A stretch of 53,539 bases of DNA. It comes from a virus. Positions within the stretch are counted from its first letter, which is position 1; every line of letters begins with the position of its first letter. Both the position numbers and the translations under genes were made by a program. The notes below the pieces were generated by a model. That model did not search any database. It was not told the DNA's origin and saw only the letters and a list, made by a program, of their open reading frames with translations. This document shows, in pieces, positions 1-53,539 of the stretch. The stretch lies in IMG/VR virus record IMGVR_UViG_3300033143_002559, positions 1-53,539 of that record. One strand, given 5' to 3'.

Positions 1-7
1 GAGGGCG

Positions 8-226
8 ATGGAGTGGACAACGATTAATTACGGTGAGACCGAGATCCGGGCAGCTGATTTCCTCGATGGAGTGCTCGTTAAAATTGGCGTGATTGGTGGC
101 TGGCACACCGTTTTCGTCCCAGGCTACTACGTACAGAAGGCGACCGGGGACATGGACGGACCGGAGTTGAGGCCGAGGAAGTACGCACCGAAGGAGTTCG
201 CAATTCGGATGGTGGAGGAGCGATGA
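8..226 (+). CDS. Hypothetical protein, 72 aa
   Basis: Small soluble-looking protein, family not recognised. The product is mixed alpha/beta with a Trp/His/Val/Phe-rich centre (GGWHTVFVPGYYVQK) and no membrane segment, signal or cysteine motif. The ATG sits behind GAGGGCG at the very start of the contig, and the stop overlaps the next start by ATGA, so it is translationally coupled to the membrane-protein gene that follows. The first 11 bases of the contig equal 53215-53225, just before a different small gene at the other end. This gene and the 42-aa gene at 53222 therefore look like alternative occupants of one locus. Function unknown. Confidence 0.6.
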   Translation: MEWTTINYGETEIRAADFLDGVLVKIGVIGGWHTVFVPGYYVQKATGDMDGPELRPRKYAPKEFAIRMVEER

Positions 227-774
227 AGACGCTATTTGGGACGCTGGCGGCGATGTTGGTTACGACGGCGCTGATATTCGGGGTGCCGATGCTGTTCCAG
301 AGCGACATGGAGACTCGGACGATAGCACTTGATTACAGGCCCATGTTGCCGGAGGGTGATGAGGTCACGACAGCACCGATGGAGCCAGCCCCGTCACCGT
401 GGCGTGGGTTGGCTGGCGTTGGTTCAGGCGTTCCTGGTGGCGCGGTACGTCAAGAAGAGGGGGTAGTGATGAGGAGATGCGCCAAGTGCAACGAGCCCAC
501 CCCGGACGCATTCTTCAAGCATTCGGGGACGATCTGCGACACCTGTTGGCATGCGAATGACATGGGGCGATTCGAGGAGATGAGGCCGGCGCCATGGAAG
601 GACAATCCCGACGCCAAGGTGTTGAGGCTGCACAACGGGAAGCTGGCGATCATTTGCCCGCATTGTCTCTGGAAGGTGTTGAGGTCGGATACGTACTTCA
701 ACCACGACCCGGAGACGACCCGGTGCCCTCGGTGTATGGCGCATTACGTAGTGAAGAAAGGAGAAGCAGAATGA
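223..774 (+). CDS. Open frame joining a membrane N-terminus to a zinc-ribbon protein (probably two genes)
   Basis: The frame opens with a hydrophobic segment at residues 4-26 (LFGTLAAMLVTTALIFGVPM) followed by an acidic, Pro-rich stretch. From residue 83 it becomes a CxxC zinc-ribbon protein. The junction (residues about 60-82) is Gly/Val-rich and looks like out-of-frame translation, and a separate start with its own Shine-Dalgarno lies at 469. I therefore think two genes are joined here by an absent stop or a frameshift; a single fused protein is the alternative. The N-terminal part has a close relative at the other contig end (53347), identical at DNA level from 302 to 415. The stop overlaps the next start by ATGA. 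Confidence 0.45.
   Translation: MKTLFGTLAAMLVTTALIFGVPMLFQSDMETRTIALDYRPMLPEGDEVTTAPMEPAPSPWRGLAGVGSGVPGGAVRQEEGVVMRRCAKCNEPTPDAFFKHSGTICDTCWHANDMGRFEEMRPAPWKDNPDAKVLRLHNGKLAIICPHCLWKVLRSDTYFNHDPETTRCPRCMAHYVVKKGEAE
302..415. repeat. 114-bp terminal direct repeat, left copy
   Basis: Identical to 53426-53539. One base upstream the two copies differ (A at 301, G at 53425), and further left they are diverged homologues to the start codons at 223 and 53347. Indicates a circular assembly or headful, terminally redundant genome. Confidence 0.9.
359..466 (+). CDS. Possible small membrane protein in the overlapping +1 frame
   Basis: Reading one base shifted from the ORF that starts at 223, an ATG at 359 behind GGAGGGTG opens a 35-residue frame. 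It ends in a convincing membrane helix with a basic tail (GVGWLALVQAFLVARYVKKR) and stops at 464-466, three bases before the next ATG. Either this is an overlapping microgene, or it is the true C-terminus of the 223 gene reached by a +1 shift, giving a two-helix membrane protein. The helix is more protein-like than the in-frame reading. Too short to be sure. Confidence 0.4.
   Translation: MRSRQHRWSQPRHRGVGWLALVQAFLVARYVKKRG
469..774 (+). CDS. Zinc-ribbon protein, 101 aa
   Basis: Begins MRRCAKCNEPTP and carries two cysteine clusters near the N-terminus (CAKC and CDTC) and two near the C-terminus (CPHC and CPRC), spaced as two treble-clef or zinc-ribbon knuckles. It probably binds one or two zinc ions and may bind nucleic acid or protein. 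The start at 469 has AGAGGGGG five bases upstream, a better translation signal than read-through from 223. It is translationally coupled to the gene at 771 by ATGA. No specific family is recognised; it sits in the early/recombination arm upstream of RusA. Confidence 0.6.
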   Translation: MRRCAKCNEPTPDAFFKHSGTICDTCWHANDMGRFEEMRPAPWKDNPDAKVLRLHNGKLAIICPHCLWKVLRSDTYFNHDPETTRCPRCMAHYVVKKGEAE

Positions 775-1469
775 GCGTAGAGAAAGCGATTGAGGCAAGG
801 AACCAATTACTCGACGAGGCGAACGCCATCGAGGTCGCAGCAGAGGAATGTCTGTCAGAAATGACGGTGCCGGCCCTCAATGAAGCCGTGGGGATGCTCG
901 TAGGAATCCGCCGGCTGAACAAGGAGATCGACGAGACGTTCGATGACTTGATCGCCACCGCGCACAAGGCACACAAGACCGCGACGACGAGGAAGAAGAA
1001 GTTTTCCGTACCCCTGACGGCAGCCGAGGGCATCATCAAGGGGAAGATCAAGGAATACTACGCATGGGAGAGCAAACAGCAGAGCGAGGAGTATTCGGAA
1101 AAGAAGGCGGAGGCCAGGGACGCCGCGGCGACCGTTCGCATAGCCGAGGTAGAGGGACTCCGCGAGGAGGGGATGCTTGACCAGGCCGAGGCGCTCGCAT
1201 CCTCGCCGCTCGCCATTACCCCGGTGCCCAGGCCGGCGGCGACGAAGGCAAAAGGGATCGCATTGGCCGAGACGTGGAAGGCGGTGGTAGAGGACGAGGA
1301 GGAGCTGTTCAAATTTATCCTCGCAAACCCGGAATGGCACCACTTAATCTCCATCAACATGAAGGAGCTCAACACACTGGCGAGGATGCAGAAGGACGCC
1401 ATGAACATGCCAGGGGTCTATGCAGAATCGAACCGCGGCGTGACGATTCGGTTGCCGGCGGAGGAGTAA
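771..1469 (+). CDS. Recombination-associated phage protein of unknown function, 232 aa
   Basis: Start chosen at 771 (ATGA overlap, GGAG upstream), although the frame is open further back. Residues 1-150 are strongly helical and charged (probable coiled coil). The C-terminal ~75 residues (KGIALAETWKAVVEDEEELF, then PEWHHLISINMKELN and NMPGVYAESNRGVTIR) resemble a domain I associate with proteins encoded beside annealing-protein and exonuclease genes in phages, where W-K-A, N-x-x-x-L-N and PGV are the recurring features. Immediately followed by RusA, with a 3-base overlap. Role in recombination is inferred from neighbours; no catalytic motif is visible. Confidence 0.75.
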   Translation: MSVEKAIEARNQLLDEANAIEVAAEECLSEMTVPALNEAVGMLVGIRRLNKEIDETFDDLIATAHKAHKTATTRKKKFSVPLTAAEGIIKGKIKEYYAWESKQQSEEYSEKKAEARDAAATVRIAEVEGLREEGMLDQAEALASSPLAITPVPRPAATKAKGIALAETWKAVVEDEEELFKFILANPEWHHLISINMKELNTLARMQKDAMNMPGVYAESNRGVTIRLPAEE

Positions 1470-1927
1470 TGAGAGTCCGTATCTTCGATTTCTTCGTGCC
1501 AGGGACGCCGCGGCCCCAGGGTAGTGCGAAGTGGATACGGTCGAGGACCACAGGGAAGTCTATCCCGGCGAAGAATGAGAACCTCGAGACCTGGAGAGGC
1601 GTCGTGTCTGTGTTCGCCCATAACGCCATGCTTCGGGACGAGGTAGAGATGATGGATGGGCCCGTGGGGGTCAGTCTCGTATTCCAGTTTGAGCGCCCAA
1701 AGAACCACTACCGGACCGGCAAGTATAGCCACGAAATGAAACCGTCAGCCCCACCCAGGCACGGGAAGAAGCCCGACATCGACAAGCTGATCCGCGCCGT
1801 CCTCGATTCCCTTACCGGCGTGCTGTACCACGACGATAGCCAGGTGGACAACATCATTGCCACGAAGGGATGGGGTCCTCGAGCCGGGGTTGACATAATT
1901 ATCAGAGGGGAGGCTGAGGATGACTGA
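1469..1927 (+). CDS. rusA: RusA-family Holliday junction resolvase
   Basis: 152-residue endonuclease that cuts four-way DNA junctions, resolving recombination or replication intermediates before packaging. It has the family's N-terminal strand with PGTPRPQGS (residues 11-19) and the acidic core PDIDKLIRAVLDSL, giving D103 and D105, plus the downstream HDDSQV (D122/D123). The lysine in the DxDNxxK motif of E. coli RusA is an arginine here (R109), as I would expect in the DxDKLxR variant common in phages. The ATG overlaps the stop of the upstream gene (TAATG). It belongs to the same arm as the Sak-like and exonuclease genes at 49-51 kb across the contig join. Confidence 0.92.
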   Translation: MRVRIFDFFVPGTPRPQGSAKWIRSRTTGKSIPAKNENLETWRGVVSVFAHNAMLRDEVEMMDGPVGVSLVFQFERPKNHYRTGKYSHEMKPSAPPRHGKKPDIDKLIRAVLDSLTGVLYHDDSQVDNIIATKGWGPRAGVDIIIRGEAEDD

Positions 1928-2159
1928 TCTGGCACGAGAATGTGCGCTCCGTTTGATTGAGGACCATGAACGAACAAGGGACACGCTATCTAAGGTCCTT
2001 GAGGCTGTCGCGGTCCATCGGATCAACACATCTCGCCCTTCTTCTGAGGACATCGCACTATGGGATTCATCTCGACGGCTGTTACCTGATGGTATCACGG
2101 ATTTGAAGATACGCAATACCCTTACGCAGCCAGTTCCTACCAATTCTAGCCACGGTTGA
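1920..2159 (+). CDS. Hypothetical protein, 79 aa
   Basis: Overlaps the end of rusA by eight bases and has GGAGG seven bases before the ATG, so it is coupled to it. Residues 1-35 form an amphipathic helix (MTDLARECALRLIEDHERTR); the C-terminal half is polar and probably disordered. No motif is recognised. It ends the recombination-linked run before a 108-base gap. Confidence 0.6.
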   Translation: MTDLARECALRLIEDHERTRDTLSKVLEAVAVHRINTSRPSSEDIALWDSSRRLLPDGITDLKIRNTLTQPVPTNSSHG

Positions 2160-2267
2160 ATAGGGGCTCAAGTGTCGATTGCGGGATTCAGCCAAACGAT
2201 GCGTTATTCGGTCCGCCGCCTAGAGGGTCATACATAATTTAGACACCGACAAAAAAGGAGGCGCAAG
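2160..2267 (+). promoter_or_regulatory. Short intergenic gap upstream of the spanin genes
   Basis: The 108 bases between the RusA-linked genes and the basic micro-ORF hold a TACATAAT element at about 2230-2238 that could be a -10 box, but no convincing -35 lies 16-18 bases upstream. It ends in a very strong ribosome binding site (AAAAAAGGAGG) six bases before ATG 2268. Promoter activity is only a weak guess. Confidence 0.25.
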
Positions 2268-2330
2268 ATGCCGTGTGGAAAGAAGAAGAAAGCGAAGCCG
2301 AAGAAGAAACCCAAAGGAGGCAAGAAATGA
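2268..2330 (+). CDS. 20-residue lysine-rich micro-protein
   Basis: A tiny frame, 20 codons, of which 11 are lysine (begins MPCGKKKKAK, ends PKGGKK). It is preceded by one of the best Shine-Dalgarno sequences in the window (AAAAAAGGAGG) and its 3' end contains the AAAGGAGG that serves the spanin gene, whose ATG overlaps its stop (AAATGA). Translation may mainly serve to deliver ribosomes to the spanin gene, or the peptide may bind nucleic acid or membrane phospholipid. Similar Lys/Gly-rich microproteins occur in other phages to my knowledge; no function is established that I can name. Confidence 0.6.
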   Translation: MPCGKKKKAKPKKKPKGGKK

Positions 2331-2734
2331 TCTGGCTACAAGCATTACCGTGGAAACTCATCGGCATCGTCGGCCTGGCCCTGGCAGTCATGGCCGGCGC
2401 GATGTTCCTCATGAATTATGGGCAACGGCTCGAGCGTGCGCTGGTGGAGGTCGACCGGCTCGAGGGGGAGCTCGAGAAGGCCAACACGAACACCGAGACG
2501 TGCATGGGGTCACTCGACTCCGCCAAGGAAGCGGAGTTGACATGGCAGACCGCGGCACTCAATTTCGAGCTTGCCTACCGCACAGAGCTCGAGAAAACCA
2601 CACAACCACGCATAATCTACCGCACGGCAGCCGCCACGGTGCCCCTGGCTGTTCCTACGGGGAACTGTGACCTGGCGGCAGCGGCAGCGTGGAGGGTGCT
2701 AGAGACGGCTATGGTGGTCGGGAGAGACCCATGA
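2327..2734 (+). CDS. Candidate i-spanin (Rz-like inner-membrane lysis protein)
   Basis: 135 residues. A single N-terminal membrane helix lies at about residues 10-28 (LIGIVGLALAVMAGAMF), followed by a periplasmic heptad-rich coiled coil (residues 33-90: RLERALVEVDRLEGELEKA) and a short C-terminal region with one cysteine. This is the architecture of inner-membrane spanins, which with an outer-membrane lipoprotein fuse the two membranes in the last step of lysis. The next gene overlaps by ATGA and encodes a lipoprotein, which strongly supports the call. Start at 2327 chosen because AAAGGAGG lies six bases upstream. Unusually, it is not beside the endolysin, which is on the other strand 24 kb away. 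Confidence 0.65.
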   Translation: MIWLQALPWKLIGIVGLALAVMAGAMFLMNYGQRLERALVEVDRLEGELEKANTNTETCMGSLDSAKEAELTWQTAALNFELAYRTELEKTTQPRIIYRTAAATVPLAVPTGNCDLAAAAAWRVLETAMVVGRDP

Positions 2735-3129
2735 AAGTCTCGAGCCTTCCAGCGAGGTCCGCTGTCGTGGGAGCCATCTGCGGCATCGCAATTTGTATTG
2801 GATGTTCTTCGACCAAGCCCACCGCCGACGGTGAGGTGCGAATTGCCTATACAGGCATTCTTGTCCCCGTACCACCGGCAGAGCTATCGGGGATATCCCG
2901 TGAGGATCTATGGGCCGAACTACAGACGCCTGGGCTCACCCGTGAGGCGGTTGCCCTCGATGGATCGGTGCTCGTCCAGACGTTGACGCACGACTTCCTG
3001 GTGCTACTCGAGGAGGTGGAGACGTCGATCGACCAGCGTGCCGCTCACAATGCGGCCAGGCAGGTAGTGATTGAGGCTCAGAAGGAAGCTCAGGCGGAGC
3101 TCGAGAGGTTGAGGGCGGGGCATGAGTAA
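2731..3129 (+). CDS. Candidate o-spanin (Rz1-like outer-membrane lipoprotein)
   Basis: 132 residues starting MKVSSLPARSAVVGAICGIA, a lipoprotein-type signal ending in AICIGC-SS; the cysteine at about residue 29 would be lipidated and exported to the outer membrane. The lipobox is imperfect (Cys at -3). A VPVPPAELSG segment recalls the proline-rich linker of Rz1 proteins, and the C-terminal half is a long helix (residues 95-132). It overlaps the i-spanin candidate by ATGA. It is longer than classical Rz1 but within the range of separated o-spanins. Host with an outer membrane inferred from this pair. Confidence 0.6.
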   Translation: MKVSSLPARSAVVGAICGIAICIGCSSTKPTADGEVRIAYTGILVPVPPAELSGISREDLWAELQTPGLTREAVALDGSVLVQTLTHDFLVLLEEVETSIDQRAAHNAARQVVIEAQKEAQAELERLRAGHE

Positions 3130-3409
3130 GAAGTGCGTCTACGCGGAGGTTGGGAAGTGCCACGGAGACCTTTTCCCGACCAACGTTCAGGACAATGTGA
3201 TCTGCGACGGACACCGGAGGTTGTTTTCATCAGCGTCATGGGAGTACGTTGAGGGACTCGAGAAAGCCGTCAAGCTGGCAGAGATCTTCGCCATTGATGG
3301 GGTCGTGTCCTATTCGCTCATAACGAAAGAGCGCCTCCATGAGCTCGGTGAAGCCTGCTTCGAGGCCCTTGGCCGCAGACCCGAGGATCACGACGGGTTG
3401 CCGTGGTAG
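3122..3409 (+). CDS. Hypothetical protein, 95 aa
   Basis: Last gene of the rightward arm, overlapping the o-spanin candidate by eight bases. It has four cysteines and several histidines in the first 30 residues (KKCVYAEVGKCHG, then VICDGHRR), a possible zinc site, followed by two predicted helices. No known family is recognised. It is followed directly by the convergent gap with its hairpins. Confidence 0.6.
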   Translation: MSKKCVYAEVGKCHGDLFPTNVQDNVICDGHRRLFSSASWEYVEGLEKAVKLAEIFAIDGVVSYSLITKERLHELGEACFEALGRRPEDHDGLPW

Positions 3410-3432
3410 CTAGTTGAGACCGGCAGAGGTCT

Positions 3433-3466
3433 CGTAAGAGTATACCCGATGCGGGGTAGACTTACG
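3433..3466 (+). terminator. Hairpin after the rightward arm, possible terminator
   Basis: CGTAAG (3433-3438) pairs with CTTACG (3461-3466), and inside it TACCC (3443-3447) pairs with GGGTA (3454-3458) around a six-base loop. It lies 24 bases after the last rightward stop codon. The following sequence is only mildly T-rich, so it may pause or protect the 3' end rather than act as a classic intrinsic terminator. Confidence 0.45.
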
Positions 3467-3516
3467 GTTCGCCTTTGGTGATTTTCGGTGTGATTTGATG
3501 ACCTCGTTCTCAAACC

Positions 3517-3596
3517 TGCCACATTTCTGCCACAATTCGCCTTATTTCTGCCACAATCTTGCCACATTCAGAGGAAATTGCCTCATTCCAGCCACA
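3517..3596 (+). repeat. Helically phased TGCCACA iteron-like repeats
   Basis: TGCCACA occurs at 3517, 3528, 3549 and 3560, with a variant AGCCACA at 3590. Start-to-start spacings are 11, 21, 11 and 30 bases, that is one, two, one and about three helical turns, so all sites face one side of the DNA. The pair at 3523-3541 and 3544-3563 shares the longer unit ATTTCTGCCACAAT. Such phasing is typical of cooperative protein-binding arrays (replication or partition iterons, packaging or regulator sites). It lies between two converging arms, where a promoter operator would not be expected. Confidence 0.6.
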
Positions 3597-3662
3597 CTCT
3601 CGCCATAATCTCTCGTTAAACTGTCGCCGCTATAGCGGAAAGAAAAGCTCTATGGCGATGGT

Positions 3663-3725
3663 GATTGGAAAAGAAAAGAACCCAGTTGGAGTTATTCTGC
3701 GAGGGCTCACAGAGCTCCAACTGGG
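3663..3725 (-). terminator. Terminator of the leftward virion arm
   Basis: CCCAGTTGGAG (3681-3691) and CTCCAACTGGG (3715-3725) form a perfect 11-bp stem; the 23-base loop can fold further (CTGCGAG with CTCACAG). On the minus strand the stem is followed by TTCTTTTCTTTTCC, a U-rich tail. It is 18 bases beyond the stop codon of the giant 2245-aa gene, so it is placed to end the long leftward transcript and to insulate it from the rightward arm. Confidence 0.75.
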
Positions 3726-3743
3726 CGAGCGCGTGGGTTGATA

Positions 3744-6700
3744 CTAGCGTTCCTTGATCCGTCTACGCAAGGTCTTTTTCTCCAGGGTGTTATATCTCCG
3801 ATTGAACTGTTTGAAGAGTTTCTGCATACGCGAGTCGTTGATCTTCACATCCTGATCTTTCAGGAGCCTCACCCTCTTCTCTGTAGCCTGCACCATCTTG
3901 TGAAACCGTAGGGTTTCGACGTGCCGGCGGTAGAACTCTGCCGCAGCCGACTTGTTGGTTTTCTCGAGGTCCTTGTAGGTTTCCCACCGAAGGTAGTGAT
4001 CCGCCATGTTCGCCCGGTACATCTGCGGGGCGAAGAAGGTTCCCTCATCGCCATAGAATGATTTTACGATGGGCATTTCATGGGCAGCAGGCATGGCGCG
4101 GCGTTTCGGGAGGGACATTGCAAGGCTGATGCTGCGGTTGATGAGGTCGCCCAGGCCCCCGAAGTAGCCGGCGGCCAGGTAGTCGATGTTCTCGGGGTTG
4201 ACGTCGATGCTGGTGTGCTTGTAGAGGAACTTTGTAAAATCCTGCGAGGGCTTGGATACTGACGAGAAGGTGTTGTTGTAGTTGGGCGCCTCTTCCCCGT
4301 ACTGTTCAGACTTCTTGTAGAACCGCTTCTCTGGTCTGATGGGCCCGCCCCAAAACGTCTTGTTGCTGGCAACGTCGTTGATTGGGTCATACCAGGAGGG
4401 CACCACCATTTGCTGCCAGCCCAACAGAGTAGAGAGATCGTTGTCTCCGATGGGGTTGAAGGCGCCCATGCCGGAAGCAACGATTCTGGCAGCGGCATCT
4501 GCCGGCGGCACAGCCCCGACGATGACATCGGCCATTGTGGAGCCTAGCATCCAGGCCACATTGAAGCCCCACGGCAGCGGGATTTTGGCTCGTTTGCCTT
4601 TGGTACCAGGGATCATAATAATTATGTTCCTGGATTTTTCGTAGGCCGAAATTTTGTCGTAGTAGGGAATCCCATCTTCCGGGTCATCGCCACCAGCGAT
4701 CCGTGCGGCAAAGGCCCAAGTCATAGCCATTGGGACCATCGAGCCGACGATCGCACGGGCCTTGGGGTTCTTGGTCACGGAGTCGTAGACCATCTTGGAG
4801 CCCTGGAGAGACGCATTGGCGAAGATGTAGAAGGGCGTCAGGGCCTTCGCCACGGTGCCTTGTTGGGTGAAGTCTACGGTGATGTTCCTGGCGAGGCGAG
4901 CGGCCTTGTCCTTGGAGATGTTCATTTCAAGGGCCCGCTCGTAGACCGAGAAGCGCATGGTGTTCTCGATGGCGCCGTTGTAGTCCTCGATGAAGGGGAT
5001 GATTTGCTTCACGACGACAAGGGCCGTGGCCTCTTTGCCGGCCTTCTTCGCCTTGGTGAGATTCTTCTGTAGCATCTTCATCTGGCGCTCGAGGTCGGGG
5101 ATGATCCAGAAGGAGGTTTCGCCGCCGGCCAGCTTGAACGCCTCCACCCGACTCCGTTTCTCCTGATCCATCTTGTCGAGCGTGTCCCTGCTCTCCCGCC
5201 GGGCATACTCTTTCAGGATCGCCCACGATGACCCCCACTTCGTCATCGTCTTGAGGCCGAATCCCTCGAACTGCTTCTCGCCGGCCAGCTTGATCCCTGC
5301 GGTGATGGCATCGCGGAAAGCGTTGGGGATAGCAAATGCCGGGTTGCGGCTAGTGAACAGCTTGGACATCTCGCGGTTGACGAAGGTGAAGCCGCGGAGG
5401 AAGGCGGGGATGTTTGCCGGACCGATATTGTTGAGCGCGGAGACAAACGGGGCCATCTCGGGGCTGATGTGCCGGATGTAGTAGAGCTTGCCGTCGATCC
5501 AGACGTTGTACACGTTGTCCTTGGTAACGGAAAGCCCGTCCGCAACCTCTTTGATGGCGCCGGTTTTCTCGTCGTAGATCATACGCTTAGAGGGGCGGTT
5601 GATCTCGAACAGCTTCTCACCCTTGGCATCTGTCGCGTTCTTAAACCTTTGGGCGAAATTCCATACGGCCTTTGCTACACGGTTCTTCTCGCCGCGCACA
5701 GCCGCTTCCATTGTGTCAGTGATGAGCTCCAGGGTTGCGGAGTGCTGCGGGAAGCTCCTACGGCCCAGGGCCCTGTGCGCGGCTGGCCGGCGTCCTGGGT
5801 TGTAGCCCCTGCCTGTACCCAGGCGCTTCGTTACCTCTTTGTCGAGGCCGAATGACCGAGCGGTACGTGCCAGGGCCCGGTGCCACATCTTCCCGCCGTA
5901 CATCTCGATCGCCTCAATAGGCAGTCGACGCCCACCAGCGATAACGTCCAGGATGTCGGGGTCCTTGCCGCGCATGGGCGAGTAGTGCTTGTAGTCCCGC
6001 CACTTCTTGAGCTCCTCTTTCGAGAGGAGGCCGGCTTTGAAGAGGGTGTTTTCCTTCCACCGGACGATCTTGGAGAACCGCTTGCTGATCCGGCCCATAG
6101 ATCCGCCGTAGGTGGTGTTGGGCCCCGCCTCACCATCAAACGTTACGGACCCGGTGAGGTCACGCATCTCGTTGAGGATCTCTTTCGCGTGATCGTCCTC
6201 GATGCCGGAGTGCGGCACATTGTCGTCGGCAACCATCTTGTCGATCGCCGCCACCTTCTCCTCGGCAGTAGCGAGCGCCTCGTTCTTGAGTTGATCGAGG
6301 GGCATGGAGACGGTCGCTCTCAGCCCGGTCTCCGGGTTGTGGAAGTAGACGTCGGCAATCTTGGCCTCTTTGTCGATGACCTTGATGGTGCCGATATTGC
6401 CACGATCCAGGGCCCGAACCTTCATTCCCTCGGAAAGCCCCTTGTCCTCGAGGGCGTCGATCTTCTTCTGAAGGATCTGTTTGGGGATGGTGACGTGGCC
6501 GGCGAAAATCTTGGGGTTGCGCTCGAGGGCGTGTGCCGCCATGCGGAAGAGATCGAAGTCTGAGAAGCTAACCCCTTCGGCCGCGAGCTGATCCGTGAAC
6601 GGGACAAACAGGTTGTTCTCCAACCAGTCGAGGAGGGCGCCAGAACGAGCCGAGAAGTTTTGAGCCTTCAGGAAGCCATCCATCGCCTCATTGAGCTGTT

Positions 6701-9700
6701 CGCCAAACTCAGTGAGCTTCTCCTGGACATGGACGATGGGGGCAATCTTCTGAAACAGGAACCGCTTGCCTCGCTCTCGGATATGTTCCGTCAGGGTCTC
6801 ATCCGGGAGCATGGCCGCAGGATGCTCGGTATCGTCCGCGATCTCGAGGGAGTAGAAGGTGTCGGGATCAGCAATCCTCTCGACGGGGCTCAACTCATCA
6901 GCGATGACCTTTGGCACCTTGCCGAATCCTGGCGGGTTCTTCTTGGCCTGTTTGAGCGCATCAGTCAGCTCATTCTCTGCCAGCTTCGCCGCTTTTTCGG
7001 CCTCTTTCTGTGCTTCCTCGGCACTCAGGATGGCATTCTCGATGGAGTAGAGCGCGGTGGCGCCCTGGTCGCCTGTGACTGTGTACTTTTTGCCCTTCTG
7101 GAGCTCGTAGACGTCGCCGGTCGCGATCTTCTTCATAACGCCGGCAGCGGTCTCGGGGGTGATGCCCAACGACTCCGAGAATGCACGGGCGAAATCGTAG
7201 ATGGCTTTCAAGGCACGCTCGGCCACGGTCAGCTTCTTCTCGCCCTCGAAATGCTTCTCCGCAAGCTGTTGGTAGGCTTTAGCTGCTTTCTCCTCGGTCC
7301 CGTACTCCTTGAGGATGGCCTGGCGCTGCTTCTCCTCCAGAACGTTGTGGAAGGCGAAGTGGAAGGACTCGTGGTAGAGGGTGTCTGGAGTCGCGTGAGG
7401 CGCCACGAGGCTGATTATGTGGGCCCCGGTAGCCTCGTAGAAGGTGTAGCTGCCCTTGACTACAGCGGTGCCGGCGGCGAGGCGGGCCCTGACCTCATCA
7501 GGATCCATCTTGTAGGCTTTCGCCATTCGCTGAATGCTTGCCTCGCTGTGGACCTTCGGCGCGGTGAAGTTGACCTGGAGGACGGGTTGGCCCTTACGTG
7601 TTACCTGGAAGCGGCCGGGCTTGGTTTGTCTGACGCCCCACCCCCTGAAGGTGCGTCGGATGTCCTGGACGGTTGGGAGCTTGGTTTCGGTTGGTTTTTC
7701 TAGGGACTCCTGCCTGAAGTCTTTTGGGCGGGCCATTTGAGGCTTCGGCCCAAGCCCCATGTTGCCCTTGCCGGTCTTGCTGAGGAGAGCAACCGCATCA
7801 TCGACGGTGGACAGATCAGTGAGAAGGCCACGTTCGATCGCTGATTCTCGAACCTGATCTGTGTGGACCTCGACACTCTTCGCTCGAGCCTTTGTTCCAG
7901 ACACAGGCGCGGCTGTGGGTTTCGGGGCACGGAAGTATGGAAGAATATCCCTGTTCTCATCCGGCACAAACCACTTGCCGGTTTTCGGGTGTCGCTCGTA
8001 GACTTGAACCAGACCCTTCATCTCTTTTAAGAATTCGTATTGCCTCTCATGCTCCTCTCGTTCGGCCTCGATGTTCTCGTTCGCGTACTCTGCCTGCGCT
8101 CGGGCCACTTCGATGCCGTAACGCATCCCGGCCTCGTTGATCGCAAAGCCGTCCGGGTCGATTCGTCCAGGCAGGACGCGGTAGGCGCCATCGACCTTCT
8201 CGACGACACCGAGCTTCACAAACTCCTCGATCGCATCATTGACCCTGGCTATTCTGATGCCGGCCTTACCAAAGCCGGTCATCTCCATGAGCTTCTCCTG
8301 TACCTCGTCCCCTGTCAGTAATTTACCTTCATTTTGGGTGAGTACGGCAGCTACGGCCTTGGGGTACTCTGAGGTGTTTTTGGTTTGCTGGATGCGTGAT
8401 GCCTGTTTGGGCTTGAAGGTAATAGCAGGGGCGGCTTCACCCGTAACGGGGGCAATGGGTGCCGGGACCGCTCCTGCCGGTTCTATCCCGGCTTGTCCTT
8501 CTTCCTCCTTCGCAGCGATACGGTCAATCTCTGCCTCTTCACCCACCGGCACCGGAGCCCCAATCTCGTCGAGGTCGGCCTGTGTGGGCTGTACCGGCTG
8601 TTCTATCCCCCCGGGCGCCACAAGGCCCTCTAACGGCGCGGAAGGTTGGGCCTCAGTAGCGGGCACGGCGCCCTCTGGAGCGGCAGGGAGCGGCCCAGGC
8701 TCCTCGATGGGCACCATTCCAGGCTCTACGGCGGCCTCGTCCTCCGGCAAGACACTCAAATCCTCCTGGTCTGGCTGTTCCATGCCACCAGAGAGGAAGG
8801 TTTCGGCCTCTTCTGCCGCTTGCTCGAGCTGCACGATCGCATCCTCGAGTGTCACATCGGCGCGGCCCTCGATAATCCGCTCAAGGTCGATCTCCTGGCC
8901 CTGGGCCCATGCGAGGCGGTCGTTGCCCTCGAGCCACAGAGGGGCGGCATTCCAGCGGGCGTTGTTGCGGACCTCTGGAGGAATGGTGGGTCCTTCCGGC
9001 CCCCCTGCCGGCGGGAGGAGATCTTCGCCAACAGGTGCCGCAGGACCGGATGGACCCTCAATCGGTGCTACGCCTTGTTCTATCGGCGGCATTGGCTCGA
9101 ATTCAGGTACGGCAAGGGGTTGATCGCCGGGGACTCCCTCGGCCTGTTGGATGTTGCCGGGGCCGGCGCCGCCCATGATCCCACCAATGAGGGCCCCTTG
9201 AATCATCGACTCAATCACCTGGGAGATGTTTTGCTCTATGCCCTCTGGAGTCAGCCAGCTTACCTTCTCGAGCTCGCCCTTCTCTGCATGGGCTATGTCG
9301 ACCGCGGTTTGCTCAACGAGTGTTTGGATCCCCTCGGTTCCGGCCTCCTCGAGCGCCTGGCGGCCACCGGACATTACACGCGCAACGAGCGCCTTCTTGA
9401 ACGTGTCGCGGACGATAGGCACCCTCTTGAGGAGGTTAGCGATAGGCATGGCCTCGAGTGCGCCGGCCATTACGCCGTAGGTGGCCGCAATGATGTCCGC
9501 TTCCGGGCCCTCGAATCCGGCACGGGCCAGGTCCTCAGAGATAGAGCCGGTTTCCAGGCCAGCGCCGGCAGCAAAGACAAGCCCCGTACCTATCCCACCA
9601 GCTACCGCAGCTGTGCCGGCGCCACCGACGCCAGCCAGGGCAGCGGCTCCAGCGATACCGCCAGGCAGCAGGCCAGCCCCGACGATCGAGCCCATGATCG

Positions 9701-10481
9701 GGGTCTGTGTCCCGAGGGCCTGTGCGACGTACATGGTGAAGTCGTCCCACCCGTGGACATCGCCAAACTCACCGACCCTCGGGGGCGGAGCCATGAGCTC
9801 GGAGCCCACAGAGAGATCCGTAGCCATCTCACGGGCCGCATCCCCAACCTCGGTGCCTTTATTTGCGAGGTAGCCGCCGGTCTTGGTTTGGAAGAGTGGA
9901 TTTGTGTAGCCGATTCCGGTCGCGCCAGCCACAGTTGGAGAGTTTGCCAGGAACCCGGCGCCGTTCTCTATAGCGATGCCCGCCGCCCTGGTAAAGAACG
10001 CAGCGGTCTTCGAATTCGATCGCTCGAGGGCCCGGCCGTACTCAGCTACCGTGGTAGCGGCCTTCTGTGTCGGGAGGTTTGACGCTACCCCGGCGATAAC
10101 GCCGACCTTCTCCAGCGCATCCCAAATGTCGGTGCCACTCCTAACAAACGGCGAATCCCAATGGCTCTCCGTCTCCTGCTCGTTTGCCTCGTCGTCCCCA
10201 GTAATCAGCTCACGGAGAGTGCGGCGCTCGGGGGGAGCAATCTGATCCCAGTAGGCGCCGGTGCTCCTGGCTTCCTCATTGAAGCGCCTCTGTCGCTCGA
10301 TCCTCGGCAGGGCGAGAAACTCAGGGTCGTCGCGGAGGTTGTGGAGGCGGGTCCTCTGGTTCATGGCCTCGAACCCGCCGAATTTTTCGTAGTCATTCAG
10401 CAGGTTTTCGATGTACAGCCTAGAGGTGCCATCCGGGAAGGCTACGACCTCTCCGCCGGGGAATCGGAGCCGGAGGGTCAT
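3744..10481 (-). CDS. Giant polyvalent (LPD-type) virion protein, 2245 aa, with HExxH metalloprotease-like motif
   Basis: Probably an internal virion protein ejected into the host with the DNA. Residues 1-110 are helical. Residues about 130-430 are Gly/Ala-rich and hydrophobic, with potential membrane-inserting stretches (around IAGAAALAGVGGAGTAAVAG). Residues 435-700 are a Pro/Glu/Ala-rich linker. A zincin-like HESFH lies at residues 1037-1041 in a TLYHESFHFAFH context. The C-terminal third has helical regions typical of large polyvalent protein-associated domains; the segment near residue 1700 (SRNPAFAIPNAFRDAI) recalls LPD38. Polyvalent proteins of phages and conjugative elements are known to join protease, nuclease or modification domains into ejected proteins. 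It is last in the virion arm, after four small structural proteins. Enzymatic activity is inferred only from the motif. Confidence 0.8.
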   Translation of the reverse strand: MTLRLRFPGGEVVAFPDGTSRLYIENLLNDYEKFGGFEAMNQRTRLHNLRDDPEFLALPRIERQRRFNEEARSTGAYWDQIAPPERRTLRELITGDDEANEQETESHWDSPFVRSGTDIWDALEKVGVIAGVASNLPTQKAATTVAEYGRALERSNSKTAAFFTRAAGIAIENGAGFLANSPTVAGATGIGYTNPLFQTKTGGYLANKGTEVGDAAREMATDLSVGSELMAPPPRVGEFGDVHGWDDFTMYVAQALGTQTPIMGSIVGAGLLPGGIAGAAALAGVGGAGTAAVAGGIGTGLVFAAGAGLETGSISEDLARAGFEGPEADIIAATYGVMAGALEAMPIANLLKRVPIVRDTFKKALVARVMSGGRQALEEAGTEGIQTLVEQTAVDIAHAEKGELEKVSWLTPEGIEQNISQVIESMIQGALIGGIMGGAGPGNIQQAEGVPGDQPLAVPEFEPMPPIEQGVAPIEGPSGPAAPVGEDLLPPAGGPEGPTIPPEVRNNARWNAAPLWLEGNDRLAWAQGQEIDLERIIEGRADVTLEDAIVQLEQAAEEAETFLSGGMEQPDQEDLSVLPEDEAAVEPGMVPIEEPGPLPAAPEGAVPATEAQPSAPLEGLVAPGGIEQPVQPTQADLDEIGAPVPVGEEAEIDRIAAKEEEGQAGIEPAGAVPAPIAPVTGEAAPAITFKPKQASRIQQTKNTSEYPKAVAAVLTQNEGKLLTGDEVQEKLMEMTGFGKAGIRIARVNDAIEEFVKLGVVEKVDGAYRVLPGRIDPDGFAINEAGMRYGIEVARAQAEYANENIEAEREEHERQYEFLKEMKGLVQVYERHPKTGKWFVPDENRDILPYFRAPKPTAAPVSGTKARAKSVEVHTDQVRESAIERGLLTDLSTVDDAVALLSKTGKGNMGLGPKPQMARPKDFRQESLEKPTETKLPTVQDIRRTFRGWGVRQTKPGRFQVTRKGQPVLQVNFTAPKVHSEASIQRMAKAYKMDPDEVRARLAAGTAVVKGSYTFYEATGAHIISLVAPHATPDTLYHESFHFAFHNVLEEKQRQAILKEYGTEEKAAKAYQQLAEKHFEGEKKLTVAERALKAIYDFARAFSESLGITPETAAGVMKKIATGDVYELQKGKKYTVTGDQGATALYSIENAILSAEEAQKEAEKAAKLAENELTDALKQAKKNPPGFGKVPKVIADELSPVERIADPDTFYSLEIADDTEHPAAMLPDETLTEHIRERGKRFLFQKIAPIVHVQEKLTEFGEQLNEAMDGFLKAQNFSARSGALLDWLENNLFVPFTDQLAAEGVSFSDFDLFRMAAHALERNPKIFAGHVTIPKQILQKKIDALEDKGLSEGMKVRALDRGNIGTIKVIDKEAKIADVYFHNPETGLRATVSMPLDQLKNEALATAEEKVAAIDKMVADDNVPHSGIEDDHAKEILNEMRDLTGSVTFDGEAGPNTTYGGSMGRISKRFSKIVRWKENTLFKAGLLSKEELKKWRDYKHYSPMRGKDPDILDVIAGGRRLPIEAIEMYGGKMWHRALARTARSFGLDKEVTKRLGTGRGYNPGRRPAAHRALGRRSFPQHSATLELITDTMEAAVRGEKNRVAKAVWNFAQRFKNATDAKGEKLFEINRPSKRMIYDEKTGAIKEVADGLSVTKDNVYNVWIDGKLYYIRHISPEMAPFVSALNNIGPANIPAFLRGFTFVNREMSKLFTSRNPAFAIPNAFRDAITAGIKLAGEKQFEGFGLKTMTKWGSSWAILKEYARRESRDTLDKMDQEKRSRVEAFKLAGGETSFWIIPDLERQMKMLQKNLTKAKKAGKEATALVVVKQIIPFIEDYNGAIENTMRFSVYERALEMNISKDKAARLARNITVDFTQQGTVAKALTPFYIFANASLQGSKMVYDSVTKNPKARAIVGSMVPMAMTWAFAARIAGGDDPEDGIPYYDKISAYEKSRNIIIMIPGTKGKRAKIPLPWGFNVAWMLGSTMADVIVGAVPPADAAARIVASGMGAFNPIGDNDLSTLLGWQQMVVPSWYDPINDVASNKTFWGGPIRPEKRFYKKSEQYGEEAPNYNNTFSSVSKPSQDFTKFLYKHTSIDVNPENIDYLAAGYFGGLGDLINRSISLAMSLPKRRAMPAAHEMPIVKSFYGDEGTFFAPQMYRANMADHYLRWETYKDLEKTNKSAAAEFYRRHVETLRFHKMVQATEKRVRLLKDQDVKINDSRMQKLFKQFNRRYNTLEKKTLRRRIKER

Positions 10482-11377
10482 TGGCGCCTGGCCGGATTAA
10501 TCTGTCCGTCTCCACCCACGGCGTACTCATTCGCATCTTGGATTTCAGATCCAGTAAATATATCAAAAGCCTGCCCTTTAAGTCGGCCCTCTCTGGCACG
10601 GGCAAGATACTCAAGATATTGGGTTATGTGAGGCCCAAGCCTCGTCTTAGCAAGATCAGACACCTCACTGTCTATAAATTTTTGAACGATAGCGTCCCAG
10701 TTGTTGCCCTTAAATTCTGTCTCCAGTTCCGGCCAAAACTGGACAACCTCAGTCATTACTTTTGCAGCAAGAGTACTCGCCTTCTCTTCTTGCCCCATCG
10801 CAAATTTATCCCATTGCGCCTTTCCTGTTGCCGTCATGTTGCCCCTGGCGCTGGCACGAACGGACTGTTCGAGAATCGGATCTGTTGGGATACCGCCGGC
10901 CTGGGCCGTCATTCGGTCTGCGGAAGTCATCGCTGGTTTCGGAGCGATCATCATGGGATCTTTGCCGGGAACCGACATGGTGCCACCGGCCTCTATCCCG
11001 CGTCCTGTCATCAGCGTGTCAGACTTCTTGAGCCGATCCATAGCGATCTTGTGTTCCTCGTCCTCTTTCATCTGTTGCATGATGAGCTTCGCCGCGGCCT
11101 GGTCCTCACCGGAGACGCCCGCACGCCTCGAGGGGCCGTAGTGAGTGAATCTGCCACCTGGGGAGATCGACCGCTCACGACGATGGCGCGGGGTCATCAG
11201 GAAGTCGTAGAGGTCCTGGAGAGTGCTGCCCCGCGGCTCCTCTGACGGGTCCGGGCCCAGGCCGGACATATCGAGCTCTCGCGGTCCGCCGGGGACATTT
11301 GGAGGCATTGGCGGAGGACCATAGCCCCCAGTCTCGTAACCGCGCATGAGGATGTCGAGCATTTGTGGGTCAATCAT
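10478..11377 (-). CDS. Probable minor virion protein, 299 aa
   Basis: Overlaps the start of the giant gene by four bases, with GAGGGGG before its own ATG. N-terminal half is Pro/Gly/Arg-rich and disordered (PPPMPPNVPGGPRELD); residues 95-150 and 175-270 are helical. No recognised family. Position in the block of four low-complexity proteins before the giant protein suggests an internal or ejected virion component. Confidence 0.6.
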   Translation of the reverse strand: MIDPQMLDILMRGYETGGYGPPPMPPNVPGGPRELDMSGLGPDPSEEPRGSTLQDLYDFLMTPRHRRERSISPGGRFTHYGPSRRAGVSGEDQAAAKLIMQQMKEDEEHKIAMDRLKKSDTLMTGRGIEAGGTMSVPGKDPMMIAPKPAMTSADRMTAQAGGIPTDPILEQSVRASARGNMTATGKAQWDKFAMGQEEKASTLAAKVMTEVVQFWPELETEFKGNNWDAIVQKFIDSEVSDLAKTRLGPHITQYLEYLARAREGRLKGQAFDIFTGSEIQDANEYAVGGDGQINPARRQ

Positions 11378-11387
11378 AGCTTCCCCC

Positions 11388-12245
11388 TCACCGAGCGTAG
11401 AGCATCATCAGTTTGTTGCGGTTGGCGGCATTGATGGACTCTTGATCCATCTCTTGATCGTATCGGTATCTGTCGTAGTCGGTGCCGGCATCGAACCCGC
11501 CCCATCCGTGTTCCTGTTTGGCGCCCCACGCTCCGTACCGCCGACGCTCAGAATCCTCGAAGGCACGCAGCTCAAGCTCCGCGGCCTTCATCCTGCGATC
11601 GGCGTCGGCCTGTGCAGCTTGGAAATCGTACTGGTGTTGGAGAGCCGCGAAGTCACGGTCACGACCACGCTCAGACTCTCCCAGGGTGCCCATGTAGCCA
11701 CCGCCGAGCCCGCCGCCGGATGACAGCATCCCCAGGCCACCAAACTTCCGGGCTGCATCAGCCATCTCGCCGCCCATACGCTCGTCCAGGTAGGCTCCAG
11801 TAGCCGCTACCACCGCCCGCGTATCGACATTGGCGCCCGTGTTGCCCACGCCGCCCCATGAGCCGCCTTCCCAGTCTTCCCACCCAGGGATGTCCCGCAT
11901 GTCTGGGATACCTGGCAACGTACCGGCCTCGGCGTCTCTACGGGCCTTCATCAGCCAGCCGGGGGTGTTGTTCACATGGGCCCCCTGCGGCGTGTGGGTT
12001 TTGCCAGTTGGAGCCATGGGCTTGACCCAACCATTCCCCGCCCCGGTCCCATACCCGATGTTCAAAGCGCCCTGGGCAGGGGATGCGCTGTTTGGGGTTG
12101 AGCGTCCCCCTGACGGCCGGAGGTAGGTTCCGGTTCCGGGCCCGGTTCCGCCGTAGGACGGGTTGGACATTCCGGGCCCAAAGCGTCCCCCGGTCCCGCC
12201 CCGGTATCTATTCGGATCCTGCGCGTATGGTGTGTCGTAAGGCAT
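11388..12245 (-). CDS. Glycine-rich probable virion protein, 285 aa
   Basis: Residues 1-100 are Gly/Pro/Tyr/Asn-rich (RYRGGTGGRFGPGMSNPSYG), and a second Gly-rich stretch lies near 165-180 (GGLGMLSSGGGLGGG). The C-terminal third is a charged helix with heptads (FAALQHQYDFQAAQADADRR). No catalytic motif or signal. Start supported by GGGAGA 8 bases upstream. The composition resembles internal-core or ejection-associated proteins of podoviruses, an inference from context. Confidence 0.6.
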   Translation of the reverse strand: MPYDTPYAQDPNRYRGGTGGRFGPGMSNPSYGGTGPGTGTYLRPSGGRSTPNSASPAQGALNIGYGTGAGNGWVKPMAPTGKTHTPQGAHVNNTPGWLMKARRDAEAGTLPGIPDMRDIPGWEDWEGGSWGGVGNTGANVDTRAVVAATGAYLDERMGGEMADAARKFGGLGMLSSGGGLGGGYMGTLGESERGRDRDFAALQHQYDFQAAQADADRRMKAAELELRAFEDSERRRYGAWGAKQEHGWGGFDAGTDYDRYRYDQEMDQESINAANRNKLMMLYAR

Positions 12246-12248
12246 TTT

Positions 12249-12896
12249 CTATCTCCCACCCATGTACCGCATGCGTTCACGGCCACTCATGCCGCGCTTG
12301 GCGCGATTGCCAGCCATGAATTCTTTTCTATCGACTCTTTGAGGCAGGCCGAGCAGCCCTCGCTGATACTCCGCCCATTCTTTCGCCTTTTCCCGAAGTG
12401 CCTGTAGCTCCTGGGAGTTCATAAAGTTTGAGGCGGGCCCCCACGACCCGAAGCCTTGCTCCACAAAATTGATGTGCTGTTCGACGCCAGGATACTTCGA
12501 GAGGGCGTAGGTGCCCTCCGGCTCATCCTCTCGTCTCTTGCGGGTGTAGCCGAGCTCCATCCCAAGCCTGGCATCATTCGCCATCGAGTTCGCCATCTTC
12601 TGCCGGCGCTCATAGTTCCCAGGCATGTCGTACTCACTGGTGCTCCAGGGGGCCTTTTCAGCCGGTGGGTTGCCGATGTAGCCGGTAAACCCCTCCGCGA
12701 ATGGATCACGCTGGATGGTGAATTCCGAAAGGGACCTCATCTGGCCGAGAAGCTCTCGTTCGGCGGTCTGGAGCTGCTCCCGCGCTCGCGCCGGGTCCAT
12801 GCCGGCCTTCACGAGCTTTTCTTGAGCCCCTGCGCTCTTGATGGCATCCAGCATGGACATCATGTTTTCCATCTCGGGGGTCATGCCAACAGGCAT
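12249..12896 (-). CDS. Probable virion protein, 215 aa
   Basis: Met-rich helical N-terminus (MTPEMENMMSMLDAIKSA) followed by helices to residue 65, a Pro/Tyr/Asn-rich middle and a basic C-terminal tail (NRAKRGMSGRERMRYMGGR). GGAGG lies seven bases before the ATG. No family recognised. It is one of four consecutive small proteins between the beta-propeller genes and the giant polyvalent gene, likely minor structural or ejected proteins. Confidence 0.55.
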   Translation of the reverse strand: MPVGMTPEMENMMSMLDAIKSAGAQEKLVKAGMDPARAREQLQTAERELLGQMRSLSEFTIQRDPFAEGFTGYIGNPPAEKAPWSTSEYDMPGNYERRQKMANSMANDARLGMELGYTRKRREDEPEGTYALSKYPGVEQHINFVEQGFGSWGPASNFMNSQELQALREKAKEWAEYQRGLLGLPQRVDRKEFMAGNRAKRGMSGRERMRYMGGR

Positions 12897-12897
12897 T

Positions 12898-13353
12898 TTA
12901 GCCTCCAGACATCAGCGCATCGAGTATCGCGGGGTCGAAGCCGCCCCCTCCGCCGCCGGAGCTGCGATTCCCCATTGTCGGTCCGCGCCTGAAGCCCCGC
13001 TGTTTGGGCTTGTATGTTTCGGGGTGAAGCCCCCTGTTGCTCTGTCGCCACTTCTCGGTTTCCTCGCGCTTCTTCGCCCAATGATCCTGGACCTCCTGTT
13101 GCCAGGGGGCATAGACGTTCTGGCGCCACGCGGGGTCATCGTAGGTTTGCTGGTTGATCCAGTCCCCCTTTACGAGATACTCCCACTCCCCAGGGCTGGT
13201 GCCGTGGCGCGACTGTGGTTTGAGAGCGTCACGGACGGCCCGTTGCCAGTCGCCCTCGCTCCAGTCACCCCGCATTTCCTTCTTCTCGCGTTCCAGCCTT
13301 TGCCGATTTTGCGTGTACGCTCCGAGCCACACCGGGGGATTTTCGATTGGCAT
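12898..13353 (-). CDS. Probable virion protein, 151 aa
   Basis: Trp/Arg/Gln-rich protein (several EW, DW, QW pairs such as GDWSEGDWQRAV) with a C-terminal glycine run (GGGGGG) and an ending FDPAILDALMSG that resembles the start of the 299-aa protein two genes on (IDPQMLDILMRG). That shared FDP/IDP-x-x-LD-L-M motif hints at a common docking peptide. GGAGG precedes the ATG. Function unknown. Confidence 0.55.
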   Translation of the reverse strand: MPIENPPVWLGAYTQNRQRLEREKKEMRGDWSEGDWQRAVRDALKPQSRHGTSPGEWEYLVKGDWINQQTYDDPAWRQNVYAPWQQEVQDHWAKKREETEKWRQSNRGLHPETYKPKQRGFRRGPTMGNRSSGGGGGGFDPAILDALMSGG

Positions 13354-13354
13354 A

Positions 13355-15829
13355 TCAACCTCCGCTGTCTTTCTTCATTTCTTTCCCTGTGGGCAGATAG
13401 CCCAATTCGAGACCCGTAATCTTCGCTCCGGTCGCATCTACCGTACCATGTGGAATTATAAGCACTTGAAGCATAATTTGGTCGAATCCCCTACCGAGTC
13501 CGAAGATGAGCTTCCCGTCGCCCCACTCGCCGCCTTCCGGCATGGCCTGGGCAGGAACGTAGGTCCCGGCGGCCACCTGTGGCGGATACCAGTCGAGTTC
13601 CACATCAAAGGAGGTGTTGACGACGGTGATTCGATGCGCTCCATACTCAGTAAAGATATAGTCTCCGACCCTTCCGCGCACGAATGGGCGCACCGGGCCG
13701 GGGTTAACGTAAATCTTTTCGGTATCATCCAGGTCATCATCGATCTCGATTTGGCTGTCGCCGGTCTTGGTGTAGTCAAGCGGGGTACGGACTTGGGAGA
13801 TGTCCTCGACGTAGAAATCGCACTGGTCAACGAGCCAGGGAAGATCAAAAGTGGCCCCTCCGGTTTGTGGCCCGAGGGCAATGTAGCGGCTCCAGGCGGT
13901 CTCGGTCCCCGTCACGCTCGAGGTGCCAACCGAAACGGACCCCACCTGATCGGTGTCAGTCTGCCAGTCGTCATCGGACTCTTCTCTGATGCGGACGGCA
14001 ATATCCGGCCTCACGGTGGAGTCAGGATCCGCCCAGGTCCGCACCATAACCTCGTTCATGTCGCCCCGGATGCCTAGCGTCTGGAGGCGGAATGAGCCGG
14101 TTTGAAGGTCCCCGCGGTAGTGGATGACCTCTCCAGAGGACGGTTCATCCTTGCCGGTGATCGCGCCGGCCAGGTCGAGGTTCACTGTCACGAGCTCGGC
14201 CGCGGCGCCGGAGACCCTCGCGTACCCGGCATGGATCCCGTCGTGGAGGCCGTCGATGATGAAGGCCGACCGTGGCTCATACGCCTCACCGTCGATCTCC
14301 ACTTCCGGCAGCACGAGCTCCGTGATGCCCCCGGTGGAGTCGTTGACGAGCCACACGGTCCAGGGAGACTTCTGCCGGAAGATGAACAGAACTTGGTAGG
14401 TTGGGTCGAATTGGAGCCATACCGACTCAGCCGAAGCGTCCCAGTCCTCGAACTGGCTCAAATCGAACAGGCTCTCGAGGCGTGAAACCCCAACCGACAT
14501 GGCGGTGTAGATCAGGCCATCGTCAGAGACCACGTAGCCCACCCCATTGAACGAGGCCAGGTTCGAGACCGGCTTGATGCCCTCGCCGTAGTCGTCGTGG
14601 TACATCCAAGGCGCCTGAGTCGAACCGGCGTCGGTGAGGAGGGTAAGCTGGTCTGTCTCGGCAATCAGGATGCCGCTATTAATCGAGGTCATGTCGAGCA
14701 GGGAGCCGGTGCCTGGGAGATCGACGAAGAACCATCCAACACTCTCGAAGTCGTCGATGCTGCCCGGAGCTGCGTTCATTATCCGGCGCGGGTAGGGGTT
14801 CCAGAGGCCATTCGTGATGTTCCCTTCCGCATCCTCGTCGCCCTCGAACCACATGCACCCCCCGTAGACCATGTAGGCGCCAAACTGGGCAAAGCATTGG
14901 GCCCTGTACCTGTCAGAGATCGGCTGGAATGGGTTGAATGCTGGACGGCCGGCCCCGGTCACTGAGTAGCCGATGAGGAAGTCGTTCCCCAAGGTCACGA
15001 AGCGATCATCCCCGTAGCCAATGTCGGTGAACACCGCATCGTCGATGCCGGTTTGCTGCGCGAGCCAGGTCACACCGTCAGTTGAGGTTATGGTTTGGGC
15101 ATCGCTGCCGACTGCCACCAGGAGACCGCCGCTGTAGGTGATGCTCTGGTAGTCGGAGACTGTCGGGGAGGTCCGTACCGAGTAGGAATCCCCATCGTCA
15201 TCCGTGAAGAGAATTGTGGAATCGTCCCCGACGATGTAGAACCCGCCTGGGCCATAAACAACATCTCGGAGGGTTCCGCTTGCGGAGGCGCTTTTGCCAT
15301 CCCATGACGCCCCATCGTCGGTGGAGACATAGACATTGGCAGGAGAGCCTCCCACGGCCATCAGCGTGCCGCTGTGATTGTGAATGGCACGACCACCCCC
15401 GGCTGCGCTGAACGACCAAGTTAAGCCGTTGTCTGTGGTTCTGGTGGTGCCATTCACACAAACAGCACACCATATTTCAGAGGCGGCATAGGCTATCCCG
15501 TAGTGATGTTCGGTCCAGACATCCCCAACATAAATAGCCCCTTCGCGGAAATCCCACGAGACGCCATCTACGGATGAGGCAAAGACCCCTCCGGCGCAAC
15601 AGGCCATGAACATATCCGGGCTGCGGGCGACATCCAGGAACTTTAGGTATCCGCCGCCGCTCGCCATCTCGAAGGTGTAGACCTGGAATCCCTCTTCCAG
15701 CTCTTGCCCGGTCGAGTAGAGGATCGTTCCAACGTCTCCAACGATGACGGCCACCGCAGGGCTGATGACCTCATCCCAGGCAATCGCCTCTAAATCAGGA
15801 CTGGTGAGAGCGGCATCTAGGAAGCTCAC
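13355..15829 (-). CDS. BNR/Asp-box beta-propeller tail protein, 824 aa
   Basis: Residues 60-290 contain repeated Asp-box motifs (S/T-x-D-x-G-x-x-W): SVDGVSW, TTDNGLTW, STDDGASW, STDGVTW. These are the signature of sialidase-like beta-propellers. The C-terminal ~250 residues are beta-rich without repeats. It starts with GTG, overlapping the stop of the paralogue upstream (GTGA), and has GAGGAGG before it. No sialidase catalytic arginine triad was identified, so a structural role in the tail hub or nozzle, as for P22 gp10-like and podoviral tail tubular proteins, is favoured over glycan hydrolysis. Confidence 0.7.
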   Translation of the reverse strand: MSFLDAALTSPDLEAIAWDEVISPAVAVIVGDVGTILYSTGQELEEGFQVYTFEMASGGGYLKFLDVARSPDMFMACCAGGVFASSVDGVSWDFREGAIYVGDVWTEHHYGIAYAASEIWCAVCVNGTTRTTDNGLTWSFSAAGGGRAIHNHSGTLMAVGGSPANVYVSTDDGASWDGKSASASGTLRDVVYGPGGFYIVGDDSTILFTDDDGDSYSVRTSPTVSDYQSITYSGGLLVAVGSDAQTITSTDGVTWLAQQTGIDDAVFTDIGYGDDRFVTLGNDFLIGYSVTGAGRPAFNPFQPISDRYRAQCFAQFGAYMVYGGCMWFEGDEDAEGNITNGLWNPYPRRIMNAAPGSIDDFESVGWFFVDLPGTGSLLDMTSINSGILIAETDQLTLLTDAGSTQAPWMYHDDYGEGIKPVSNLASFNGVGYVVSDDGLIYTAMSVGVSRLESLFDLSQFEDWDASAESVWLQFDPTYQVLFIFRQKSPWTVWLVNDSTGGITELVLPEVEIDGEAYEPRSAFIIDGLHDGIHAGYARVSGAAAELVTVNLDLAGAITGKDEPSSGEVIHYRGDLQTGSFRLQTLGIRGDMNEVMVRTWADPDSTVRPDIAVRIREESDDDWQTDTDQVGSVSVGTSSVTGTETAWSRYIALGPQTGGATFDLPWLVDQCDFYVEDISQVRTPLDYTKTGDSQIEIDDDLDDTEKIYVNPGPVRPFVRGRVGDYIFTEYGAHRITVVNTSFDVELDWYPPQVAAGTYVPAQAMPEGGEWGDGKLIFGLGRGFDQIMLQVLIIPHGTVDATGAKITGLELGYLPTGKEMKKDSGG

Positions 15830-18768
15830 TCTGTCACCTCCTCAACATATACGTCGATCTCGTAGGCGCCTAGCTTCCAAACCATGTTCTTCAGCCCGTG
15901 CTGATTTGTGCCCACAAACGCAAAGAAATCCGTTCCATCAGAACAAATTGGCAGGAAGTTGGACTCATAGGGGCCGGTTACATAGTGACCAAAATAATAA
16001 CCGGATCCGGTCGGGGCAGGCGTCAAAAACTGCGGGTCCTCCCAATCATAAGAATTAACATTCGTTGACCATGTTCGTCCACCATCAGTCGAGGTTATGA
16101 ACCCGGTCCTTTTGTTAGCCGAATAAGGGCTGCTGGCATATATGATCCTACAAACATAAGTTGGATGAACCGTATCAGCATCAACAACTGCTATTGAGTT
16201 CGCACCATGTTTCCAGTACCCGGAAGCGTCGAATTCACCATCAAACGACCGCCTGGTGGAAACCCCAAGGTGATTATCAGAAGGTCCGTATTCCACATAA
16301 GTAATGAGCCAGTCGGTGTTTCTCGATGCCCCGAAGGAATGAGCCTTGTATTTGGAGCCCGCGATAGAGGCAAAGATTGGCGGTGTATACGGCCGGAGCT
16401 GGTCAGGAGGAAAGTCCTGGAGAAATGCGTTTGCTGGTTTGGTGTCCCATTCCGCCCATGCGTTGAAGCCTCCGGCGCCTCCGCTGGAGCCGGTGTAGTA
16501 GATTTTCGCGCTTTGGGCAGAAATGGTAATATCGTATTCATCGCCAAGATTGCTGCTAGTACCAATCGCCCAAAGGGTTGAGGTTGTTGGGAATGTCATC
16601 GGGCTCCAAGTGAGTCCGTCCGATGCAGACTTGAGAACCGTTCCCTCTTTGCCAATAGCCAGGTATTCCCTCTTGGTAACTCCATCCCCGTCGTTGATAA
16701 CGGCAATGAGATCAACCGTGACGCCGCTCGATGGGGTAGTCCAGGTGACGCCGCTATCAGCAGAATGCCAAATGATGCCACCAAGACCAACGGCAACGAT
16801 GCTGTTCCCGTCCTTGGGCTCAAACGCTACTGAGGTCAGGGTGCTGGCCGGCGGATTGCCTCCGATTTGCCTCTCCGTCCAGTTGCCAGTCGCCGCATCT
16901 GGAGAAGTCCACACCCTGTTCCCAACGGCAATAAATTGGCTACCGTCATGTTGAGCATCGCAAATGAAATCTGACAAATCCCCAAAATCTGCATAGCTCG
17001 TGGCGCCGGCCTCGATCCTAACGCGCCGCCTAATCTTCCAAACCTTCCCGTTATCCATCAGGGCGTAGAAGCATCCATCCATCGCGTTGTAGGAGAGGTC
17101 AACAAACCCGCCGGCGCCGTGCCACGTATATTTGTATTCCCAGGTGATGCCGTCGAGCGAGAAGTAGGCTCTTGTTTTGGTGTAGTCTACTCCGTCTACC
17201 TCTTCTACATACGAATCGCCAACAGCGCAGCAACACCGGCCCTCGTCGTCCCATGCAACAGCGTGGAGATCAACCGTAATGGCGGGGTCGAGGATGTCAC
17301 AAGGCACCCAGTCGATCCCATTATTGTCTGATGTCACGCAGGCCCCGCCGGTTCCAACAGCAACCCATAAGTCGTGATATGGACTGTACGAAACCGAAGC
17401 CAGCGACTCGGTTGTGTTGCTTGTTCTCTTGGTGATCGAGGTTGGATTTGTGAAGGTGAGAATAACGCCGTCGCCGCCCTCCGCGTCACCAACGACAACG
17501 TAGTAGTGAGTCCCGCCTTCGACCTTCTGTGCAACGGCCATACTCCGCAGGGTAACGAGTGTATTGGTTGTGTAGATCGTGCCATTTTCGTCCCCAACAA
17601 GCCCACCCGCTCCACAGTAAAGCCAGGTACTAGGGGCCGCGGTTCTAGGCACCATAGAATATAGGGCCACTTCACCAAGCGGTGAGTCCTTTTCAAGATA
17701 ATTCGACGCCCAATTGTGATTGTAGGTTTCAAACGACCCACCCTCTGTTAGTGGAGGAGGGATTCTGTATTTTCCATCGGACCTAATGTGTTCACCCTGA
17801 AGCGTTAAAATATGTTTACTCGTTGAGAGCAGGCCAGCATCATAGGCTTTTGTAAAAGATATATCCTTGTTAGATGGGAGCGGGATTCCGTAGAGACCTT
17901 CACTACCAAACACGTTTCGAGAGAAGGCCGCACCTTCCTTGCCGGTAACGCAGATCGGCCAGAACGTTTCCTTGACGTCATCGAAGAAATCATACCGGAG
18001 CTCCCCGCCTGCCGAAATCGACGTGACTTCGATAGGCTCCCGTTCCGGCGCCTCAGTCTCCGCCTCATACCATGCGCCAAGATTCGTGCGACTGATGTTG
18101 GAGTAGAACGGGCCCGAAATGAGCCTCTCGTCAATCGGCTGATCCATGTTCACCGTGCCGTAGACAAGCCAGCCTCCCAGGGACTCAATCCTGATCGGCC
18201 ATATTGCACGATCGGCAGGATGGACTCTGAGGATCTCGTAGGGTTCATCGGTGAGGGCCGGCATGATCTCGTCGGTGAGGATGTGGTTGTCATCGACCAC
18301 CTTCTTGATCGTGTAGAGGTCGTTACCGTCCCCCGGCTCACGGATCAGGCACCCAGGCCACACCTCTTGCAGCCAGGCGGTGTTCTCGCCGTCGCTCTCC
18401 ACTTCGGCCTTGACCCCATCGGTCGTAATCGTGCCGTCCTTGTAGACGGAGTAGAGAGGCGCAACGACGCTGGAGACCCAGGTGAAGGGGGCCCACCGGC
18501 CGAACCAGATGGTGTGCCCTGAGCGGCTCACGTAGAAGGCGGAGTTCAGGTAGTCCTCGAGGTCAGACCCGGTGAGGTCCGCGGCCCATGATGCCATGCC
18601 AGCGTAGGCGGCCCGCCAGTTAGAGCGGAGGCTGATCGCGTTGTCGCTACGGGCGATGTAGAGGTTCTCGAGCTCGGTCATCCCCGGCGGGTCGATCTGT
18701 GTCGAGTGGGCCCGCAGGACCTTGGTGGCGCCTGAGAGGGGGATCGCCTTGTATTTCTTGTTTGCCAT
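15826..18768 (-). CDS. BNR/Asp-box beta-propeller tail protein, 980 aa
   Basis: Residues 1-330 form a beta-rich N-terminal region beginning KYKAIPLSGATKVLRAH, with the motif ELENLYIARSDNAISLR that recalls the start of tail-hub or nozzle proteins that line up along the DNA exit path. Residues 390-960 carry Asp-box repeats (SDNNGIDW, SLDGITW, SADSGVTW, SDGLTW, STDGGRTW), giving at least one propeller. It is adjacent and translationally coupled to the 824-aa propeller, which looks like a paralogue. Likely a distal tail component that contacts the cell or plugs the tail. Confidence 0.7.
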   Translation of the reverse strand: MANKKYKAIPLSGATKVLRAHSTQIDPPGMTELENLYIARSDNAISLRSNWRAAYAGMASWAADLTGSDLEDYLNSAFYVSRSGHTIWFGRWAPFTWVSSVVAPLYSVYKDGTITTDGVKAEVESDGENTAWLQEVWPGCLIREPGDGNDLYTIKKVVDDNHILTDEIMPALTDEPYEILRVHPADRAIWPIRIESLGGWLVYGTVNMDQPIDERLISGPFYSNISRTNLGAWYEAETEAPEREPIEVTSISAGGELRYDFFDDVKETFWPICVTGKEGAAFSRNVFGSEGLYGIPLPSNKDISFTKAYDAGLLSTSKHILTLQGEHIRSDGKYRIPPPLTEGGSFETYNHNWASNYLEKDSPLGEVALYSMVPRTAAPSTWLYCGAGGLVGDENGTIYTTNTLVTLRSMAVAQKVEGGTHYYVVVGDAEGGDGVILTFTNPTSITKRTSNTTESLASVSYSPYHDLWVAVGTGGACVTSDNNGIDWVPCDILDPAITVDLHAVAWDDEGRCCCAVGDSYVEEVDGVDYTKTRAYFSLDGITWEYKYTWHGAGGFVDLSYNAMDGCFYALMDNGKVWKIRRRVRIEAGATSYADFGDLSDFICDAQHDGSQFIAVGNRVWTSPDAATGNWTERQIGGNPPASTLTSVAFEPKDGNSIVAVGLGGIIWHSADSGVTWTTPSSGVTVDLIAVINDGDGVTKREYLAIGKEGTVLKSASDGLTWSPMTFPTTSTLWAIGTSSNLGDEYDITISAQSAKIYYTGSSGGAGGFNAWAEWDTKPANAFLQDFPPDQLRPYTPPIFASIAGSKYKAHSFGASRNTDWLITYVEYGPSDNHLGVSTRRSFDGEFDASGYWKHGANSIAVVDADTVHPTYVCRIIYASSPYSANKRTGFITSTDGGRTWSTNVNSYDWEDPQFLTPAPTGSGYYFGHYVTGPYESNFLPICSDGTDFFAFVGTNQHGLKNMVWKLGAYEIDVYVEEVTE

Positions 18769-19161
18769 TTATCCTCCAGGGAGCCCAACGGCAAAGAGAC
18801 GAACGATGATACCGACAGCAGAGCCAATCAGCAGAAGAATTATCGCCCACAACATCTTCGTCTGTCCGTCCAGCCGGTGATGTGCAGATTTCGCAGACAC
18901 CTCCACCAGTGCAGTCCGTTCGCTCTGAACGGCACACAGGCCAGTAATGGTACTCTGAAAACCAGTCACCGCACTGAGCGTCTCGTCGTGATTTACGCGG
19001 CTACGCATCTCCGCAGCTTCGATCACGCCGGTCAGCTTCGACAAAGCCCTGGCCTGGTCGTTGTGCCCATTTCTCACCCGAGCTATTTCGCCTCTGACCT
19101 CCGCAAACTCACGGGCGCACTCGATCAAGGGCCCCCCGGTCTGGTTACTACTGCCGGTCAT
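18769..19161 (-). CDS. Coiled-coil protein with C-terminal membrane helix (XhlA-like, holin-associated candidate)
   Basis: 130 residues: N-terminal ~95 residues helical with heptads, then a basic patch and one strong membrane helix at about 104-124 (MLWAIILLLIGSAVGIIVRL). Small coiled-coil proteins with one C-terminal helix occur in the haemolysin XhlA family, which assists holin-mediated lysis. GGAGG precedes the ATG. It sits immediately upstream of the propeller gene, so it could instead be a membrane-anchoring virion protein. A separate holin candidate is at 26591. Confidence 0.5.
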   Translation of the reverse strand: MTGSSNQTGGPLIECAREFAEVRGEIARVRNGHNDQARALSKLTGVIEAAEMRSRVNHDETLSAVTGFQSTITGLCAVQSERTALVEVSAKSAHHRLDGQTKMLWAIILLLIGSAVGIIVRLFAVGLPGG

Positions 19162-19174
19162 AAAATTCCCTCCA

Positions 19175-19642
19175 TTATGTCAACCCCGTAACGACACCAG
19201 TACGAACAACCCCAAGGTCATCCTTGACTTTAATCTTCAAAAGTGGGGGCTCTGGCTCACCACAGGCCCCCTCTACAACAATCAACCCCGCCGAGTTGGT
19301 CGGGATAACCTGGACCTGATTCTGTACCAAGATTCCATTGAGAACGTCATGGAAGTTGTTATTGCTCCCCTCAATAATTACCGTGTACTGCCCGTCCTCG
19401 AACTCAATCGAGTAGCCATTAATTATCTCGATGGTCTTGGCATATGTCACGCCAGCAATCGTGACCTCCGGGTTGTGACGGTGCGTGTCGGGGTGCGCGA
19501 TTCCCTCTTCATCGTCTTCTAAATCCTTGAGGTCGAGGCGCAGGACATCGCTGTCCAGCGTGTAGATCGTGCCGGATTCGAGAGTCAGGTACGTCTTAGG
19601 AACGTAGATGACAAAGGTTGCATACGTGATCGAGATCGCCAT
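19175..19642 (-). CDS. Minor structural protein, 155 aa
   Basis: Beta-rich protein with a distinctive core: LDLKDLEDDEEGIAHPDTHR, then EVTIAGVTYAKTIEIINGY and FEDGQYTVII, ending with NSAGLIVVEGACGEPE. I associate this type with small phage virion proteins encoded among tail or collar genes, but cannot name a family. The ATG at 19642 overlaps the stop of the upstream gene (ATGA); an in-frame TTG just before it is rejected. Probably folds as a beta-sandwich or trimer at the virion surface. Confidence 0.65.
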   Translation of the reverse strand: MAISITYATFVIYVPKTYLTLESGTIYTLDSDVLRLDLKDLEDDEEGIAHPDTHRHNPEVTIAGVTYAKTIEIINGYSIEFEDGQYTVIIEGSNNNFHDVLNGILVQNQVQVIPTNSAGLIVVEGACGEPEPPLLKIKVKDDLGVVRTGVVTGLT

Positions 19643-19926
19643 CAATTAACCTCTGTTGACAACCCTGCTTCTCTGAGCCTGGAGCGAAGCTCGCCTATCT
19701 CTGCCGCTGCCATCCTCGAACGCTCATTAAAATCGTCCCCGAGTAATTGTGCGTTCTGCTGTGACGCAGCCGCCTCTGCCCCGAGTCGGATCACGGTACT
19801 CTTGAGTGCGGAGTTCTCAGCCGCCAGCTTGCCGACCTGGGCCTGATTCTTGTCCGCCGCTTCACACATCGAGTCGTACCTGAGCTTGATGTCCTTGTAT
19901 TTCTCTTCGAGTGTTGGGTCTGCCAT
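19642..19926 (-). CDS. Coiled-coil protein, 94 aa
   Basis: Almost entirely alpha-helical with heptads (KYKDIKLRYDSMCEAADKNQ, then KLAAENSALKSTVIRLGAEA). No membrane segment. GGGGG lies five bases before the ATG; the stop is shared with the next start. Possibly an assembly or trimerisation factor for the tail proteins around it; no family recognised. Confidence 0.6.
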   Translation of the reverse strand: MADPTLEEKYKDIKLRYDSMCEAADKNQAQVGKLAAENSALKSTVIRLGAEAAASQQNAQLLGDDFNERSRMAAAEIGELRSRLREAGLSTEVN

Positions 19927-19934
19927 GTTGCCCC

Positions 19935-22409
19935 CTAGCTATCCGGTATCAGATACACGGTCACTGATAGCCCATTGTCCTTGTCCACGGTCTCGTTGAT
20001 CGGAGATGACTTGTACAGGTCTGGGGACGTGGACAACCGCGCCCGGCCAGTCACAGGCTGATCCGCAGAGATTGTGCGGCTGTCAGTCACGATGCCGCCT
20101 GCGTTGGTCAGCGTATTGAAGTAGCCCCCGGTGGCCTTGATCGTGCCGGTGGCCGGGGAGGTTGGACTACCGCCCACGGTGTAGGTATAGGTATCTGCAG
20201 TGAGTACCTCGATCTCGAAGGCCCCGTTGTACTCATCCTGGTCGGCTCCCTCGATGAAAACAAAGTCACCAGTAGCCAGCCCATGACCTGTGTGAGTGAC
20301 GGTGGCCGTGTTCCCACCTACCCCAACATCCCCGATCCAGTCCACTGTTCCAGCAGCGCAGTCGTCGATGTCGATGTAGTCATCGGTTTGTGGGTCGCCG
20401 GTATGATCGCTCCCCCCAAACCGAATATCAGTCTGAGCTAGATCGGTGGATGCGTGAGTAAAGTCACCAGAGTCCCACAATGAATCAAGGTTGTGATCCC
20501 ACAGCTTGCACCTGATGGTGTCATCACCAGTTCCGCCGCCGTTGTTCGAATAGAACTCACACATCATCCAATCTGTGTGAACCGTCATTAAGCTGGACGC
20601 TGTAGATGTGAACCCGCTGTAGTTGAAATTTATTGAGAACTTCCAGCCCGTTTGGGGGTCTTGTGTTTGGACCTTGAAACTTACATTTGGACTGCCGGTG
20701 GCCTGATGACAGATCCCCGCTAAGTGCATTTGCTGATACACCGCATCAAAAATAAACCCACTTGAAACCCTGAACCAGAAGCGAAGATATACGGTTTCCT
20801 CGTCGGAGATTGTTTCGTAAACTCTAAGATCGGCACCATCCCCATCAAATACAGCCCTCGCCCCCCAGTCGCCGTTTTTATTCGCGCTGTCTGAGGCAGC
20901 AATCGTGCCGTGGGTTGTTACTGATCCAGAAAACTCACTCAGATCCTCTTCTTCAAAATCGTTATCAAACAAATTTCGCAGGGTGCTGCGCGTGATCGAC
21001 GTAACTGACTCCTGGTAAGGGAAGTCGCCAGCATCGCTCGACGCCAACAGGAGAACCCGCGCATCCTCAAGCACGGCCTGGGTGTCGATGTCCTTGACCG
21101 TCACCTGAGTCGTCACCGGATCCGCCACGAAGTTGACTACCGTGGTCCCTGCCGCCTTGTAAGAGATGTTGCCGGTGCAGCCTGAGAGGTTGACTGTGAT
21201 CGTGCCGCTAGTCCTGGCGAAGTAGAGTGTCGAGTTGTTCGCGTCATCTGCGGCGTTGTAACCAGAGAACGCAATTCCGGTCAACGTCATGGTTGTGGGT
21301 GAGGAGGTTCCAAACTCAATCGCATGGGTCTCAGCGGTGCCCTTGGTGAACTCGGTATTGTCCATCTCACCATTCGGGTCAGCCGCCTCGTCGTAGATCA
21401 AGTAGGAAGTATCAGCGGTGCCCTCGTAGTTCTTGAATACGCAGTCATCCATGTCAGCGCCACCGTGTGTGATCTGGCCGCAATCATCAAACGTATTGCC
21501 GGTGACTGTTTGGCCGGACCCAAAAGTACTTGCGGCTGCGCGTACAATAAGATTGTCTGTAATTGAAACGGTTGCATCCGTGTCAGAAAAATCAAAGATG
21601 AATCTCGTTGAATCGCCGGTGCCTGCCGCCTTGAGAACAGAGTTCTTGATGACACAATCGCAACCGGACCCCTGCGCGTTGATCTCGTAAAGGCCCGAAG
21701 CAACCGTAAGACTTCCTGACGGATCAACGAAAACGAGAACCTCGCCATCCATCTCGAAATATGTAGTGGTTGCGCCGCTGCCTATCTGCACTTCACCAGT
21801 ACCAAAATACACGCCGTTGACTTCTCGAATGATCCCATATCCGTAGAGTGTAGTCGTGCCACGGTCTGCCTCTTCGATATCGGCTAACGTCACCTCGTCG
21901 CCAAGCGTGCCACCCGTGAACGAATACCCATCAAGGTATCTGAGGACATCCATCCACATATTGATGACGTTCTTCGAGTTGCCGGTGTGATTCGCCTCAA
22001 TGCCCCACCGATCAACATTGGCGAGCGTAGGGCCAGTGAACGCATCCATGTCTTGCCAGAAGTAAAACCAGCCACCGAAGTAGGTGTCCGAGCCAAACAT
22101 TGTAATGTGGTTCGATTCAGTCGAGCCGTCGTAGACCCATAACTGATACCCGTCGTTGGCCTCATCTTCCATGTACGGCATGTTCGTGGTGTTGATCCAA
22201 CCACGCAGGGTTTTCCCAACACCAGTCGAAGGTGCGCCACCATTGTCGTAGTACGAGTCCTCGCCATCCGAACGAGTAATCCCCGACATCGACGCCAAGC
22301 CTTCGACTTTCAGATCAGTGTCCCCGGTCGTCAGGTTCACCCAACCAGTGTTGACATCAGCATCATCCAACTCCGTGTGGTTCAATAGGGTGAGGGTCGG
22401 AGCGGCCAA
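19935..22409 (-). CDS. Large surface protein: beta-helix plus lectin-like domain, 824 aa
   Basis: Starts with TTG behind GAGGAGG. Residues 1-180 resemble phage N-terminal structural domains (LLNHTELDDADVNTGWVNLT). Residues 200-460 have short beta-strand repeats typical of a parallel beta-helix (VIKNSVLKAAG, CVFKNYEGTADTS). Residues about 490-710 form a jelly-roll, lectin-like domain beginning LFDNDFEEEDLSEFSGSVTT and containing YSNNGGGTGDDTIRCKLWD. A related domain occurs in the adhesin at 27419 (YSHNNGGTGDDTIRARVYN). C-terminal ~100 residues are a small beta domain (HTGHGLATGDFVFIEG). Probable receptor-binding or virion-decoration protein. Confidence 0.65.
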   Translation of the reverse strand: MAAPTLTLLNHTELDDADVNTGWVNLTTGDTDLKVEGLASMSGITRSDGEDSYYDNGGAPSTGVGKTLRGWINTTNMPYMEDEANDGYQLWVYDGSTESNHITMFGSDTYFGGWFYFWQDMDAFTGPTLANVDRWGIEANHTGNSKNVINMWMDVLRYLDGYSFTGGTLGDEVTLADIEEADRGTTTLYGYGIIREVNGVYFGTGEVQIGSGATTTYFEMDGEVLVFVDPSGSLTVASGLYEINAQGSGCDCVIKNSVLKAAGTGDSTRFIFDFSDTDATVSITDNLIVRAAASTFGSGQTVTGNTFDDCGQITHGGADMDDCVFKNYEGTADTSYLIYDEAADPNGEMDNTEFTKGTAETHAIEFGTSSPTTMTLTGIAFSGYNAADDANNSTLYFARTSGTITVNLSGCTGNISYKAAGTTVVNFVADPVTTQVTVKDIDTQAVLEDARVLLLASSDAGDFPYQESVTSITRSTLRNLFDNDFEEEDLSEFSGSVTTHGTIAASDSANKNGDWGARAVFDGDGADLRVYETISDEETVYLRFWFRVSSGFIFDAVYQQMHLAGICHQATGSPNVSFKVQTQDPQTGWKFSINFNYSGFTSTASSLMTVHTDWMMCEFYSNNGGGTGDDTIRCKLWDHNLDSLWDSGDFTHASTDLAQTDIRFGGSDHTGDPQTDDYIDIDDCAAGTVDWIGDVGVGGNTATVTHTGHGLATGDFVFIEGADQDEYNGAFEIEVLTADTYTYTVGGSPTSPATGTIKATGGYFNTLTNAGGIVTDSRTISADQPVTGRARLSTSPDLYKSSPINETVDKDNGLSVTVYLIPDS

Positions 22410-22418
22410 TTATCCTCC

Positions 22419-24347
22419 TCAAGAATCGCTGATTCTTGATGCCGTAGCGCCACCGCCGGTCGAGAGAAGCTGAGAGTTCCCCTCATAGGTCTTGATTGGG
22501 GAAGCCCCGCCATCCCTCACCCGCACCCTCAAGTCCTGCGGACCGGAGGTGTAGATCGTGGTGTAGTCAATAGTGATCCCGCTCGCTTCGTCGTCGATGT
22601 AGGAACACATGGTCGGCTGCGAGATTGCCGCATCATTTGGGGTAGACCAACTCTCATCCGTAATCGTGAACGTGTCCGTCCCATTATGCGCCGTGTACGC
22701 GATCCTCCGAATGCGGAGATCGTCCAGTGTGACCCGTAGTGTGCCGGTTGCTGGAGTGTTGTCTGGGATTGCGTTCACCACACAGGATGTTTCACTTGCT
22801 TGATCAAGTGCCTCAGCGAGAGTCATCTGATCGAACTCGAATGCGTCCCCGGTGTCCTTGGGTCCAACCAGGCAACGGTCGCCTGAGATGACGCCTCCAA
22901 GGGTCCAGGTGACATTGTTGGGGGGCGTATTCACGTCGCCGTCGAGATCCGTAACGGTATCCGATGAAGTAAGGTTGGTATCAAGAACCCCGACCCCGAA
23001 TCCACCAATGAGCGTACCCACATAGGAACCAAGGAAGACCGGAGTAACGGTCTGTCCAATCACCGTGTCCGTCGCATCGCAGTAGGCATCAGAGGTCAAC
23101 CCATACACATAAGAGTTGTTTACCGGGTCGCCGCCCGTCTGCTTCATGATGTGGTGCCTCAAGCCAGCAGTATCGTTGGCGAGCAAGATGCCTGAGCCGC
23201 CCTCCAGCCCGTTGTCCACAATGGTCGTGTCAATCGCTGCCGTAGTACCGGACGCACCGTTCCCCTCTCCCATCTCGTACTCGGTGATCACGTCGTTGTT
23301 CAGGAGGGTGATGGCCGTATCCTCCAGTGCAACGATTAAGATGTCCACCCCGTCGTCAAACATCACTCGACCGGCTGCACCACTGGTCCCGATAATCACG
23401 TAGTGGCCCGGAGTGAACGGACCACTCACCAGGGTCTTGTAGGTGATCTGCGTCCCCCACACCACCGTCTCGTCCTCTTGGAATGTGCCACTCAGCCCGT
23501 CATAGTCGTAACTATGAGTGATGCCTGCGAACAGTTCGCCGTCGATGCCGCCGTGAACCGTGTCGGTGGTCCCGGTGCGAGTGATGTCCTTACCCCACTC
23601 CCACACGGCCTTCAACTGATCGCCGGAAGTATCGGCACCGTAGGTCCACTTGGAGTAGTACGGCTGGTCCCCATTGCCATCTCCGATGTCAATTTCTTGG
23701 AATCCTTCGGTGTTGGTGACATGGGTGTAGGCTGTGATTGTAGCGTGGTCGTGGTCGTTCTGCGGATCATCGACTGAGCTAACAGCCGCAACTGCAATGC
23801 CGTCACCGAGCGTCACGTTGAAGAAAGCGTAGCTGTCTTCGAGATTGCGGATCTGCACAATGATCTGTCCCTGGTCGATCTCGCAGCCCCACTCCTTCGA
23901 TTTGACCATGAACTCGCAGAGCGTCGAGCCGCCGCCGTTGTAAGGGGCCACCTGATCGCCCCAAAACGGAGCATCCCCGTCATACAGCGTCTTGTCCTGC
24001 ACGACCTGGACCTGCGTGGAGGTGCTGACCACGGAGCCAAGAACCCTCACGGTAGAGTAGCGGGTCTCAGTAGCCCCGCTGCCCTGCGTGATTGACCCGT
24101 TGTAGAAATACTCGCTCGCATCATCGTCGATATTGTATGTCGATAACAACGCGATGATGTTGTCCGTATCACGCCTTGATGGGGTCACGCTCGTGATGTC
24201 TGTGATGTCCCCACCGGAGGCAGACGACTCGTTATCCGCTAGATCCTGAAGCCACCTGTGTAGCTCCAGGACCGTGTAGTGGTTAGTGTTTGCCGTATGG
24301 CGAATGTCGCCTCCGACGTTGAGCGTAAAATCGTCACCTATCGCCAT
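22419..24347 (-). CDS. Beta-rich virion protein, 642 aa
   Basis: Starts MAIGDDFTLNVGGDIRHT and is rich in Thr, Asp, Gly and Val throughout, without long helices, as in tail-fibre or decoration proteins. Segments such as GTSGAAGRVMFDDGVDIL and LRVTLDDLRIRRIAYTAH suggest repeated beta-sandwich folds. GGAGG lies nine bases before the ATG. It lies between the adaptor candidate region and the 824-aa lectin protein. I recall similar N-termini on marine phage structural proteins but cannot name a family. Confidence 0.6.
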   Translation of the reverse strand: MAIGDDFTLNVGGDIRHTANTNHYTVLELHRWLQDLADNESSASGGDITDITSVTPSRRDTDNIIALLSTYNIDDDASEYFYNGSITQGSGATETRYSTVRVLGSVVSTSTQVQVVQDKTLYDGDAPFWGDQVAPYNGGGSTLCEFMVKSKEWGCEIDQGQIIVQIRNLEDSYAFFNVTLGDGIAVAAVSSVDDPQNDHDHATITAYTHVTNTEGFQEIDIGDGNGDQPYYSKWTYGADTSGDQLKAVWEWGKDITRTGTTDTVHGGIDGELFAGITHSYDYDGLSGTFQEDETVVWGTQITYKTLVSGPFTPGHYVIIGTSGAAGRVMFDDGVDILIVALEDTAITLLNNDVITEYEMGEGNGASGTTAAIDTTIVDNGLEGGSGILLANDTAGLRHHIMKQTGGDPVNNSYVYGLTSDAYCDATDTVIGQTVTPVFLGSYVGTLIGGFGVGVLDTNLTSSDTVTDLDGDVNTPPNNVTWTLGGVISGDRCLVGPKDTGDAFEFDQMTLAEALDQASETSCVVNAIPDNTPATGTLRVTLDDLRIRRIAYTAHNGTDTFTITDESWSTPNDAAISQPTMCSYIDDEASGITIDYTTIYTSGPQDLRVRVRDGGASPIKTYEGNSQLLSTGGGATASRISDS

Positions 24348-24362
24348 AGTAAACCTCCAAGG

Positions 24363-24818
24363 TTAAGTCTCTTGAACCCAAAATACTGCCTCACCGAGCC
24401 CGAGCAAAAGGTCTGCCGGCTCCGCGGTCGCCAGTGTCAAATAAAGATCGCCCGTAAGCGGGTATTCATGTCCTGCGGTTAAGGGCAGGTAGCCATCTGC
24501 CGGCCGGCCTGAATCATCGGTGCCGCTTGCAGACATGGTGTGGAAGCTGCCTGCCCACTGAAGAACGAGATAGAGCTCGTCCGCCGAGGAGTCAACGTAG
24601 ATGCCGAGCCCGTCTTTCGGGTAATCGGCAGACAACGGCTCACCGCTGCCGGTCCTGGTCTCGTAGAACAGGGTGCCGGCGAGGTTGGGGTTCGAGATGA
24701 AGACGAGAGACTCGAGCAGTTGCCAGGCGCGTTCCGCCTGTGCTTTCGGAAGGTTATCGCCTATCCACTTCCGAAAGTTGCGTACCTGTTCGCGCTTGGC
24801 GAGATCACCTGATGCCAC
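24363..24818 (-). CDS. Probable tail-associated protein, 151 aa
   Basis: GTG start behind GGAGG. Residues 1-50 are helical and charged (LAKREQVRNFRKWIGDN), the rest beta-rich and acidic (YVDSSADELYLVLQWAGSFH). No motif recognised. Encoded between the adaptor candidate and the 642-aa surface protein, so a neck or tail role is likely by position only. Confidence 0.55.
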   Translation of the reverse strand: MASGDLAKREQVRNFRKWIGDNLPKAQAERAWQLLESLVFISNPNLAGTLFYETRTGSGEPLSADYPKDGLGIYVDSSADELYLVLQWAGSFHTMSASGTDDSGRPADGYLPLTAGHEYPLTGDLYLTLATAEPADLLLGLGEAVFWVQET

Positions 24819-24819
24819 G

Positions 24820-25494
24820 TTACCTCCGACGATTCCTTCTCAGAAGTTGCCCGAATGTCACGATGCGCTGTTTGTAGTAGGCCGCGGCCGGGAGGGAGCG
24901 CCTGGCGCTGAGTCCCGACTTGCTGGAGAGCTCCGCCTGCTTCTTGGCCTCGTCGCGCTGGCTTTGAAGCTCGAGGCTGATTTCGGTTGCTCTGTTGATA
25001 ACCTGGAGGTCGTACCCCTGCGGCAGATCGGAGAAGTTAGCCTCCGAATGATCCGGCGCGGTTGGGACCTTGATGAAGGGGATGCGAATGGTGTTGACGC
25101 CGCCGGGTTTCGGACAGAACTGGACCTGGCGCCGACCGTCCGCCCCTAGCCCCTCTTCCCAGTAGTAGAAGGGGTCCTGTTGGCCCAGGAAGATCCCGGT
25201 GTTCCTGTACCAGTCGGCGTCTCTCAGATCCATTGGAATCCCGGTCGTGAGGTTGTTGGCAGGCTCGAGGAACTTCAAGACGTTGGTGGCCGTCATCTGA
25301 TAGAGCTCTACGCCGGCCTCGGTGTCAATCTCCTCAGAGTCGCGGAGGTTGGCGAACTCGTACATCTCCGCAATGTCCATCTCCGCGAGCCAGATGTGTT
25401 GCGCGAGCTCGGCATTAGGCACATCGCCGGTAGCCGGGTCGCCGGTAGCCGATCGAAGCATCGCAATTTTGTCGAGTGAGGAGAATCTAGCCAT
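24820..25494 (-). CDS. Candidate head-tail adaptor protein, 224 aa
   Basis: N-terminal helices with an acidic pattern (NAELAQHIWLAEMDIAEMYE) that resembles the first helices of podoviral adaptor or neck proteins, then a beta-rich centre with a Tyr/Trp/Pro cluster (DPFYYWEEGLGADGRRQVQF) and long C-terminal helices with a basic tail (LLRRNRRR). Length and the helix-beta-helix layout fit adaptor proteins that bind the portal ring. The gene order (structural, small, propeller) also fits. Similarity is by pattern only. Confidence 0.5.
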   Translation of the reverse strand: MARFSSLDKIAMLRSATGDPATGDVPNAELAQHIWLAEMDIAEMYEFANLRDSEEIDTEAGVELYQMTATNVLKFLEPANNLTTGIPMDLRDADWYRNTGIFLGQQDPFYYWEEGLGADGRRQVQFCPKPGGVNTIRIPFIKVPTAPDHSEANFSDLPQGYDLQVINRATEISLELQSQRDEAKKQAELSSKSGLSARRSLPAAAYYKQRIVTFGQLLRRNRRR

Positions 25495-26591
25495 TACAAC
25501 TCCTGGTCCTCGTCGTCAACGGTCTCGACACTATCAAACGACGGGTCGTACTCGTTGATCTGTTTCGGGAGACGCTCCCAGTGTTCTCTGCAAACCACGG
25601 TCTTCCCCAGGTACTTCTCAGCCGGGTCGAGGATGCGTTCTGAGCCGGAGGTTGGAACGTTGGTCATTCCTGGCTTGGAAACATCTTTCTGTACCCGGAA
25701 GGACTCACCCCACCAAATTTGCTGGTCGTCGTAGGTTGTCACCTTGAAAAACGCATGGACGGCATCAGCGTCAAAGAAGCCAGCCGGATACCACATATCA
25801 TCAGAGACCCAGGCTTGTTGCCCCTCAACTCCGGTCCAGGTCCCCATAACTTGCCGTTCTTCTCCTCCCCCGCCGTAGTCGTAGTAAAACCCAAATTCGA
25901 CCGTCAGGGATGGATGAACGGTTGTTTGATGCGTCCCAAAGGTGCCCTGCATCAAATACTTGGTAAACGATGTCAGATTAATCGCGTCCTTTGAAACAAT
26001 CTCACCGTCACCCCAAAAGGAGGCCGCGCCGTTCACTATGTTGGCGCCGGCATAGGGATGGACCTTCCAATGCCACCGCGGGCGGCCCATCGAGACTTCA
26101 CCAAGATCGTCGGTGTCCACCGTCCATCCGGCGTCATTGAACCGCGACCATGGGAGGTAGTTTGCTGCCTTCTCGACCCGGCGCACCTGGATCTGGCGCA
26201 CGAGCTCCTCGACTGGGAACCATCCGTGACAGACGTCGCATTGCTCGGTGTACTTGCCACCGGAGCCCATAAAGGAGCCCGTGCCAACTGCAATCGCCTT
26301 GGTTGCCCACTCCAGGCCGCCGGGGTAGGTGGGGCTGGTGATGGTGATTGTCGCGTCCTCGTGGTCAGCCGTGAAGGAGACCATCGGCACCAGGGCGACG
26401 ATCTCGCCCCGCCTGGTCTCCGAGGTGTCCCATCTCACGGGCCCGCCGTCGTGGGAGGTGGAGTAAACTGCTACTGCGCCAACCTCAACCGTTACAGCGG
26501 TTACGTCCGAAAGGTCGGGGCTATCGAACCCATCCTTGAGGATGAATTGTTGGAGCCCGCCTTTCTGCGCGTGAAGGAATGACCGTGCCAC
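25494..26591 (-). CDS. Structural protein with a split zinc site, 365 aa
   Basis: GTG start sharing bases with the stop of the holin candidate. Residues 1-130 are Ig-like beta sheet (VTVEVGAVAVYSTSHDGG). A CDVCHGW knuckle at about 138 is matched at the C-terminus by CREHWERLPK (about 334), so two halves of one zinc site may clamp a 190-residue carbohydrate-binding-like insert with WSRFND, TFGTHQTT and FGFYYDYGGG. No enzyme family recognised. Likely a tail-side virion protein. Confidence 0.6.
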   Translation of the reverse strand: MARSFLHAQKGGLQQFILKDGFDSPDLSDVTAVTVEVGAVAVYSTSHDGGPVRWDTSETRRGEIVALVPMVSFTADHEDATITITSPTYPGGLEWATKAIAVGTGSFMGSGGKYTEQCDVCHGWFPVEELVRQIQVRRVEKAANYLPWSRFNDAGWTVDTDDLGEVSMGRPRWHWKVHPYAGANIVNGAASFWGDGEIVSKDAINLTSFTKYLMQGTFGTHQTTVHPSLTVEFGFYYDYGGGGEERQVMGTWTGVEGQQAWVSDDMWYPAGFFDADAVHAFFKVTTYDDQQIWWGESFRVQKDVSKPGMTNVPTSGSERILDPAEKYLGKTVVCREHWERLPKQINEYDPSFDSVETVDDEDQEL

Positions 26592-26848
26592 TATTCGCCT
26601 CTCCCATTCTCGATCTTCTTCTGCGCGACGTTAGCTCCGAAGTAGAGCCCTATAATGAATATAACTCCTCCTGACCAGATTGCGAGGGAGGAGCTCCATT
26701 GAGTCTGTAGAGCTGCGTTGTCGAGCCATTTGAGCAATCGCGCCAGGAGAGCGATCCCCAGGTTCAGGAGGTGCATGGAGGTGTAGAGGATCAGGGCGCC
26801 TTTCGTTAGGGCCCATTTCCTCGAGGCGCGGGGGTCGAAGTCGGCCAT
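26591..26848 (-). CDS. Candidate holin, 85 aa, two membrane helices
   Basis: Starts at MADFDPRASR (26848), whose ATG overlaps the endolysin stop by ATGA. Two hydrophobic helices lie at about residues 18-40 (LILYTSMHLLNLGIALLA) and 56-76 (SLAIWSGGVIFIIGLYFGAN), followed by a charged tail (VAQKKIENGRGE). Size, two-helix topology and coupling to the endolysin gene fit a class II-type holin, which opens the inner membrane. An antiholin or other membrane protein cannot be excluded. Confidence 0.65.
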   Translation of the reverse strand: MADFDPRASRKWALTKGALILYTSMHLLNLGIALLARLLKWLDNAALQTQWSSSLAIWSGGVIFIIGLYFGANVAQKKIENGRGE

Positions 26849-27246
26849 CAGTAGCACCACGCACTAGGCCGAGGCTTCACACTGCCCTTGTGGACGTCTA
26901 CATGGATGAAGCCCCTCGCCGTGCCTACTCCCTCCGCCCCGTGGTTGTGGGCGGCTTTCTGTACGACGTAGCGGTGCCTGCCGCCCTCCACCTGAATGTC
27001 CGCTGCTTCGCCTAGACAATGGACGGAGTTTTCGACCCCGCCCTCATTTTGATTATGGTGTTGACAGCGACACCAGGACGTAAGGCGAACAGGCCCGCCA
27101 ACATCTTCTCTGATTGCTTCAAGGAGCATGATGATCTCCAGCTGGACGTCCCCGATCTCCCGCCCGAACCCGCACCCGCACTTGCAGGCCGCCTCGTAGA
27201 CGTAGAAGTTTCGGGCGCCAGGCAGGAGGTCATTCATGTCTAGCAT
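26848..27246 (-). CDS. Endolysin, peptidase M15A family
   Basis: 132-residue zinc D,D- or L,D-peptidase of the M15A type that cuts peptide cross-links of the cell wall. The zinc site is visible: S74-x-H76-x-x-G79-x-A81-x-D83 in NSVHCLGEAADI, and H115 in GFIHVDVH. The N-terminal cysteines (CKCGCG, residues 21-25) are common in this phage family. AAAGGA lies upstream of the ATG at 27246; a second in-frame Met follows at codon 4. No signal peptide, so it needs the holin encoded directly downstream to reach the wall. Confidence 0.9.
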   Translation of the reverse strand: MLDMNDLLPGARNFYVYEAACKCGCGFGREIGDVQLEIIMLLEAIREDVGGPVRLTSWCRCQHHNQNEGGVENSVHCLGEAADIQVEGGRHRYVVQKAAHNHGAEGVGTARGFIHVDVHKGSVKPRPSAWCY

Positions 27247-27434
27247 TGCCGGTCCTTTAGGCCCCTCTTGTACGCAATCTGATCTATGGCCTGGAGCACC
27301 CCTTCGGCTATGCGCTGCCTGTAGGTCCGCGAAGTCACTCTCCCCTGGCAGGGCTTACGGACCTCTTCCATGACGGCCCTGTGACAGTAGACCCAAATCG
27401 GCTTGAGGTCTGGAGGGATTACCACTTGCGCCAT
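27240..27434 (-). CDS. Hypothetical protein, 64 aa
   Basis: Small basic protein (VVIPPDLKPIWVYCHRAV, then QGRVTSRTYRQRIAEGVLQA) with two Cys and no clear motif. It overlaps the 3' end of the adhesin gene by 16 bases and the endolysin start by seven. No good ribosome binding site, so translation probably depends on coupling. Function unknown. Confidence 0.5.
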   Translation of the reverse strand: MAQVVIPPDLKPIWVYCHRAVMEEVRKPCQGRVTSRTYRQRIAEGVLQAIDQIAYKRGLKDRQC

Positions 27435-29053
27435 ATACTTTGCCAGTCCCAGGCGGGTTTACGGTCAGCCTTGGTATTGGTTGCCCCGACAATTGGGTTA
27501 AAGCCAGCAAGCTCCATCGTGCCGAGCGTGGCGTCAACATCGGCCCCGGCACCAGACGCACTCACGGTTGGATTGTGCCCCTGGAGAACCATCGTACCAA
27601 GTGTTGGGTTTACCTTGATCTCGTTCAGCACATCGTAGATGTACGCGCCCATTTCCCACAGGCCGGTAGCGGTGCCTACGGTTGGGTTGAAACCAGCAAG
27701 AACCATAGCTCCGACTGGGTCTTGCTCCACCTCTGTTGGGCCGGTATCTAACCCGCCAATCCAATCAGTGTTATCAAGCTCAATATCATCAAAGTAAAGC
27801 TCAGATGTCGCACCCGGAACAGCGGAGCCACTAGCACTCGCGCCGCACCGAAGCGTGTCACACAAGGCCGCTGATTGTGCCCCGGTGTAATCACTACCGA
27901 CTGAGGTTCCGTTTACTTTGAGTTCGCCGCCGCCGTCTGAACCAGACCCGGCCTGCCAATGAAATTCAATAAGCATCCAGGTATCAAGAGCCGGGTCTTC
28001 AGCACACACGCCATCTAAGATCGTGGTGTTTCCAGACCCGTTCCAGTAAATACAACGCCACCTAAAGGCTTGGTCGTCTGCTTGCACCCTCAAATTAAGT
28101 TCCATGAGGGATTGGGTATCGTCTTTTATTTCAAATACCTTGCATGATTGATAATCTGTAGGCACATTGAAGGCTGCATTCACCTTAAGGTAACCCCTAA
28201 AATACACCTCATCCTGGTCAGCTACCGTCTTGTAAGCGTAAACACCATTGTTCGTACCATCAAACGTTATCTTCGCACCCTTGCTGCCGCTGTTGATGTG
28301 GGCAGGAGTCGAAGAAACGGTGAGAGTGTTTGACCCCTCCTCCACCTTAGATGTGAACTCAGTGGTAAAGGCATCGACTTCGGTCTCTATGCCGGATGCG
28401 AAAACCACACCTACTGGGCCTAGCCAGTCAGCATCGTCAGCACCAAAATTGTCAACGTCAAGGGTTGAGCTTCCAGACGTTGTTCCCTTGTAACATCCGG
28501 CATAAATCGTATCGTGAGTCTTCGATACCGATGTCATCGTGACATTGTTTGAATCCCATACCAAAACTCCCGAGTCGTTATAAACCCTGGCTCTTATGGT
28601 GTCGTCGCCCGTGCCACCATTGTTGTGCGAGTAAAGCTCAAACCGGTAGTATCCACTTGGTTTTGTGGCATAGCTGCTTGTTGATGATGTGTAGCCACCA
28701 TAGCCAAATTGTACCCTCCACGCCCAGTCCCCGCTTCCATCCACTATGGCCCTGAGTTGAGCTCCTTCATCATACGCAGTTTCACCAGCAGCCAAAATCG
28801 TTAACCCGCTTGAGTTCGGCAAATCAAGGCTAGAAACATCTATGTATGCACGAGCATAGATTGTTAATTCAGCCGAGATGTCCTTGTACACGCAGGCTTG
28901 ATCGTTTGTCCCGCCTAATGTGCAGCGTGCCCCGTACGTCCCTGTGTGTGGCGCAGAACTGGATGCCGCTACGGAATTGCCGGATTCAGTCAGCGAACCA
29001 GTTACGTCAGTGAGATCGCCTTCTTCAAAGTCGGCTTCAAATATGTTTGCCAT
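27419..29053 (-). CDS. Adhesin with two lectin-like domains and C-terminal short repeats, 544 aa
   Basis: Residues 1-215 form a concanavalin-like jelly roll starting NIFEADFEEGDLTDVTGSLT, and residues 220-430 a second, diverged copy (EVDAFTTEFTSKVEEG, then YFDDIELDNTDWIGGL). Both end in a D/N-x-D-W-x-G motif. A related domain occurs in the 824-aa protein at 19935. The C-terminus has three short repeats of the pattern G-x-M-x-L-x-G-x-N-P-x-V (VGAMVLAGFNPTV, LGTMVLQGHNPTV, LGTMELAGFNPIV), then a basic aromatic tail. Probable glycan-binding tail or head fibre. Confidence 0.65.
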   Translation of the reverse strand: MANIFEADFEEGDLTDVTGSLTESGNSVAASSSAPHTGTYGARCTLGGTNDQACVYKDISAELTIYARAYIDVSSLDLPNSSGLTILAAGETAYDEGAQLRAIVDGSGDWAWRVQFGYGGYTSSTSSYATKPSGYYRFELYSHNNGGTGDDTIRARVYNDSGVLVWDSNNVTMTSVSKTHDTIYAGCYKGTTSGSSTLDVDNFGADDADWLGPVGVVFASGIETEVDAFTTEFTSKVEEGSNTLTVSSTPAHINSGSKGAKITFDGTNNGVYAYKTVADQDEVYFRGYLKVNAAFNVPTDYQSCKVFEIKDDTQSLMELNLRVQADDQAFRWRCIYWNGSGNTTILDGVCAEDPALDTWMLIEFHWQAGSGSDGGGELKVNGTSVGSDYTGAQSAALCDTLRCGASASGSAVPGATSELYFDDIELDNTDWIGGLDTGPTEVEQDPVGAMVLAGFNPTVGTATGLWEMGAYIYDVLNEIKVNPTLGTMVLQGHNPTVSASGAGADVDATLGTMELAGFNPIVGATNTKADRKPAWDWQSIWRKW

Positions 29054-30786
29054 CAGTAATCTCCCTGATCGCCAGTTACAATGTCATCGGGCCAAGCTGC
29101 GGCTGGCAGAAACGCCTCGCTATACGGCCCCCCAAGATCAACTCCAGTGTCAATACACGGAGAGCCAGCCAACAGGGTGTAGTCATTGTTGTCCCTATCG
29201 GTGAACAACGGGTCTTCACCTGTGGAGTGTTCAGCAAATCCATACGTTGAAAACCATGTGTCGAGGGTGTACTGATTCCACTGACGGCTGATCACATTGG
29301 TTGACTCATCTTCCTTGCGGAGAAGGTTGTAGTCAGAGTCAAATCCGGTGTAGTCATCGAGCGACGTGTAGAGGTAGATCGCGTGCTGCACAGCACCGAT
29401 GATGATGTTGTTCTTGATCTTGGTCCCTTGTGGGCTACTGTCACCCTCGATGTAGATGCAGCGGGTTGAGTAACCGGCCCCGTCCAAAATGTTCCCATAG
29501 ACCAGCGTCCCGTAAGAGCCGCTCCCCACACCAGATCCACCAATCCCAAGCAGAATATTAGTGTAGCCATTATCGTATGTCCTATATACGATATTGCCCC
29601 AAATTTCATTGCTATGCGCCCGTTGCCACAGCCTGATCTCATATCCCTGACCGCCCCACCCGTTGTCCCATATCCTGTTTAGATAGACATGGTTGGAGTA
29701 AGAATCTATTTCTACGAGAATCCCGCATTGTCCGTTCCCTGAGATGGTGTTCTTGTAAATGTGACAATTCACGCAACCCTCGCCAGAGGAGCCGTCAAGG
29801 TCAATCCCGTCGAGATCGTTGTCGTGAGAGTGGTTCCCAACCATCGTGCAATTATCGACCCAAAGAAACTTCAGCCCGTAACCATCGAACGGGGTCGTAC
29901 CTGAATACCCAGTGGTTCGGCTGTGGTGAGTTTCGTTGTTGGAAAATGTGACTCGCAAGAGCTTGTTGGTCGGCCCGCCGCCGGCAGATATGTTGTGAGC
30001 GCCGCAATACGAAACCGTGTTCCCATCAGCCAGAGAGTCTGCCGCCTTGAGTGTGACCCCCTCGCCAGCACACCACTCGACGGTGCAGTTTTGGATGGTC
30101 ACATGATGGGTAAGTGCCTGACCGCCATCACAGCGGAATCCCCCATTCTCATCGTTCCCACGTTTAATATGGATGCCGTCAACCATGATGTAGGTTTGTC
30201 GGTACAGCCTAAAGCACCCGATCTGCGGAACCTCAATTACCACCCCTGATGTGGTGGGGTTTCCACCCGTGTCATCGCGGACGTAGACGGTATCGTAATT
30301 CAAGCCATCATTGTCGCCGTATCCCCACTCAAGGTCATTCAGAGCACCGAGCCCGTTAAAGTCTGGAACAGCCCCGCCCTTGGTGAGACTCACGTCATCC
30401 ATGAACACCAGCCCAGGATCTATGAGAGTTGGGTCTCCTCCGCCGGAAAGCTCACAGAAGAACTCTCCGGGCTTGGTTGTTGATTCTGTCCATTTGTGCG
30501 TTCCGGTAGTGATATCAACCGAGCCATCGAAGACCGGAGTGTGACCTGGATAAGCGAGGTGTGAGATATCAGAAACAGCAGAGCCGCTGGCTTTGAACGA
30601 CAACATCGTTGTGTTGTAATCTCCACCAGTATCAGCGAGATAGACGTTATCCCCGGCAGACAAGGCAGTTGCCCAAATGTTGTGGTTGGCAACGCTCATG
30701 CACTCACTCGCGATGTCCGGGTCTCCGTCCAGGCACGCGGCAAGACTCACCGCTGTCCCGAGCTCCCGGGCTGTGTAGTTCGCCAT
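29053..30786 (-). CDS. Beta-helix tailspike-like protein 1, 577 aa
   Basis: Right-handed parallel beta-helix of the pectate-lyase-like type. Residues 190-480 have successive coil repeats built on N-x-V/I and G-N motifs (VTIQNCTVEWCAGEGVTLKA, NNETHHSRTTG, HIYKNTISGNGQCGILVEID). The N-terminus (MANYTARELGTAVSLAACLD) and the C-terminus (WPDDIVTGDQGDY) are both shared with the tandem paralogue, suggesting a common virion-attachment and a common terminal cap. Likely binds or depolymerises surface polysaccharide. Catalytic residues cannot be assigned from sequence alone. Confidence 0.7.
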   Translation of the reverse strand: MANYTARELGTAVSLAACLDGDPDIASECMSVANHNIWATALSAGDNVYLADTGGDYNTTMLSFKASGSAVSDISHLAYPGHTPVFDGSVDITTGTHKWTESTTKPGEFFCELSGGGDPTLIDPGLVFMDDVSLTKGGAVPDFNGLGALNDLEWGYGDNDGLNYDTVYVRDDTGGNPTTSGVVIEVPQIGCFRLYRQTYIMVDGIHIKRGNDENGGFRCDGGQALTHHVTIQNCTVEWCAGEGVTLKAADSLADGNTVSYCGAHNISAGGGPTNKLLRVTFSNNETHHSRTTGYSGTTPFDGYGLKFLWVDNCTMVGNHSHDNDLDGIDLDGSSGEGCVNCHIYKNTISGNGQCGILVEIDSYSNHVYLNRIWDNGWGGQGYEIRLWQRAHSNEIWGNIVYRTYDNGYTNILLGIGGSGVGSGSYGTLVYGNILDGAGYSTRCIYIEGDSSPQGTKIKNNIIIGAVQHAIYLYTSLDDYTGFDSDYNLLRKEDESTNVISRQWNQYTLDTWFSTYGFAEHSTGEDPLFTDRDNNDYTLLAGSPCIDTGVDLGGPYSEAFLPAAAWPDDIVTGDQGDY

Positions 30787-32432
30787 CAGTAGTCCCCCGG
30801 ATCACCAAGCAAGACGCCATCCGGCCACGTTGACCCTTCTAGCAACATCTCGTTGTACGGAGGTCCGAGAATTTCGCCAATGCCGATGCACGGAGAGTTG
30901 GACTTCAGGGTGAAGTCGTGGTTCTCGGCGTCGGTGAACTGCGGGTCATCGGGGATAGAGTGGGCGTCTTGCGGATTTCCAAGCCCGTCTGTGAGCGCCT
31001 GCCACTGTGCAAGCGTGTACCCGGTTGTGCCGAGCTTGATAAGCCCGACGCCATTACTATTGAAGCAATTATAATCAGAGTCGATGTCCACGAAGGTAGC
31101 GTCATTGCACCGCAGGTCTGGACCTGTTGATCCAGCAACAATGTTGTTTCTCAAATACACATCTATGGTGCCAGAAAGCTCAATCCCCCAGGAGCATCCG
31201 TAGACAACATTCCCGACAATGAAGTTCGTGCCATCCTGACCAGAAGCGAAGAACGTTCTAATGGAAGACCTTGATGTATCGGTCGCCCCCCATGTGACGT
31301 TGCCCATGATGGTGCAATGAGAACTACGAGACAGCCCGATGTTGCTGCCACCGTCGATGTTGTCATACACCATGTTGTGCTTGATCATGTTGTAATACGA
31401 GAACTCAAGAAGAATCTGCTGGATGGTCCCAGGCTGGCCGTCGAAGTCACCACCGTTTTCATAGATTAGGTTTTCCGATATGGTGTTCCACCTACAGCCC
31501 CAGTGATTAGGGTAAGCCCCGCCGCCATCCAACCTGATCGCACCAGAGTCGTTGTGGTGCCAGGTTGACTTGGTGAGAATCGAGTTATCCATCCCAAAGG
31601 CTTTGATGCCAGCGCCGTCGTTCGAAACGCCGTCGATGAAGACTTGGTGATGGATCTCGCAGCCCGTTACAGTCAACCGTTCAAGCTTGTTGACTTCACC
31701 GGCGCCAGTTCCGATTCCATCCCCTGAGTTGTAGGAAATGTGGCAAGAGTCGATGAGACCATCGTCGGAGTGTGCGGCCCACTTGATCCCCACGAAGTTC
31801 CACGAGACATCGCAATTGCTAACGATGCACCAGTCGCTATTGTTGAGGGCATAGATCCCAAGCCAATCTGAGTGCATAATCGTGAGACCATCAAATTTCA
31901 CGTAGTCAACGCCATCAAACCTAGCAACGTATCTACGTGAGCCTGATTCCGTGCCGGGGCTAGTGTAACGAGTATCTGGATCTGTGGCGCTGTACTGGTA
32001 GAGAATGTCCGATTCCCAGCACCAGTCTTGGTCTGCTGCCAGGTTCGCCGGAAGCGCCTTCTTAGCACCACGCACCCCATCAAGAAATACCATGATTGGC
32101 TCGTCGGCGGTGACGGTGGCCTTCCACACATTCGTATCATGTAAGGTCCAGCCGGTTATGATGTTCGATCCCTTGAATACAGGAGTGTCGCCTGGGTATG
32201 CGAGTACCTCGATGTAGTTTCCTATCGAACCCGAGCCTTGAGGAGTCAGATACCCCCGGTAATCTAATCCAGCAGCTGAATCGTCCGCACAATAAATTTT
32301 ATCTCCAGCCACAAACGTCTCACCGTTGAAAACACTCAAATTCATGCACTCGGCGACAAGGGTTGGGTCGCCATCTACAGCCGCTGCCTTGTTCGCCGCC
32401 GTGCCGTCTTCTCGAACAGTGTAATTAGGCAT
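30786..32432 (-). CDS. Beta-helix tailspike-like protein 2, 548 aa
   Basis: Paralogue of the adjacent 577-aa protein. It opens MPNYTVREDGTAANKAAAVD and ends WPDGVLLGDPGDY. The middle carries beta-helix repeats (GLTIMHSDWLGIYALNNSDW, CDVSWNFVGIKW, SCHISYNSGDG) followed by WNTISENLIYENGG and NIVAGSTGPD. The middles have diverged far more than the ends, as for modules with different glycan targets. The stop overlaps the next start (TGATGG). Two spikes suggest a two-receptor or branched arrangement on the virion. Confidence 0.7.
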   Translation of the reverse strand: MPNYTVREDGTAANKAAAVDGDPTLVAECMNLSVFNGETFVAGDKIYCADDSAAGLDYRGYLTPQGSGSIGNYIEVLAYPGDTPVFKGSNIITGWTLHDTNVWKATVTADEPIMVFLDGVRGAKKALPANLAADQDWCWESDILYQYSATDPDTRYTSPGTESGSRRYVARFDGVDYVKFDGLTIMHSDWLGIYALNNSDWCIVSNCDVSWNFVGIKWAAHSDDGLIDSCHISYNSGDGIGTGAGEVNKLERLTVTGCEIHHQVFIDGVSNDGAGIKAFGMDNSILTKSTWHHNDSGAIRLDGGGAYPNHWGCRWNTISENLIYENGGDFDGQPGTIQQILLEFSYYNMIKHNMVYDNIDGGSNIGLSRSSHCTIMGNVTWGATDTSRSSIRTFFASGQDGTNFIVGNVVYGCSWGIELSGTIDVYLRNNIVAGSTGPDLRCNDATFVDIDSDYNCFNSNGVGLIKLGTTGYTLAQWQALTDGLGNPQDAHSIPDDPQFTDAENHDFTLKSNSPCIGIGEILGPPYNEMLLEGSTWPDGVLLGDPGDY

Positions 32433-32682
32433 TCAGGATACCCTCGACCTTCTTCCGCACAGCCCGCATCTCTCTAGCCACCCGGTCGGCCTGCGGGTGC
32501 CCGATCCCCTCAAGGACTGAGATCCAGAGATGAAATGATGTGAACTGGTGGGACAAGGCGCTGCCCTTTGTGCGGAGCTCGTCCATTTGAGCCTTCTGGA
32601 GCCTCGCCCTGTCACGAAGCCCGTCAAGGATCTCAGGCTTGTCCCGCTCGAACTCGGCCGCAACCTTAGCTGCGAGGTCCAT
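32425..32682 (-). CDS. Small helical protein, 85 aa
   Basis: All-helical and charged (MDLAAKVAAEFERDKPEILD; RVAREMRAVRKKVEGILNA). Its stop overlaps the start of the tailspike gene by eight bases. An out-of-frame alternative on the same strand (32433-32690) is Ser/Arg-rich and rejected. Possibly a chaperone or adaptor for the tailspikes; no family recognised. Confidence 0.55.
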   Translation of the reverse strand: MDLAAKVAAEFERDKPEILDGLRDRARLQKAQMDELRTKGSALSHQFTSFHLWISVLEGIGHPQADRVAREMRAVRKKVEGILNA

Positions 32683-32690
32683 GACGCCAC

Positions 32691-33143
32691 CTATGCGGTG
32701 CGAGTCAGAGTCATTACTCCGCTGGTGTTCCAGGTGATCGACACGTCATCGACGATCATGGAGACCGGCCCGCCCATGTCGAGGTAGCCGGGGCATTCCA
32801 GGTTGCTCGCGTCATTGTTCACCAGGATAGCCCAGTAAATGTCTTCCGGCGAGCTGGCCGCAGCCGTCCAGAGCACGTTCCCGGTGTCATCGAATGTGGT
32901 AACGCCAGCCGCATGAGCAATGCCTGTGCCAGTCAGCACCTTCCCGCCTGTGGTGTAACTACCCCCCTGAGCACACTCATTGGCTGAGAAGTCAGCCCAC
33001 CTTGGCGTAGCGGTGGTTACAATCGGTTCGGTACCGGCGTTGGTAATCAGGCGAACACTGAACTCGTCATTGTCAAAGTCATGTACCTTATTCAGTACAT
33101 CGAATGTCGCTTCGTTAAACGTTACCCAGTCATTTCTTGCCAT
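32691..33143 (-). CDS. Probable virion protein, 150 aa
   Basis: Beta-rich, begins MARNDWVTFNEATFDVLNKV, with the segment PRWADFSANECAQGGSYT and a C-terminal ISITWNTSG-like strand. This pattern (RWxDF or AWADVSANEV, then GxxYTxGG) is one I associate with small structural proteins just downstream of major capsid genes. GGAGG lies seven bases before the ATG. Likely a decoration or tail-completion protein. Confidence 0.65.
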   Translation of the reverse strand: MARNDWVTFNEATFDVLNKVHDFDNDEFSVRLITNAGTEPIVTTATPRWADFSANECAQGGSYTTGGKVLTGTGIAHAAGVTTFDDTGNVLWTAAASSPEDIYWAILVNNDASNLECPGYLDMGGPVSMIVDDVSITWNTSGVMTLTRTA

Positions 33144-33151
33144 GATTCCTC

Positions 33152-33532
33152 CTAGATCCCTACACCGTGGCGGCAGAGTCCGAAGAAGCAGACTGTGACA
33201 TCATCATCCAGCGTAATCACAAACCGATACGATGCGAAGGGTCGGTCCATCGCGGTTGGCGGATCGAAGAACCCCGCATCGTTATTGGCGCCGGAAGCCA
33301 GGGCCACGAACTCCTCGTAGGCATCTGCCGGATCCACGCCTCGCCGGCCGTAGGCGTCCGCAGGGCTCACCTGGACGTCGATCTTGACGTTAGCCACGTC
33401 CGGGTAACTCAAGAAGAACTGGCACCCGTTGAGGTCTTCTGCGTTGTACCACTCGGTAGTGATTGGGCTATCTGCGACCAGAACCGGCTCGCCCTTATAG
33501 AACCAATGCGTGACGTTATGAAAAGCGCCCAT
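33152..33532 (-). CDS. Probable virion protein, 126 aa
   Basis: Compact beta protein beginning MGAFHNVTHWFYKGEPVLVA and ending CFFGLCRHGVGI. The middle (VKIDVQVSPADAYGRRGVDP) looks like an Ig-like or jelly-roll strand set. GGGAGG precedes the ATG. First gene after the terminator that follows the capsid gene, so its expression depends on read-through or on an unseen promoter. Function unknown. Confidence 0.6.
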   Translation of the reverse strand: MGAFHNVTHWFYKGEPVLVADSPITTEWYNAEDLNGCQFFLSYPDVANVKIDVQVSPADAYGRRGVDPADAYEEFVALASGANNDAGFFDPPTAMDRPFASYRFVITLDDDVTVCFFGLCRHGVGI

Positions 33533-33542
33533 AGTGCCTCCC

Positions 33543-33591
33543 TAAAAAGCGGCGGGGGGCTTGGAGGAAAGGAGACTCCTCACCCCCCGCC
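33543..33591 (-). terminator. Strong intrinsic terminator downstream of the major capsid gene
   Basis: GGCGGGGGG (33551-33559) pairs with CCCCCCGCC (33583-33591); the loop has a further GAGG/CCTC helix. On the minus strand the stem is followed by GCTTTTTAGG, a clear U-tract. It lies nine bases beyond the capsid stop codon. Placing a terminator here raises the level of capsid transcripts over the downstream tail genes, a known phage strategy. Confidence 0.85.
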
Positions 33592-33599
33592 TTCGTGAG

Positions 33600-34577
33600 T
33601 TAGGAGCCCGGACGCCCCACAAAGTCGAGATAGTCGATCACGCCTGTCATCAGCCGCATGTGGTTGAAGACGGAGCGTGTGCGATTGCGACGGCCAAATT
33701 CCCACTTGGCCGAGAGGTTCTTGCGGATACGGAAGACGAGGTTCTGCTTGGCGTTCTTGCCGAGCATGAAGTTATCATCCGTGTCCTCGAGCTCGATGCA
33801 ATAGACAACCTTGATGTTCTTCTTTGCCAACGAGTTAACGTTCTTTGAGGAGACGTACTCCGTGCCGGTTGCGGAACCGCCGGTAGCCACTGTCCCATCG
33901 AACTCATACTGTTGGTTCAGAATCCTGGTGATGTCTCGTGCATGGCTGTCGTGGAGAACGATCGACTCCGGCGTACCGCGTTTCCTCAGTCCATTGTGGG
34001 TGTACTGGTCAATGCGGAGCTTGTCGATCATGTCCCAAATATTCGAGAACGACACTGAGCCGGCGGCCAGCTTGTTGTCGTAGACCTCGCCGGTCCCGTA
34101 CAACGGGTGATCGTCAGCGCAGAGCGCCTTCGAGTCGTACATGACCTGGCCGGTGGCGGCCGAGAACGCACGGTTGAAGACCGAGGCCGCATAGAGGCAC
34201 CGGGCCTGAGAGAAGCTCTGACCCATGCTCGTACCGAGCTTGTTGAGGAACTGCTTCTCGGTGATGTGCCGCATGTCCTCGAGCAGTTTGTCGTCGATAT
34301 CGGAGCCGAGCGCGATTTCCACATCGGATAGCGTCCACTCCCCGATCTCTTTCATTGCCTCGGTCTGGATGTCCTCACCGAACTTGCGCTCGTGAGGCAG
34401 TCCGAAGCCGCTCCAGAGGTAGCCCCGAATTTCCTGGTCGCCGGGGCCGAGTTTTGCCTTGTCTCCGAACACCTGGCCGTAGTCCCAGGTATTAGAGATG
34501 GCTTCGTCAAACATGGGCTTCTCATACTCGATCAGAGAAGTCGTGCGAGTCCACTGGGAGGTTGTCATTACCATCAT
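33600..34577 (-). CDS. Major capsid protein
   Basis: 325 residues, size typical of HK97-fold capsid proteins. Pattern evidence: an N-terminal arm (SLIEYEKPMFDEAISNTWDY), the long helical segment around residues 100-140 (ITEKQFLNKLGTSMGQSFSQ), a P-domain-like stretch with CADDHPLYGTGEVYDNKLAAG and IDKLRIDQYTHNG, then a beta-rich end with NFMLGKNAKQNLVFRIRKN. Gene position (portal, scaffold candidate, decoration candidate, capsid) agrees. Starts at 34577 or the next Met (34574), both behind GGGAGG. Directly followed by a strong terminator, consistent with the highest-abundance virion protein. Confidence 0.8.
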   Translation of the reverse strand: MMVMTTSQWTRTTSLIEYEKPMFDEAISNTWDYGQVFGDKAKLGPGDQEIRGYLWSGFGLPHERKFGEDIQTEAMKEIGEWTLSDVEIALGSDIDDKLLEDMRHITEKQFLNKLGTSMGQSFSQARCLYAASVFNRAFSAATGQVMYDSKALCADDHPLYGTGEVYDNKLAAGSVSFSNIWDMIDKLRIDQYTHNGLRKRGTPESIVLHDSHARDITRILNQQYEFDGTVATGGSATGTEYVSSKNVNSLAKKNIKVVYCIELEDTDDNFMLGKNAKQNLVFRIRKNLSAKWEFGRRNRTRSVFNHMRLMTGVIDYLDFVGRPGS

Positions 34578-34585
34578 TTACCTCC

Positions 34586-35077
34586 CTAAATTCCGACGTG
34601 CTGTGATAGCACGGTGTCAACGAGGCGGAAAAGTCCGCGGTAGACGGTATCCCCGGCTATTTCCTCTTTCAAGGTGCCCTGGGGTGCGATGAAGATGAGG
34701 GCGTCCGCGATGCCGGTAACGGCAGATTTATCGAAATCCGCGTACCACTCGCCCGCGACCGCAACGAGACCGTACTTGGTTCCTGGGATGAATGTTGAGG
34801 CGTCGGTAACAACCGCGCCACTCACATCCCATGTATCGAGTTGGATAATATCGCCGGGAAACAGCGGGGTAGCAACAGCGTCTTCGCCTGTCGTGCCCGA
34901 TGCGTCGGCCTGTGCCAGTCCTAAGAGTACGGAGTCTGCGTTATCCAGAATCCGCATCTCGCCAGAAGCGTCGAGGGCGAGAAAATCACCGGCTTCCCAC
35001 GATTGGGAAGCGTCTTCGAGCCCGTGATAGGACTGACGGCGCCAGGTTGAAACAATAACCGGCTTTACTGCCGCCAT
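34586..35077 (-). CDS. Candidate head decoration protein, 163 aa
   Basis: Beta-rich, Ala/Gly/Thr/Asp-rich protein immediately upstream of the capsid gene. The motif AGDFLALDASGEMRILDNAD followed by VLLGLAQADASGT resembles decoration or head-stabilising proteins of the capsid-decoration type, which plug threefold sites. Strong AGGAGG before the ATG. Assigned by pattern and position. Confidence 0.6.
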   Translation of the reverse strand: MAAVKPVIVSTWRRQSYHGLEDASQSWEAGDFLALDASGEMRILDNADSVLLGLAQADASGTTGEDAVATPLFPGDIIQLDTWDVSGAVVTDASTFIPGTKYGLVAVAGEWYADFDKSAVTGIADALIFIAPQGTLKEEIAGDTVYRGLFRLVDTVLSQHVGI

Positions 35078-35095
35078 TGGGAGCCTCCTAGTTTT

Positions 35096-35749
35096 TTATT
35101 CGACCGCGCTCCCTTCTGAATTTTGACTTTTGCCCTCAATCGGATTCAACGGCAGCTTTCTGAAGGTCTCAGTGACCTCAAGAGGACCTGTGGCTTCGCC
35201 GGCAACGGAATTCGGTTGCCTGTGCTTCATTGCGTGCTCAAGTCTCTTATCCTTTGCTGCTTGTTGCCTCTTGGCAAGCTCCGTTGTTTTCACACAAACT
35301 ATGTGTCGTTCAACCGTTCCCCTTCCATACCATGCTACAGCACCCTCGTAGTTTTTCAGGCCAGCTTCGTGCTGGAGCTGCGAGCTCCACGTATCACCGA
35401 GCATGTGGACCTGGAGGACCTTGTAGCCTTTCGCCCCCTGCGAGCGCGGGTCTTTCTCGAGGAAGAACCCCACCTCCCAGGTACGCGGGTCGTCTGGATC
35501 GCCGCCGTAGTTTTTGTTCAAGAACGTCTGGATGATCCCCTCGAGGCGGGTTGTTTCGACGCTGGTGGAGGCGTACTCCGCATTGAACTTGTCGAACTCG
35601 TAGGGGTCAAGAACCCCCTGGTTCCGGTCCGCGCTGGCGCCTGGATCGATTTTCTGGTCCTTGAGTGCCTGCGGGATGGAGGTTTTCTTCTGATCTCGGA
35701 TCTTTTGCAGGGCGTCCTTTTGGGTGCCCGTGGTGGTTTCTTTAGCCAT
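35096..35749 (-). CDS. Unknown virion-morphogenesis protein, 217 aa
   Basis: Charged N-terminus rich in Lys/Gln (KDALQKIRDQKKTSIPQALK), a central beta portion (WEVGFFLEKDPRSQGAKGYK) and a disordered C-terminal tail. No recognised fold. It sits between the scaffold and decoration candidates, so it may be a scaffold partner or capsid accessory. GGGGGAG precedes the ATG. Confidence 0.55.
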   Translation of the reverse strand: MAKETTTGTQKDALQKIRDQKKTSIPQALKDQKIDPGASADRNQGVLDPYEFDKFNAEYASTSVETTRLEGIIQTFLNKNYGGDPDDPRTWEVGFFLEKDPRSQGAKGYKVLQVHMLGDTWSSQLQHEAGLKNYEGAVAWYGRGTVERHIVCVKTTELAKRQQAAKDKRLEHAMKHRQPNSVAGEATGPLEVTETFRKLPLNPIEGKSQNSEGSAVE

Positions 35750-35750
35750 G

Positions 35751-36692
35751 TCACTCCCCCCTTAGTGCTTGGGCGGCCTTGAGTTGCTCTGGAGTGTACG
35801 TCACGCCGTCAGCCTTGGCCGCTGCAAGCGCGTCACGGTCCTCCTGGCCCAATCCATCGGTTGCGGGAGGGGACGCGGCCTGGGGCCCCTGTGGAGACGC
35901 TCCAGGGCGCATTGTAGGTGCAGAGATTTCGACCTCCCCTTTCGCCATGTGCAGGACCCTGGCGAGGAATTTCTGGTTATTGACGATGTCATCGAGTCTC
36001 GCGGTGTCGCCTTCTCGGTCGGCAACCTCCATCGCTCGAGTGACACACGCATTGATGGTGTCCTCGACGTGGCGCTGGATCTCGGGGCTGTTGCGGAACT
36101 CCTCATCCCGGTTAAGGATGCTGTCTTTCGCGTAGAAGCCGTCCACGGCGGCCTCACACGCCTTCGCGGAGTGCTGGACCTGGGCGGAGATGCGGGCGTA
36201 CTCCGCGTCGTTGGCCGCTTGACCGCGGCGGCTTTGCTCCTCGATGGTTTTATGGAGCGGCGCGGTCTCGTTGTAGATCTTCCAGTCGTAGTGGGCTTGG
36301 AGCTTCTGAGCGGCCTTGCCTGGCTCCAGCTCCCACTCTTCCTGGGTCGGAAGATCGACCTTGGGCGGTGCGGCCGGGGCCGTTGGTGGGGCCGCTGCCG
36401 GATAGCCGTCATTCGGCGGCCCTGGCGGGTGATGTGTTACCGGCGGAGGCTGCTGGAACGTCCCCTTGATGCTATCCGGCATGGCAATAGGTTCATGCTC
36501 AACCGGAGCGACGGCGGGGTCCGAAGGGGGCGGCGTGGTCGCATCGCCAGTCGGCACCGGCTCATCTGGCGGAGTGACTGGTTCCACCGCCGGGGTTGGG
36601 GTAGGGCTGGCGGGTGCGGGAGCTGAGTCGCCGCCACCCCCTCCGGGCTCCGCCTCGAACTGATACGCTGTTTTAAGCCACTTAAAATCCAT
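35751..36692 (-). CDS. Candidate scaffolding protein, 313 aa
   Basis: Residues 15-115 are a Pro/Ala/Thr-rich disordered region (runs of PTPTPAVEP type, PPPVTHHPPGPP). Residues 115-245 are strongly helical, and the C-terminus ends with a short helix after another Pro/Ala-rich stretch (DGVTYTPEQLKAAQALRGE). A low-complexity and helical protein between portal and capsid genes is typical of phage scaffolds that guide procapsid assembly and leave before packaging. No protease motif seen. Confidence 0.65.
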   Translation of the reverse strand: MDFKWLKTAYQFEAEPGGGGGDSAPAPASPTPTPAVEPVTPPDEPVPTGDATTPPPSDPAVAPVEHEPIAMPDSIKGTFQQPPPVTHHPPGPPNDGYPAAAPPTAPAAPPKVDLPTQEEWELEPGKAAQKLQAHYDWKIYNETAPLHKTIEEQSRRGQAANDAEYARISAQVQHSAKACEAAVDGFYAKDSILNRDEEFRNSPEIQRHVEDTINACVTRAMEVADREGDTARLDDIVNNQKFLARVLHMAKGEVEISAPTMRPGASPQGPQAASPPATDGLGQEDRDALAAAKADGVTYTPEQLKAAQALRGE

Positions 36693-36695
36693 GAG

Positions 36696-36968
36696 TTACT
36701 CCTCCTTCTCTACTTTCGGCGGCTTTTCGAGAGCCATTGCGAGATAACCATCCTGGGTTCTACCCTGTGCGGCGAGGGTTGCAAGCTCTGCGGGATTTCT
36801 CCCTAGCTGGAGCATTGCATCCTGGGTGGCATATTTATCGGCTGCGAACATATCTATCATCGCTCCCCATTCAGGCTGACGCTTGAGGTGGTTGATCTCC
36901 GTCTGGTTCCATTCCGGCAGGTGGGACGTCGGAGACCTGTCCTCCAATGTCCACGAGTTGTGATTCAT
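36696..36968 (-). CDS. Small portal-adjacent protein, 90 aa
   Basis: Start chosen at MNHNSWTLEDR (36968), inside the end of the portal gene (98-base overlap), since the residues WNQTEINHLKRQPEWGAMID are protein-like and the upstream part of the frame is Ser/Arg shadow. The C-terminal half is helical (MLQLGRNPAELATLAAQGRT). Small helical proteins of the form LT-x-E-x-x-x-L-x-x-x-P-x-W ending in a QGR helix are frequent next to portal genes in podovirus-like genomes. A later start (36860, 54 aa) would avoid the overlap. Role unknown. Confidence 0.6.
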   Translation of the reverse strand: MNHNSWTLEDRSPTSHLPEWNQTEINHLKRQPEWGAMIDMFAADKYATQDAMLQLGRNPAELATLAAQGRTQDGYLAMALEKPPKVEKEE

Positions 36969-38847
36969 CGTCGATGACTCTTGCTTGGAGCTGTTGGATG
37001 ATGTTCGTGAGTTGGGCGATGGTTTGCGCCATAGCCTCGCCAGCCATTTTGGAACCCTCGATGTCGAGCTCATTCTTAACCTCCTGCATATCGAACTCCG
37101 CTAGGAATTCGTTGAGGACGAGATCATACACATCAAGGAAGTTTCCGGCGAGGGCAGCAAGTGGCCCGCCCTCAACAGCCACCGATCCCATCTCCGCCGC
37201 ACCGTTGAAGATTTCCGGTAGCTTGTCGACCATTGCCAGGATCTCTTGTTTCTTGATCGCCTTGGACATGGTTTGCGAGTTGACCTTGGTCTCGATGATG
37301 ATTTGGTCTTTCCAGTATCCCGGCGGGAACTCGATGGTCATGGCCTTCATCATCTCGCCAAGCTCCTCGTCCTGGGCGTCGATGAAGATTTGCATGGACT
37401 GGGGATTGAACTGGCGGTAGCGCGAGTATTGCATCTGGACGATGCGGGCGAGGAACTCCCGGTAGCGGGTCATCATCTCGAACAGGGGTTGCATGGCCCG
37501 CTCGAGGATGGCGCTGGTTCCGGTCGCGGTCGGCCGTTCCGCGAGCTCCTGGCCGAAGAAGGCCGGCGGGATAGAGGCGGCATCGTGCATGTGCTTGACG
37601 ATGCGCTCGAGCAGGTTGAGGAGGAAGCCAACATCGCCGGAGGCCAGGCGGACCTCCATGATCCCTTTGCGGAGATCGTCGATCATCGCATCCTCAACTT
37701 CGGCCAGGCCGGGGCCGAGTTCCCCGTTATCGAGGAAGTTGGAGAGTTTGAGGCGCTTGAGGGCGATGAGGAGCGGGTTGATCGCTCGCACGCCAGCGTC
37801 GAGGAGGATGTTCATAATCGCCACGTATGCGCGGTGGAGCTGATCCAGCACGGAGCAGAGCGATTTGCCGTCCATTGAGGCGAGGGTTGGGTGCCAGGCG
37901 AAGGTTGAGTACGGGCGGGGGAAGTCCTGGTAGAAGGGGCCATGCGCTGCCAGCCACGTTTTCTGTTTCAGGTCGAGGATGATGACGACCTCTTCGCCGT
38001 CGTAGACGGTGTAGGTCTCCATGAGGGAGACCTCCGAGAGTTCGGTCTTGTTCGCCTTGGGCTCAATCCCGTGGGCAGCATGGATCTCTTCCTTGGCGAG
38101 TTCGGCATCGGCATCCTCGCGGGCCTCACCGATCGACATAGGATCCAGGTCTTTGCGGTAGTAGTCCTTGTCCTGTTCGATCTTGATTTTCCCCGGCGTA
38201 CTCTCGAACCGCTCACAGAACCACCTTGCCTCATCGACCGATGCGGAGGGGATGGGGTGATAGATCCGGCGGGTATCGACAACGTAGGGGAAGCACCCCT
38301 CGTCCTCGATAATGGTTTTGGTTTGTTCAACGTCCTCGCCCATCTCATCGACATCCCAGTACCGGATTTTTCGCTCACGGAAGGACCAGGCGGTTTTGAC
38401 GACGGACTTGGTGAAGATTTGGGCGCCGCGGATCGAGTCGTTAACGACGGCCTCGTATTTCGAGCGATCGGCCATCCAGTCGATGAGGACATCGTGCGCG
38501 GAGGCCATTTCGGTAAATCCAGGCCGGCCCTTGCCGACGAAGATTTGATCCTGGGCGAACACTGGGTTGGAGATGTTCGACCCGGCGTGCCTGCAAATCT
38601 CGAACGTGATGGTGAAATCGAGTTGCGCGTCTTTGTCGCCGCGGGCCTTGGGATCTCCGGTGGCCCAGTAGTTTTCCTCGCAGGACGTCCATTCCGGCTC
38701 GAGGGTGTCCTTGCGGTTCTCCACCACCTCGTCGATCTCGTCACAGAGGGCGACAACGAAGGCATCGAACGCCTCATCTTCTCCGAGCTTCTTGACTAAG
38801 TGGGTTATTTCGTAGGTTTGCGGGGGTTTCCGTGTGGCTTGAGTCAT
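36871..38847 (-). CDS. Portal protein, 658 aa
   Basis: Dodecameric channel for DNA entry and exit at one capsid vertex. Length and layout fit P22-type portals: N-terminal helices, a wing domain (WAPFY-like FRERKIRYWDVDEMGEDVEQ and EDEGCFPYVVDTRRIYHP), stem and crown with long helices (LHRAYVAIMNILLDAGVRAI; ATGTSAILERAMQPLFEMMT), and a coiled-coil barrel (MAQTIAQLTNIIQQLQARV) at the C-terminus. It lies directly downstream of the large terminase with ATGA-like overlap, the canonical order. The barrel-like C-terminal coiled coil suggests regulated DNA ejection as in P22. Confidence 0.88.
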   Translation of the reverse strand: MTQATRKPPQTYEITHLVKKLGEDEAFDAFVVALCDEIDEVVENRKDTLEPEWTSCEENYWATGDPKARGDKDAQLDFTITFEICRHAGSNISNPVFAQDQIFVGKGRPGFTEMASAHDVLIDWMADRSKYEAVVNDSIRGAQIFTKSVVKTAWSFRERKIRYWDVDEMGEDVEQTKTIIEDEGCFPYVVDTRRIYHPIPSASVDEARWFCERFESTPGKIKIEQDKDYYRKDLDPMSIGEAREDADAELAKEEIHAAHGIEPKANKTELSEVSLMETYTVYDGEEVVIILDLKQKTWLAAHGPFYQDFPRPYSTFAWHPTLASMDGKSLCSVLDQLHRAYVAIMNILLDAGVRAINPLLIALKRLKLSNFLDNGELGPGLAEVEDAMIDDLRKGIMEVRLASGDVGFLLNLLERIVKHMHDAASIPPAFFGQELAERPTATGTSAILERAMQPLFEMMTRYREFLARIVQMQYSRYRQFNPQSMQIFIDAQDEELGEMMKAMTIEFPPGYWKDQIIIETKVNSQTMSKAIKKQEILAMVDKLPEIFNGAAEMGSVAVEGGPLAALAGNFLDVYDLVLNEFLAEFDMQEVKNELDIEGSKMAGEAMAQTIAQLTNIIQQLQARVIDDESQLVDIGGQVSDVPPAGMEPDGDQPPQASA

Positions 38848-40517
38848 CGTCTACCCCCACCTCTCACCAGTCCATAACGGACGGGCATCGGATGAACATT
38901 GGTTCCGTATTCGTCATCGCTCTCATCTCGAATATGGGTCGTGGAGTAGCGTTTGTCATCCTCTGCGTAGATCCACCAGTCAACGTGCATTGGCATGGTG
39001 TCCGCCAGCGCAGGGCTGTCTCCCATGATTGTTCCATCTGGTGCGATGTTGAGGTTGACCAGATGGGATACAACTTCTTCATGATCAGGGTATAGCACAA
39101 AAACCTGATGATCCGCAACGTAGGGATGGAATCTGTCGAGCAAGCGCCTGCCCTTGCTCTGCCCTCCTGGGGTAAACGGTTCGATTTTGATGTAGATGCT
39201 CCGCTTGACCATTTCCTGCTTCAGCCAGGCGCCAACCCACACTTGCATGGCGCCGGCCTCGGGGATGAGCAAGCGGGCATCCCACTTGATCCCCATGTCG
39301 AGGAGGGCGGTGATTTGCGCCATCGGGTTTGGGTGTTCCTCGCGCCAGTAGTCGAGCAGGCACCCGAAGCGCATTGACGGCAGCCACCAGAACGCGGTGA
39401 TACCGGAATCGTTGGAGTCTTTATTGAGTCCGCCGGTCGGATCCATCGCCACGGTAACGAAGCCGAGCGATGCTGGGTAAGCCACGCCGTCGATGTAGAT
39501 GGCTTGCAGTTTGCCGTTAGAGTCATGTGATCTGGTGTAGGGCAGGAAGTCCTCACGCCGGAAGCGCCGGATCCCCTCGTCGAGAAGGACGTTGAGCATC
39601 TGGTGAGCGAACTTGTAGGATCCCATTTGCCGGAGGGTTTTCTTGAGTCCCTCCATTGTTCGCCGCTCGGGGAAGATGGGTTGCCCCTCCTGCCACACGA
39701 GCTCGCGGTTGGGCTCCAGCACGCTCTCGTTGATGTACTCCTCGTTATCGGTTGGGAGTTTCAGGCCGAGGGAATCGAGGAAGTTATACCACTGGTCGTT
39801 GCAGTAGCATCCGAGAACCATCTTGCAGTAGTCGGGGCTCTTGAGGAGCTGTTCATAGTAGCCCTTCTCGCCGCCGGGCCAGAGGGTGCCGATGATGAGG
39901 AGGATGGAGTTTTCATCCTCGAACAGCGGGTCCAGGGTCTCAAGGAACTCGACGGCGCCGACCATCTCCGCGGCTGAGTTGGCGGCTTTGTTGTCCACAC
40001 CGTCGTCGACGATGATGATGTCGTAGTGCCCGCCGACGATACCGGACTTGACGCCGGCCAGGGTGACGGATGCCTCGGGGCTCTCGATGGTGCGCGTGAC
40101 GGAGAATTCCGTAGCGGTCCAGACGTTGCGCCTGGCATCCGGTGGTGGGACAAGGCCGGGGAAGTAGAGGCGCATGGCGCGGCCCTGGAGGATGTGTTTG
40201 ATCTTCCGGCCCTTCTTCTTCGCCTCGTCCAAGTTGTGCATACACATCAAGATACGTTTGTTTGGGTCGTTGATTAGGATGTGGACGATGTAGGCGATGT
40301 TGAGGAGCGAGGTCTTGAAGTGACCTCGAGGGACCATGCAGAGGAACCAGCGGTTTCCTTCGTCGAGCCCCTTTTGGAACCACATCGCCATAGCGAAGTG
40401 CAGCACGAGGGAGAGCTTGTGGAATTCGCAGAGATACCAGGCGGTCCAGAAGATGCTTTTCCGACACTTTGCTTGGATTTTCTTGATGTCAATGGGCGCT
40501 TCTTCGGCGCCTGGCAT
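38844..40517 (-). CDS. terL: Terminase large subunit
   Basis: 557-residue packaging ATPase-nuclease. Visible ATPase motifs: Walker A-type VPRGHFKTSL (residues about 63-72), Walker B YDIIIVDDGVD (about 180), and the coupling segment LLIIGTLWPGG (about 219). The nuclease domain starts around VTVAMDPTGGLNKDSNDSGI with the first catalytic Asp. GAGGAG precedes the ATG, which overlaps the small subunit stop (TGATG). It translocates DNA through the portal encoded next and cuts genome ends; end type (headful or cos) cannot be told from sequence, although the circular assembly suggests headful packaging. Confidence 0.93.
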   Translation of the reverse strand: MPGAEEAPIDIKKIQAKCRKSIFWTAWYLCEFHKLSLVLHFAMAMWFQKGLDEGNRWFLCMVPRGHFKTSLLNIAYIVHILINDPNKRILMCMHNLDEAKKKGRKIKHILQGRAMRLYFPGLVPPPDARRNVWTATEFSVTRTIESPEASVTLAGVKSGIVGGHYDIIIVDDGVDNKAANSAAEMVGAVEFLETLDPLFEDENSILLIIGTLWPGGEKGYYEQLLKSPDYCKMVLGCYCNDQWYNFLDSLGLKLPTDNEEYINESVLEPNRELVWQEGQPIFPERRTMEGLKKTLRQMGSYKFAHQMLNVLLDEGIRRFRREDFLPYTRSHDSNGKLQAIYIDGVAYPASLGFVTVAMDPTGGLNKDSNDSGITAFWWLPSMRFGCLLDYWREEHPNPMAQITALLDMGIKWDARLLIPEAGAMQVWVGAWLKQEMVKRSIYIKIEPFTPGGQSKGRRLLDRFHPYVADHQVFVLYPDHEEVVSHLVNLNIAPDGTIMGDSPALADTMPMHVDWWIYAEDDKRYSTTHIRDESDDEYGTNVHPMPVRYGLVRGGGRR

Positions 40518-41161
40518 CAGTTCTCCTCGCCCGGCATCTCGAGTGCGTCACCAAGCATTCGCTGTAGGCGGTCGTCCATTTGCTCGGCCTCTTTGTGGGC
40601 TTTCTTTAAGTCTGCGGGGATGAGCTCACGCATAGCGGACTTCTGTTTGGTTTTCAGGAACAGCCCGGTCCACTCGCGGATCTCTTTGGCGGCCAATTTG
40701 CGGTCGTCCTTGGAGGCCCCATCCTTGCCGGCCTGCCAGTCCTTCCACATTTTGATGGTTTCCGGAGCGGCTTCGATGAGGTGTTCGAGGAGGGTGATTT
40801 TGTGGCGGTAGAAGCGGTGAACGCACTCATCGACGTGCTGTTCGGTCCAGACCTTGTACGCAGCGGGGTTCTTTTCGGCCCATCGACGAGAGAGGCCGGG
40901 GTCGAGGCCGAGGATGCGGTCGATCTGCGTAAACTCCTCACCACCGACCTCATGGAGCAGGGAAACGTATTTCAGGCGGATGTTTTCGATGGCTGTGAGC
41001 TTGTCGGCGCCTACTGCGATGCGCCTTTCCTCGAAGGTGTCTTTGAGGGTTTGGTCGCCGCGGCCGTCCTCCGGGGAGGACACATCGGCGTCACGGCGGG
41101 CTTGCCGTTGAGCGATCCATCGTTTCGCCTTGGCGGTATCGGCGGGCTTTTTGCTCACCAT
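40517..41161 (-). CDS. terS: Candidate terminase small subunit, 214 aa
   Basis: Helical, charged protein located one base-step upstream of terL. It has an HTH-like centre (EVGGEEFTQIDRILGLDPGL) followed by VWTEQHVDECVHRFYRHKIT and a long helical region for oligomerisation, then an acidic C-terminal tail (MLGDALEMPGEEN). Small terminases bind the packaging site and hand DNA to TerL. Assigned by position and helical pattern, not by a firm family match. Ribosome binding site is weak. Confidence 0.65.
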   Translation of the reverse strand: MVSKKPADTAKAKRWIAQRQARRDADVSSPEDGRGDQTLKDTFEERRIAVGADKLTAIENIRLKYVSLLHEVGGEEFTQIDRILGLDPGLSRRWAEKNPAAYKVWTEQHVDECVHRFYRHKITLLEHLIEAAPETIKMWKDWQAGKDGASKDDRKLAAKEIREWTGLFLKTKQKSAMRELIPADLKKAHKEAEQMDDRLQRMLGDALEMPGEEN

Positions 41162-41259
41162 CTTAGGATAACATGGGTTTCAAATGCTGCCGGCGCAACC
41201 CCGTGGTCTGCTAAACCGCGTCTGAGTTTAATTTTTCGTAGTCACACCGACAGCAAAAC

Positions 41260-41343
41260 TGGGGGGACTGCAGGAATCGAACCCACTAGCGAGAGGCCAC
41301 CCCGCCCCAGGTAATCCTGGTTCTCGCAACCATGCGCGCCCCC
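41260..41343 (-). ncRNA. tRNA-like element of 84 nt
   Basis: The minus strand reads a 5' acceptor strand GGGGGCG that can pair with AGTCCCC at the 3' end. A canonical T arm (41270-41286) has a five-pair stem and the loop TTCGATT. The middle is atypical: CCAGG/CCTGG (41316-41320 with 41307-41311) closes a four-base loop, and GCGAGA (41322-41327) pairs with TCTCGC (41289-41294) as an internal long stem. There is no proper D arm or seven-base anticodon loop. It starts six bases after a stop codon. Candidates: degenerate tRNA, a tRNA-mimic RNA, or an attP-like tRNA 3' end; no anticodon is assigned. Confidence 0.55.
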
Positions 41344-41348
41344 ATCAA

Positions 41349-41618
41349 TCATTTCCAGGCGTCTCCGAACGCCTTTTGGGTTGACTCACTGACGATCTCA
41401 GCCATCCTTTGGGTCGTCATCATCTTCTTCGCGTCGTCGTAGTTTTCCGGGTGAACGACGAGGGTTTGTTCGCGCTTCTTGAAATACCGGTGGCGTCTTT
41501 CTCGGGCCTCGAGGTACGGCGCCATCGCCGCGGTCGCGGTTGGGAGCCTTGGTTTCAGCCCCAACGCCGCGGCCAGCGGGGCCGCTCCCAGGAACGCAAA
41601 AAATGATCGGCGGTTCAT
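41349..41618 (-). CDS. Small protein with twin-arginine-type signal, 89 aa
   Basis: Starts MNRRSFFAFLGAAPLAAALG (ATG 41618, GAGG six bases upstream; an earlier in-frame Met is rejected). RRSFF followed by an Ala/Leu-rich stretch looks like a Tat signal that would send the folded protein across the inner membrane. The mature part (residues 30-89) is charged and helical, with YLEARERRHRYFKKREQT. An alternative is a membrane-anchored protein. Small Tat-signal proteins in phage morphogenesis operons are uncommon; function unknown. Confidence 0.6.
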   Translation of the reverse strand: MNRRSFFAFLGAAPLAAALGLKPRLPTATAAMAPYLEARERRHRYFKKREQTLVVHPENYDDAKKMMTTQRMAEIVSESTQKAFGDAWK

Positions 41619-41619
41619 A

Positions 41620-41802
41620 TCAAGCCTCATTCCATTTGACCGTGGCGGTCATTTGCTCATGGGCCTCGAAGACTTGCTCGACCGTCAGGCCTAAAAACGC
41701 CTCTTTCCCGATCATTTTGGCCTCGTGGGTGTCGGGCGCCCGCCCGTGGGTCTCCTCGAATTGCTCGATCGCCTCGCGGATGACGTCCGACAGGTCAGTC
41801 AT
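41620..41802 (-). CDS. Small helical protein, 60 aa
   Basis: Acidic helical protein (MTDLSDVIREAIEQFEETHG, then GLTVEQVFEAHEQMTATVKW). Stop lies two bases before the start of the Tat-signal protein. No motif recognised. Belongs to the run of small genes between the zinc-binding proteins and the terminase. Confidence 0.5.
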   Translation of the reverse strand: MTDLSDVIREAIEQFEETHGRAPDTHEAKMIGKEAFLGLTVEQVFEAHEQMTATVKWNEA

Positions 41803-42073
41803 CAGCAGCTTCCATCGCCTTCCGAATGACGCCGTAGGGGTTGTTGGGCAGGGAGACCGCCTTCATGCCGAGAACTGCCTGGGCCGCTGCCATAGCCAGC
41901 TTCTCGTAGTCGACGGAGGGCGCGATCGGCGGATCCAGGATCCTTTTGGCCGACGCCTTGGAGACAATAAAGGCATTCGCTCCCAGGTCCGCGACCTTCT
42001 TTTTCGAGGTGATGATCTTGTCCGCGCCTGATTCTGATTTCGCCATGTGAATTGGGATCGGGAATTTAGCCAT
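41795..42073 (-). CDS. Hypothetical protein, 92 aa
   Basis: Basic N-terminus (MAKFPIPIHMAKSESGADKI, then ITSKKKVADLGANAFIVSKA) followed by an Ala-rich helix (YEKLAMAAAQAVLGMK). Very strong ribosome binding site (AAAAAAGGAGGCAGAG before ATG). Overlaps the next gene by eight bases. No family recognised. Confidence 0.55.
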   Translation of the reverse strand: MAKFPIPIHMAKSESGADKIITSKKKVADLGANAFIVSKASAKRILDPPIAPSVDYEKLAMAAAQAVLGMKAVSLPNNPYGVIRKAMEAADD

Positions 42074-42093
42074 CTCTGCCTCCTTTTTTGATT

Positions 42094-42282
42094 CTACACT
42101 TTTTTGAACGGATCACGGATATTTGGGCGGCCGGGGCCGTTGGTGGTAGGCGCCGGGAAGTCGATTCTCTTCATTTTCCCGCCGCACTTTTGGCATACCG
42201 GGCCCTTGTCGCGGGCCTCGACGGAGCGGAAGGCCTCTTGGTTTCTGTTGCACTTGGCGCAGAAGTAGGCGTACATGGGCAT
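42094..42282 (-). CDS. FmdB-type zinc-ribbon protein, 62 aa
   Basis: Start chosen at MPMYAYFCAKC (42282), where the ATG overlaps the upstream stop (ATGA). CAKC at residues 8-11 and CQKC at 32-35, with an MPxYxYxC opening and GGKMKRI after the second knuckle, are the hallmark of the FmdB-like zinc-ribbon family (CxxC...CxxC), often annotated as regulatory proteins. The C-terminal tail (PAPTTNGPGRPNIRDPF) is disordered. In phages such proteins are found near morphogenesis genes and their function is unproven. Confidence 0.8.
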   Translation of the reverse strand: MPMYAYFCAKCNRNQEAFRSVEARDKGPVCQKCGGKMKRIDFPAPTTNGPGRPNIRDPFKKV

Positions 42283-42590
42283 CAGCGATCTCCTTTCAGC
42301 CACCGGATCCATCTGGCGACGGGCTTTTCTGGTGGGGGTACTACGATCGAGGCCGCGGCGATCCTGCTGGCGTAGTTGTCACGCGCCTTCTTTGCTTCGG
42401 ACAGGTCGAACGAAAGGTCATCGACTCTATCGAGCCCCGCCATGATCTCCACCAGGCGCTCGAAGTCATGCCGGTCCTGATCGCGGTCCCAGGCGAGTCG
42501 TGCGAACAACGTCAGGGTTTGCTCCTCGAGGGCGTCTACCCTCTGATCGAGGCGCTTCCTGTTGATGACGGACTGGGATTTGTTGGTCAC
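42282..42590 (-). CDS. Coiled-coil protein, 102 aa
   Basis: Most likely starts with GTG at 42590 (VTNKSQSVINRKRL), forming a GTGA overlap with the stop of the upstream gene; a longer frame runs to 42614. Residues 10-75 are heptad-like (RLDQRVDALEEQTLTLFARL), followed by a Pro-rich basic end (VVPPPEKPVARWIRWLKG). Coiled-coil with a basic tryptophan end might bind membrane or nucleic acid. Function unknown. Confidence 0.55.
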   Translation of the reverse strand: MTNKSQSVINRKRLDQRVDALEEQTLTLFARLAWDRDQDRHDFERLVEIMAGLDRVDDLSFDLSEAKKARDNYASRIAAASIVVPPPEKPVARWIRWLKGDR

Positions 42591-42922
42591 TTCTCCTCCT
42601 CGCAGAGATGGCATGGTTGTGCGTGATACGCGACGATTTCGCTCCCGCCGGGCCTTCCAAGGGATCTCGTGGTTGGGATAATCCCGGTATCGCCGCAGAG
42701 CTCACACGGCTCCTTCGGCGCCAGGCCGCGAAGAGTGGTGTTTTCTCGCCGCAACTCCATAATCTTCACCAACAGGCCCAGGAGGGCCGATGGGCGCCCG
42801 ATCGCCACTTCCATTGTGTCAAAATCCCACCACATGCTGAAGGTCTTCTGGATTTCTTGGCGGGTCATGTCTTCGAGGTGTTTAACATCGTAGACCCTGA
42901 AAGCACCAACGGATTCGCTCAT
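42587..42922 (-). CDS. Zinc-binding protein, 111 aa
   Basis: Start chosen at MSESVGAFRVYDVKHL (42922), overlapping the stop of the upstream micro-gene by ATGA. Residues 75-111 have a DnaJ-like knuckle, CELCGDTG, and a second CHLC near the end (QPCHLCEEEK), which together can bind one zinc. The N-terminal part is helical (EIQKTFSMWWDFDTMEVAIG). Part of a cluster of small zinc-binding proteins in this phage; role unknown. Confidence 0.65.
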   Translation of the reverse strand: MSESVGAFRVYDVKHLEDMTRQEIQKTFSMWWDFDTMEVAIGRPSALLGLLVKIMELRRENTTLRGLAPKEPCELCGDTGIIPTTRSLGRPGGSEIVAYHAQPCHLCEEEK

Positions 42923-43098
42923 GGTCCGAGCCTCCCTTGCGTGAATGGTAGGCGCGGCCTCGGCTGTTCTCCCAGGTGCCACGCGACCTTGTTGCAGCGA
43001 GCGCAGACGATGTACCGGCCGATTTGCGGGATGTAGGCCCATTCCGCGTTGTGCCCTCTCAGCCAACACACGGGGCGTAGGAGGATTCTGATGTTCAT
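42919..43098 (-). CDS. Small CxxC protein, 59 aa
   Basis: Begins MNIRILLRPVCWLRGHNAEW and carries the knuckle CARC at residues 32-35, with Cys11 and His16 as possible partners for zinc. The ATG lies eight bases after GGGAGGG (minus strand) and the stop TGA overlaps the next ATG. Similar short (C-W-x-x-x-G-H ... C-x-x-C) proteins recur in phages. Function unknown. Confidence 0.6.
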   Translation of the reverse strand: MNIRILLRPVCWLRGHNAEWAYIPQIGRYIVCARCNKVAWHLGEQPRPRLPFTQGRLGP

Positions 43099-43304
43099 GG
43101 TCCCTCCCTAAATTCAAAGAACCGACGGCCGACAGGGAAGGAGATTCGCAGGCGCCAGATATCGACGACCCAGTAGTTCCAGCCCCACGCCTTGCGGTTG
43201 ATGTGGGCGAAGTACCACGTCCCATTTGGATACCAGAACAGCCACAGCCACTTCGAGTTGAGGAGGATCCACATGCCGGCGGAGTCTTTCCGTGGGAGTC
43301 TCAT
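43095..43304 (-). CDS. Tryptophan-rich small protein, 69 aa
   Basis: Nine tryptophans in 69 residues (WILLNSKWLWLFWYPNGTWY, then WGWNYWVV). Amphipathic beta-like content and a basic end (LRISFPVGRRFFEFREGP) suggest a membrane-interacting or compact protein, but no family is known to me. It overlaps the start of the CxxC gene by four bases and the end of the replication gene by four. Function unknown. Confidence 0.55.
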   Translation of the reverse strand: MRLPRKDSAGMWILLNSKWLWLFWYPNGTWYFAHINRKAWGWNYWVVDIWRLRISFPVGRRFFEFREGP

Positions 43305-44407
43305 GCAGGCACATCCTGCGTGCTGAACTCGTAGCTCATGGGGTCAGGGATTCCGAACCGCTCTTGCAGCGTCTTCCGCGCCCAGGTCTCGAATTTCACC
43401 TGGGGAGGGCGATGGGCCTCCATCTGCATCTTGTCCTCATCGTCGAGGGAGTTGTACAGGTCAGTCATCATGGCGTCGTGGACGCTGTAGAATTCCTGTT
43501 CCATGAGTCCTTTCGGCGTGTCGGAGTCAGCGAGGGCCTCAAGTTTCTCCGATGCCACATCAACGACGGTCTGTTGAGCATCCGTCAACCCGGTGAGCTT
43601 CATCAGCGTCATCGCGTGTTTCATAATGTGCTTCATTGTCTCCTCCAATGTTTCCGCATCTTCCGTGATCTGTTTCGGCGCCGGGCCCTTCTGGGCCTCC
43701 CCTTGTTTGTCACGATTCGTGATCCACGTCCGCGCCGCCGCCTTCCAGTTCTTCATCGGGGTCTTCGTAGATCCGATCAACCACCCCTTCGCATCGTTAG
43801 CGTCAACGAAGTCCGACCCATCGAACCGAGTCTCGCCCTTCTCGTCCAGATACGCCTGGACCTCCTCGACCGAGGGTTTGACCCACCCCTGTTTCTTCCC
43901 CTTTACAATCCCCTTCTTCTTAACATCACATACATCTACATCTACATCTACACCTACAACTACAGACGAACGCTCCTGTAACACACTGTCACGGTCTGAT
44001 AACGCTAGATCGTTAGGAACCGTTACATCACCGTTACGACCCTTATCCCTGAACCGTTGTTGCCTGATTCTACCCTGTTCTAGCTCCCTCTGATAGCTCG
44101 CTCGTTGCCGATATTCCCTGTAATTTACGATGTGCCATAGGTTCTGACCTACCGATACGATCCGACGACCCTCTTCCTTCTGACTCGTCGAATACGGGTC
44201 CGGTTTCGAGAGCTCCACCAACGCATCCTCCGCCTGCCCTACCGGCATGTTCGCTACCCTCGCTAGATTAGCCGCCGTACACCTGAAATTGCCCTCCTTG
44301 TCGCACATCAGCAGGATCGTGACCCACCCCCACTTCACATGAACCTTGTGGTCATTGATTGAAGACCTCAACATATCGCTCCACAGCAGTACGAAGTGGT
44401 CACTCAT
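43301..44407 (-). CDS. Replication-initiator-like protein, 368 aa
   Basis: N-terminal 115 residues form a winged-helix domain of the type found in phage replisome organisers and DnaD-like initiators: FVLLWSDMLRSS-IN, VHVKWGWVTILLMCDKEGNF, LARVANMPVGQAEDALVELS and YREYRQRASYQREL. Residues 150-170 hold an acidic Val-Asp run (VVVGVDVDVDVCDVKK) encoded by a TACATC microsatellite. The C-terminal half is helical and charged (ETMKHIMKHAMTLMKLTGLT). Proteins of this type bind an origin, often inside or next to their own gene, and recruit a host helicase loader. It is the only replication gene seen. Located next to the control region. Confidence 0.65.
   Translation of the reverse strand: MSDHFVLLWSDMLRSSINDHKVHVKWGWVTILLMCDKEGNFRCTAANLARVANMPVGQAEDALVELSKPDPYSTSQKEEGRRIVSVGQNLWHIVNYREYRQRASYQRELEQGRIRQQRFRDKGRNGDVTVPNDLALSDRDSVLQERSSVVVGVDVDVDVCDVKKKGIVKGKKQGWVKPSVEEVQAYLDEKGETRFDGSDFVDANDAKGWLIGSTKTPMKNWKAAARTWITNRDKQGEAQKGPAPKQITEDAETLEETMKHIMKHAMTLMKLTGLTDAQQTVVDVASEKLEALADSDTPKGLMEQEFYSVHDAMMTDLYNSLDDEDKMQMEAHRPPQVKFETWARKTLQERFGIPDPMSYEFSTQDVPA
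43931..43966. repeat. TACATC hexamer microsatellite
   Basis: Three perfect TACATC units followed by TACACC, TACAAC and TACAGA, six hexamers in all. On the minus strand this codes the Val-Asp run of the replication protein. Hexamer expansions keep the frame, so repeat-length variation would change linker length without breaking the protein. In some phages origins are direct repeats inside the initiator gene. Confidence 0.7.
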
Positions 44408-44621
44408 TGACCGCCTCCTCGTTCTCGTTGGCCTCGGCCTCTAATGCCATGAACGTCTCTGCCGCCCTCGAGAACGGCCTGGACGCCCTCGCCTCCCACA
44501 TCGGGACCGTTGACTTGCTTACCCCCAACATCTCCGCCAGCGCCTCCTGTGTGATGCCCATGCGGTGTCTGAGATTGATGACTCTGTGCATCCAGTCCAT
44601 TTCGTCCATTAAAAGACTCAT
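44400..44621 (-). CDS. XRE-family HTH regulator, 73 aa
   Basis: Start chosen at ATG 44621 with GGAGG eight bases upstream; the longer frame from a TTG is rejected. Residues 14-50 are a helix-turn-helix: LRHRMGITQEALAEMLGVSK followed by STVPMWEARASRPF, the recognition-helix pattern of XRE and Cro/CI-type proteins. Acidic C-terminal tail (LEAEANENEEAVNE). First gene of the leftward operon and adjacent to the control region with several DNA dyads, so autoregulation and a switch role between arms are likely. Confidence 0.8.
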   Translation of the reverse strand: MSLLMDEMDWMHRVINLRHRMGITQEALAEMLGVSKSTVPMWEARASRPFSRAAETFMALEAEANENEEAVNE

Positions 44622-44640
44622 TCGACAGCCTCCACTACTC

Positions 44641-44668
44641 AATTTACTACTAATTATCTAAAAGTCAA
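44641..44668 (-). promoter_or_regulatory. Candidate leftward promoter
   Basis: On the minus strand TTGACT (44663-44668) and TAAATT (44641-44646) are separated by 16 bases. The expected start lies about 13 bases upstream of the XRE start codon, so the leader would be very short and nearly only the ribosome binding site. The match to a sigma-70 -35 is good and to a -10 moderate. It would drive the whole leftward arm. Confidence 0.4.
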
Positions 44669-44790
44669 GAGGTCTAGTGAGGCATAGGAGGATCGAAAAT
44701 AGGTGCAAATTATGGGAGGGGGGTTTGTTCCTCCGTCCTCGTCCGGCTCGGGGGTGGACGGTGGCGGTTGGAGTCGGTGCCTCGTTGGAT

Positions 44791-44812
44791 AGTGTACTCC
44801 ATAGGCTACACT
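44791..44812. repeat. Dyad AGTGTA-N10-TACACT
   Basis: Perfect six-base arms separated by ten bases, so the two half-sites are 16 bases apart. The right arm TACACT overlaps a -10-like position 16 bases from a weak TTGGAT box. It may be an operator for one of the HTH proteins. Chance occurrence of one six-base dyad is not rare. Confidence 0.4.
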
Positions 44813-44983
44813 CTCACCCCCACCACCACCACTGCTCGACGTCCTCCCGTCTCAGGTTTACATAATGCACGTTATCGGCAGCTAGGAGAGGACCACCCAA
44901 CGCACCAGGACCACGCCACGGCATGCACCATCTCATGTGGGCCCATACCACCCCCACCCAAGAGGGGAGTAGGTGAGACCGAG

Positions 44984-44998
44984 TGACGTACAACGTCA
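44984..44998. repeat. Dyad TGACGT-ACA-ACGTCA
   Basis: Two perfect six-base arms around a three-base centre, a 15-bp operator-like palindrome in the gene-free region. Compact odd-centred dyads of this length fit binding by a dimeric HTH repressor. Confidence 0.5.
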
Positions 44999-45015
44999 TT
45001 CGCCAATTGACAACG

Positions 45016-45043
45016 ACCACGGTAGTACTGCGTTCACCGTGGT
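45016..45043. repeat. Inverted repeat ACCACGGT-N12-ACCGTGGT
   Basis: Perfect eight-base arms (45016-45023 and 45036-45043) with a 12-base loop. It can act as a wide operator or form a hairpin in single-stranded DNA or RNA. No T-run follows on the plus strand, so it is unlikely to be a terminator. A TTGACA sequence lies just to its left (45007-45012) without a matching -10. Confidence 0.5.
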
Positions 45044-45144
45044 TTCGGGAATCGCCACCCCAAGCCACCTCCCGCCGCACCAGCTCGGCCCATGCTACCC
45101 AACCGAACCCCACCAAGATCCACCCACCACCAAGAGATTAGTAC

Positions 45145-45158
45145 CGGACTCGAGTCCG
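45145..45158. repeat. Perfect 14-bp palindrome CGGACTCGAGTCCG
   Basis: A fully self-complementary 14-mer. Palindromes this long without a spacer are uncommon by chance and suit binding of a symmetrical dimer. It lies between the 28-bp inverted repeat and the candidate rightward promoter. Confidence 0.5.
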
Positions 45159-45194
45159 TGACCTGGTGCCCACCAACCCAACCCAAACCAACCA

Positions 45195-45223
45195 TTGACA
45201 TCCTAACCGACAAGGTATACCTT
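45195..45223 (+). promoter_or_regulatory. Candidate early rightward promoter with overlapping operator
   Basis: TTGACA (45195-45200) is a perfect -35; TATACC (45216-45221) is a fair -10 with a short 15-base spacer. A perfect 12-bp palindrome, AAGGTATACCTT (45212-45223), covers the -10, an arrangement typical of repressed promoters. The start would lie about 160 bases before the first rightward gene (45387). Confidence 0.5.
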
Positions 45224-45386
45224 TGTAGGTAGGCCCGGGCGCCATGCCAGGGCAAACCACAACCGAAAGGAGCACCAGCCCGCCACCCGGGCGGGACCAA
45301 CCCCCAAATACTACTAGCGTGGATCCTGGGGTGCGTCCCGCCCGTTGCTTTCATCACCGACCGAACACCGGAAAGGAGAGGATGGA

Positions 45387-45677
45387 ATGACCACGCGCAC
45401 CGCAAAACCGGGAGAGTTTGACGCATGGGTAGCAGCGGAGGTTGAGAAAATTAGAAAAGGAAGGAGTGACGGCATGTTCACGAAGCCGAACGACAGGTAC
45501 AAGGTTTGGGTCGTGATCGAGAGACAGACACCAGACGACGGAGAGGATATCTACACGGACATTTGCAGCCCCGTCGACGTCGGCCCGCCGCTTGGATACA
45601 ACACCCTCACGGCCGCGATCGAGGTGTTCTACGACATCACCGGAGAACGCCCGGAATGGAACGTGGAGGAACCATGA
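45387..45677 (+). CDS. Hypothetical early protein, 96 aa
   Basis: First rightward gene after the control region. Start at 45387 chosen because AAAGGAGAGGATGGA precedes it; the longer frame from 45345 is rejected. Helical N-terminus (MTTRTAKPGEFDAWVAAEVE), beta-like centre (RYKVWVVIERQTPDDGEDIY). Overlaps the next start by ATGA. No family recognised. Position suggests early expression and a host- or DNA-interacting role. Confidence 0.6.
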   Translation: MTTRTAKPGEFDAWVAAEVEKIRKGRSDGMFTKPNDRYKVWVVIERQTPDDGEDIYTDICSPVDVGPPLGYNTLTAAIEVFYDITGERPEWNVEEP

Positions 45678-46003
45678 CCACCTACCGCTACCAGTACCAG
45701 GAGCATCCCCACAACCACGGCACGCCAGAGCCCCACACGATCACCAGGGAGCAACTGTTAGCGCGTCTCACGGTCTGGAGAGGACACCCCGACGGCCTAG
45801 CGTCGGATCTGTTGCACCAGCTGGAGAACGGACGCCCCCACGGACAATGGTACAGACTTGCGCCGTTCGAGTCCTACCGCGTTGACATTGACCACCAGGA
45901 GCCCACCATCCCCCGAGACGTAGCCTGTGTCTCGACCGCGGAAGAGCAATTCATAGACGACCACATCGGGCAATCGGTTGATGACTTGATGGACCCTTGG
46001 TGA
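45674..46003 (+). CDS. Hypothetical early protein, 109 aa
   Basis: Starts MTTYRYQYQEHPHNHGTPEP at 45674 (ATGA overlap). Rich in His, Gln and Tyr; C-terminal half acidic (EEQFIDDHIGQSVDDLMDPW). No motif recognised. Part of a coupled run of small early genes between the control region and the first rightward terminator. Confidence 0.55.
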   Translation: MTTYRYQYQEHPHNHGTPEPHTITREQLLARLTVWRGHPDGLASDLLHQLENGRPHGQWYRLAPFESYRVDIDHQEPTIPRDVACVSTAEEQFIDDHIGQSVDDLMDPW

Positions 46004-46007
46004 CACC

Positions 46008-46274
46008 ATGAACACCACGACAACCGAAACCACGCTCCTTGAAGCCCTGCTACACGACATCGAACACCGGATTTACGACACCGTGGCCGAACACCTCGAG
46101 CACAGCCTGCCGCGGGACACTAGCGCGACAATCGCAGCCGCGGCCGCCCATGCCGGTAGGAAACGAGCGAGACTACTGCTAGCCCGCCGATACTTTTGCG
46201 CTTCCCCTACCTGCCCCGGATACCCATTCAAAGCGAGCGACCACGCCCACCCCGCCCGAACGTGCCCGCCATGA
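46008..46274 (+). CDS. Hypothetical early protein, 88 aa
   Basis: N-terminal helices (TTLLEALLHDIEHRIYDTVA), an Ala/Arg-rich middle (IAAAAAHAGRKRARLLLARR) and a Cys pair at the C-terminus (CASPTC ... C). The stop overlaps the RadC-like start by ATGA. Its N-terminal MNTTTT is repeated at the start of the RadC-like protein, probably reflecting coincidence of the start-region code. Unknown function. Confidence 0.55.
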   Translation: MNTTTTETTLLEALLHDIEHRIYDTVAEHLEHSLPRDTSATIAAAAAHAGRKRARLLLARRYFCASPTCPGYPFKASDHAHPARTCPP

Positions 46275-46762
46275 ACACCACCACAACCCGCTACGCCATG
46301 CGCCTTCACACCGTCAGCGTGGTATGCGACCACGCGCAACCGGACAAGGACGGGATCATTGGCTACCAAGCCGACAAGCCGGAGAACGCTGGACGGCTTG
46401 TCCTCGACCTGCTCGCGACCGTCGACCCCGACGGGGAGACATTCGGCATTGTCACCCTTGACGGACGCCACCGCGTTACCGGGTTCAAGCTCTTGACCCA
46501 AGGCACCAGGACCCAGGCACCCGTGGACGGCCGAAAGCTCTTTCGGGCCGCGATGAAAATGGACGCCGTGAGCGTGATCCTATTCCACAACCACCCAAGC
46601 GGAGACCCCGAACCATCGCGGCAAGACCTCGACTTGACCCGGAGGCTAGTGTTAGGCGGAAAGGTCGTCGGAATCGACGTCGTTGACCACATCCTGACCA
46701 CGCCCAACGACCGTTGGGTATCGCTACGATCCACACGCGCCGATGTGTTCTCAGACGCATGA
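46271..46762 (+). CDS. RadC-like JAB domain protein, 163 aa
   Basis: Start at 46271 (ATGA overlap). JAB/JAMM metal site visible: E56 in GETFGIVTLDGRHRV, then H106-N-H108-P-S-G-D-P-E-P-S116-R-Q-D119, the canonical H-x-H-x7-S-x2-D, and a following LVLGGKVVGIDVVDHILTT. It lacks the N-terminal HhH domain of cellular RadC, as do most phage and plasmid versions. JAB domains of this type are metalloproteases or deubiquitinase relatives, often found with polyvalent or anti-restriction genes on mobile DNA. Actual substrate unknown; likely acts early on host or defence proteins. Confidence 0.85.
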   Translation: MNTTTTRYAMRLHTVSVVCDHAQPDKDGIIGYQADKPENAGRLVLDLLATVDPDGETFGIVTLDGRHRVTGFKLLTQGTRTQAPVDGRKLFRAAMKMDAVSVILFHNHPSGDPEPSRQDLDLTRRLVLGGKVVGIDVVDHILTTPNDRWVSLRSTRADVFSDA

Positions 46763-46779
46763 AGAAAGGAGCAAGACCG

Positions 46780-46983
46780 ATGCCACACGCCACCGTGCGA
46801 ACCTGGACCGACAACCACATGGACGAGATCATTTCAGCCGTGGAGAGCGGCGAGTACATGGGCTTTTGTACCGCTTGCGGCGAAGAAGCGTACGGGATCG
46901 AGCCCGATGCCCACGAGCACAAGTGTCCCGCATGTGACGCCCGCGCAGTCTACGGAGCCGAAGAATTGTTGTTGTACTGCTAA
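46780..46983 (+). CDS. Zinc-finger protein, 67 aa
   Basis: Start chosen at MPHATVRTWTDNHMDEI (46780) with AAAGGAG nine bases upstream. The C-terminal half has CTAC and CPAC knuckles (residues about 30-55) spaced by EEAYGIEPDAHEHK, a small zinc ribbon that is likely structural. Phage microproteins of this kind are often host-factor binders. Function unknown. Confidence 0.65.
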   Translation: MPHATVRTWTDNHMDEIISAVESGEYMGFCTACGEEAYGIEPDAHEHKCPACDARAVYGAEELLLYC

Positions 46984-46992
46984 CGCCCCTCG

Positions 46993-47018
46993 AAGGCCCG
47001 TTGCCCGTGGCGGGCCTT
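46993..47018 (+). other. Hairpin AAGGCCCG-N10-CGGGCCTT
   Basis: Perfect eight-bp GC-rich stem (46993-47000 with 47011-47018) with a ten-base loop, ten bases after a stop codon and just before the next ribosome binding site. No U-run follows, so it is not an intrinsic terminator; it may protect the upstream RNA 3' end after processing or cause attenuation. Confidence 0.5.
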
Positions 47019-47051
47019 GTGGGGGCTGTAGCCCGGAAAGGAGCGAGAACA

Positions 47052-47429
47052 ATGGAAAACGGCGCAGGAATCGACCATGTTTGGCCGGCGGACGACATCC
47101 CACCGGACGCGGGGCCGCAGGAGTATTGCGGGGCGTGTGGGGACTTTATCGAGTGTTGCGACGGGCACGAGGACGAGGGACCAGAGCTCAAGCTAACCCA
47201 AGAGGACGCGCCACGGGAGCAGGGGGAGATGTTCAAGAACCTTCCCCAACGCGCAAGCAACGAGGAACACGTTAGCGATGGTGGGGAGCGTTGCCCGTTC
47301 TGCCGGTCGGATGAGATCGAAGGAGGGGAGGTGTCAACGGGCGGAGGTAGCGCGTGGCAGGGGATGAGCTGCCGTTGTGGAGCGACATGGTACGACCATT
47401 ACACGCTTCACGGGTACACGAAACGTTGA
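47052..47429 (+). CDS. Zinc-binding protein with two cysteine-rich sites, 125 aa
   Basis: Start at 47052 (MENGAGIDHVWPAD) with AAAGGAG upstream. The first site is YCGACGDFIECCDGH (residues about 25-39); the second is CPFC ... CRCGATW near 82-113 (ERCPFCRSDEIEGG; SCRCGATWYDHY). The second is a common phage zinc-ribbon type (CPFC-x-S, CRC-x-A-x-W). An acidic middle joins them. Function unknown. Confidence 0.65.
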   Translation: MENGAGIDHVWPADDIPPDAGPQEYCGACGDFIECCDGHEDEGPELKLTQEDAPREQGEMFKNLPQRASNEEHVSDGGERCPFCRSDEIEGGEVSTGGGSAWQGMSCRCGATWYDHYTLHGYTKR

Positions 47430-47442
47430 AAGGAGAGAGGGC

Positions 47443-47760
47443 ATGAACCAGGAACAGAGCATCCGAGAGATCGACGAGAGCGTACTTATCAAGCTGGTGG
47501 TTGACGGGGCGGCGGATATGGCGATGGTGAAGGAGACTCTCACCCTAGCCGATGAGCTTGCCAGTCAATCCGCAATCTACGCCGGCCGCGCCGCGGACGA
47601 GATCCGCCGAGTGATCGAGCGGGGGAGCGGGGCGAGGTGGTACGAGAAAAGCACCCGGTCGGACTGGAAAGAGATCCAAGCGTTAGCCCTGGCCGCGGGA
47701 ATCAACGCACAGATGACCATTTACAGGATCAGAGAAGCGGCGGAAAGGTTGACGCCATGA
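47443..47760 (+). CDS. Helical early protein, 105 aa
   Basis: Start at 47443 (MNQEQSIREIDESV) behind GAAAGGAGAGAGG. All-helical, charged: LVVDGAADMAMVKETLTLAD, then ALALAAGINAQMTIYRIREA. Overlaps the LPD29-like gene start by ATGA. No family recognised. Likely acts with the LPD29-type protein by coupling. Confidence 0.55.
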   Translation: MNQEQSIREIDESVLIKLVVDGAADMAMVKETLTLADELASQSAIYAGRAADEIRRVIERGSGARWYEKSTRSDWKEIQALALAAGINAQMTIYRIREAAERLTP

Positions 47761-48347
47761 CCGACTACAGCTATCTGACCGTGACCGAGGTTGCGAAGCT
47801 GATTCGCAAAGCACTCAAGGAGGCGAGCCCAGGAGATAAGTTCTCTGTGCGATCCTCCAAGTATGCCGGCGGATCTTCAATTGACATATCATGGACCGAT
47901 GGACCCACCGAGGACCAGGTGAGAGAGCTGGCATCGAAGTTCGAGGGATCCTATTTCGATGGGTCGATTGATTACAAAGGCTCGAAGTACCACACGCTTG
48001 ACGGTGAGCCCGTCTCGATCCTCTGTGATTACATCTTTTACCGCCACGAGAGCTCGGAAGCGGCATTAACCACCGCGATCATCGCCGCGGTCATGCACTA
48101 TGGGGCGTTCAACGTACCAACGGTGGAGGATTTCAAGACGGGTCACTCCTGCAACACCACGCCGATAGGTAACGCGCAGGGCGAACCGAATTGGTCGTGG
48201 TCGAACATCATTCGCCGCACCATCGAAAAGAAAGAAGACTGGACCGAATCACCGCCCGGCCTCCTCCCGTCACCCACAGCCGAGCGTATTCAGAGTGCCG
48301 GGGACGATGGCTACGGGCAGGGCAGAACCGGGAGGGTTTCAGCATGA
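47757..48347 (+). CDS. LPD29-type (large polyvalent protein-associated) protein, 196 aa
   Basis: Residues 5-100 match the pattern I know for LPD29: TVTEVAKLIRKALKEASPGD, KFSVRSSKYAGGSSIDISW, TDGPTEDQVRELASKF, and SYFDGSIDYKGSKYHTLDG. LPD domains occur in plasmid and phage polyvalent proteins. Here the domain stands alone with a C-terminal tail (WTESPPGLLPSPTAER). C-terminal region after residue 150 is disordered. Molecular function is not known for the domain; in mobile elements it travels with RadC/JAB proteins, as here (46271). Overlaps the next gene by ATGA. Confidence 0.8.
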   Translation: MTDYSYLTVTEVAKLIRKALKEASPGDKFSVRSSKYAGGSSIDISWTDGPTEDQVRELASKFEGSYFDGSIDYKGSKYHTLDGEPVSILCDYIFYRHESSEAALTTAIIAAVMHYGAFNVPTVEDFKTGHSCNTTPIGNAQGEPNWSWSNIIRRTIEKKEDWTESPPGLLPSPTAERIQSAGDDGYGQGRTGRVSA

Positions 48348-48544
48348 AGATTGTAATTGAATTCAGCACCGACAACGCAGCATTTCAAGATGGCTACTTT
48401 TTGCCGGAAATAGGCGATGTGATTCTGACGAAGGCATACAACGCCATCCACGACAACCGGCACCAGTACGAAAAATGGGAGGAGAAAATCCACGACAGCA
48501 ACGGGAACACGGTGGGAACCGTCACCGGGGAAGGTGCCCAATGA
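48344..48544 (+). CDS. Hypothetical early protein, 66 aa
   Basis: Starts MKIVIEFSTDNAAFQDGYFL (48344), ATGA-coupled to the LPD29-type gene. A beta-strand followed by a helix (YNAIHDNRHQYEKW). I recall small M-K-I-x-I-E-F-x-T-D-N-A-A-F-type proteins encoded just after LPD29-like proteins in other mobile DNA, so a partner role is plausible. No biochemical function known. Confidence 0.6.
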   Translation: MKIVIEFSTDNAAFQDGYFLPEIGDVILTKAYNAIHDNRHQYEKWEEKIHDSNGNTVGTVTGEGAQ

Positions 48545-48798
48545 GCAAAGCCGTAGCACTCCCCATTTCAAGGGCCGCGAAGTGGTTGCCGAAGCGAGAC
48601 AAGCGCTGGTTCTTGGTGGCCTTCCAGGGTCCCGCGGGACTGTACGCGATCCAGAGCCTACCCGACGCACGCTATCAGGTTCACCGACTCATGCGAGAGG
48701 ACCCACCGCGCCCCGTGGCAATGAGTGAACCGTTTATGACGCCCGAGGGGGCGCGGCAATTCGCTATGAAACTGGCAGAAGGCGTCGAATCCCAGTAG
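48541..48798 (+). CDS. Hypothetical early protein, 85 aa
   Basis: Starts MSKAVALPISRAAKWLPKRD at 48541 (ATGA overlap). Basic N-terminus, beta-like centre (RWFLVAFQGPAGLYAIQSLP) and C-terminal helix (MTPEGARQFAMKLAEGVESQ). Last gene of the first rightward unit, 20 bases before a strong terminator. Function unknown. Confidence 0.55.
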   Translation: MSKAVALPISRAAKWLPKRDKRWFLVAFQGPAGLYAIQSLPDARYQVHRLMREDPPRPVAMSEPFMTPEGARQFAMKLAEGVESQ

Positions 48799-48818
48799 CC
48801 CACCACCCACCCCGCACG

Positions 48819-48841
48819 AGCCCCCGAGAGGGGGCTTTTTT
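48819..48841 (+). terminator. Intrinsic terminator of the first rightward unit
   Basis: AGCCCCC (48819-48825) and GGGGGCT (48830-48836) form a seven-bp stem closed by a GAGA tetraloop, followed by a run of six T. The stem can extend weakly with GCACG and CGTGC outside. One of the cleanest terminators in the window; it separates the early genes from the next promoter. Confidence 0.92.
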
Positions 48842-48854
48842 CGTGCCCCAGGGC

Positions 48855-48882
48855 GTGCCCCTACCGTGCCCCTACCGTGCCC
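48855..48882. repeat. Tandem 11-base repeat GTGCCCCTACC
   Basis: Two perfect copies (48855-48865 and 48866-48876) and the start of a third (GTGCCC). It lies between the terminator and the second rightward promoter. May be a binding site spaced by one helical turn or simple slippage. Confidence 0.5.
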
Positions 48883-48934
48883 ACCCAATGCCCCACAGGA
48901 GCCCGTGCCGGCGCCTGGAAGTGGACGAGGGGAC

Positions 48935-48963
48935 TTGACATCATATCCGACGTGCCCTATCTT
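48935..48963 (+). promoter_or_regulatory. Promoter of the second rightward unit
   Basis: TTGACA (48935-48940), exact consensus -35, 17-base spacer, TATCTT (48958-48963) as -10. CTTGATATAACAAG, with CTTG/CAAG arms, starts inside the -10 and could be an operator. The HTH gene begins 38 bases after the -10, with a Shine-Dalgarno-like AAAGGGGG before its ATG. Confidence 0.7.
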
Positions 48964-49001
48964 GATATAACAAGACGCAACCTCAACGAAAGGGGGATTG
49001 G

Positions 49002-49223
49002 ATGCAAAGCGACGGATACGATGGACGCGGGAGCCCTCGAAGGTTCATACGTCAGAAGGAGATAGCCGACGAACTCGGGATCAACCGTTGCACGATCGGC
49101 ACATGGATGGACAAGGGGATCTTCCCCTACATCCTCATCGCCGGCCGGCGGAGAGTGACCAGGGAGCTCTACGAGGGATGGCTACTCGAGAACACGGAGC
49201 CGGGCGTGGGGCCCGAAGGATGA
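49002..49223 (+). CDS. Helix-turn-helix DNA-binding protein, 73 aa
   Basis: MerR/excisionase-type HTH: residues 15-60 (RFIRQKEIADELGINRCTIG, TWMDKGIFPYILIAGRRRVT) show helix-turn-helix plus a wing containing the F-P-x-x-x-x-x-G-x-R-R pattern typical of excisionase and HTH_17 proteins. First gene after the strong promoter, with an operator-like dyad over the -10, so it may repress its own unit. An Xis role is unlikely because no integrase is seen. Confidence 0.75.
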   Translation: MQSDGYDGRGSPRRFIRQKEIADELGINRCTIGTWMDKGIFPYILIAGRRRVTRELYEGWLLENTEPGVGPEG

Positions 49224-49558
49224 ACGAGACGTGGGGGCTTTTAATCGCCGCGGGGGTATGTGGGCTGGCAACAGCGTGGATATTCTCCGGCCTCTTTGAA
49301 GAATGGCTGTACGAATACCCGAAAGTGAGGCAAGAAAATGAAGATGGAGCTGGAAGATACAACTTACTCGGGCCAGGTGGAGATCATTCCGGCGGAACCG
49401 TCGATGGGCATCATGGAGCGGCCCTACACGGGGGCAGAGATCAAGGCCCAGGTGAACATGATCCAAGAGGTGATGGACGCCGTGATGAAGGACGGGCACC
49501 ACTACGGGGTCATTCCGGGGACAGGCGGCAAGCCCACCCTGTTGAAGCCGGGGGCTGA
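49220..49558 (+). CDS. Possible small membrane protein overlapping the Sak-like gene
   Basis: ATG at 49220 overlaps the HTH stop. Residues 4-28 form a membrane helix (TWGLLIAAGVCGLATAWIFS), followed by FEEWLYEYPKVRQEN, which is protein-like. From residue 40 the frame lies inside the next gene and its composition (Gly/Asp/His/Arg-rich) looks like an out-of-frame shadow. A functional product would need only the first ~45 residues, so the C-terminal part may be a neutral extension or the stop may have been lost. Moderate to low confidence. Confidence 0.4.
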   Translation: MNETWGLLIAAGVCGLATAWIFSGLFEEWLYEYPKVRQENEDGAGRYNLLGPGGDHSGGTVDGHHGAALHGGRDQGPGEHDPRGDGRRDEGRAPLRGHSGDRRQAHPVEAGG

Positions 49559-50438
49559 GAAGCTGAACCTCACGTTCCGCATCTCACCAAGGATCGTCGT
49601 TGAGGACCTTGGGGGCCCCGACGAGATCCGCTACAGGGTGCTGTGCAAGGCGTACCACATCGTCTCGGGGGACTTTCTTGGTGACGGCATTGGGGAAGCG
49701 AGCTCAAACGAGGAGAAGTACAAGTGGCGGCGCTCGGTGGTCAACGCTGAGTTCGACGAGACCACGGAGGATCGGCGGCGCGACGTCTACAAGAAGAACC
49801 GGCAGGGTGCCTACGTCAAGGTGAAGCAAGTACGCACGAACCCGGCAGACATCGCCAACACGGTACTCAAGATGGCGAAGAAGCGGGCAATGATCGACAT
49901 GACACTCACCGTTACGGCGGCGTCAGATGTGTTCGCCCAGGACTACGAGGACATGACGCCGGAGATGCGCGAGGATCTCGGCCAGGAGGAAGAGGGGATC
50001 AAGGAGCCGGAGCGCAAAAGCGAGAAGAAACCGCCCGCGAAGAAGAAGGCGCCGCCCAAGAAGAAAGCGGCGCCGCCCAAGAAGAAAGCGGCGCCGCCAG
50101 GTGACGACGCTCCGCCATGGGCAGGCGATGACGTGCCCGACCCGGAGCCGCCGCCGGCAGAGGAAGAAGAAGAGGACGAGGGGGCCGAGGCGCCGATTGA
50201 GGGCGACTGTTTCACCGCAGTCGTTGAGTCGGTGGTGTCGAAGAAGAAGGGCACAGGGGAGCGCGGGGATTGGGAGTTGTTCGTTGTTACCCTCTCGACC
50301 GGGGACAGTCTCTCGTGCTTCGACAAGGGCCTCGTGGCCGATGCCACGGCCGCATGTGAAGAGGGCGTGCTGTGCAACGTGTTCTACAGCGAGAACCAGT
50401 ACGGGTACACGCTGACGGCCTTGGAGGTGATTGGGTGA
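49338..50438 (+). CDS. Candidate single-strand annealing protein (Sak-like) with lysine-rich linker and OB-like tail
   Basis: 366 residues. Residues 35-210 form the core of a phage family I associate with annealing or Sak-like recombination proteins: DGHHYGVIPGTGGKPTLLKP (52-71), EKLNLTFRISPR, and TNPADIANTVLKMAKKRAMI (167-186) before a TATAASDVF-like end (TVTAASDVFAQD). Residues 225-255 are a histone-like Lys/Pro run (PPKKKAAPPKKKAAPP). After an acidic segment the last ~80 residues (EGDCFTAVVESVVSKKKG, then LFVVTLSTGDSLSCFDKG) look like a small beta-barrel, possibly OB-fold. It would coat or anneal ssDNA ends made by the nuclease encoded next (TGATG overlap). Family assignment is by recall only. 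Confidence 0.65.
   Translation: MKMELEDTTYSGQVEIIPAEPSMGIMERPYTGAEIKAQVNMIQEVMDAVMKDGHHYGVIPGTGGKPTLLKPGAEKLNLTFRISPRIVVEDLGGPDEIRYRVLCKAYHIVSGDFLGDGIGEASSNEEKYKWRRSVVNAEFDETTEDRRRDVYKKNRQGAYVKVKQVRTNPADIANTVLKMAKKRAMIDMTLTVTAASDVFAQDYEDMTPEMREDLGQEEEGIKEPERKSEKKPPAKKKAPPKKKAAPPKKKAAPPGDDAPPWAGDDVPDPEPPPAEEEEEDEGAEAPIEGDCFTAVVESVVSKKKGTGERGDWELFVVTLSTGDSLSCFDKGLVADATAACEEGVLCNVFYSENQYGYTLTALEVIG
50049..50098 (+). repeat. 21-bp tandem repeat coding the Lys-rich linker
   Basis: GCGCCGCCCAAGAAGAAAGC-G occurs as two perfect 21-base copies (50049-50069 and 50070-50090) and eight bases of a third, encoding APPKKKA units. Repeat-number change would lengthen or shorten the linker by seven residues in frame, so the linker may vary between relatives. 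Confidence 0.75.
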
Positions 50439-51031
50439 TGGACCCCACCATACGCCTTGGGCCAAACTGCCGCTTCATCGAGGAGAGCCACACCTACTAC
50501 ATGGACGACGTGCCGGTGCCCAGTGTCACTCAGGCGCTAGTGGATGCAGGGATCATCAACACGGAGTTCTTCACGGCGTGGGGGCGCATGAGGGGCTCTG
50601 CGGTCCACAAGGCTACCGAGCTCTACGACCAGGACGACCTCAACGAAGAGACGCTCGACCCGGCCATCTCGGGTTATCTCGAGGCGTGGAAGAGGTTTAG
50701 GAGGGAATTCAGGCTCGAGATCGAGGAGATAGAGCTTGAGATGTACCATCCGGGCTCGAAGTACGCGGGGACGCTCGATCGTGCGGGCGTGGGACACAAT
50801 GGGAAAGATCGCGTCATTGTGGACATCAAGACGGGGGTTCTGACGCGGGCGGTTGGGTTGCAACTCACAGGCTACGCGGATCTCTACCAGGAGATGACAG
50901 GCAAGATCGTAAACAAAATCTACGGAGTCCAGTTGAAGGAGGATGGGTCATATCGAATGAGGATGTATCCGCTGGACTTCGCAACATGGAGAGGCGTTCT
51001 TGCCGTCAGCCAGTGGAAAAATGAGAGATAA
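50438..51031 (+). CDS. PD-(D/E)XK exonuclease (RecB/Cas4-like)
   Basis: 197 residues; the ATG overlaps the stop of the annealing-protein gene (TGATG). Catalytic pattern: H57 (RGSAVHKATE), D114 (GTLDRAG), D129-x-K131 (VIVDIKTG), and Q142 (LQLTGYADLY), the RecB/Cas4-type arrangement H, D, (D/E)xK, QxxxY. Together with the Sak-like partner it forms a lambda Exo/Beta-type recombination pair: the nuclease chews ends, the partner anneals the strand. RusA (1469) would resolve the joints. Short compared with RecB but typical for phage exonucleases. Confidence 0.85.
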   Translation: MDPTIRLGPNCRFIEESHTYYMDDVPVPSVTQALVDAGIINTEFFTAWGRMRGSAVHKATELYDQDDLNEETLDPAISGYLEAWKRFRREFRLEIEEIELEMYHPGSKYAGTLDRAGVGHNGKDRVIVDIKTGVLTRAVGLQLTGYADLYQEMTGKIVNKIYGVQLKEDGSYRMRMYPLDFATWRGVLAVSQWKNER

Positions 51032-51034
51032 CCC

Positions 51035-51505
51035 ATGAAAAAGAATCTTTCAGATCGTTTTTGGCCGAAGGTGGACAAGCGCGGCCCGGATGAGTGTTGG
51101 GAGTGGAAAGCCTCGAAGGGTAGTCGTGGATATGGGCACTTCCGAACTTACCCAACGGCGGACAGGGCCCACCGCGTAGCCTGGGAGCTCACACACCACG
51201 ACCCAATTCCAGACGGGATGTGCGTGTGCCACGTCTGCGACAATCCCGGCTGTGTGAACCCGGCTCATCTCTTCGTCGGCACCCAGGGGGACAACGTTCG
51301 GGATTCATGGGCCAAGGGCCGCGGGAAACATCAAGTCCACACTGGAGAGGATCACCCGATGGCGAAACTCACCGAGACCGATGTTAAATTCATTCGGCAT
51401 TGGGCCAAGAGGGGCTACACCCTACAAGAAATTGGTGATGTGTTTGGCGTCAGCTTTCAAACAATTTCAAGAATTAAACTCAGAAACGGATGGAGGCATG
51501 TATGA
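51035..51505 (+). CDS. HNH endonuclease, probable homing type
   Basis: 156 residues. HNH core at about residues 45-90: AHRVAW, then CVCHVCDNPGCVNPAHLFVG with H66, N75 and H78, and cysteines 63, 68 and 73 for zinc. Residues 112-156 form a helix-turn-helix (LTETDVKFIRHWAKRGYTLQ, then EIGDVFGVSFQTIS) for target recognition. This arrangement fits free-standing homing endonucleases found as intruders between phage genes. It has only a weak ribosome binding site and separates the recombination genes from small genes downstream. Confidence 0.85.
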   Translation: MKKNLSDRFWPKVDKRGPDECWEWKASKGSRGYGHFRTYPTADRAHRVAWELTHHDPIPDGMCVCHVCDNPGCVNPAHLFVGTQGDNVRDSWAKGRGKHQVHTGEDHPMAKLTETDVKFIRHWAKRGYTLQEIGDVFGVSFQTISRIKLRNGWRHV

Positions 51506-51873
51506 GCGGACCAGAGGGACCAGAGATGCCGCAAGTACCAAACCCGGATGGTAGGATTTTCCGTGCTGCTGCTGCGAACTTAGGGGGCGCCGCAACATAC
51601 GGCGGCAACGCGATGGTCGATCAGCGACCAGTGACCGATCACGCAACGAACATCGAAAGCCAGCTCGAGTCGCTCGGCCGCGAGATCCAGCTTCTAACCG
51701 ATCGCCTGAACCCGATCATGGCGCCGGAGCCGCCGGCCAGCGGGGGGATCGCAACAGCACCCGAGGCGCCAGTGGGGAACTCAGACCTCGCCAACAGGCT
51801 CCACATGATCTCGAACCAGATATCGAGGCTACAGGGCATGGTCAACCTGACATCCACGAGAATCGAAATATGA
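51502..51873 (+). CDS. Hypothetical protein, 123 aa
   Basis: Start at 51502 (MSGPEGPEMPQVPNPDGRIF), GGAGG eight bases upstream. N-terminal half Pro/Gly/Ala-rich; residues 45-70 and 95-123 are helical (IESQLESLGREIQLLTDRLN; SDLANRLHMISNQISRLQGM). Coiled-coil-like ends. Overlaps the next possible start by ATGA. No known family. Confidence 0.55.
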   Translation: MSGPEGPEMPQVPNPDGRIFRAAAANLGGAATYGGNAMVDQRPVTDHATNIESQLESLGREIQLLTDRLNPIMAPEPPASGGIATAPEAPVGNSDLANRLHMISNQISRLQGMVNLTSTRIEI

Positions 51874-52037
51874 ACTTCCGCCCCGAGCTGCCGACCGGCC
51901 CATTGGACGCAGCGGGGAGGCTGGACAAACCCGCCTACAAAACCCAAACTGCATGTTGGCAATTGCGATCACTTTCCCACCAACACAACACCTTCCCCCC
52001 GAGGCCGGCGGGGGCGGGTGTCCCGCCTTGGAGGTGA
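51870..52037 (+). CDS. Possible small protein, 55 aa
   Basis: Opens with ATG 51870 overlapping the previous stop. Sequence is Pro/Arg-rich (MNFRPELPTGPLDAAGRLDK; TFPPRPAGAGVPPWR) without clear secondary structure. The coupled start is its main support; composition is not convincing. Its 3' end holds the TTGGAGGTGAGG ribosome binding site of the next gene. Confidence 0.35.
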   Translation: MNFRPELPTGPLDAAGRLDKPAYKTQTACWQLRSLSHQHNTFPPRPAGAGVPPWR

Positions 52038-52040
52038 GGG

Positions 52041-52223
52041 ATGCAAGCAACCAAGTACAGCGTCAACATCAATGTCGAGGCCCTTAGCCTTGATTCCGTT
52101 CCTGCGCTAGTCTACGAGGCAATTCAGCAGATCGACGAAAACGAGTCGATGGCAGGCACCGTCATCAAGGACGATGGCGATACCGTGGACTGGACCGTGA
52201 GAAAGAAGGATGTGGAGTTTTGA
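52041..52223 (+). CDS. Small protein, 60 aa
   Basis: MQATKYSVNINVEALSLDSV then VYEAIQQIDENESMAGTVIK and DGDTVDWTVRKKDVEF: a strand-helix-strand-strand order. GGAGG lies eight bases before ATG. Stop overlaps the next start. Patterns like this occur in small phage proteins of unknown function. Confidence 0.55.
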   Translation: MQATKYSVNINVEALSLDSVPALVYEAIQQIDENESMAGTVIKDDGDTVDWTVRKKDVEF

Positions 52224-52543
52224 TCGCTCTACTCCTCATGCTGGCGCTTGAGTGTCCGGTGTTCATAGGCACTCCAGAATATGTCTACGCGAAGGTGTAC
52301 TACTTGCACGAGAATCCGCGAGGGCTGAGGTGGGTGTACACGACGCCCGTGAGTATTGAGTCCTACAGGTACATCATTCCGAACATCCAAGGGCATCCTG
52401 TGGCGTTCGAGTGGTGGACGAGGACGAGCACGGCTGTACCGTTCACCTTGAAGAAGCTGTGTGGGGAGGTGCCAGATCCGGTGTACCCGCTGATCTTCAA
52501 GGACGGTTTCGAGAGTGGAGATTTGGAGGCATGGAGTGAGTGA
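52220..52543 (+). CDS. Secreted or membrane-anchored small protein, 107 aa
   Basis: Likely starts with TTG at 52220 (overlapping the stop of the previous gene) or a later ATG. Residues 1-15 look like a short signal segment (MIALLLMLALECPVFIG). The body is beta-rich (YVYAKVYYLHENPRGLRWVY; TTPVSIESYRYIIPNIQGHP). It ends IFKDGFESGDLEAWSE, a DGFESGDLSxWS-type terminus that I know from exported proteins. The same F-E-x-G-D-L signature opens the lectin-like domains of the virion adhesins (27419 and 19935). Unknown function; possibly exported during infection. Confidence 0.5.
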   Translation: MIALLLMLALECPVFIGTPEYVYAKVYYLHENPRGLRWVYTTPVSIESYRYIIPNIQGHPVAFEWWTRTSTAVPFTLKKLCGEVPDPVYPLIFKDGFESGDLEAWSE

Positions 52544-53123
52544 TTGCAAACATGAGAGATTAACCACGTTTCATTATAACGGAGGTGGCGGGAGAGGGTG
52601 GTGCGATTCCTGCGGGGCGCGCTTCTCCCTTGAAGCAGTGCGCGAGATCAATCGACTGCGGGAAATCAAGAAGACCCTAAGCCTACAGGCGGCGGGGTTG
52701 CTGTCGGAGAATGAGCAGCCACAAGCCGATAATCACATCTTTCTGTATTCTCGTAAGCGCCTGCAAGCCCGCGTGGAGGAGTTGGAGGCGCTGCTTCACG
52801 ACCACGCCTGTCCAGTGGTTCAGTGTCCAGGCCACCACATCACCGACGAGCAGATCGACGCGGCGTGGAAGTTTGCTGATCGAGACGATCACACCGCTTG
52901 TTCAGACCGCAATTGCTGTGATGGTGTTGATGTGCTCGAAATTCTTCACATCTTCAGGTGCGAGGGGTGCGGCGGGAGTGGGGAGACTGATGTTGCATGG
53001 AGAACCAGATGCCCCGACTGCAACGGTCACGGGTGGGTGAAGGAGGAGTGTGGAGGCCACGAGTGGATCAAAACGTCCGTAGATCCCAACAAAGACGGAC
53101 AGAACGGGACAGACGATGGATGA
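52536..53123 (+). CDS. Zinc-finger protein, 195 aa
   Basis: Start ambiguous: GTG at 52536 (VSDCKHERLTTFHYNG), with GGAGG upstream and the neighbour's stop just inside, or an ATG at 52515. First site: CKHERLTTFHYNGGGGRGWC-DSC (residues 4-26). Middle is coiled-coil-like (VEELEALLHDHACPVVQCPG). Last part has a DnaJ-type zinc centre, CEGCGGSGETDVAWRTRCPDCNGHGW. Such centres bind zinc and often unfolded protein. Role unknown; the gene ends just before two membrane microproteins. Confidence 0.6.
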   Translation: MSDCKHERLTTFHYNGGGGRGWCDSCGARFSLEAVREINRLREIKKTLSLQAAGLLSENEQPQADNHIFLYSRKRLQARVEELEALLHDHACPVVQCPGHHITDEQIDAAWKFADRDDHTACSDRNCCDGVDVLEILHIFRCEGCGGSGETDVAWRTRCPDCNGHGWVKEECGGHEWIKTSVDPNKDGQNGTDDG

Positions 53124-53229
53124 CTGCGGTGTAGTTACATTTGTACTCATGGCACTGTCAATTGCCACAGGGCTTGTGTGGGGGTGGGCTGCCCATGAGA
53201 TGTGGGTGAAGGAGGAGGGCGATGGGTGA
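53116..53229 (+). CDS. Small membrane protein, 37 aa
   Basis: ATG 53116 overlaps the preceding stop (GATGGATGA). A single membrane helix at residues 5-25 (GVVTFVLMALSIATGLVWGW) followed by a short charged tail ending MWVKEEGDG. The stop overlaps the next start. Too short for a family call; one of three consecutive small membrane proteins. Confidence 0.5.
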   Translation: MDDCGVVTFVLMALSIATGLVWGWAAHEMWVKEEGDG

Positions 53230-53350
53230 CGCACTTGAAGCGGCGGCGGTGCTCGTCATTCTCATAGTGGCATCTTGCATATCTGCGGCCTTTATTTTCA
53301 GCACGGCAGTAATCGTGATGCGACTAATAACAAGGGGGAAGGAAGAATGA
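53222..53350 (+). CDS. Small membrane protein, 42 aa
   Basis: Starts MGDALEAAAV at 53222 and has one long membrane helix (VLVILIVASCISAAFIFSTA) with a basic end (VMRLITRGKEE). The bases around its start (GAGGGCGATGG) equal the first 11 bases of the contig, where the 72-aa gene sits instead. Stop overlaps the next ATG by ATGA. Confidence 0.55.
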   Translation: MGDALEAAAVLVILIVASCISAAFIFSTAVIVMRLITRGKEE

Positions 53351-53539
53351 ACACTCTACTGGGAACAATAGTCGTCATGTTGGTGACAACGGCGCTGATT
53401 TTCGGAGTCCCGATGCTGTTCCAGGGCGACATGGAGACTCGGACGATAGCACTTGATTACAGGCCCATGTTGCCGGAGGGTGATGAGGTCACGACAGCAC
53501 CGATGGAGCCAGCCCCGTCACCGTGGCGTGGGTTGGCTG
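53347..53539 (+). CDS. Membrane protein, 5' part only (relative of the gene at 223)
   Basis: Begins MNTLLGTIVVMLVTTALIFG, clearly homologous to MKTLFGTLAAMLVTTALIFG at 223. It diverges in the first 78 bases and is identical from 53426 to the contig end (302-415 at the other end). The frame has no stop before the window ends. If the contig is circular this is the same gene read across the join, and the first 301 bases represent another allele; otherwise it is a tandem duplicate. Same one-base-shift overlap issue as at 359-466. Confidence 0.65.
   Translation, partial: MNTLLGTIVVMLVTTALIFGVPMLFQGDMETRTIALDYRPMLPEGDEVTTAPMEPAPSPWRGLA
53426..53539. repeat. 114-bp terminal direct repeat, right copy
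   Basis: Identical to 302-415; the contig stops at its end. If joined at the repeat, the circle is 53,124 bp long and the first 301 bases are redundant or an alternative allele. Confidence 0.9.

Follow-up and report, generated by a model that had tools for sequence, protein, structure and literature searches.

The locus and the fold of the element

The stretch analysed here (the window) is the whole 53,539 nt of the viral record IMGVR_UViG_3300033143_002559, which resembles a tailed phage. On its minus strand, a series of small genes runs from 44.6 to 41.35 kb and ends with a 93-aa ORF, and an ORF-free gap (41162-41348) joins this block to the block of the terminase genes. The features of the locus are as follows.

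36871-38847: putative portal, named from position and conservation only
38844..40517, minus strand: large terminase subunit TerL, 557 aa (PHROG 38, E 6.1e-42)
40517..41161, minus strand: putative small terminase subunit TerS, 214 aa, first gene downstream of the element, named from its position before TerL; counterparts in L004, L016 and L005
41186..41254, minus strand: long hairpin between the tRNA-like RNA and terS, which folds in the window, L004 and L016
41260..41343, minus strand: tRNA-like RNA element, 84 nt, with 3' CCA (minimum free energy cloverleaf; tRNA-Sec model match with E 4.8e-5 at 27.9 bits, under the cut-off)
41260..41268, minus strand: acceptor 3' strand GUCCCC (41263-41268) and CCA (41260-41262), from the fold
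41270..41286, minus strand: T arm GUGGG-UUCGAUU-CCUGC, from a T-arm box match and the fold
41289..41305, minus strand: long variable arm GCGGGG-UGGCC-UCUCGC, from the fold
41307..41320, minus strand: anticodon-position hairpin CCAGG-AUUA-CCUGG, whose 4-nt loop can present no anticodon, from the fold
41325..41336, minus strand: D arm CGCA-UGGU-UGCG, with a 4-nt D loop like that of tRNA-Sec, from the fold
41338..41343, minus strand: acceptor stem 5' strand GGGGGC, from the fold
41349..41630, minus strand: small ORF, 93 aa, just upstream of the element; counterparts in L004 and L016 by position and N-terminal motif

Neither the putative TerS nor the putative portal matched a protein family. Elsewhere on the minus strand of the window, a single ORF of 2245 aa (3744-10481) encodes a giant phage protein.

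The free space between tightly packed genes, which an earlier sequence-only reading had pointed out, is real, but its terS-side half is occupied by a different conserved hairpin. Counterparts of this hairpin lie at the same place in the contigs L004 (910-979) and L016 (4470-4548), where a T run follows the stem and where the tRNA-like part is missing. Comparison of the 11-pair stem between the window and these two contigs shows three pairs with compensatory changes on both sides, four altered on a single side, three identical throughout, and one that L004 no longer forms. No ordinary terminator was called on the minus strand, and the hairpin reads as a terminator-like element between the gene blocks, separate from the tRNA-like RNA. 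Since the tRNA-like element precedes this hairpin, it would end the upstream message at its 3' side.

The 84-nt element is read from 41343 to 41260 as GGGGGCGCGCATGGTTGCGAGAACCAGGATTACCTGGGGCGGGGTGGCCTCTCGCTAGTGGGTTCGATTCCTGCAGTCCCCCCA. The features that the sequence-only reading described at these coordinates are present, namely ends that pair, a canonical T arm and a CCAGG/CCTGG hairpin whose loop has four bases, and the strand is the minus one. The lowest-energy fold of the 84-mer is a class-II, five-armed cloverleaf of -36.9 kcal/mol, with about 26 standard pairs (some of them G-U) distributed over five stems and with its oddities confined to loops and joints. The same reading had enclosed the hairpin in a GCGAGA/TCTCGC stem; such a fold can form, but at best reaches -34.8 kcal/mol, about 2 kcal/mol weaker than the cloverleaf, which assigns GCG to the D arm and TCTCGC to the long variable arm. 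Competing folds thus lie within about 2 kcal/mol of the cloverleaf, and when three flanking bases are added on each side the minimum switches to a different fold of near-equal energy, the centroid being the cloverleaf. A single G.A mismatch lies below the acceptor GGGGGC/GUCCCC, the stems being otherwise intact. The acceptor therefore consists of six pairs plus G.A, with CCA directly after it, its register is ambiguous within the C run, and no clear discriminator base is found ahead of the CCA. The D loop (GG) and the T loop (UUCGAUU) are able to build a tRNA elbow.

Known RNA classes, chance and alternative readings

The element was compared with the defining features of several RNA classes. 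The general tRNA model RF00005 gave no match to it even at E<=10 and ARAGORN called neither a tRNA nor a tmRNA there, whereas the Rfam tRNA-Sec covariance model (RF01852) matched it with E = 4.8e-5 across the whole 53.5-kb record. Because the tRNA-Sec model also gives ordinary tRNAs about 20-45 bits, the score of 27.9 bits, under the cut-off of 47 bits and under the 60.8 and 82 bits of real tRNA-Sec genes on phage contigs, is to be read as tRNA-shaped with a tRNA-Sec-type D arm and not as tRNA-Sec. The 5-bp T stem and TTCRANN loop of canonical tRNAs are found in the element, whereas a 4-nt AUUA loop closed by a 5-bp stem takes the place of the 7-nt anticodon loop with U33, and no alternative register with a stem for an anticodon arm was found within the element. 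Since a loop of four nucleotides leaves neither an anticodon nor U33, no ordinary codon reading would be possible. With a predicted tRNA-like fold and a non-decoding 4-nt loop, the element is a candidate for the broad class of pseudo-tRNAs, whose members are shaped like tRNAs but cannot serve translation.

Several readings compete with a non-decoding RNA. That the element could be an unusual yet working tRNA, for example an adaptor like tRNA-Sec or the allo-tRNAs, is suggested by its class-II shape, by the 6-7 bp long variable arm, by the UGGU tetraloop of the D arm (its stem has 4 bp in the lowest-energy fold and is longer, with a mismatch, in the model alignment) and by tRNA-Sec being the best model match. 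This is very unlikely given the five-pair-closed loop that offers no anticodon, the UCA of tRNA-Sec being absent, and given acceptor/T stems of 6-7/5 bp, to be compared with the 8/5 of tRNA-Sec (an 8-bp acceptor) and the 8/4 or 9/3 of allo-tRNAs (a 12-bp acceptor domain) (PMC7609411). The likeness to the tRNA-like part of tmRNA that had been remarked upon appears superficial: the element is only 84 nt long, neither Rfam nor ARAGORN gave a tmRNA match, and a fold of the tmRNA type comes out less stable. The old tRNA-derived attachment site of the same reading, which would be left over from the 3' end of a host tRNA, is the least probable of all these explanations. The T arm and the acceptor 3' strand do form the usual att core, but the locus holds an entire cloverleaf with a pairing 5' strand and not merely the 3' end of a tRNA, and no tyrosine integrase (PF00589) or serine resolvase (PF00239) was found among the proteins of the record, which may be incomplete.

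A resemblance produced by chance, or an element acting at the DNA level or on the plus strand, such as a packaging signal near terS, has more in its favour and is still improbable. Single cues are indeed frequent: the T-arm box alone is expected 0.81 times per shuffled window and the T arm together with the acceptor 0.17 times, neither of which is significant on its own. The folding energy of the minus strand is ordinary (z -0.43), that of the plus strand gives a better z-score (-1.89), and packaging sites frequently adjoin terS. Against this stand the record-wide E value of the minus-strand match and the result of dinucleotide shuffling, in which only 2 of 5000 shuffled 84-mers folded with four or more arms enclosed by a terminal stem of 5 bp or longer. 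The shuffles and the tRNA-Sec model show that the whole tRNA-like shape is beyond chance, whereas the single cues are not. Together with the cloverleaf and the 4-nt loop, these results bear out the description as tRNA-like but lacking a normal anticodon arm, and on its anatomy alone we regard the element with confidence as a tRNA-like, non-decoding RNA.

Relatives of the phage and elements of similar shape

The only further copy of the element was found on contig L006, which is 99.9% identical to the window. An IMG/VR search with a specific pattern of D arm and hairpin returned the same phage only, and blastn against phages and plasmids gave chance-level matches only for the element. Separately, L006 lacks the 49 bases at 34609-34657 of the window, between two structural genes. 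More distant relatives, reached through TerS and TerL (L004, L005/L017 and L016; TerL identity 58-59%), do not carry the element, and no TerL relative was found among 84,980 bacterial genomes. Comparison of these contigs indicates that the element is lineage-specific among the phages seen and, given three relatives without it at 58-59% TerL identity, not essential to the phage group. The 14-mer CCAGGTAATCCTGG also occurs, as does a T-loop hairpin, on another contig, L012; this contig was rejected as a relative, its 14-mer lying in opposite orientation and the structure, with a 14-bp stem, belonging to an unrelated element, a probable coincidence.

Two scans of viral contigs were performed with the D and T loops of the window element as the pattern, the acceptor pairing being left free. 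The likeness of D and T loops among the matches is therefore imposed by the pattern and says nothing on common ancestry with the window element. The scans returned ordinary tRNAs as well as sequences without an ARAGORN call; after removal of near-duplicates, 16 of 34 uncalled matches had a strong acceptor, whereas 400 permutations gave 2.3 on average and 7 at most. A Watson-Crick pair closing the D loop was present in 12 of the 16 matches with a strong acceptor and in 6 of the 18 without. Applied to bacterial genomes, this pattern returned no more than 11 matches, a few of them tRNA-like. Several of the uncalled tRNA-like elements are close to real tRNA genes, for example in L022 and L036, and their anticodon-position arms are varied:

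L074: stem of about 11 bp
L106: 7-bp stem with a large loop
L048: long stem
L051: 6-nt loop
L035: 4-nt loop

Homologous phage elements were found in L083 (about 1352-1434) and L065 (about 11234-11316), with an 8-bp acceptor and a long anticodon-position arm bearing the common loop AGAAGCCA(A/G)TT; between them, pairing is retained through two double changes and one T-stem pair is broken. Five matches (L023, L027, L028, L042 and L044) were discarded as ordinary tRNA sequences with chance upstream matches, and the L021/L033 group was excluded for its other register.

Some further forms were encountered. Around 7330-7425 of L035, the tRNA-like structure has an acceptor of 12 bp, four nucleotides in its anticodon-position loop, and two hairpins with T loops. 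L050 has, at about 1643-1718, an element resembling tRNA-Sec (33 bits) whose anticodon-position loop contains CUA and which is a possible amber suppressor. In MAGs of Uhrbacteria and Peribacteria (L135, L136), tRNA-like genes with a UGGU D tetraloop are missed by ARAGORN. The cluster-A mycobacteriophages L155, L156, L157 and L160 have, around 440-545 and roughly 1 kb from the right end of the genome, a T-arm hairpin that is not annotated, with ACTA and a second hairpin after it. It is possibly a related tRNA-like element; the T arm is shared, but the acceptor and D parts are unclear, and the cluster-A elements were not counted as members.

A weak match of L048 pointed to the Gordonia phage OneUp, in which an unannotated gap contains a mini element of about 56 nt (L146, 1487-1543), also unannotated and present near 1501-1558 of L147-L154. 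About 14 distinct Gordonia phages (Smoothievirus/Oneupvirus), cultured and sequenced, carry it, and one laboratory strain served for the isolation of most of them. In genome coordinates it lies between genes, at 91138-91368 of OneUp and 91053-91278 of Smoothie. In OneUp it reads GCGAUG-CAUGGUG-UCUACU-GUCUA-AGUAGA-UGAGG-UUCGAUU-CCUCA-CAUCGC-A, that is, a six-pair acceptor, a T arm and an anticodon-position loop of 5 nt (GUCUA). Between OneUp and Engineer/Smoothie, one acceptor pair has changed from A-U to U-A and one T-stem pair from A-U to C-G, while one pair is changed on one side only and the outermost T pair is lost. Because of the two double compensatory changes, the Gordonia phages seem to keep this non-decoding tRNA-like RNA as an RNA. 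Among Rfam shapes, mascRNA is its best match, under the threshold. No paper on the Gordonia element, or on a phage class of this kind, was found in the open-access literature, a silence which is weak evidence of novelty.

Proposed function, possible decay and comparison with known systems

We propose, with a probability of about 0.5, that the window element is a functional non-decoding tRNA-like RNA which forms the 3' end of an operon and is released by RNase P in the manner of mascRNA. Starting from what was computed (the cloverleaf, the tRNA model match, the 4-nt loop and the position), we infer transcription, RNase P cutting and a role as follows. The small genes upstream (minus strand, 44.6 to 41.35 kb) and the element would share one transcript, the element closing their message at its 3' end just ahead of the terminator-like hairpin and the terminase genes. 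Its transcript would fold into a class-II tRNA shape in which the D and T loops make the elbow. Host RNase P would then cut the 5' end of the element, freeing a small, stable RNA whose CCA is encoded, and this cut would set the 3' end of the upstream mRNA, as for mascRNA from MALAT1. RNase P recognises the stack of acceptor and T arm together with the elbow, the anticodon being irrelevant, and cuts several non-tRNA substrates; release by this enzyme is predicted from this recognition and from the position of the element. The RNA could punctuate the message at its 3' end and/or act as a decoy that draws off tRNA-binding or tRNA-cutting host proteins.

The main rival is a decaying class-II tRNA gene, captured by an ancestor of the phage and now drifting without function, which we consider possible but somewhat less probable than a function. 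Along such a route, the anticodon loop might have become shorter by about 3 nt and the region near the acceptor by 1-2 nt, an account that would fit the odd acceptor end, the G.A mismatch and the 4-nt loop. The relatives without the element suggest that it was gained recently and is dispensable, and phage contigs show ordinary and broken tRNAs together. The same mismatch, the lack of a clear discriminator base, the model score well below the cut-off and the competing folds all count against a function. However, all five stems still pair, the departures being in loops and joints, and comparable non-decoding forms covary in the Gordonia phages. Of the options raised in the sequence-only reading, a tRNA mimic and a degenerate tRNA are both plausible; we lean towards a non-decoding tRNA-like RNA, since one G.A mismatch is the only flaw in the stems and since covariation is seen in similarly shaped elements of other phages.

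More tentatively, many kinds of phage may encode largely unannotated tRNA-like RNAs with non-decoding anticodon-position arms, which would be under selection at the RNA level and help either to process 3' ends or, as tRNA decoys, to counter host defences; the window and Gordonia elements would be members. Such RNAs would, on this equally tentative proposal, retain the acceptor, the elbow of D loop and T loop, and the T arm. Phage annotation would miss them because tRNA finders are built round a 7-nt anticodon loop. Should RNAs of this kind indeed be maintained by phages, they could act as decoys for defences that cut tRNA, as RNase P-based punctuation of mRNAs or as regulators, and the roughly 14 cultured Gordonia phages with the mini element make the question directly testable.

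The Gordonia mini element resembles that of the window in its 6-bp acceptor, CAUGGUG D segment, UUCGAUU T arm and non-decoding anticodon-position loop (here of 5 nt); unlike it, the Gordonia form has only about 56 nt and neither variable arm nor D stem, and homology is not claimed. Among known RNAs, the mascRNA / MENbeta tRNA-like RNA (RF01684), which is freed by RNase P, is similarly small, with an acceptor and a T arm, without a decodable anticodon and at the 3' end of a longer RNA. It is, however, an animal nuclear RNA, whereas the window element has a long variable arm, a processing that is predicted, and a score of 13.3 bits with the mascRNA model against a cut-off of 42.5. The tRNA-Sec family (RF01852), the best Rfam match, shares the class-II shape, the UGGU D loop of 4 nt and the long variable arm, and differs in its score (27.9 bits for the window against a cut-off of 47), its UCA, its 6-bp D stem (4 bp in the window) and its 8-bp acceptor (6-7 bp). 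The allo-tRNAs and the irregular allo-tRNA-like RNAs of soil metatranscriptomes are tRNA-Sec-like irregular cloverleaves too, some of them unusable in E. coli translation, but allo-tRNAs carry an anticodon and their acceptor/T stems are 8/4 or 9/3, neither of which is true of the window element (PMC7609411). The pseudo-tRNA tRNA-Other of Bacillus cereus is likewise a tRNA-like RNA outside translation, with a cellular effect, but it has kept a Trp anticodon and lies on a chromosomal island and not in a phage (PMC3399842). The phage M3 RNA and the phage-derived C4 antisense RNA are non-tRNA phage RNAs that are RNase P substrates (PMC11143913), and the window element is likened to them by description and not by sequence.

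Follow-up and report, generated by a model that had tools for sequence, protein, structure and literature searches.

Stand-alone RadC and LPD29 genes in a probable early run of accessory genes in a mosaic tailed phage

A RadC/JAB protein and an LPD29-type protein are encoded in a single plus-strand run of ten close or overlapping ORFs (45387-48798) in the DNA analysed here, a single viral record of 53,539 bases, identified as a tailed-phage genome and referred to below, at its full length, as the window. The set belongs to a known kind, the early runs of accessory genes that mosaic phages carry. In the relatives sampled, nothing marks RadC and LPD29 as a dedicated pair and, as the pair is not conserved, the genes are best seen as ordinary mixed early accessory genes rather than as a new counter-defence unit. 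Overall, the explanation that we on balance prefer is a mosaic early operon carrying unlinked RadC and LPD29 genes, in which LPD29 would take part in DNA handling and RadC would act as a hydrolase.

Layout of the genome and of the early run

The features referred to in this analysis are as follows.

3744-10481, minus strand: giant late protein of 2245 aa, LPD38 domain at the C-terminus (E=6e-33)
38844-40517, within the large minus-strand structural half: terminase
44400-44642, minus strand: Cro/CI-type HTH protein, probable repressor (HTH_3, 2.2e-6; phrog_8 and phrog_4 repressors)
44643-45386: control region of ~745 bases without convincing genes, adjoining the HTH repressor-like gene
45387-45677, plus strand: small early gene, 96 aa, good Shine-Dalgarno
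45677-46003, plus strand: small early gene, ~109 aa, start uncertain by a few bases
46008-46274, plus strand: 88-aa gene, stop overlapping the RadC start (ATGA, 46271-46274)
46271-46762, plus strand: RadC/JAB protein, 163 aa, single-domain (PF04002, 2.3e-32)
46780-46983, plus strand: zinc-ribbon protein, 67 aa, four Cys
46985-47026, plus strand: strong stem-loop that lacks a T run (-36.4 kcal/mol; the 77-nt stretch has z -2.1)
47052-47429, plus strand: Cys-rich protein, 125 aa
47443-47760, plus strand: 105-aa gene, stop overlapping the LPD29 start (ATGA)
47757-48347, plus strand: stand-alone LPD29 protein, 196 aa, a single compact alpha/beta domain (PF18847, 4e-23)
48344-48544, plus strand: 66-aa gene overlapping the LPD29 stop (ATGA), weak phrog_9027 match
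48541-48798, plus strand: 85-aa gene, last of the run, joined by overlap to the 48344 gene
48818-48837, plus strand: intrinsic terminator followed by a T run, closing the early run (z -2.7)
48935-48963, plus strand: sigma-70-like promoter-like site of the next unit, TTGACA-17-TATCTT (10/12 matches)
49002-49223, plus strand: excisionase/AlpA-like HTH protein (phrog_66, 1.5e-9)
49338-50438, plus strand: putative single-strand-annealing-type recombinase with a Rad52-like core and an OB-like C-terminus (phrog_10048)
50444-51031, plus strand: PD-(D/E)XK exonuclease (phrog_298, 8e-27; PF12705)

The genome is laid out with a minus-strand structural half set against a plus-strand early side. The structural half also includes two tandem right-handed beta-helix proteins (29053-32432, minus strand), which are probable tail or spike proteins, and the LPD38 protein is a candidate polyvalent protein of the phage type in the same genome as the RadC/LPD29 run. 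The final 163 bases (53377-53539) repeat positions 253-415 at 96 % identity, with more than 100 bases at the very end identical, and the contig probably represents an almost complete genome, circularly permuted or terminally redundant, that was joined across strain variants. Near-identity DNA searches of phages and plasmids gave no match. Near relatives found via the terminase (L004-L006) stop short of the early region, and they are therefore uninformative on early gene order.

The run is termed early from its layout. It would form one early transcription unit of the phage, probably controlled by the repressor encoded on the opposite strand. A candidate promoter, TTGACA-17-TACCTT (45195-45223), was read by eye in the control region; its TANNNT -10 element falls outside the scoring of the scanner used. 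The control region also contains a stem-loop near 45288-45344. In the scanned region, promoter-like sites are no commoner than chance (two found, 1.9 expected), and hence the case for 48935-48963 as a promoter comes mainly from its position.

Within the run, stop/start overlaps chain the 46008 gene to RadC, and the 47443 gene to LPD29 and on to the 48344 and 48541 genes. The stem-loop at 46985-47026 separates a RadC half, which ends with the zinc-ribbon gene, from an LPD29 half, and GC skew at third codon positions runs from -0.09 to -0.41 in the RadC half and is mixed thereafter. The position of the stem-loop and the skew are compatible with a join of two pieces, without proving one. The run would have been assembled by ordinary mosaic exchange, with a solo RadC gene and a solo LPD29 gene brought together by chance.

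The small genes give few leads. Family searches with the 45387-45677 product returned nothing above cut-off, and no phage relatives were found in searches with the products of 46008-46274 and 47443-47760. Relatives of the zinc-ribbon protein that are 43-69 % identical were found in 60 viral contigs, and at eight of these 60 loci (L248, L269, L271, L272, L276 and L299-L301), apparently from two lineages, RadC lies just downstream, within ~1.5 kb. A module made up of RadC and the zinc ribbon was considered and not adopted, as seven of the eight appear to come from a single lineage, in which the order is reversed. Lar-like restriction alleviation was likewise considered for the Cys-rich protein at 47052-47429, for which the match was below threshold only. 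An Rfam search gave no credible match, and no PADLOC model matched, noting that PADLOC covers mainly defence rather than counter-defence.

The RadC and LPD29 proteins

The range singled out in an earlier note on this DNA, 46271-48544, extends from RadC through the gene after LPD29, and its first claim, that RadC/JAB and LPD29-type proteins occur in one run, is borne out by matches far above chance. RadC scores 111.9 bits against PF04002, for which the curated cut-off is 22.1, and has a relative of known structure in the PDB (2qlc, E=8.6e-16). The residues of the JAMM metal site (E56, H106, H108, S116 and D119) are invariant in an alignment with 20 viral relatives. The N-terminal HhH region is absent, and the match to NF000642/TIGR00608 covers only positions 108-209 of 212 and scores 99.7 bits, whereas the equivalog cut-off is 180; as judged from its sequence, the protein is not a full-length bacterial RadC. 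Because the metal residues are kept, the HhH region is lacking and the score is below the equivalog level, it is best described as a short RadC-type metalloenzyme, solo and probably active. It has this form in common with the RadC proteins that phages and plasmids carry in solo form (PF04002, phrog_10276), which are short, lack HhH, are found on mobile DNA and share the JAB core and the E-HxH-S-D site. We take this group to include the YeeS/YfjY/YkfG type of E. coli prophages.

The LPD29 protein scores 82.4 bits against PF18847 (curated cut-off 27). It is similar over its full length of 196 aa to the LPD29 proteins that occur solo in phages and plasmids (PF18847, phrog_15549, 'LPD29 domain-containing protein'). 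Its relatives were found in conjugative plasmids and in the best 80 viral contigs, and most of them are 36-47 % identical to it. For the viral search, a tighter alignment was used in place of an over-diverse one. An AF2 model built from a 48-sequence alignment (pLDDT 89.7, pTM 0.84) matched no solved structure at E<=0.001, while its matches in a viral library at the same threshold were LPD29-type and unnamed proteins. As no solved fold was matched, a role in DNA handling is one that we infer from its gene neighbours.

Both families belong, as the earlier note had it, to the repertoire of polyvalent proteins and mobile DNA, and solo phage versions have been described (PMC5512222). The domain vocabulary is that of the polyvalent proteins of Iyer et al. 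2017 (PMC5512222), but those carry at least two effector or processing domains per polypeptide whereas RadC and LPD29 are here separate, single-domain proteins. That they stand alone with small genes after a control region was correctly described, the ten-gene run following a gene-poor stretch of ~745 bases.

Recurrence of the pair and the neighbours of LPD29

The earlier note had proposed that the group may be an undescribed early counter-defence unit, and had set association of the genes across relatives as a check beforehand. The viral scans made for this purpose rest on short peptide patterns, with the best 80 loci kept, and for many of the loci compared one flank has less than 10 kb of sequence. 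First scans of viral sequences with single proteins had given one distant locus for RadC and one for LPD29. Among the best 80 viral loci with full-length LPD29 relatives, none had RadC within <=10 kb (0/80), and RadC was also absent from the 48 of their records that were searched whole (0/48). In the other direction, an LPD29 domain of any kind was found at 3/80 of the best viral RadC loci (L028, L029 and L100), and a search of 50 whole viral RadC records found the same three (3/50). Two of these, L028 and L100, have LPD29 as part of a far longer protein (447 or 474 aa). For background, 41 records with the recombinase of this phage carry neither RadC nor LPD29, and the difference between 3/80 and 0/41 is not significant (Fisher p=0.55).

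In bacterial genomes, RadC was found at one of 12 LPD29 loci. Plasmid records with RadC number 2240 and those with LPD29 number 378, and RadC lies near LPD29 in only one of 17 sampled plasmid regions (1/17), in pAsal5. That region (104722-119060, L237) includes RadC, a 627-aa DUF3560/LPD29 protein, a DNA methylase, a YeeU-type antitoxin and an antirestriction gene. Hence, the association did not appear across relatives, and the proposal of an undescribed unit is unsupported.

The neighbours of LPD29 in viruses were counted at the 56 loci with >=3.5 kb downstream. An ERF annealing protein lies downstream in 50/56 and a YqaJ exonuclease likewise in 50/56, and a DUF1376-type protein is encoded divergently upstream in 38/52 (families confirmed on L148). 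The link to ERF and YqaJ is largely that of a single lineage, since clustering at 55 % identity places 71 of the best 80 viral LPD29 loci together (at 70 %, there are 15 clusters in all). In other lineages, LPD29 lies near YqaJ (L120) or SSB (L151), and in L028 it has downstream an AAA_24 ATPase, which we read as a Sak4-like recombinase. Solo LPD29 beside ERF and YqaJ recurs through L102-L181 and is not mentioned in the papers found.

In the window too, genes for a putative annealing protein and an exonuclease follow LPD29 at no more than a few kb, though a terminator stands between it and the recombinase and, against a close link, the 41 records that share this recombinase have no LPD29. Its immediate neighbours in the window are the RadC-group genes rather than the ERF and YqaJ genes of the main virus lineage. 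The family of the 49338-50438 protein appears as 'hypothetical protein' in phage records and has no Pfam model. We consider its members to be probably annealing recombinases because the predicted core (AF2, pLDDT >90) is RAD52-like and the C-terminus OB-fold-like; the best Foldseek match is human RAD52 (E=7e-4, probability 1.0), with a low TM owing to unordered parts. The PD-(D/E)XK exonuclease adjoins the same recombinase in 21/43 relatives.

In plasmids, the surroundings of LPD29 fit the link to anti-defence that had been suggested for this family. In two IncN plasmids, LPD29 is found beside antirestriction genes (ArdB family and ardR), with ssb in one of them, a position that we read from the gene order as the leading region. 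In Providencia, LPD29 follows an antirestriction gene, and PsiA is also there. LPD29 thus occurs in plasmid leading regions with anti-defence genes of the kind described by Samuel et al. 2024 (PMC11541004), whereas the host element here is a phage.

Likely roles of the gene products

From these phage and plasmid neighbours, LPD29 would most likely handle incoming or replicating DNA, aiding the annealing recombinase and exonuclease of the phage. More specifically, and tentatively, it could be an unrecognised DNA-handling cofactor, common to the annealing-recombination operons of phages and the leading regions of plasmids. Its fold would be one without a solved counterpart, and it would help fresh single-stranded or broken DNA to survive just past entry. 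RadC, in which the metal site is evident from the conserved residues, would most likely be a zinc-dependent JAMM-fold hydrolase, its target being some macromolecule of the host or the phage early in infection.

As plasmid LPD29 genes adjoin antirestriction genes, a role in counter-defence fits as well, and for LPD29 DNA handling and counter-restriction are not mutually exclusive. The run may therefore be an early counter-defence island whose genes act singly, sharing a promoter and timing and no joint mechanism, with RadC removing a host-made protein conjugate or processing DNA, and LPD29 and the small Cys-rich proteins blocking restriction or a similar defence. We regard this as possible but rather doubtful. 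Besides the IncN and Providencia contexts, it is favoured by pAsal5, in which RadC, the LPD29 protein, the DNA methylase and the antirestriction gene lie within ~8 kb, and by the listing of RadC/ArdB modules as phage-like morons (PMC12458937). However, none of 50 viral RadC records carries ArdB, and a phage module of RadC and ArdB was rejected for these records; the lack of a PADLOC match, the recombination genes that are the commonest phage neighbours of LPD29 and the sub-threshold level of the Lar similarity of the 47052 gene also argue against it.

That RadC is instead a DNA-processing enzyme, working as a nuclease or recombination factor together with the neighbouring recombination module, is in our view improbable. 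A nucleic-acid role was proposed by Iyer and others from domain fusions (PMC5512222), and the neighbouring unit does encode an annealing protein and an exonuclease, but according to a 2025 structural review the structural relatives of the RadC-like domain are JAMM metalloproteases, with no nucleases among them (PMC11981726), and RadC is absent from the 41 records with the same recombinase. The repair role of RadC is disputed in the literature, the phenotypes of E. coli radC being taken here as they are related in PMC5512222 and PMC11981726.

A single undescribed counter-defence complex of RadC, LPD29 and the small partners is very improbable and mostly refuted: the genes do share one short transcription unit here, and L028 and pAsal5 carry both within ~2.5 kb on one strand, but the relatives show no association in either direction beyond such rare cases, the LPD29 domains of L028, L100 and pAsal5 are in proteins of 447-627 aa, unlike the short solo form, and the small partners of RadC and of LPD29 were not found together elsewhere among the relatives searched.

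For the preferred reading, a mosaic early operon, the co-occurrence of RadC and LPD29 itself matters little, as these are two known solo genes of mobile DNA with no conserved link. What is useful here is the lead on LPD29, which in phages is most often found beside ERF and YqaJ and in plasmids lies in the leading region, and these neighbours and this location make an early role in DNA handling directly testable.
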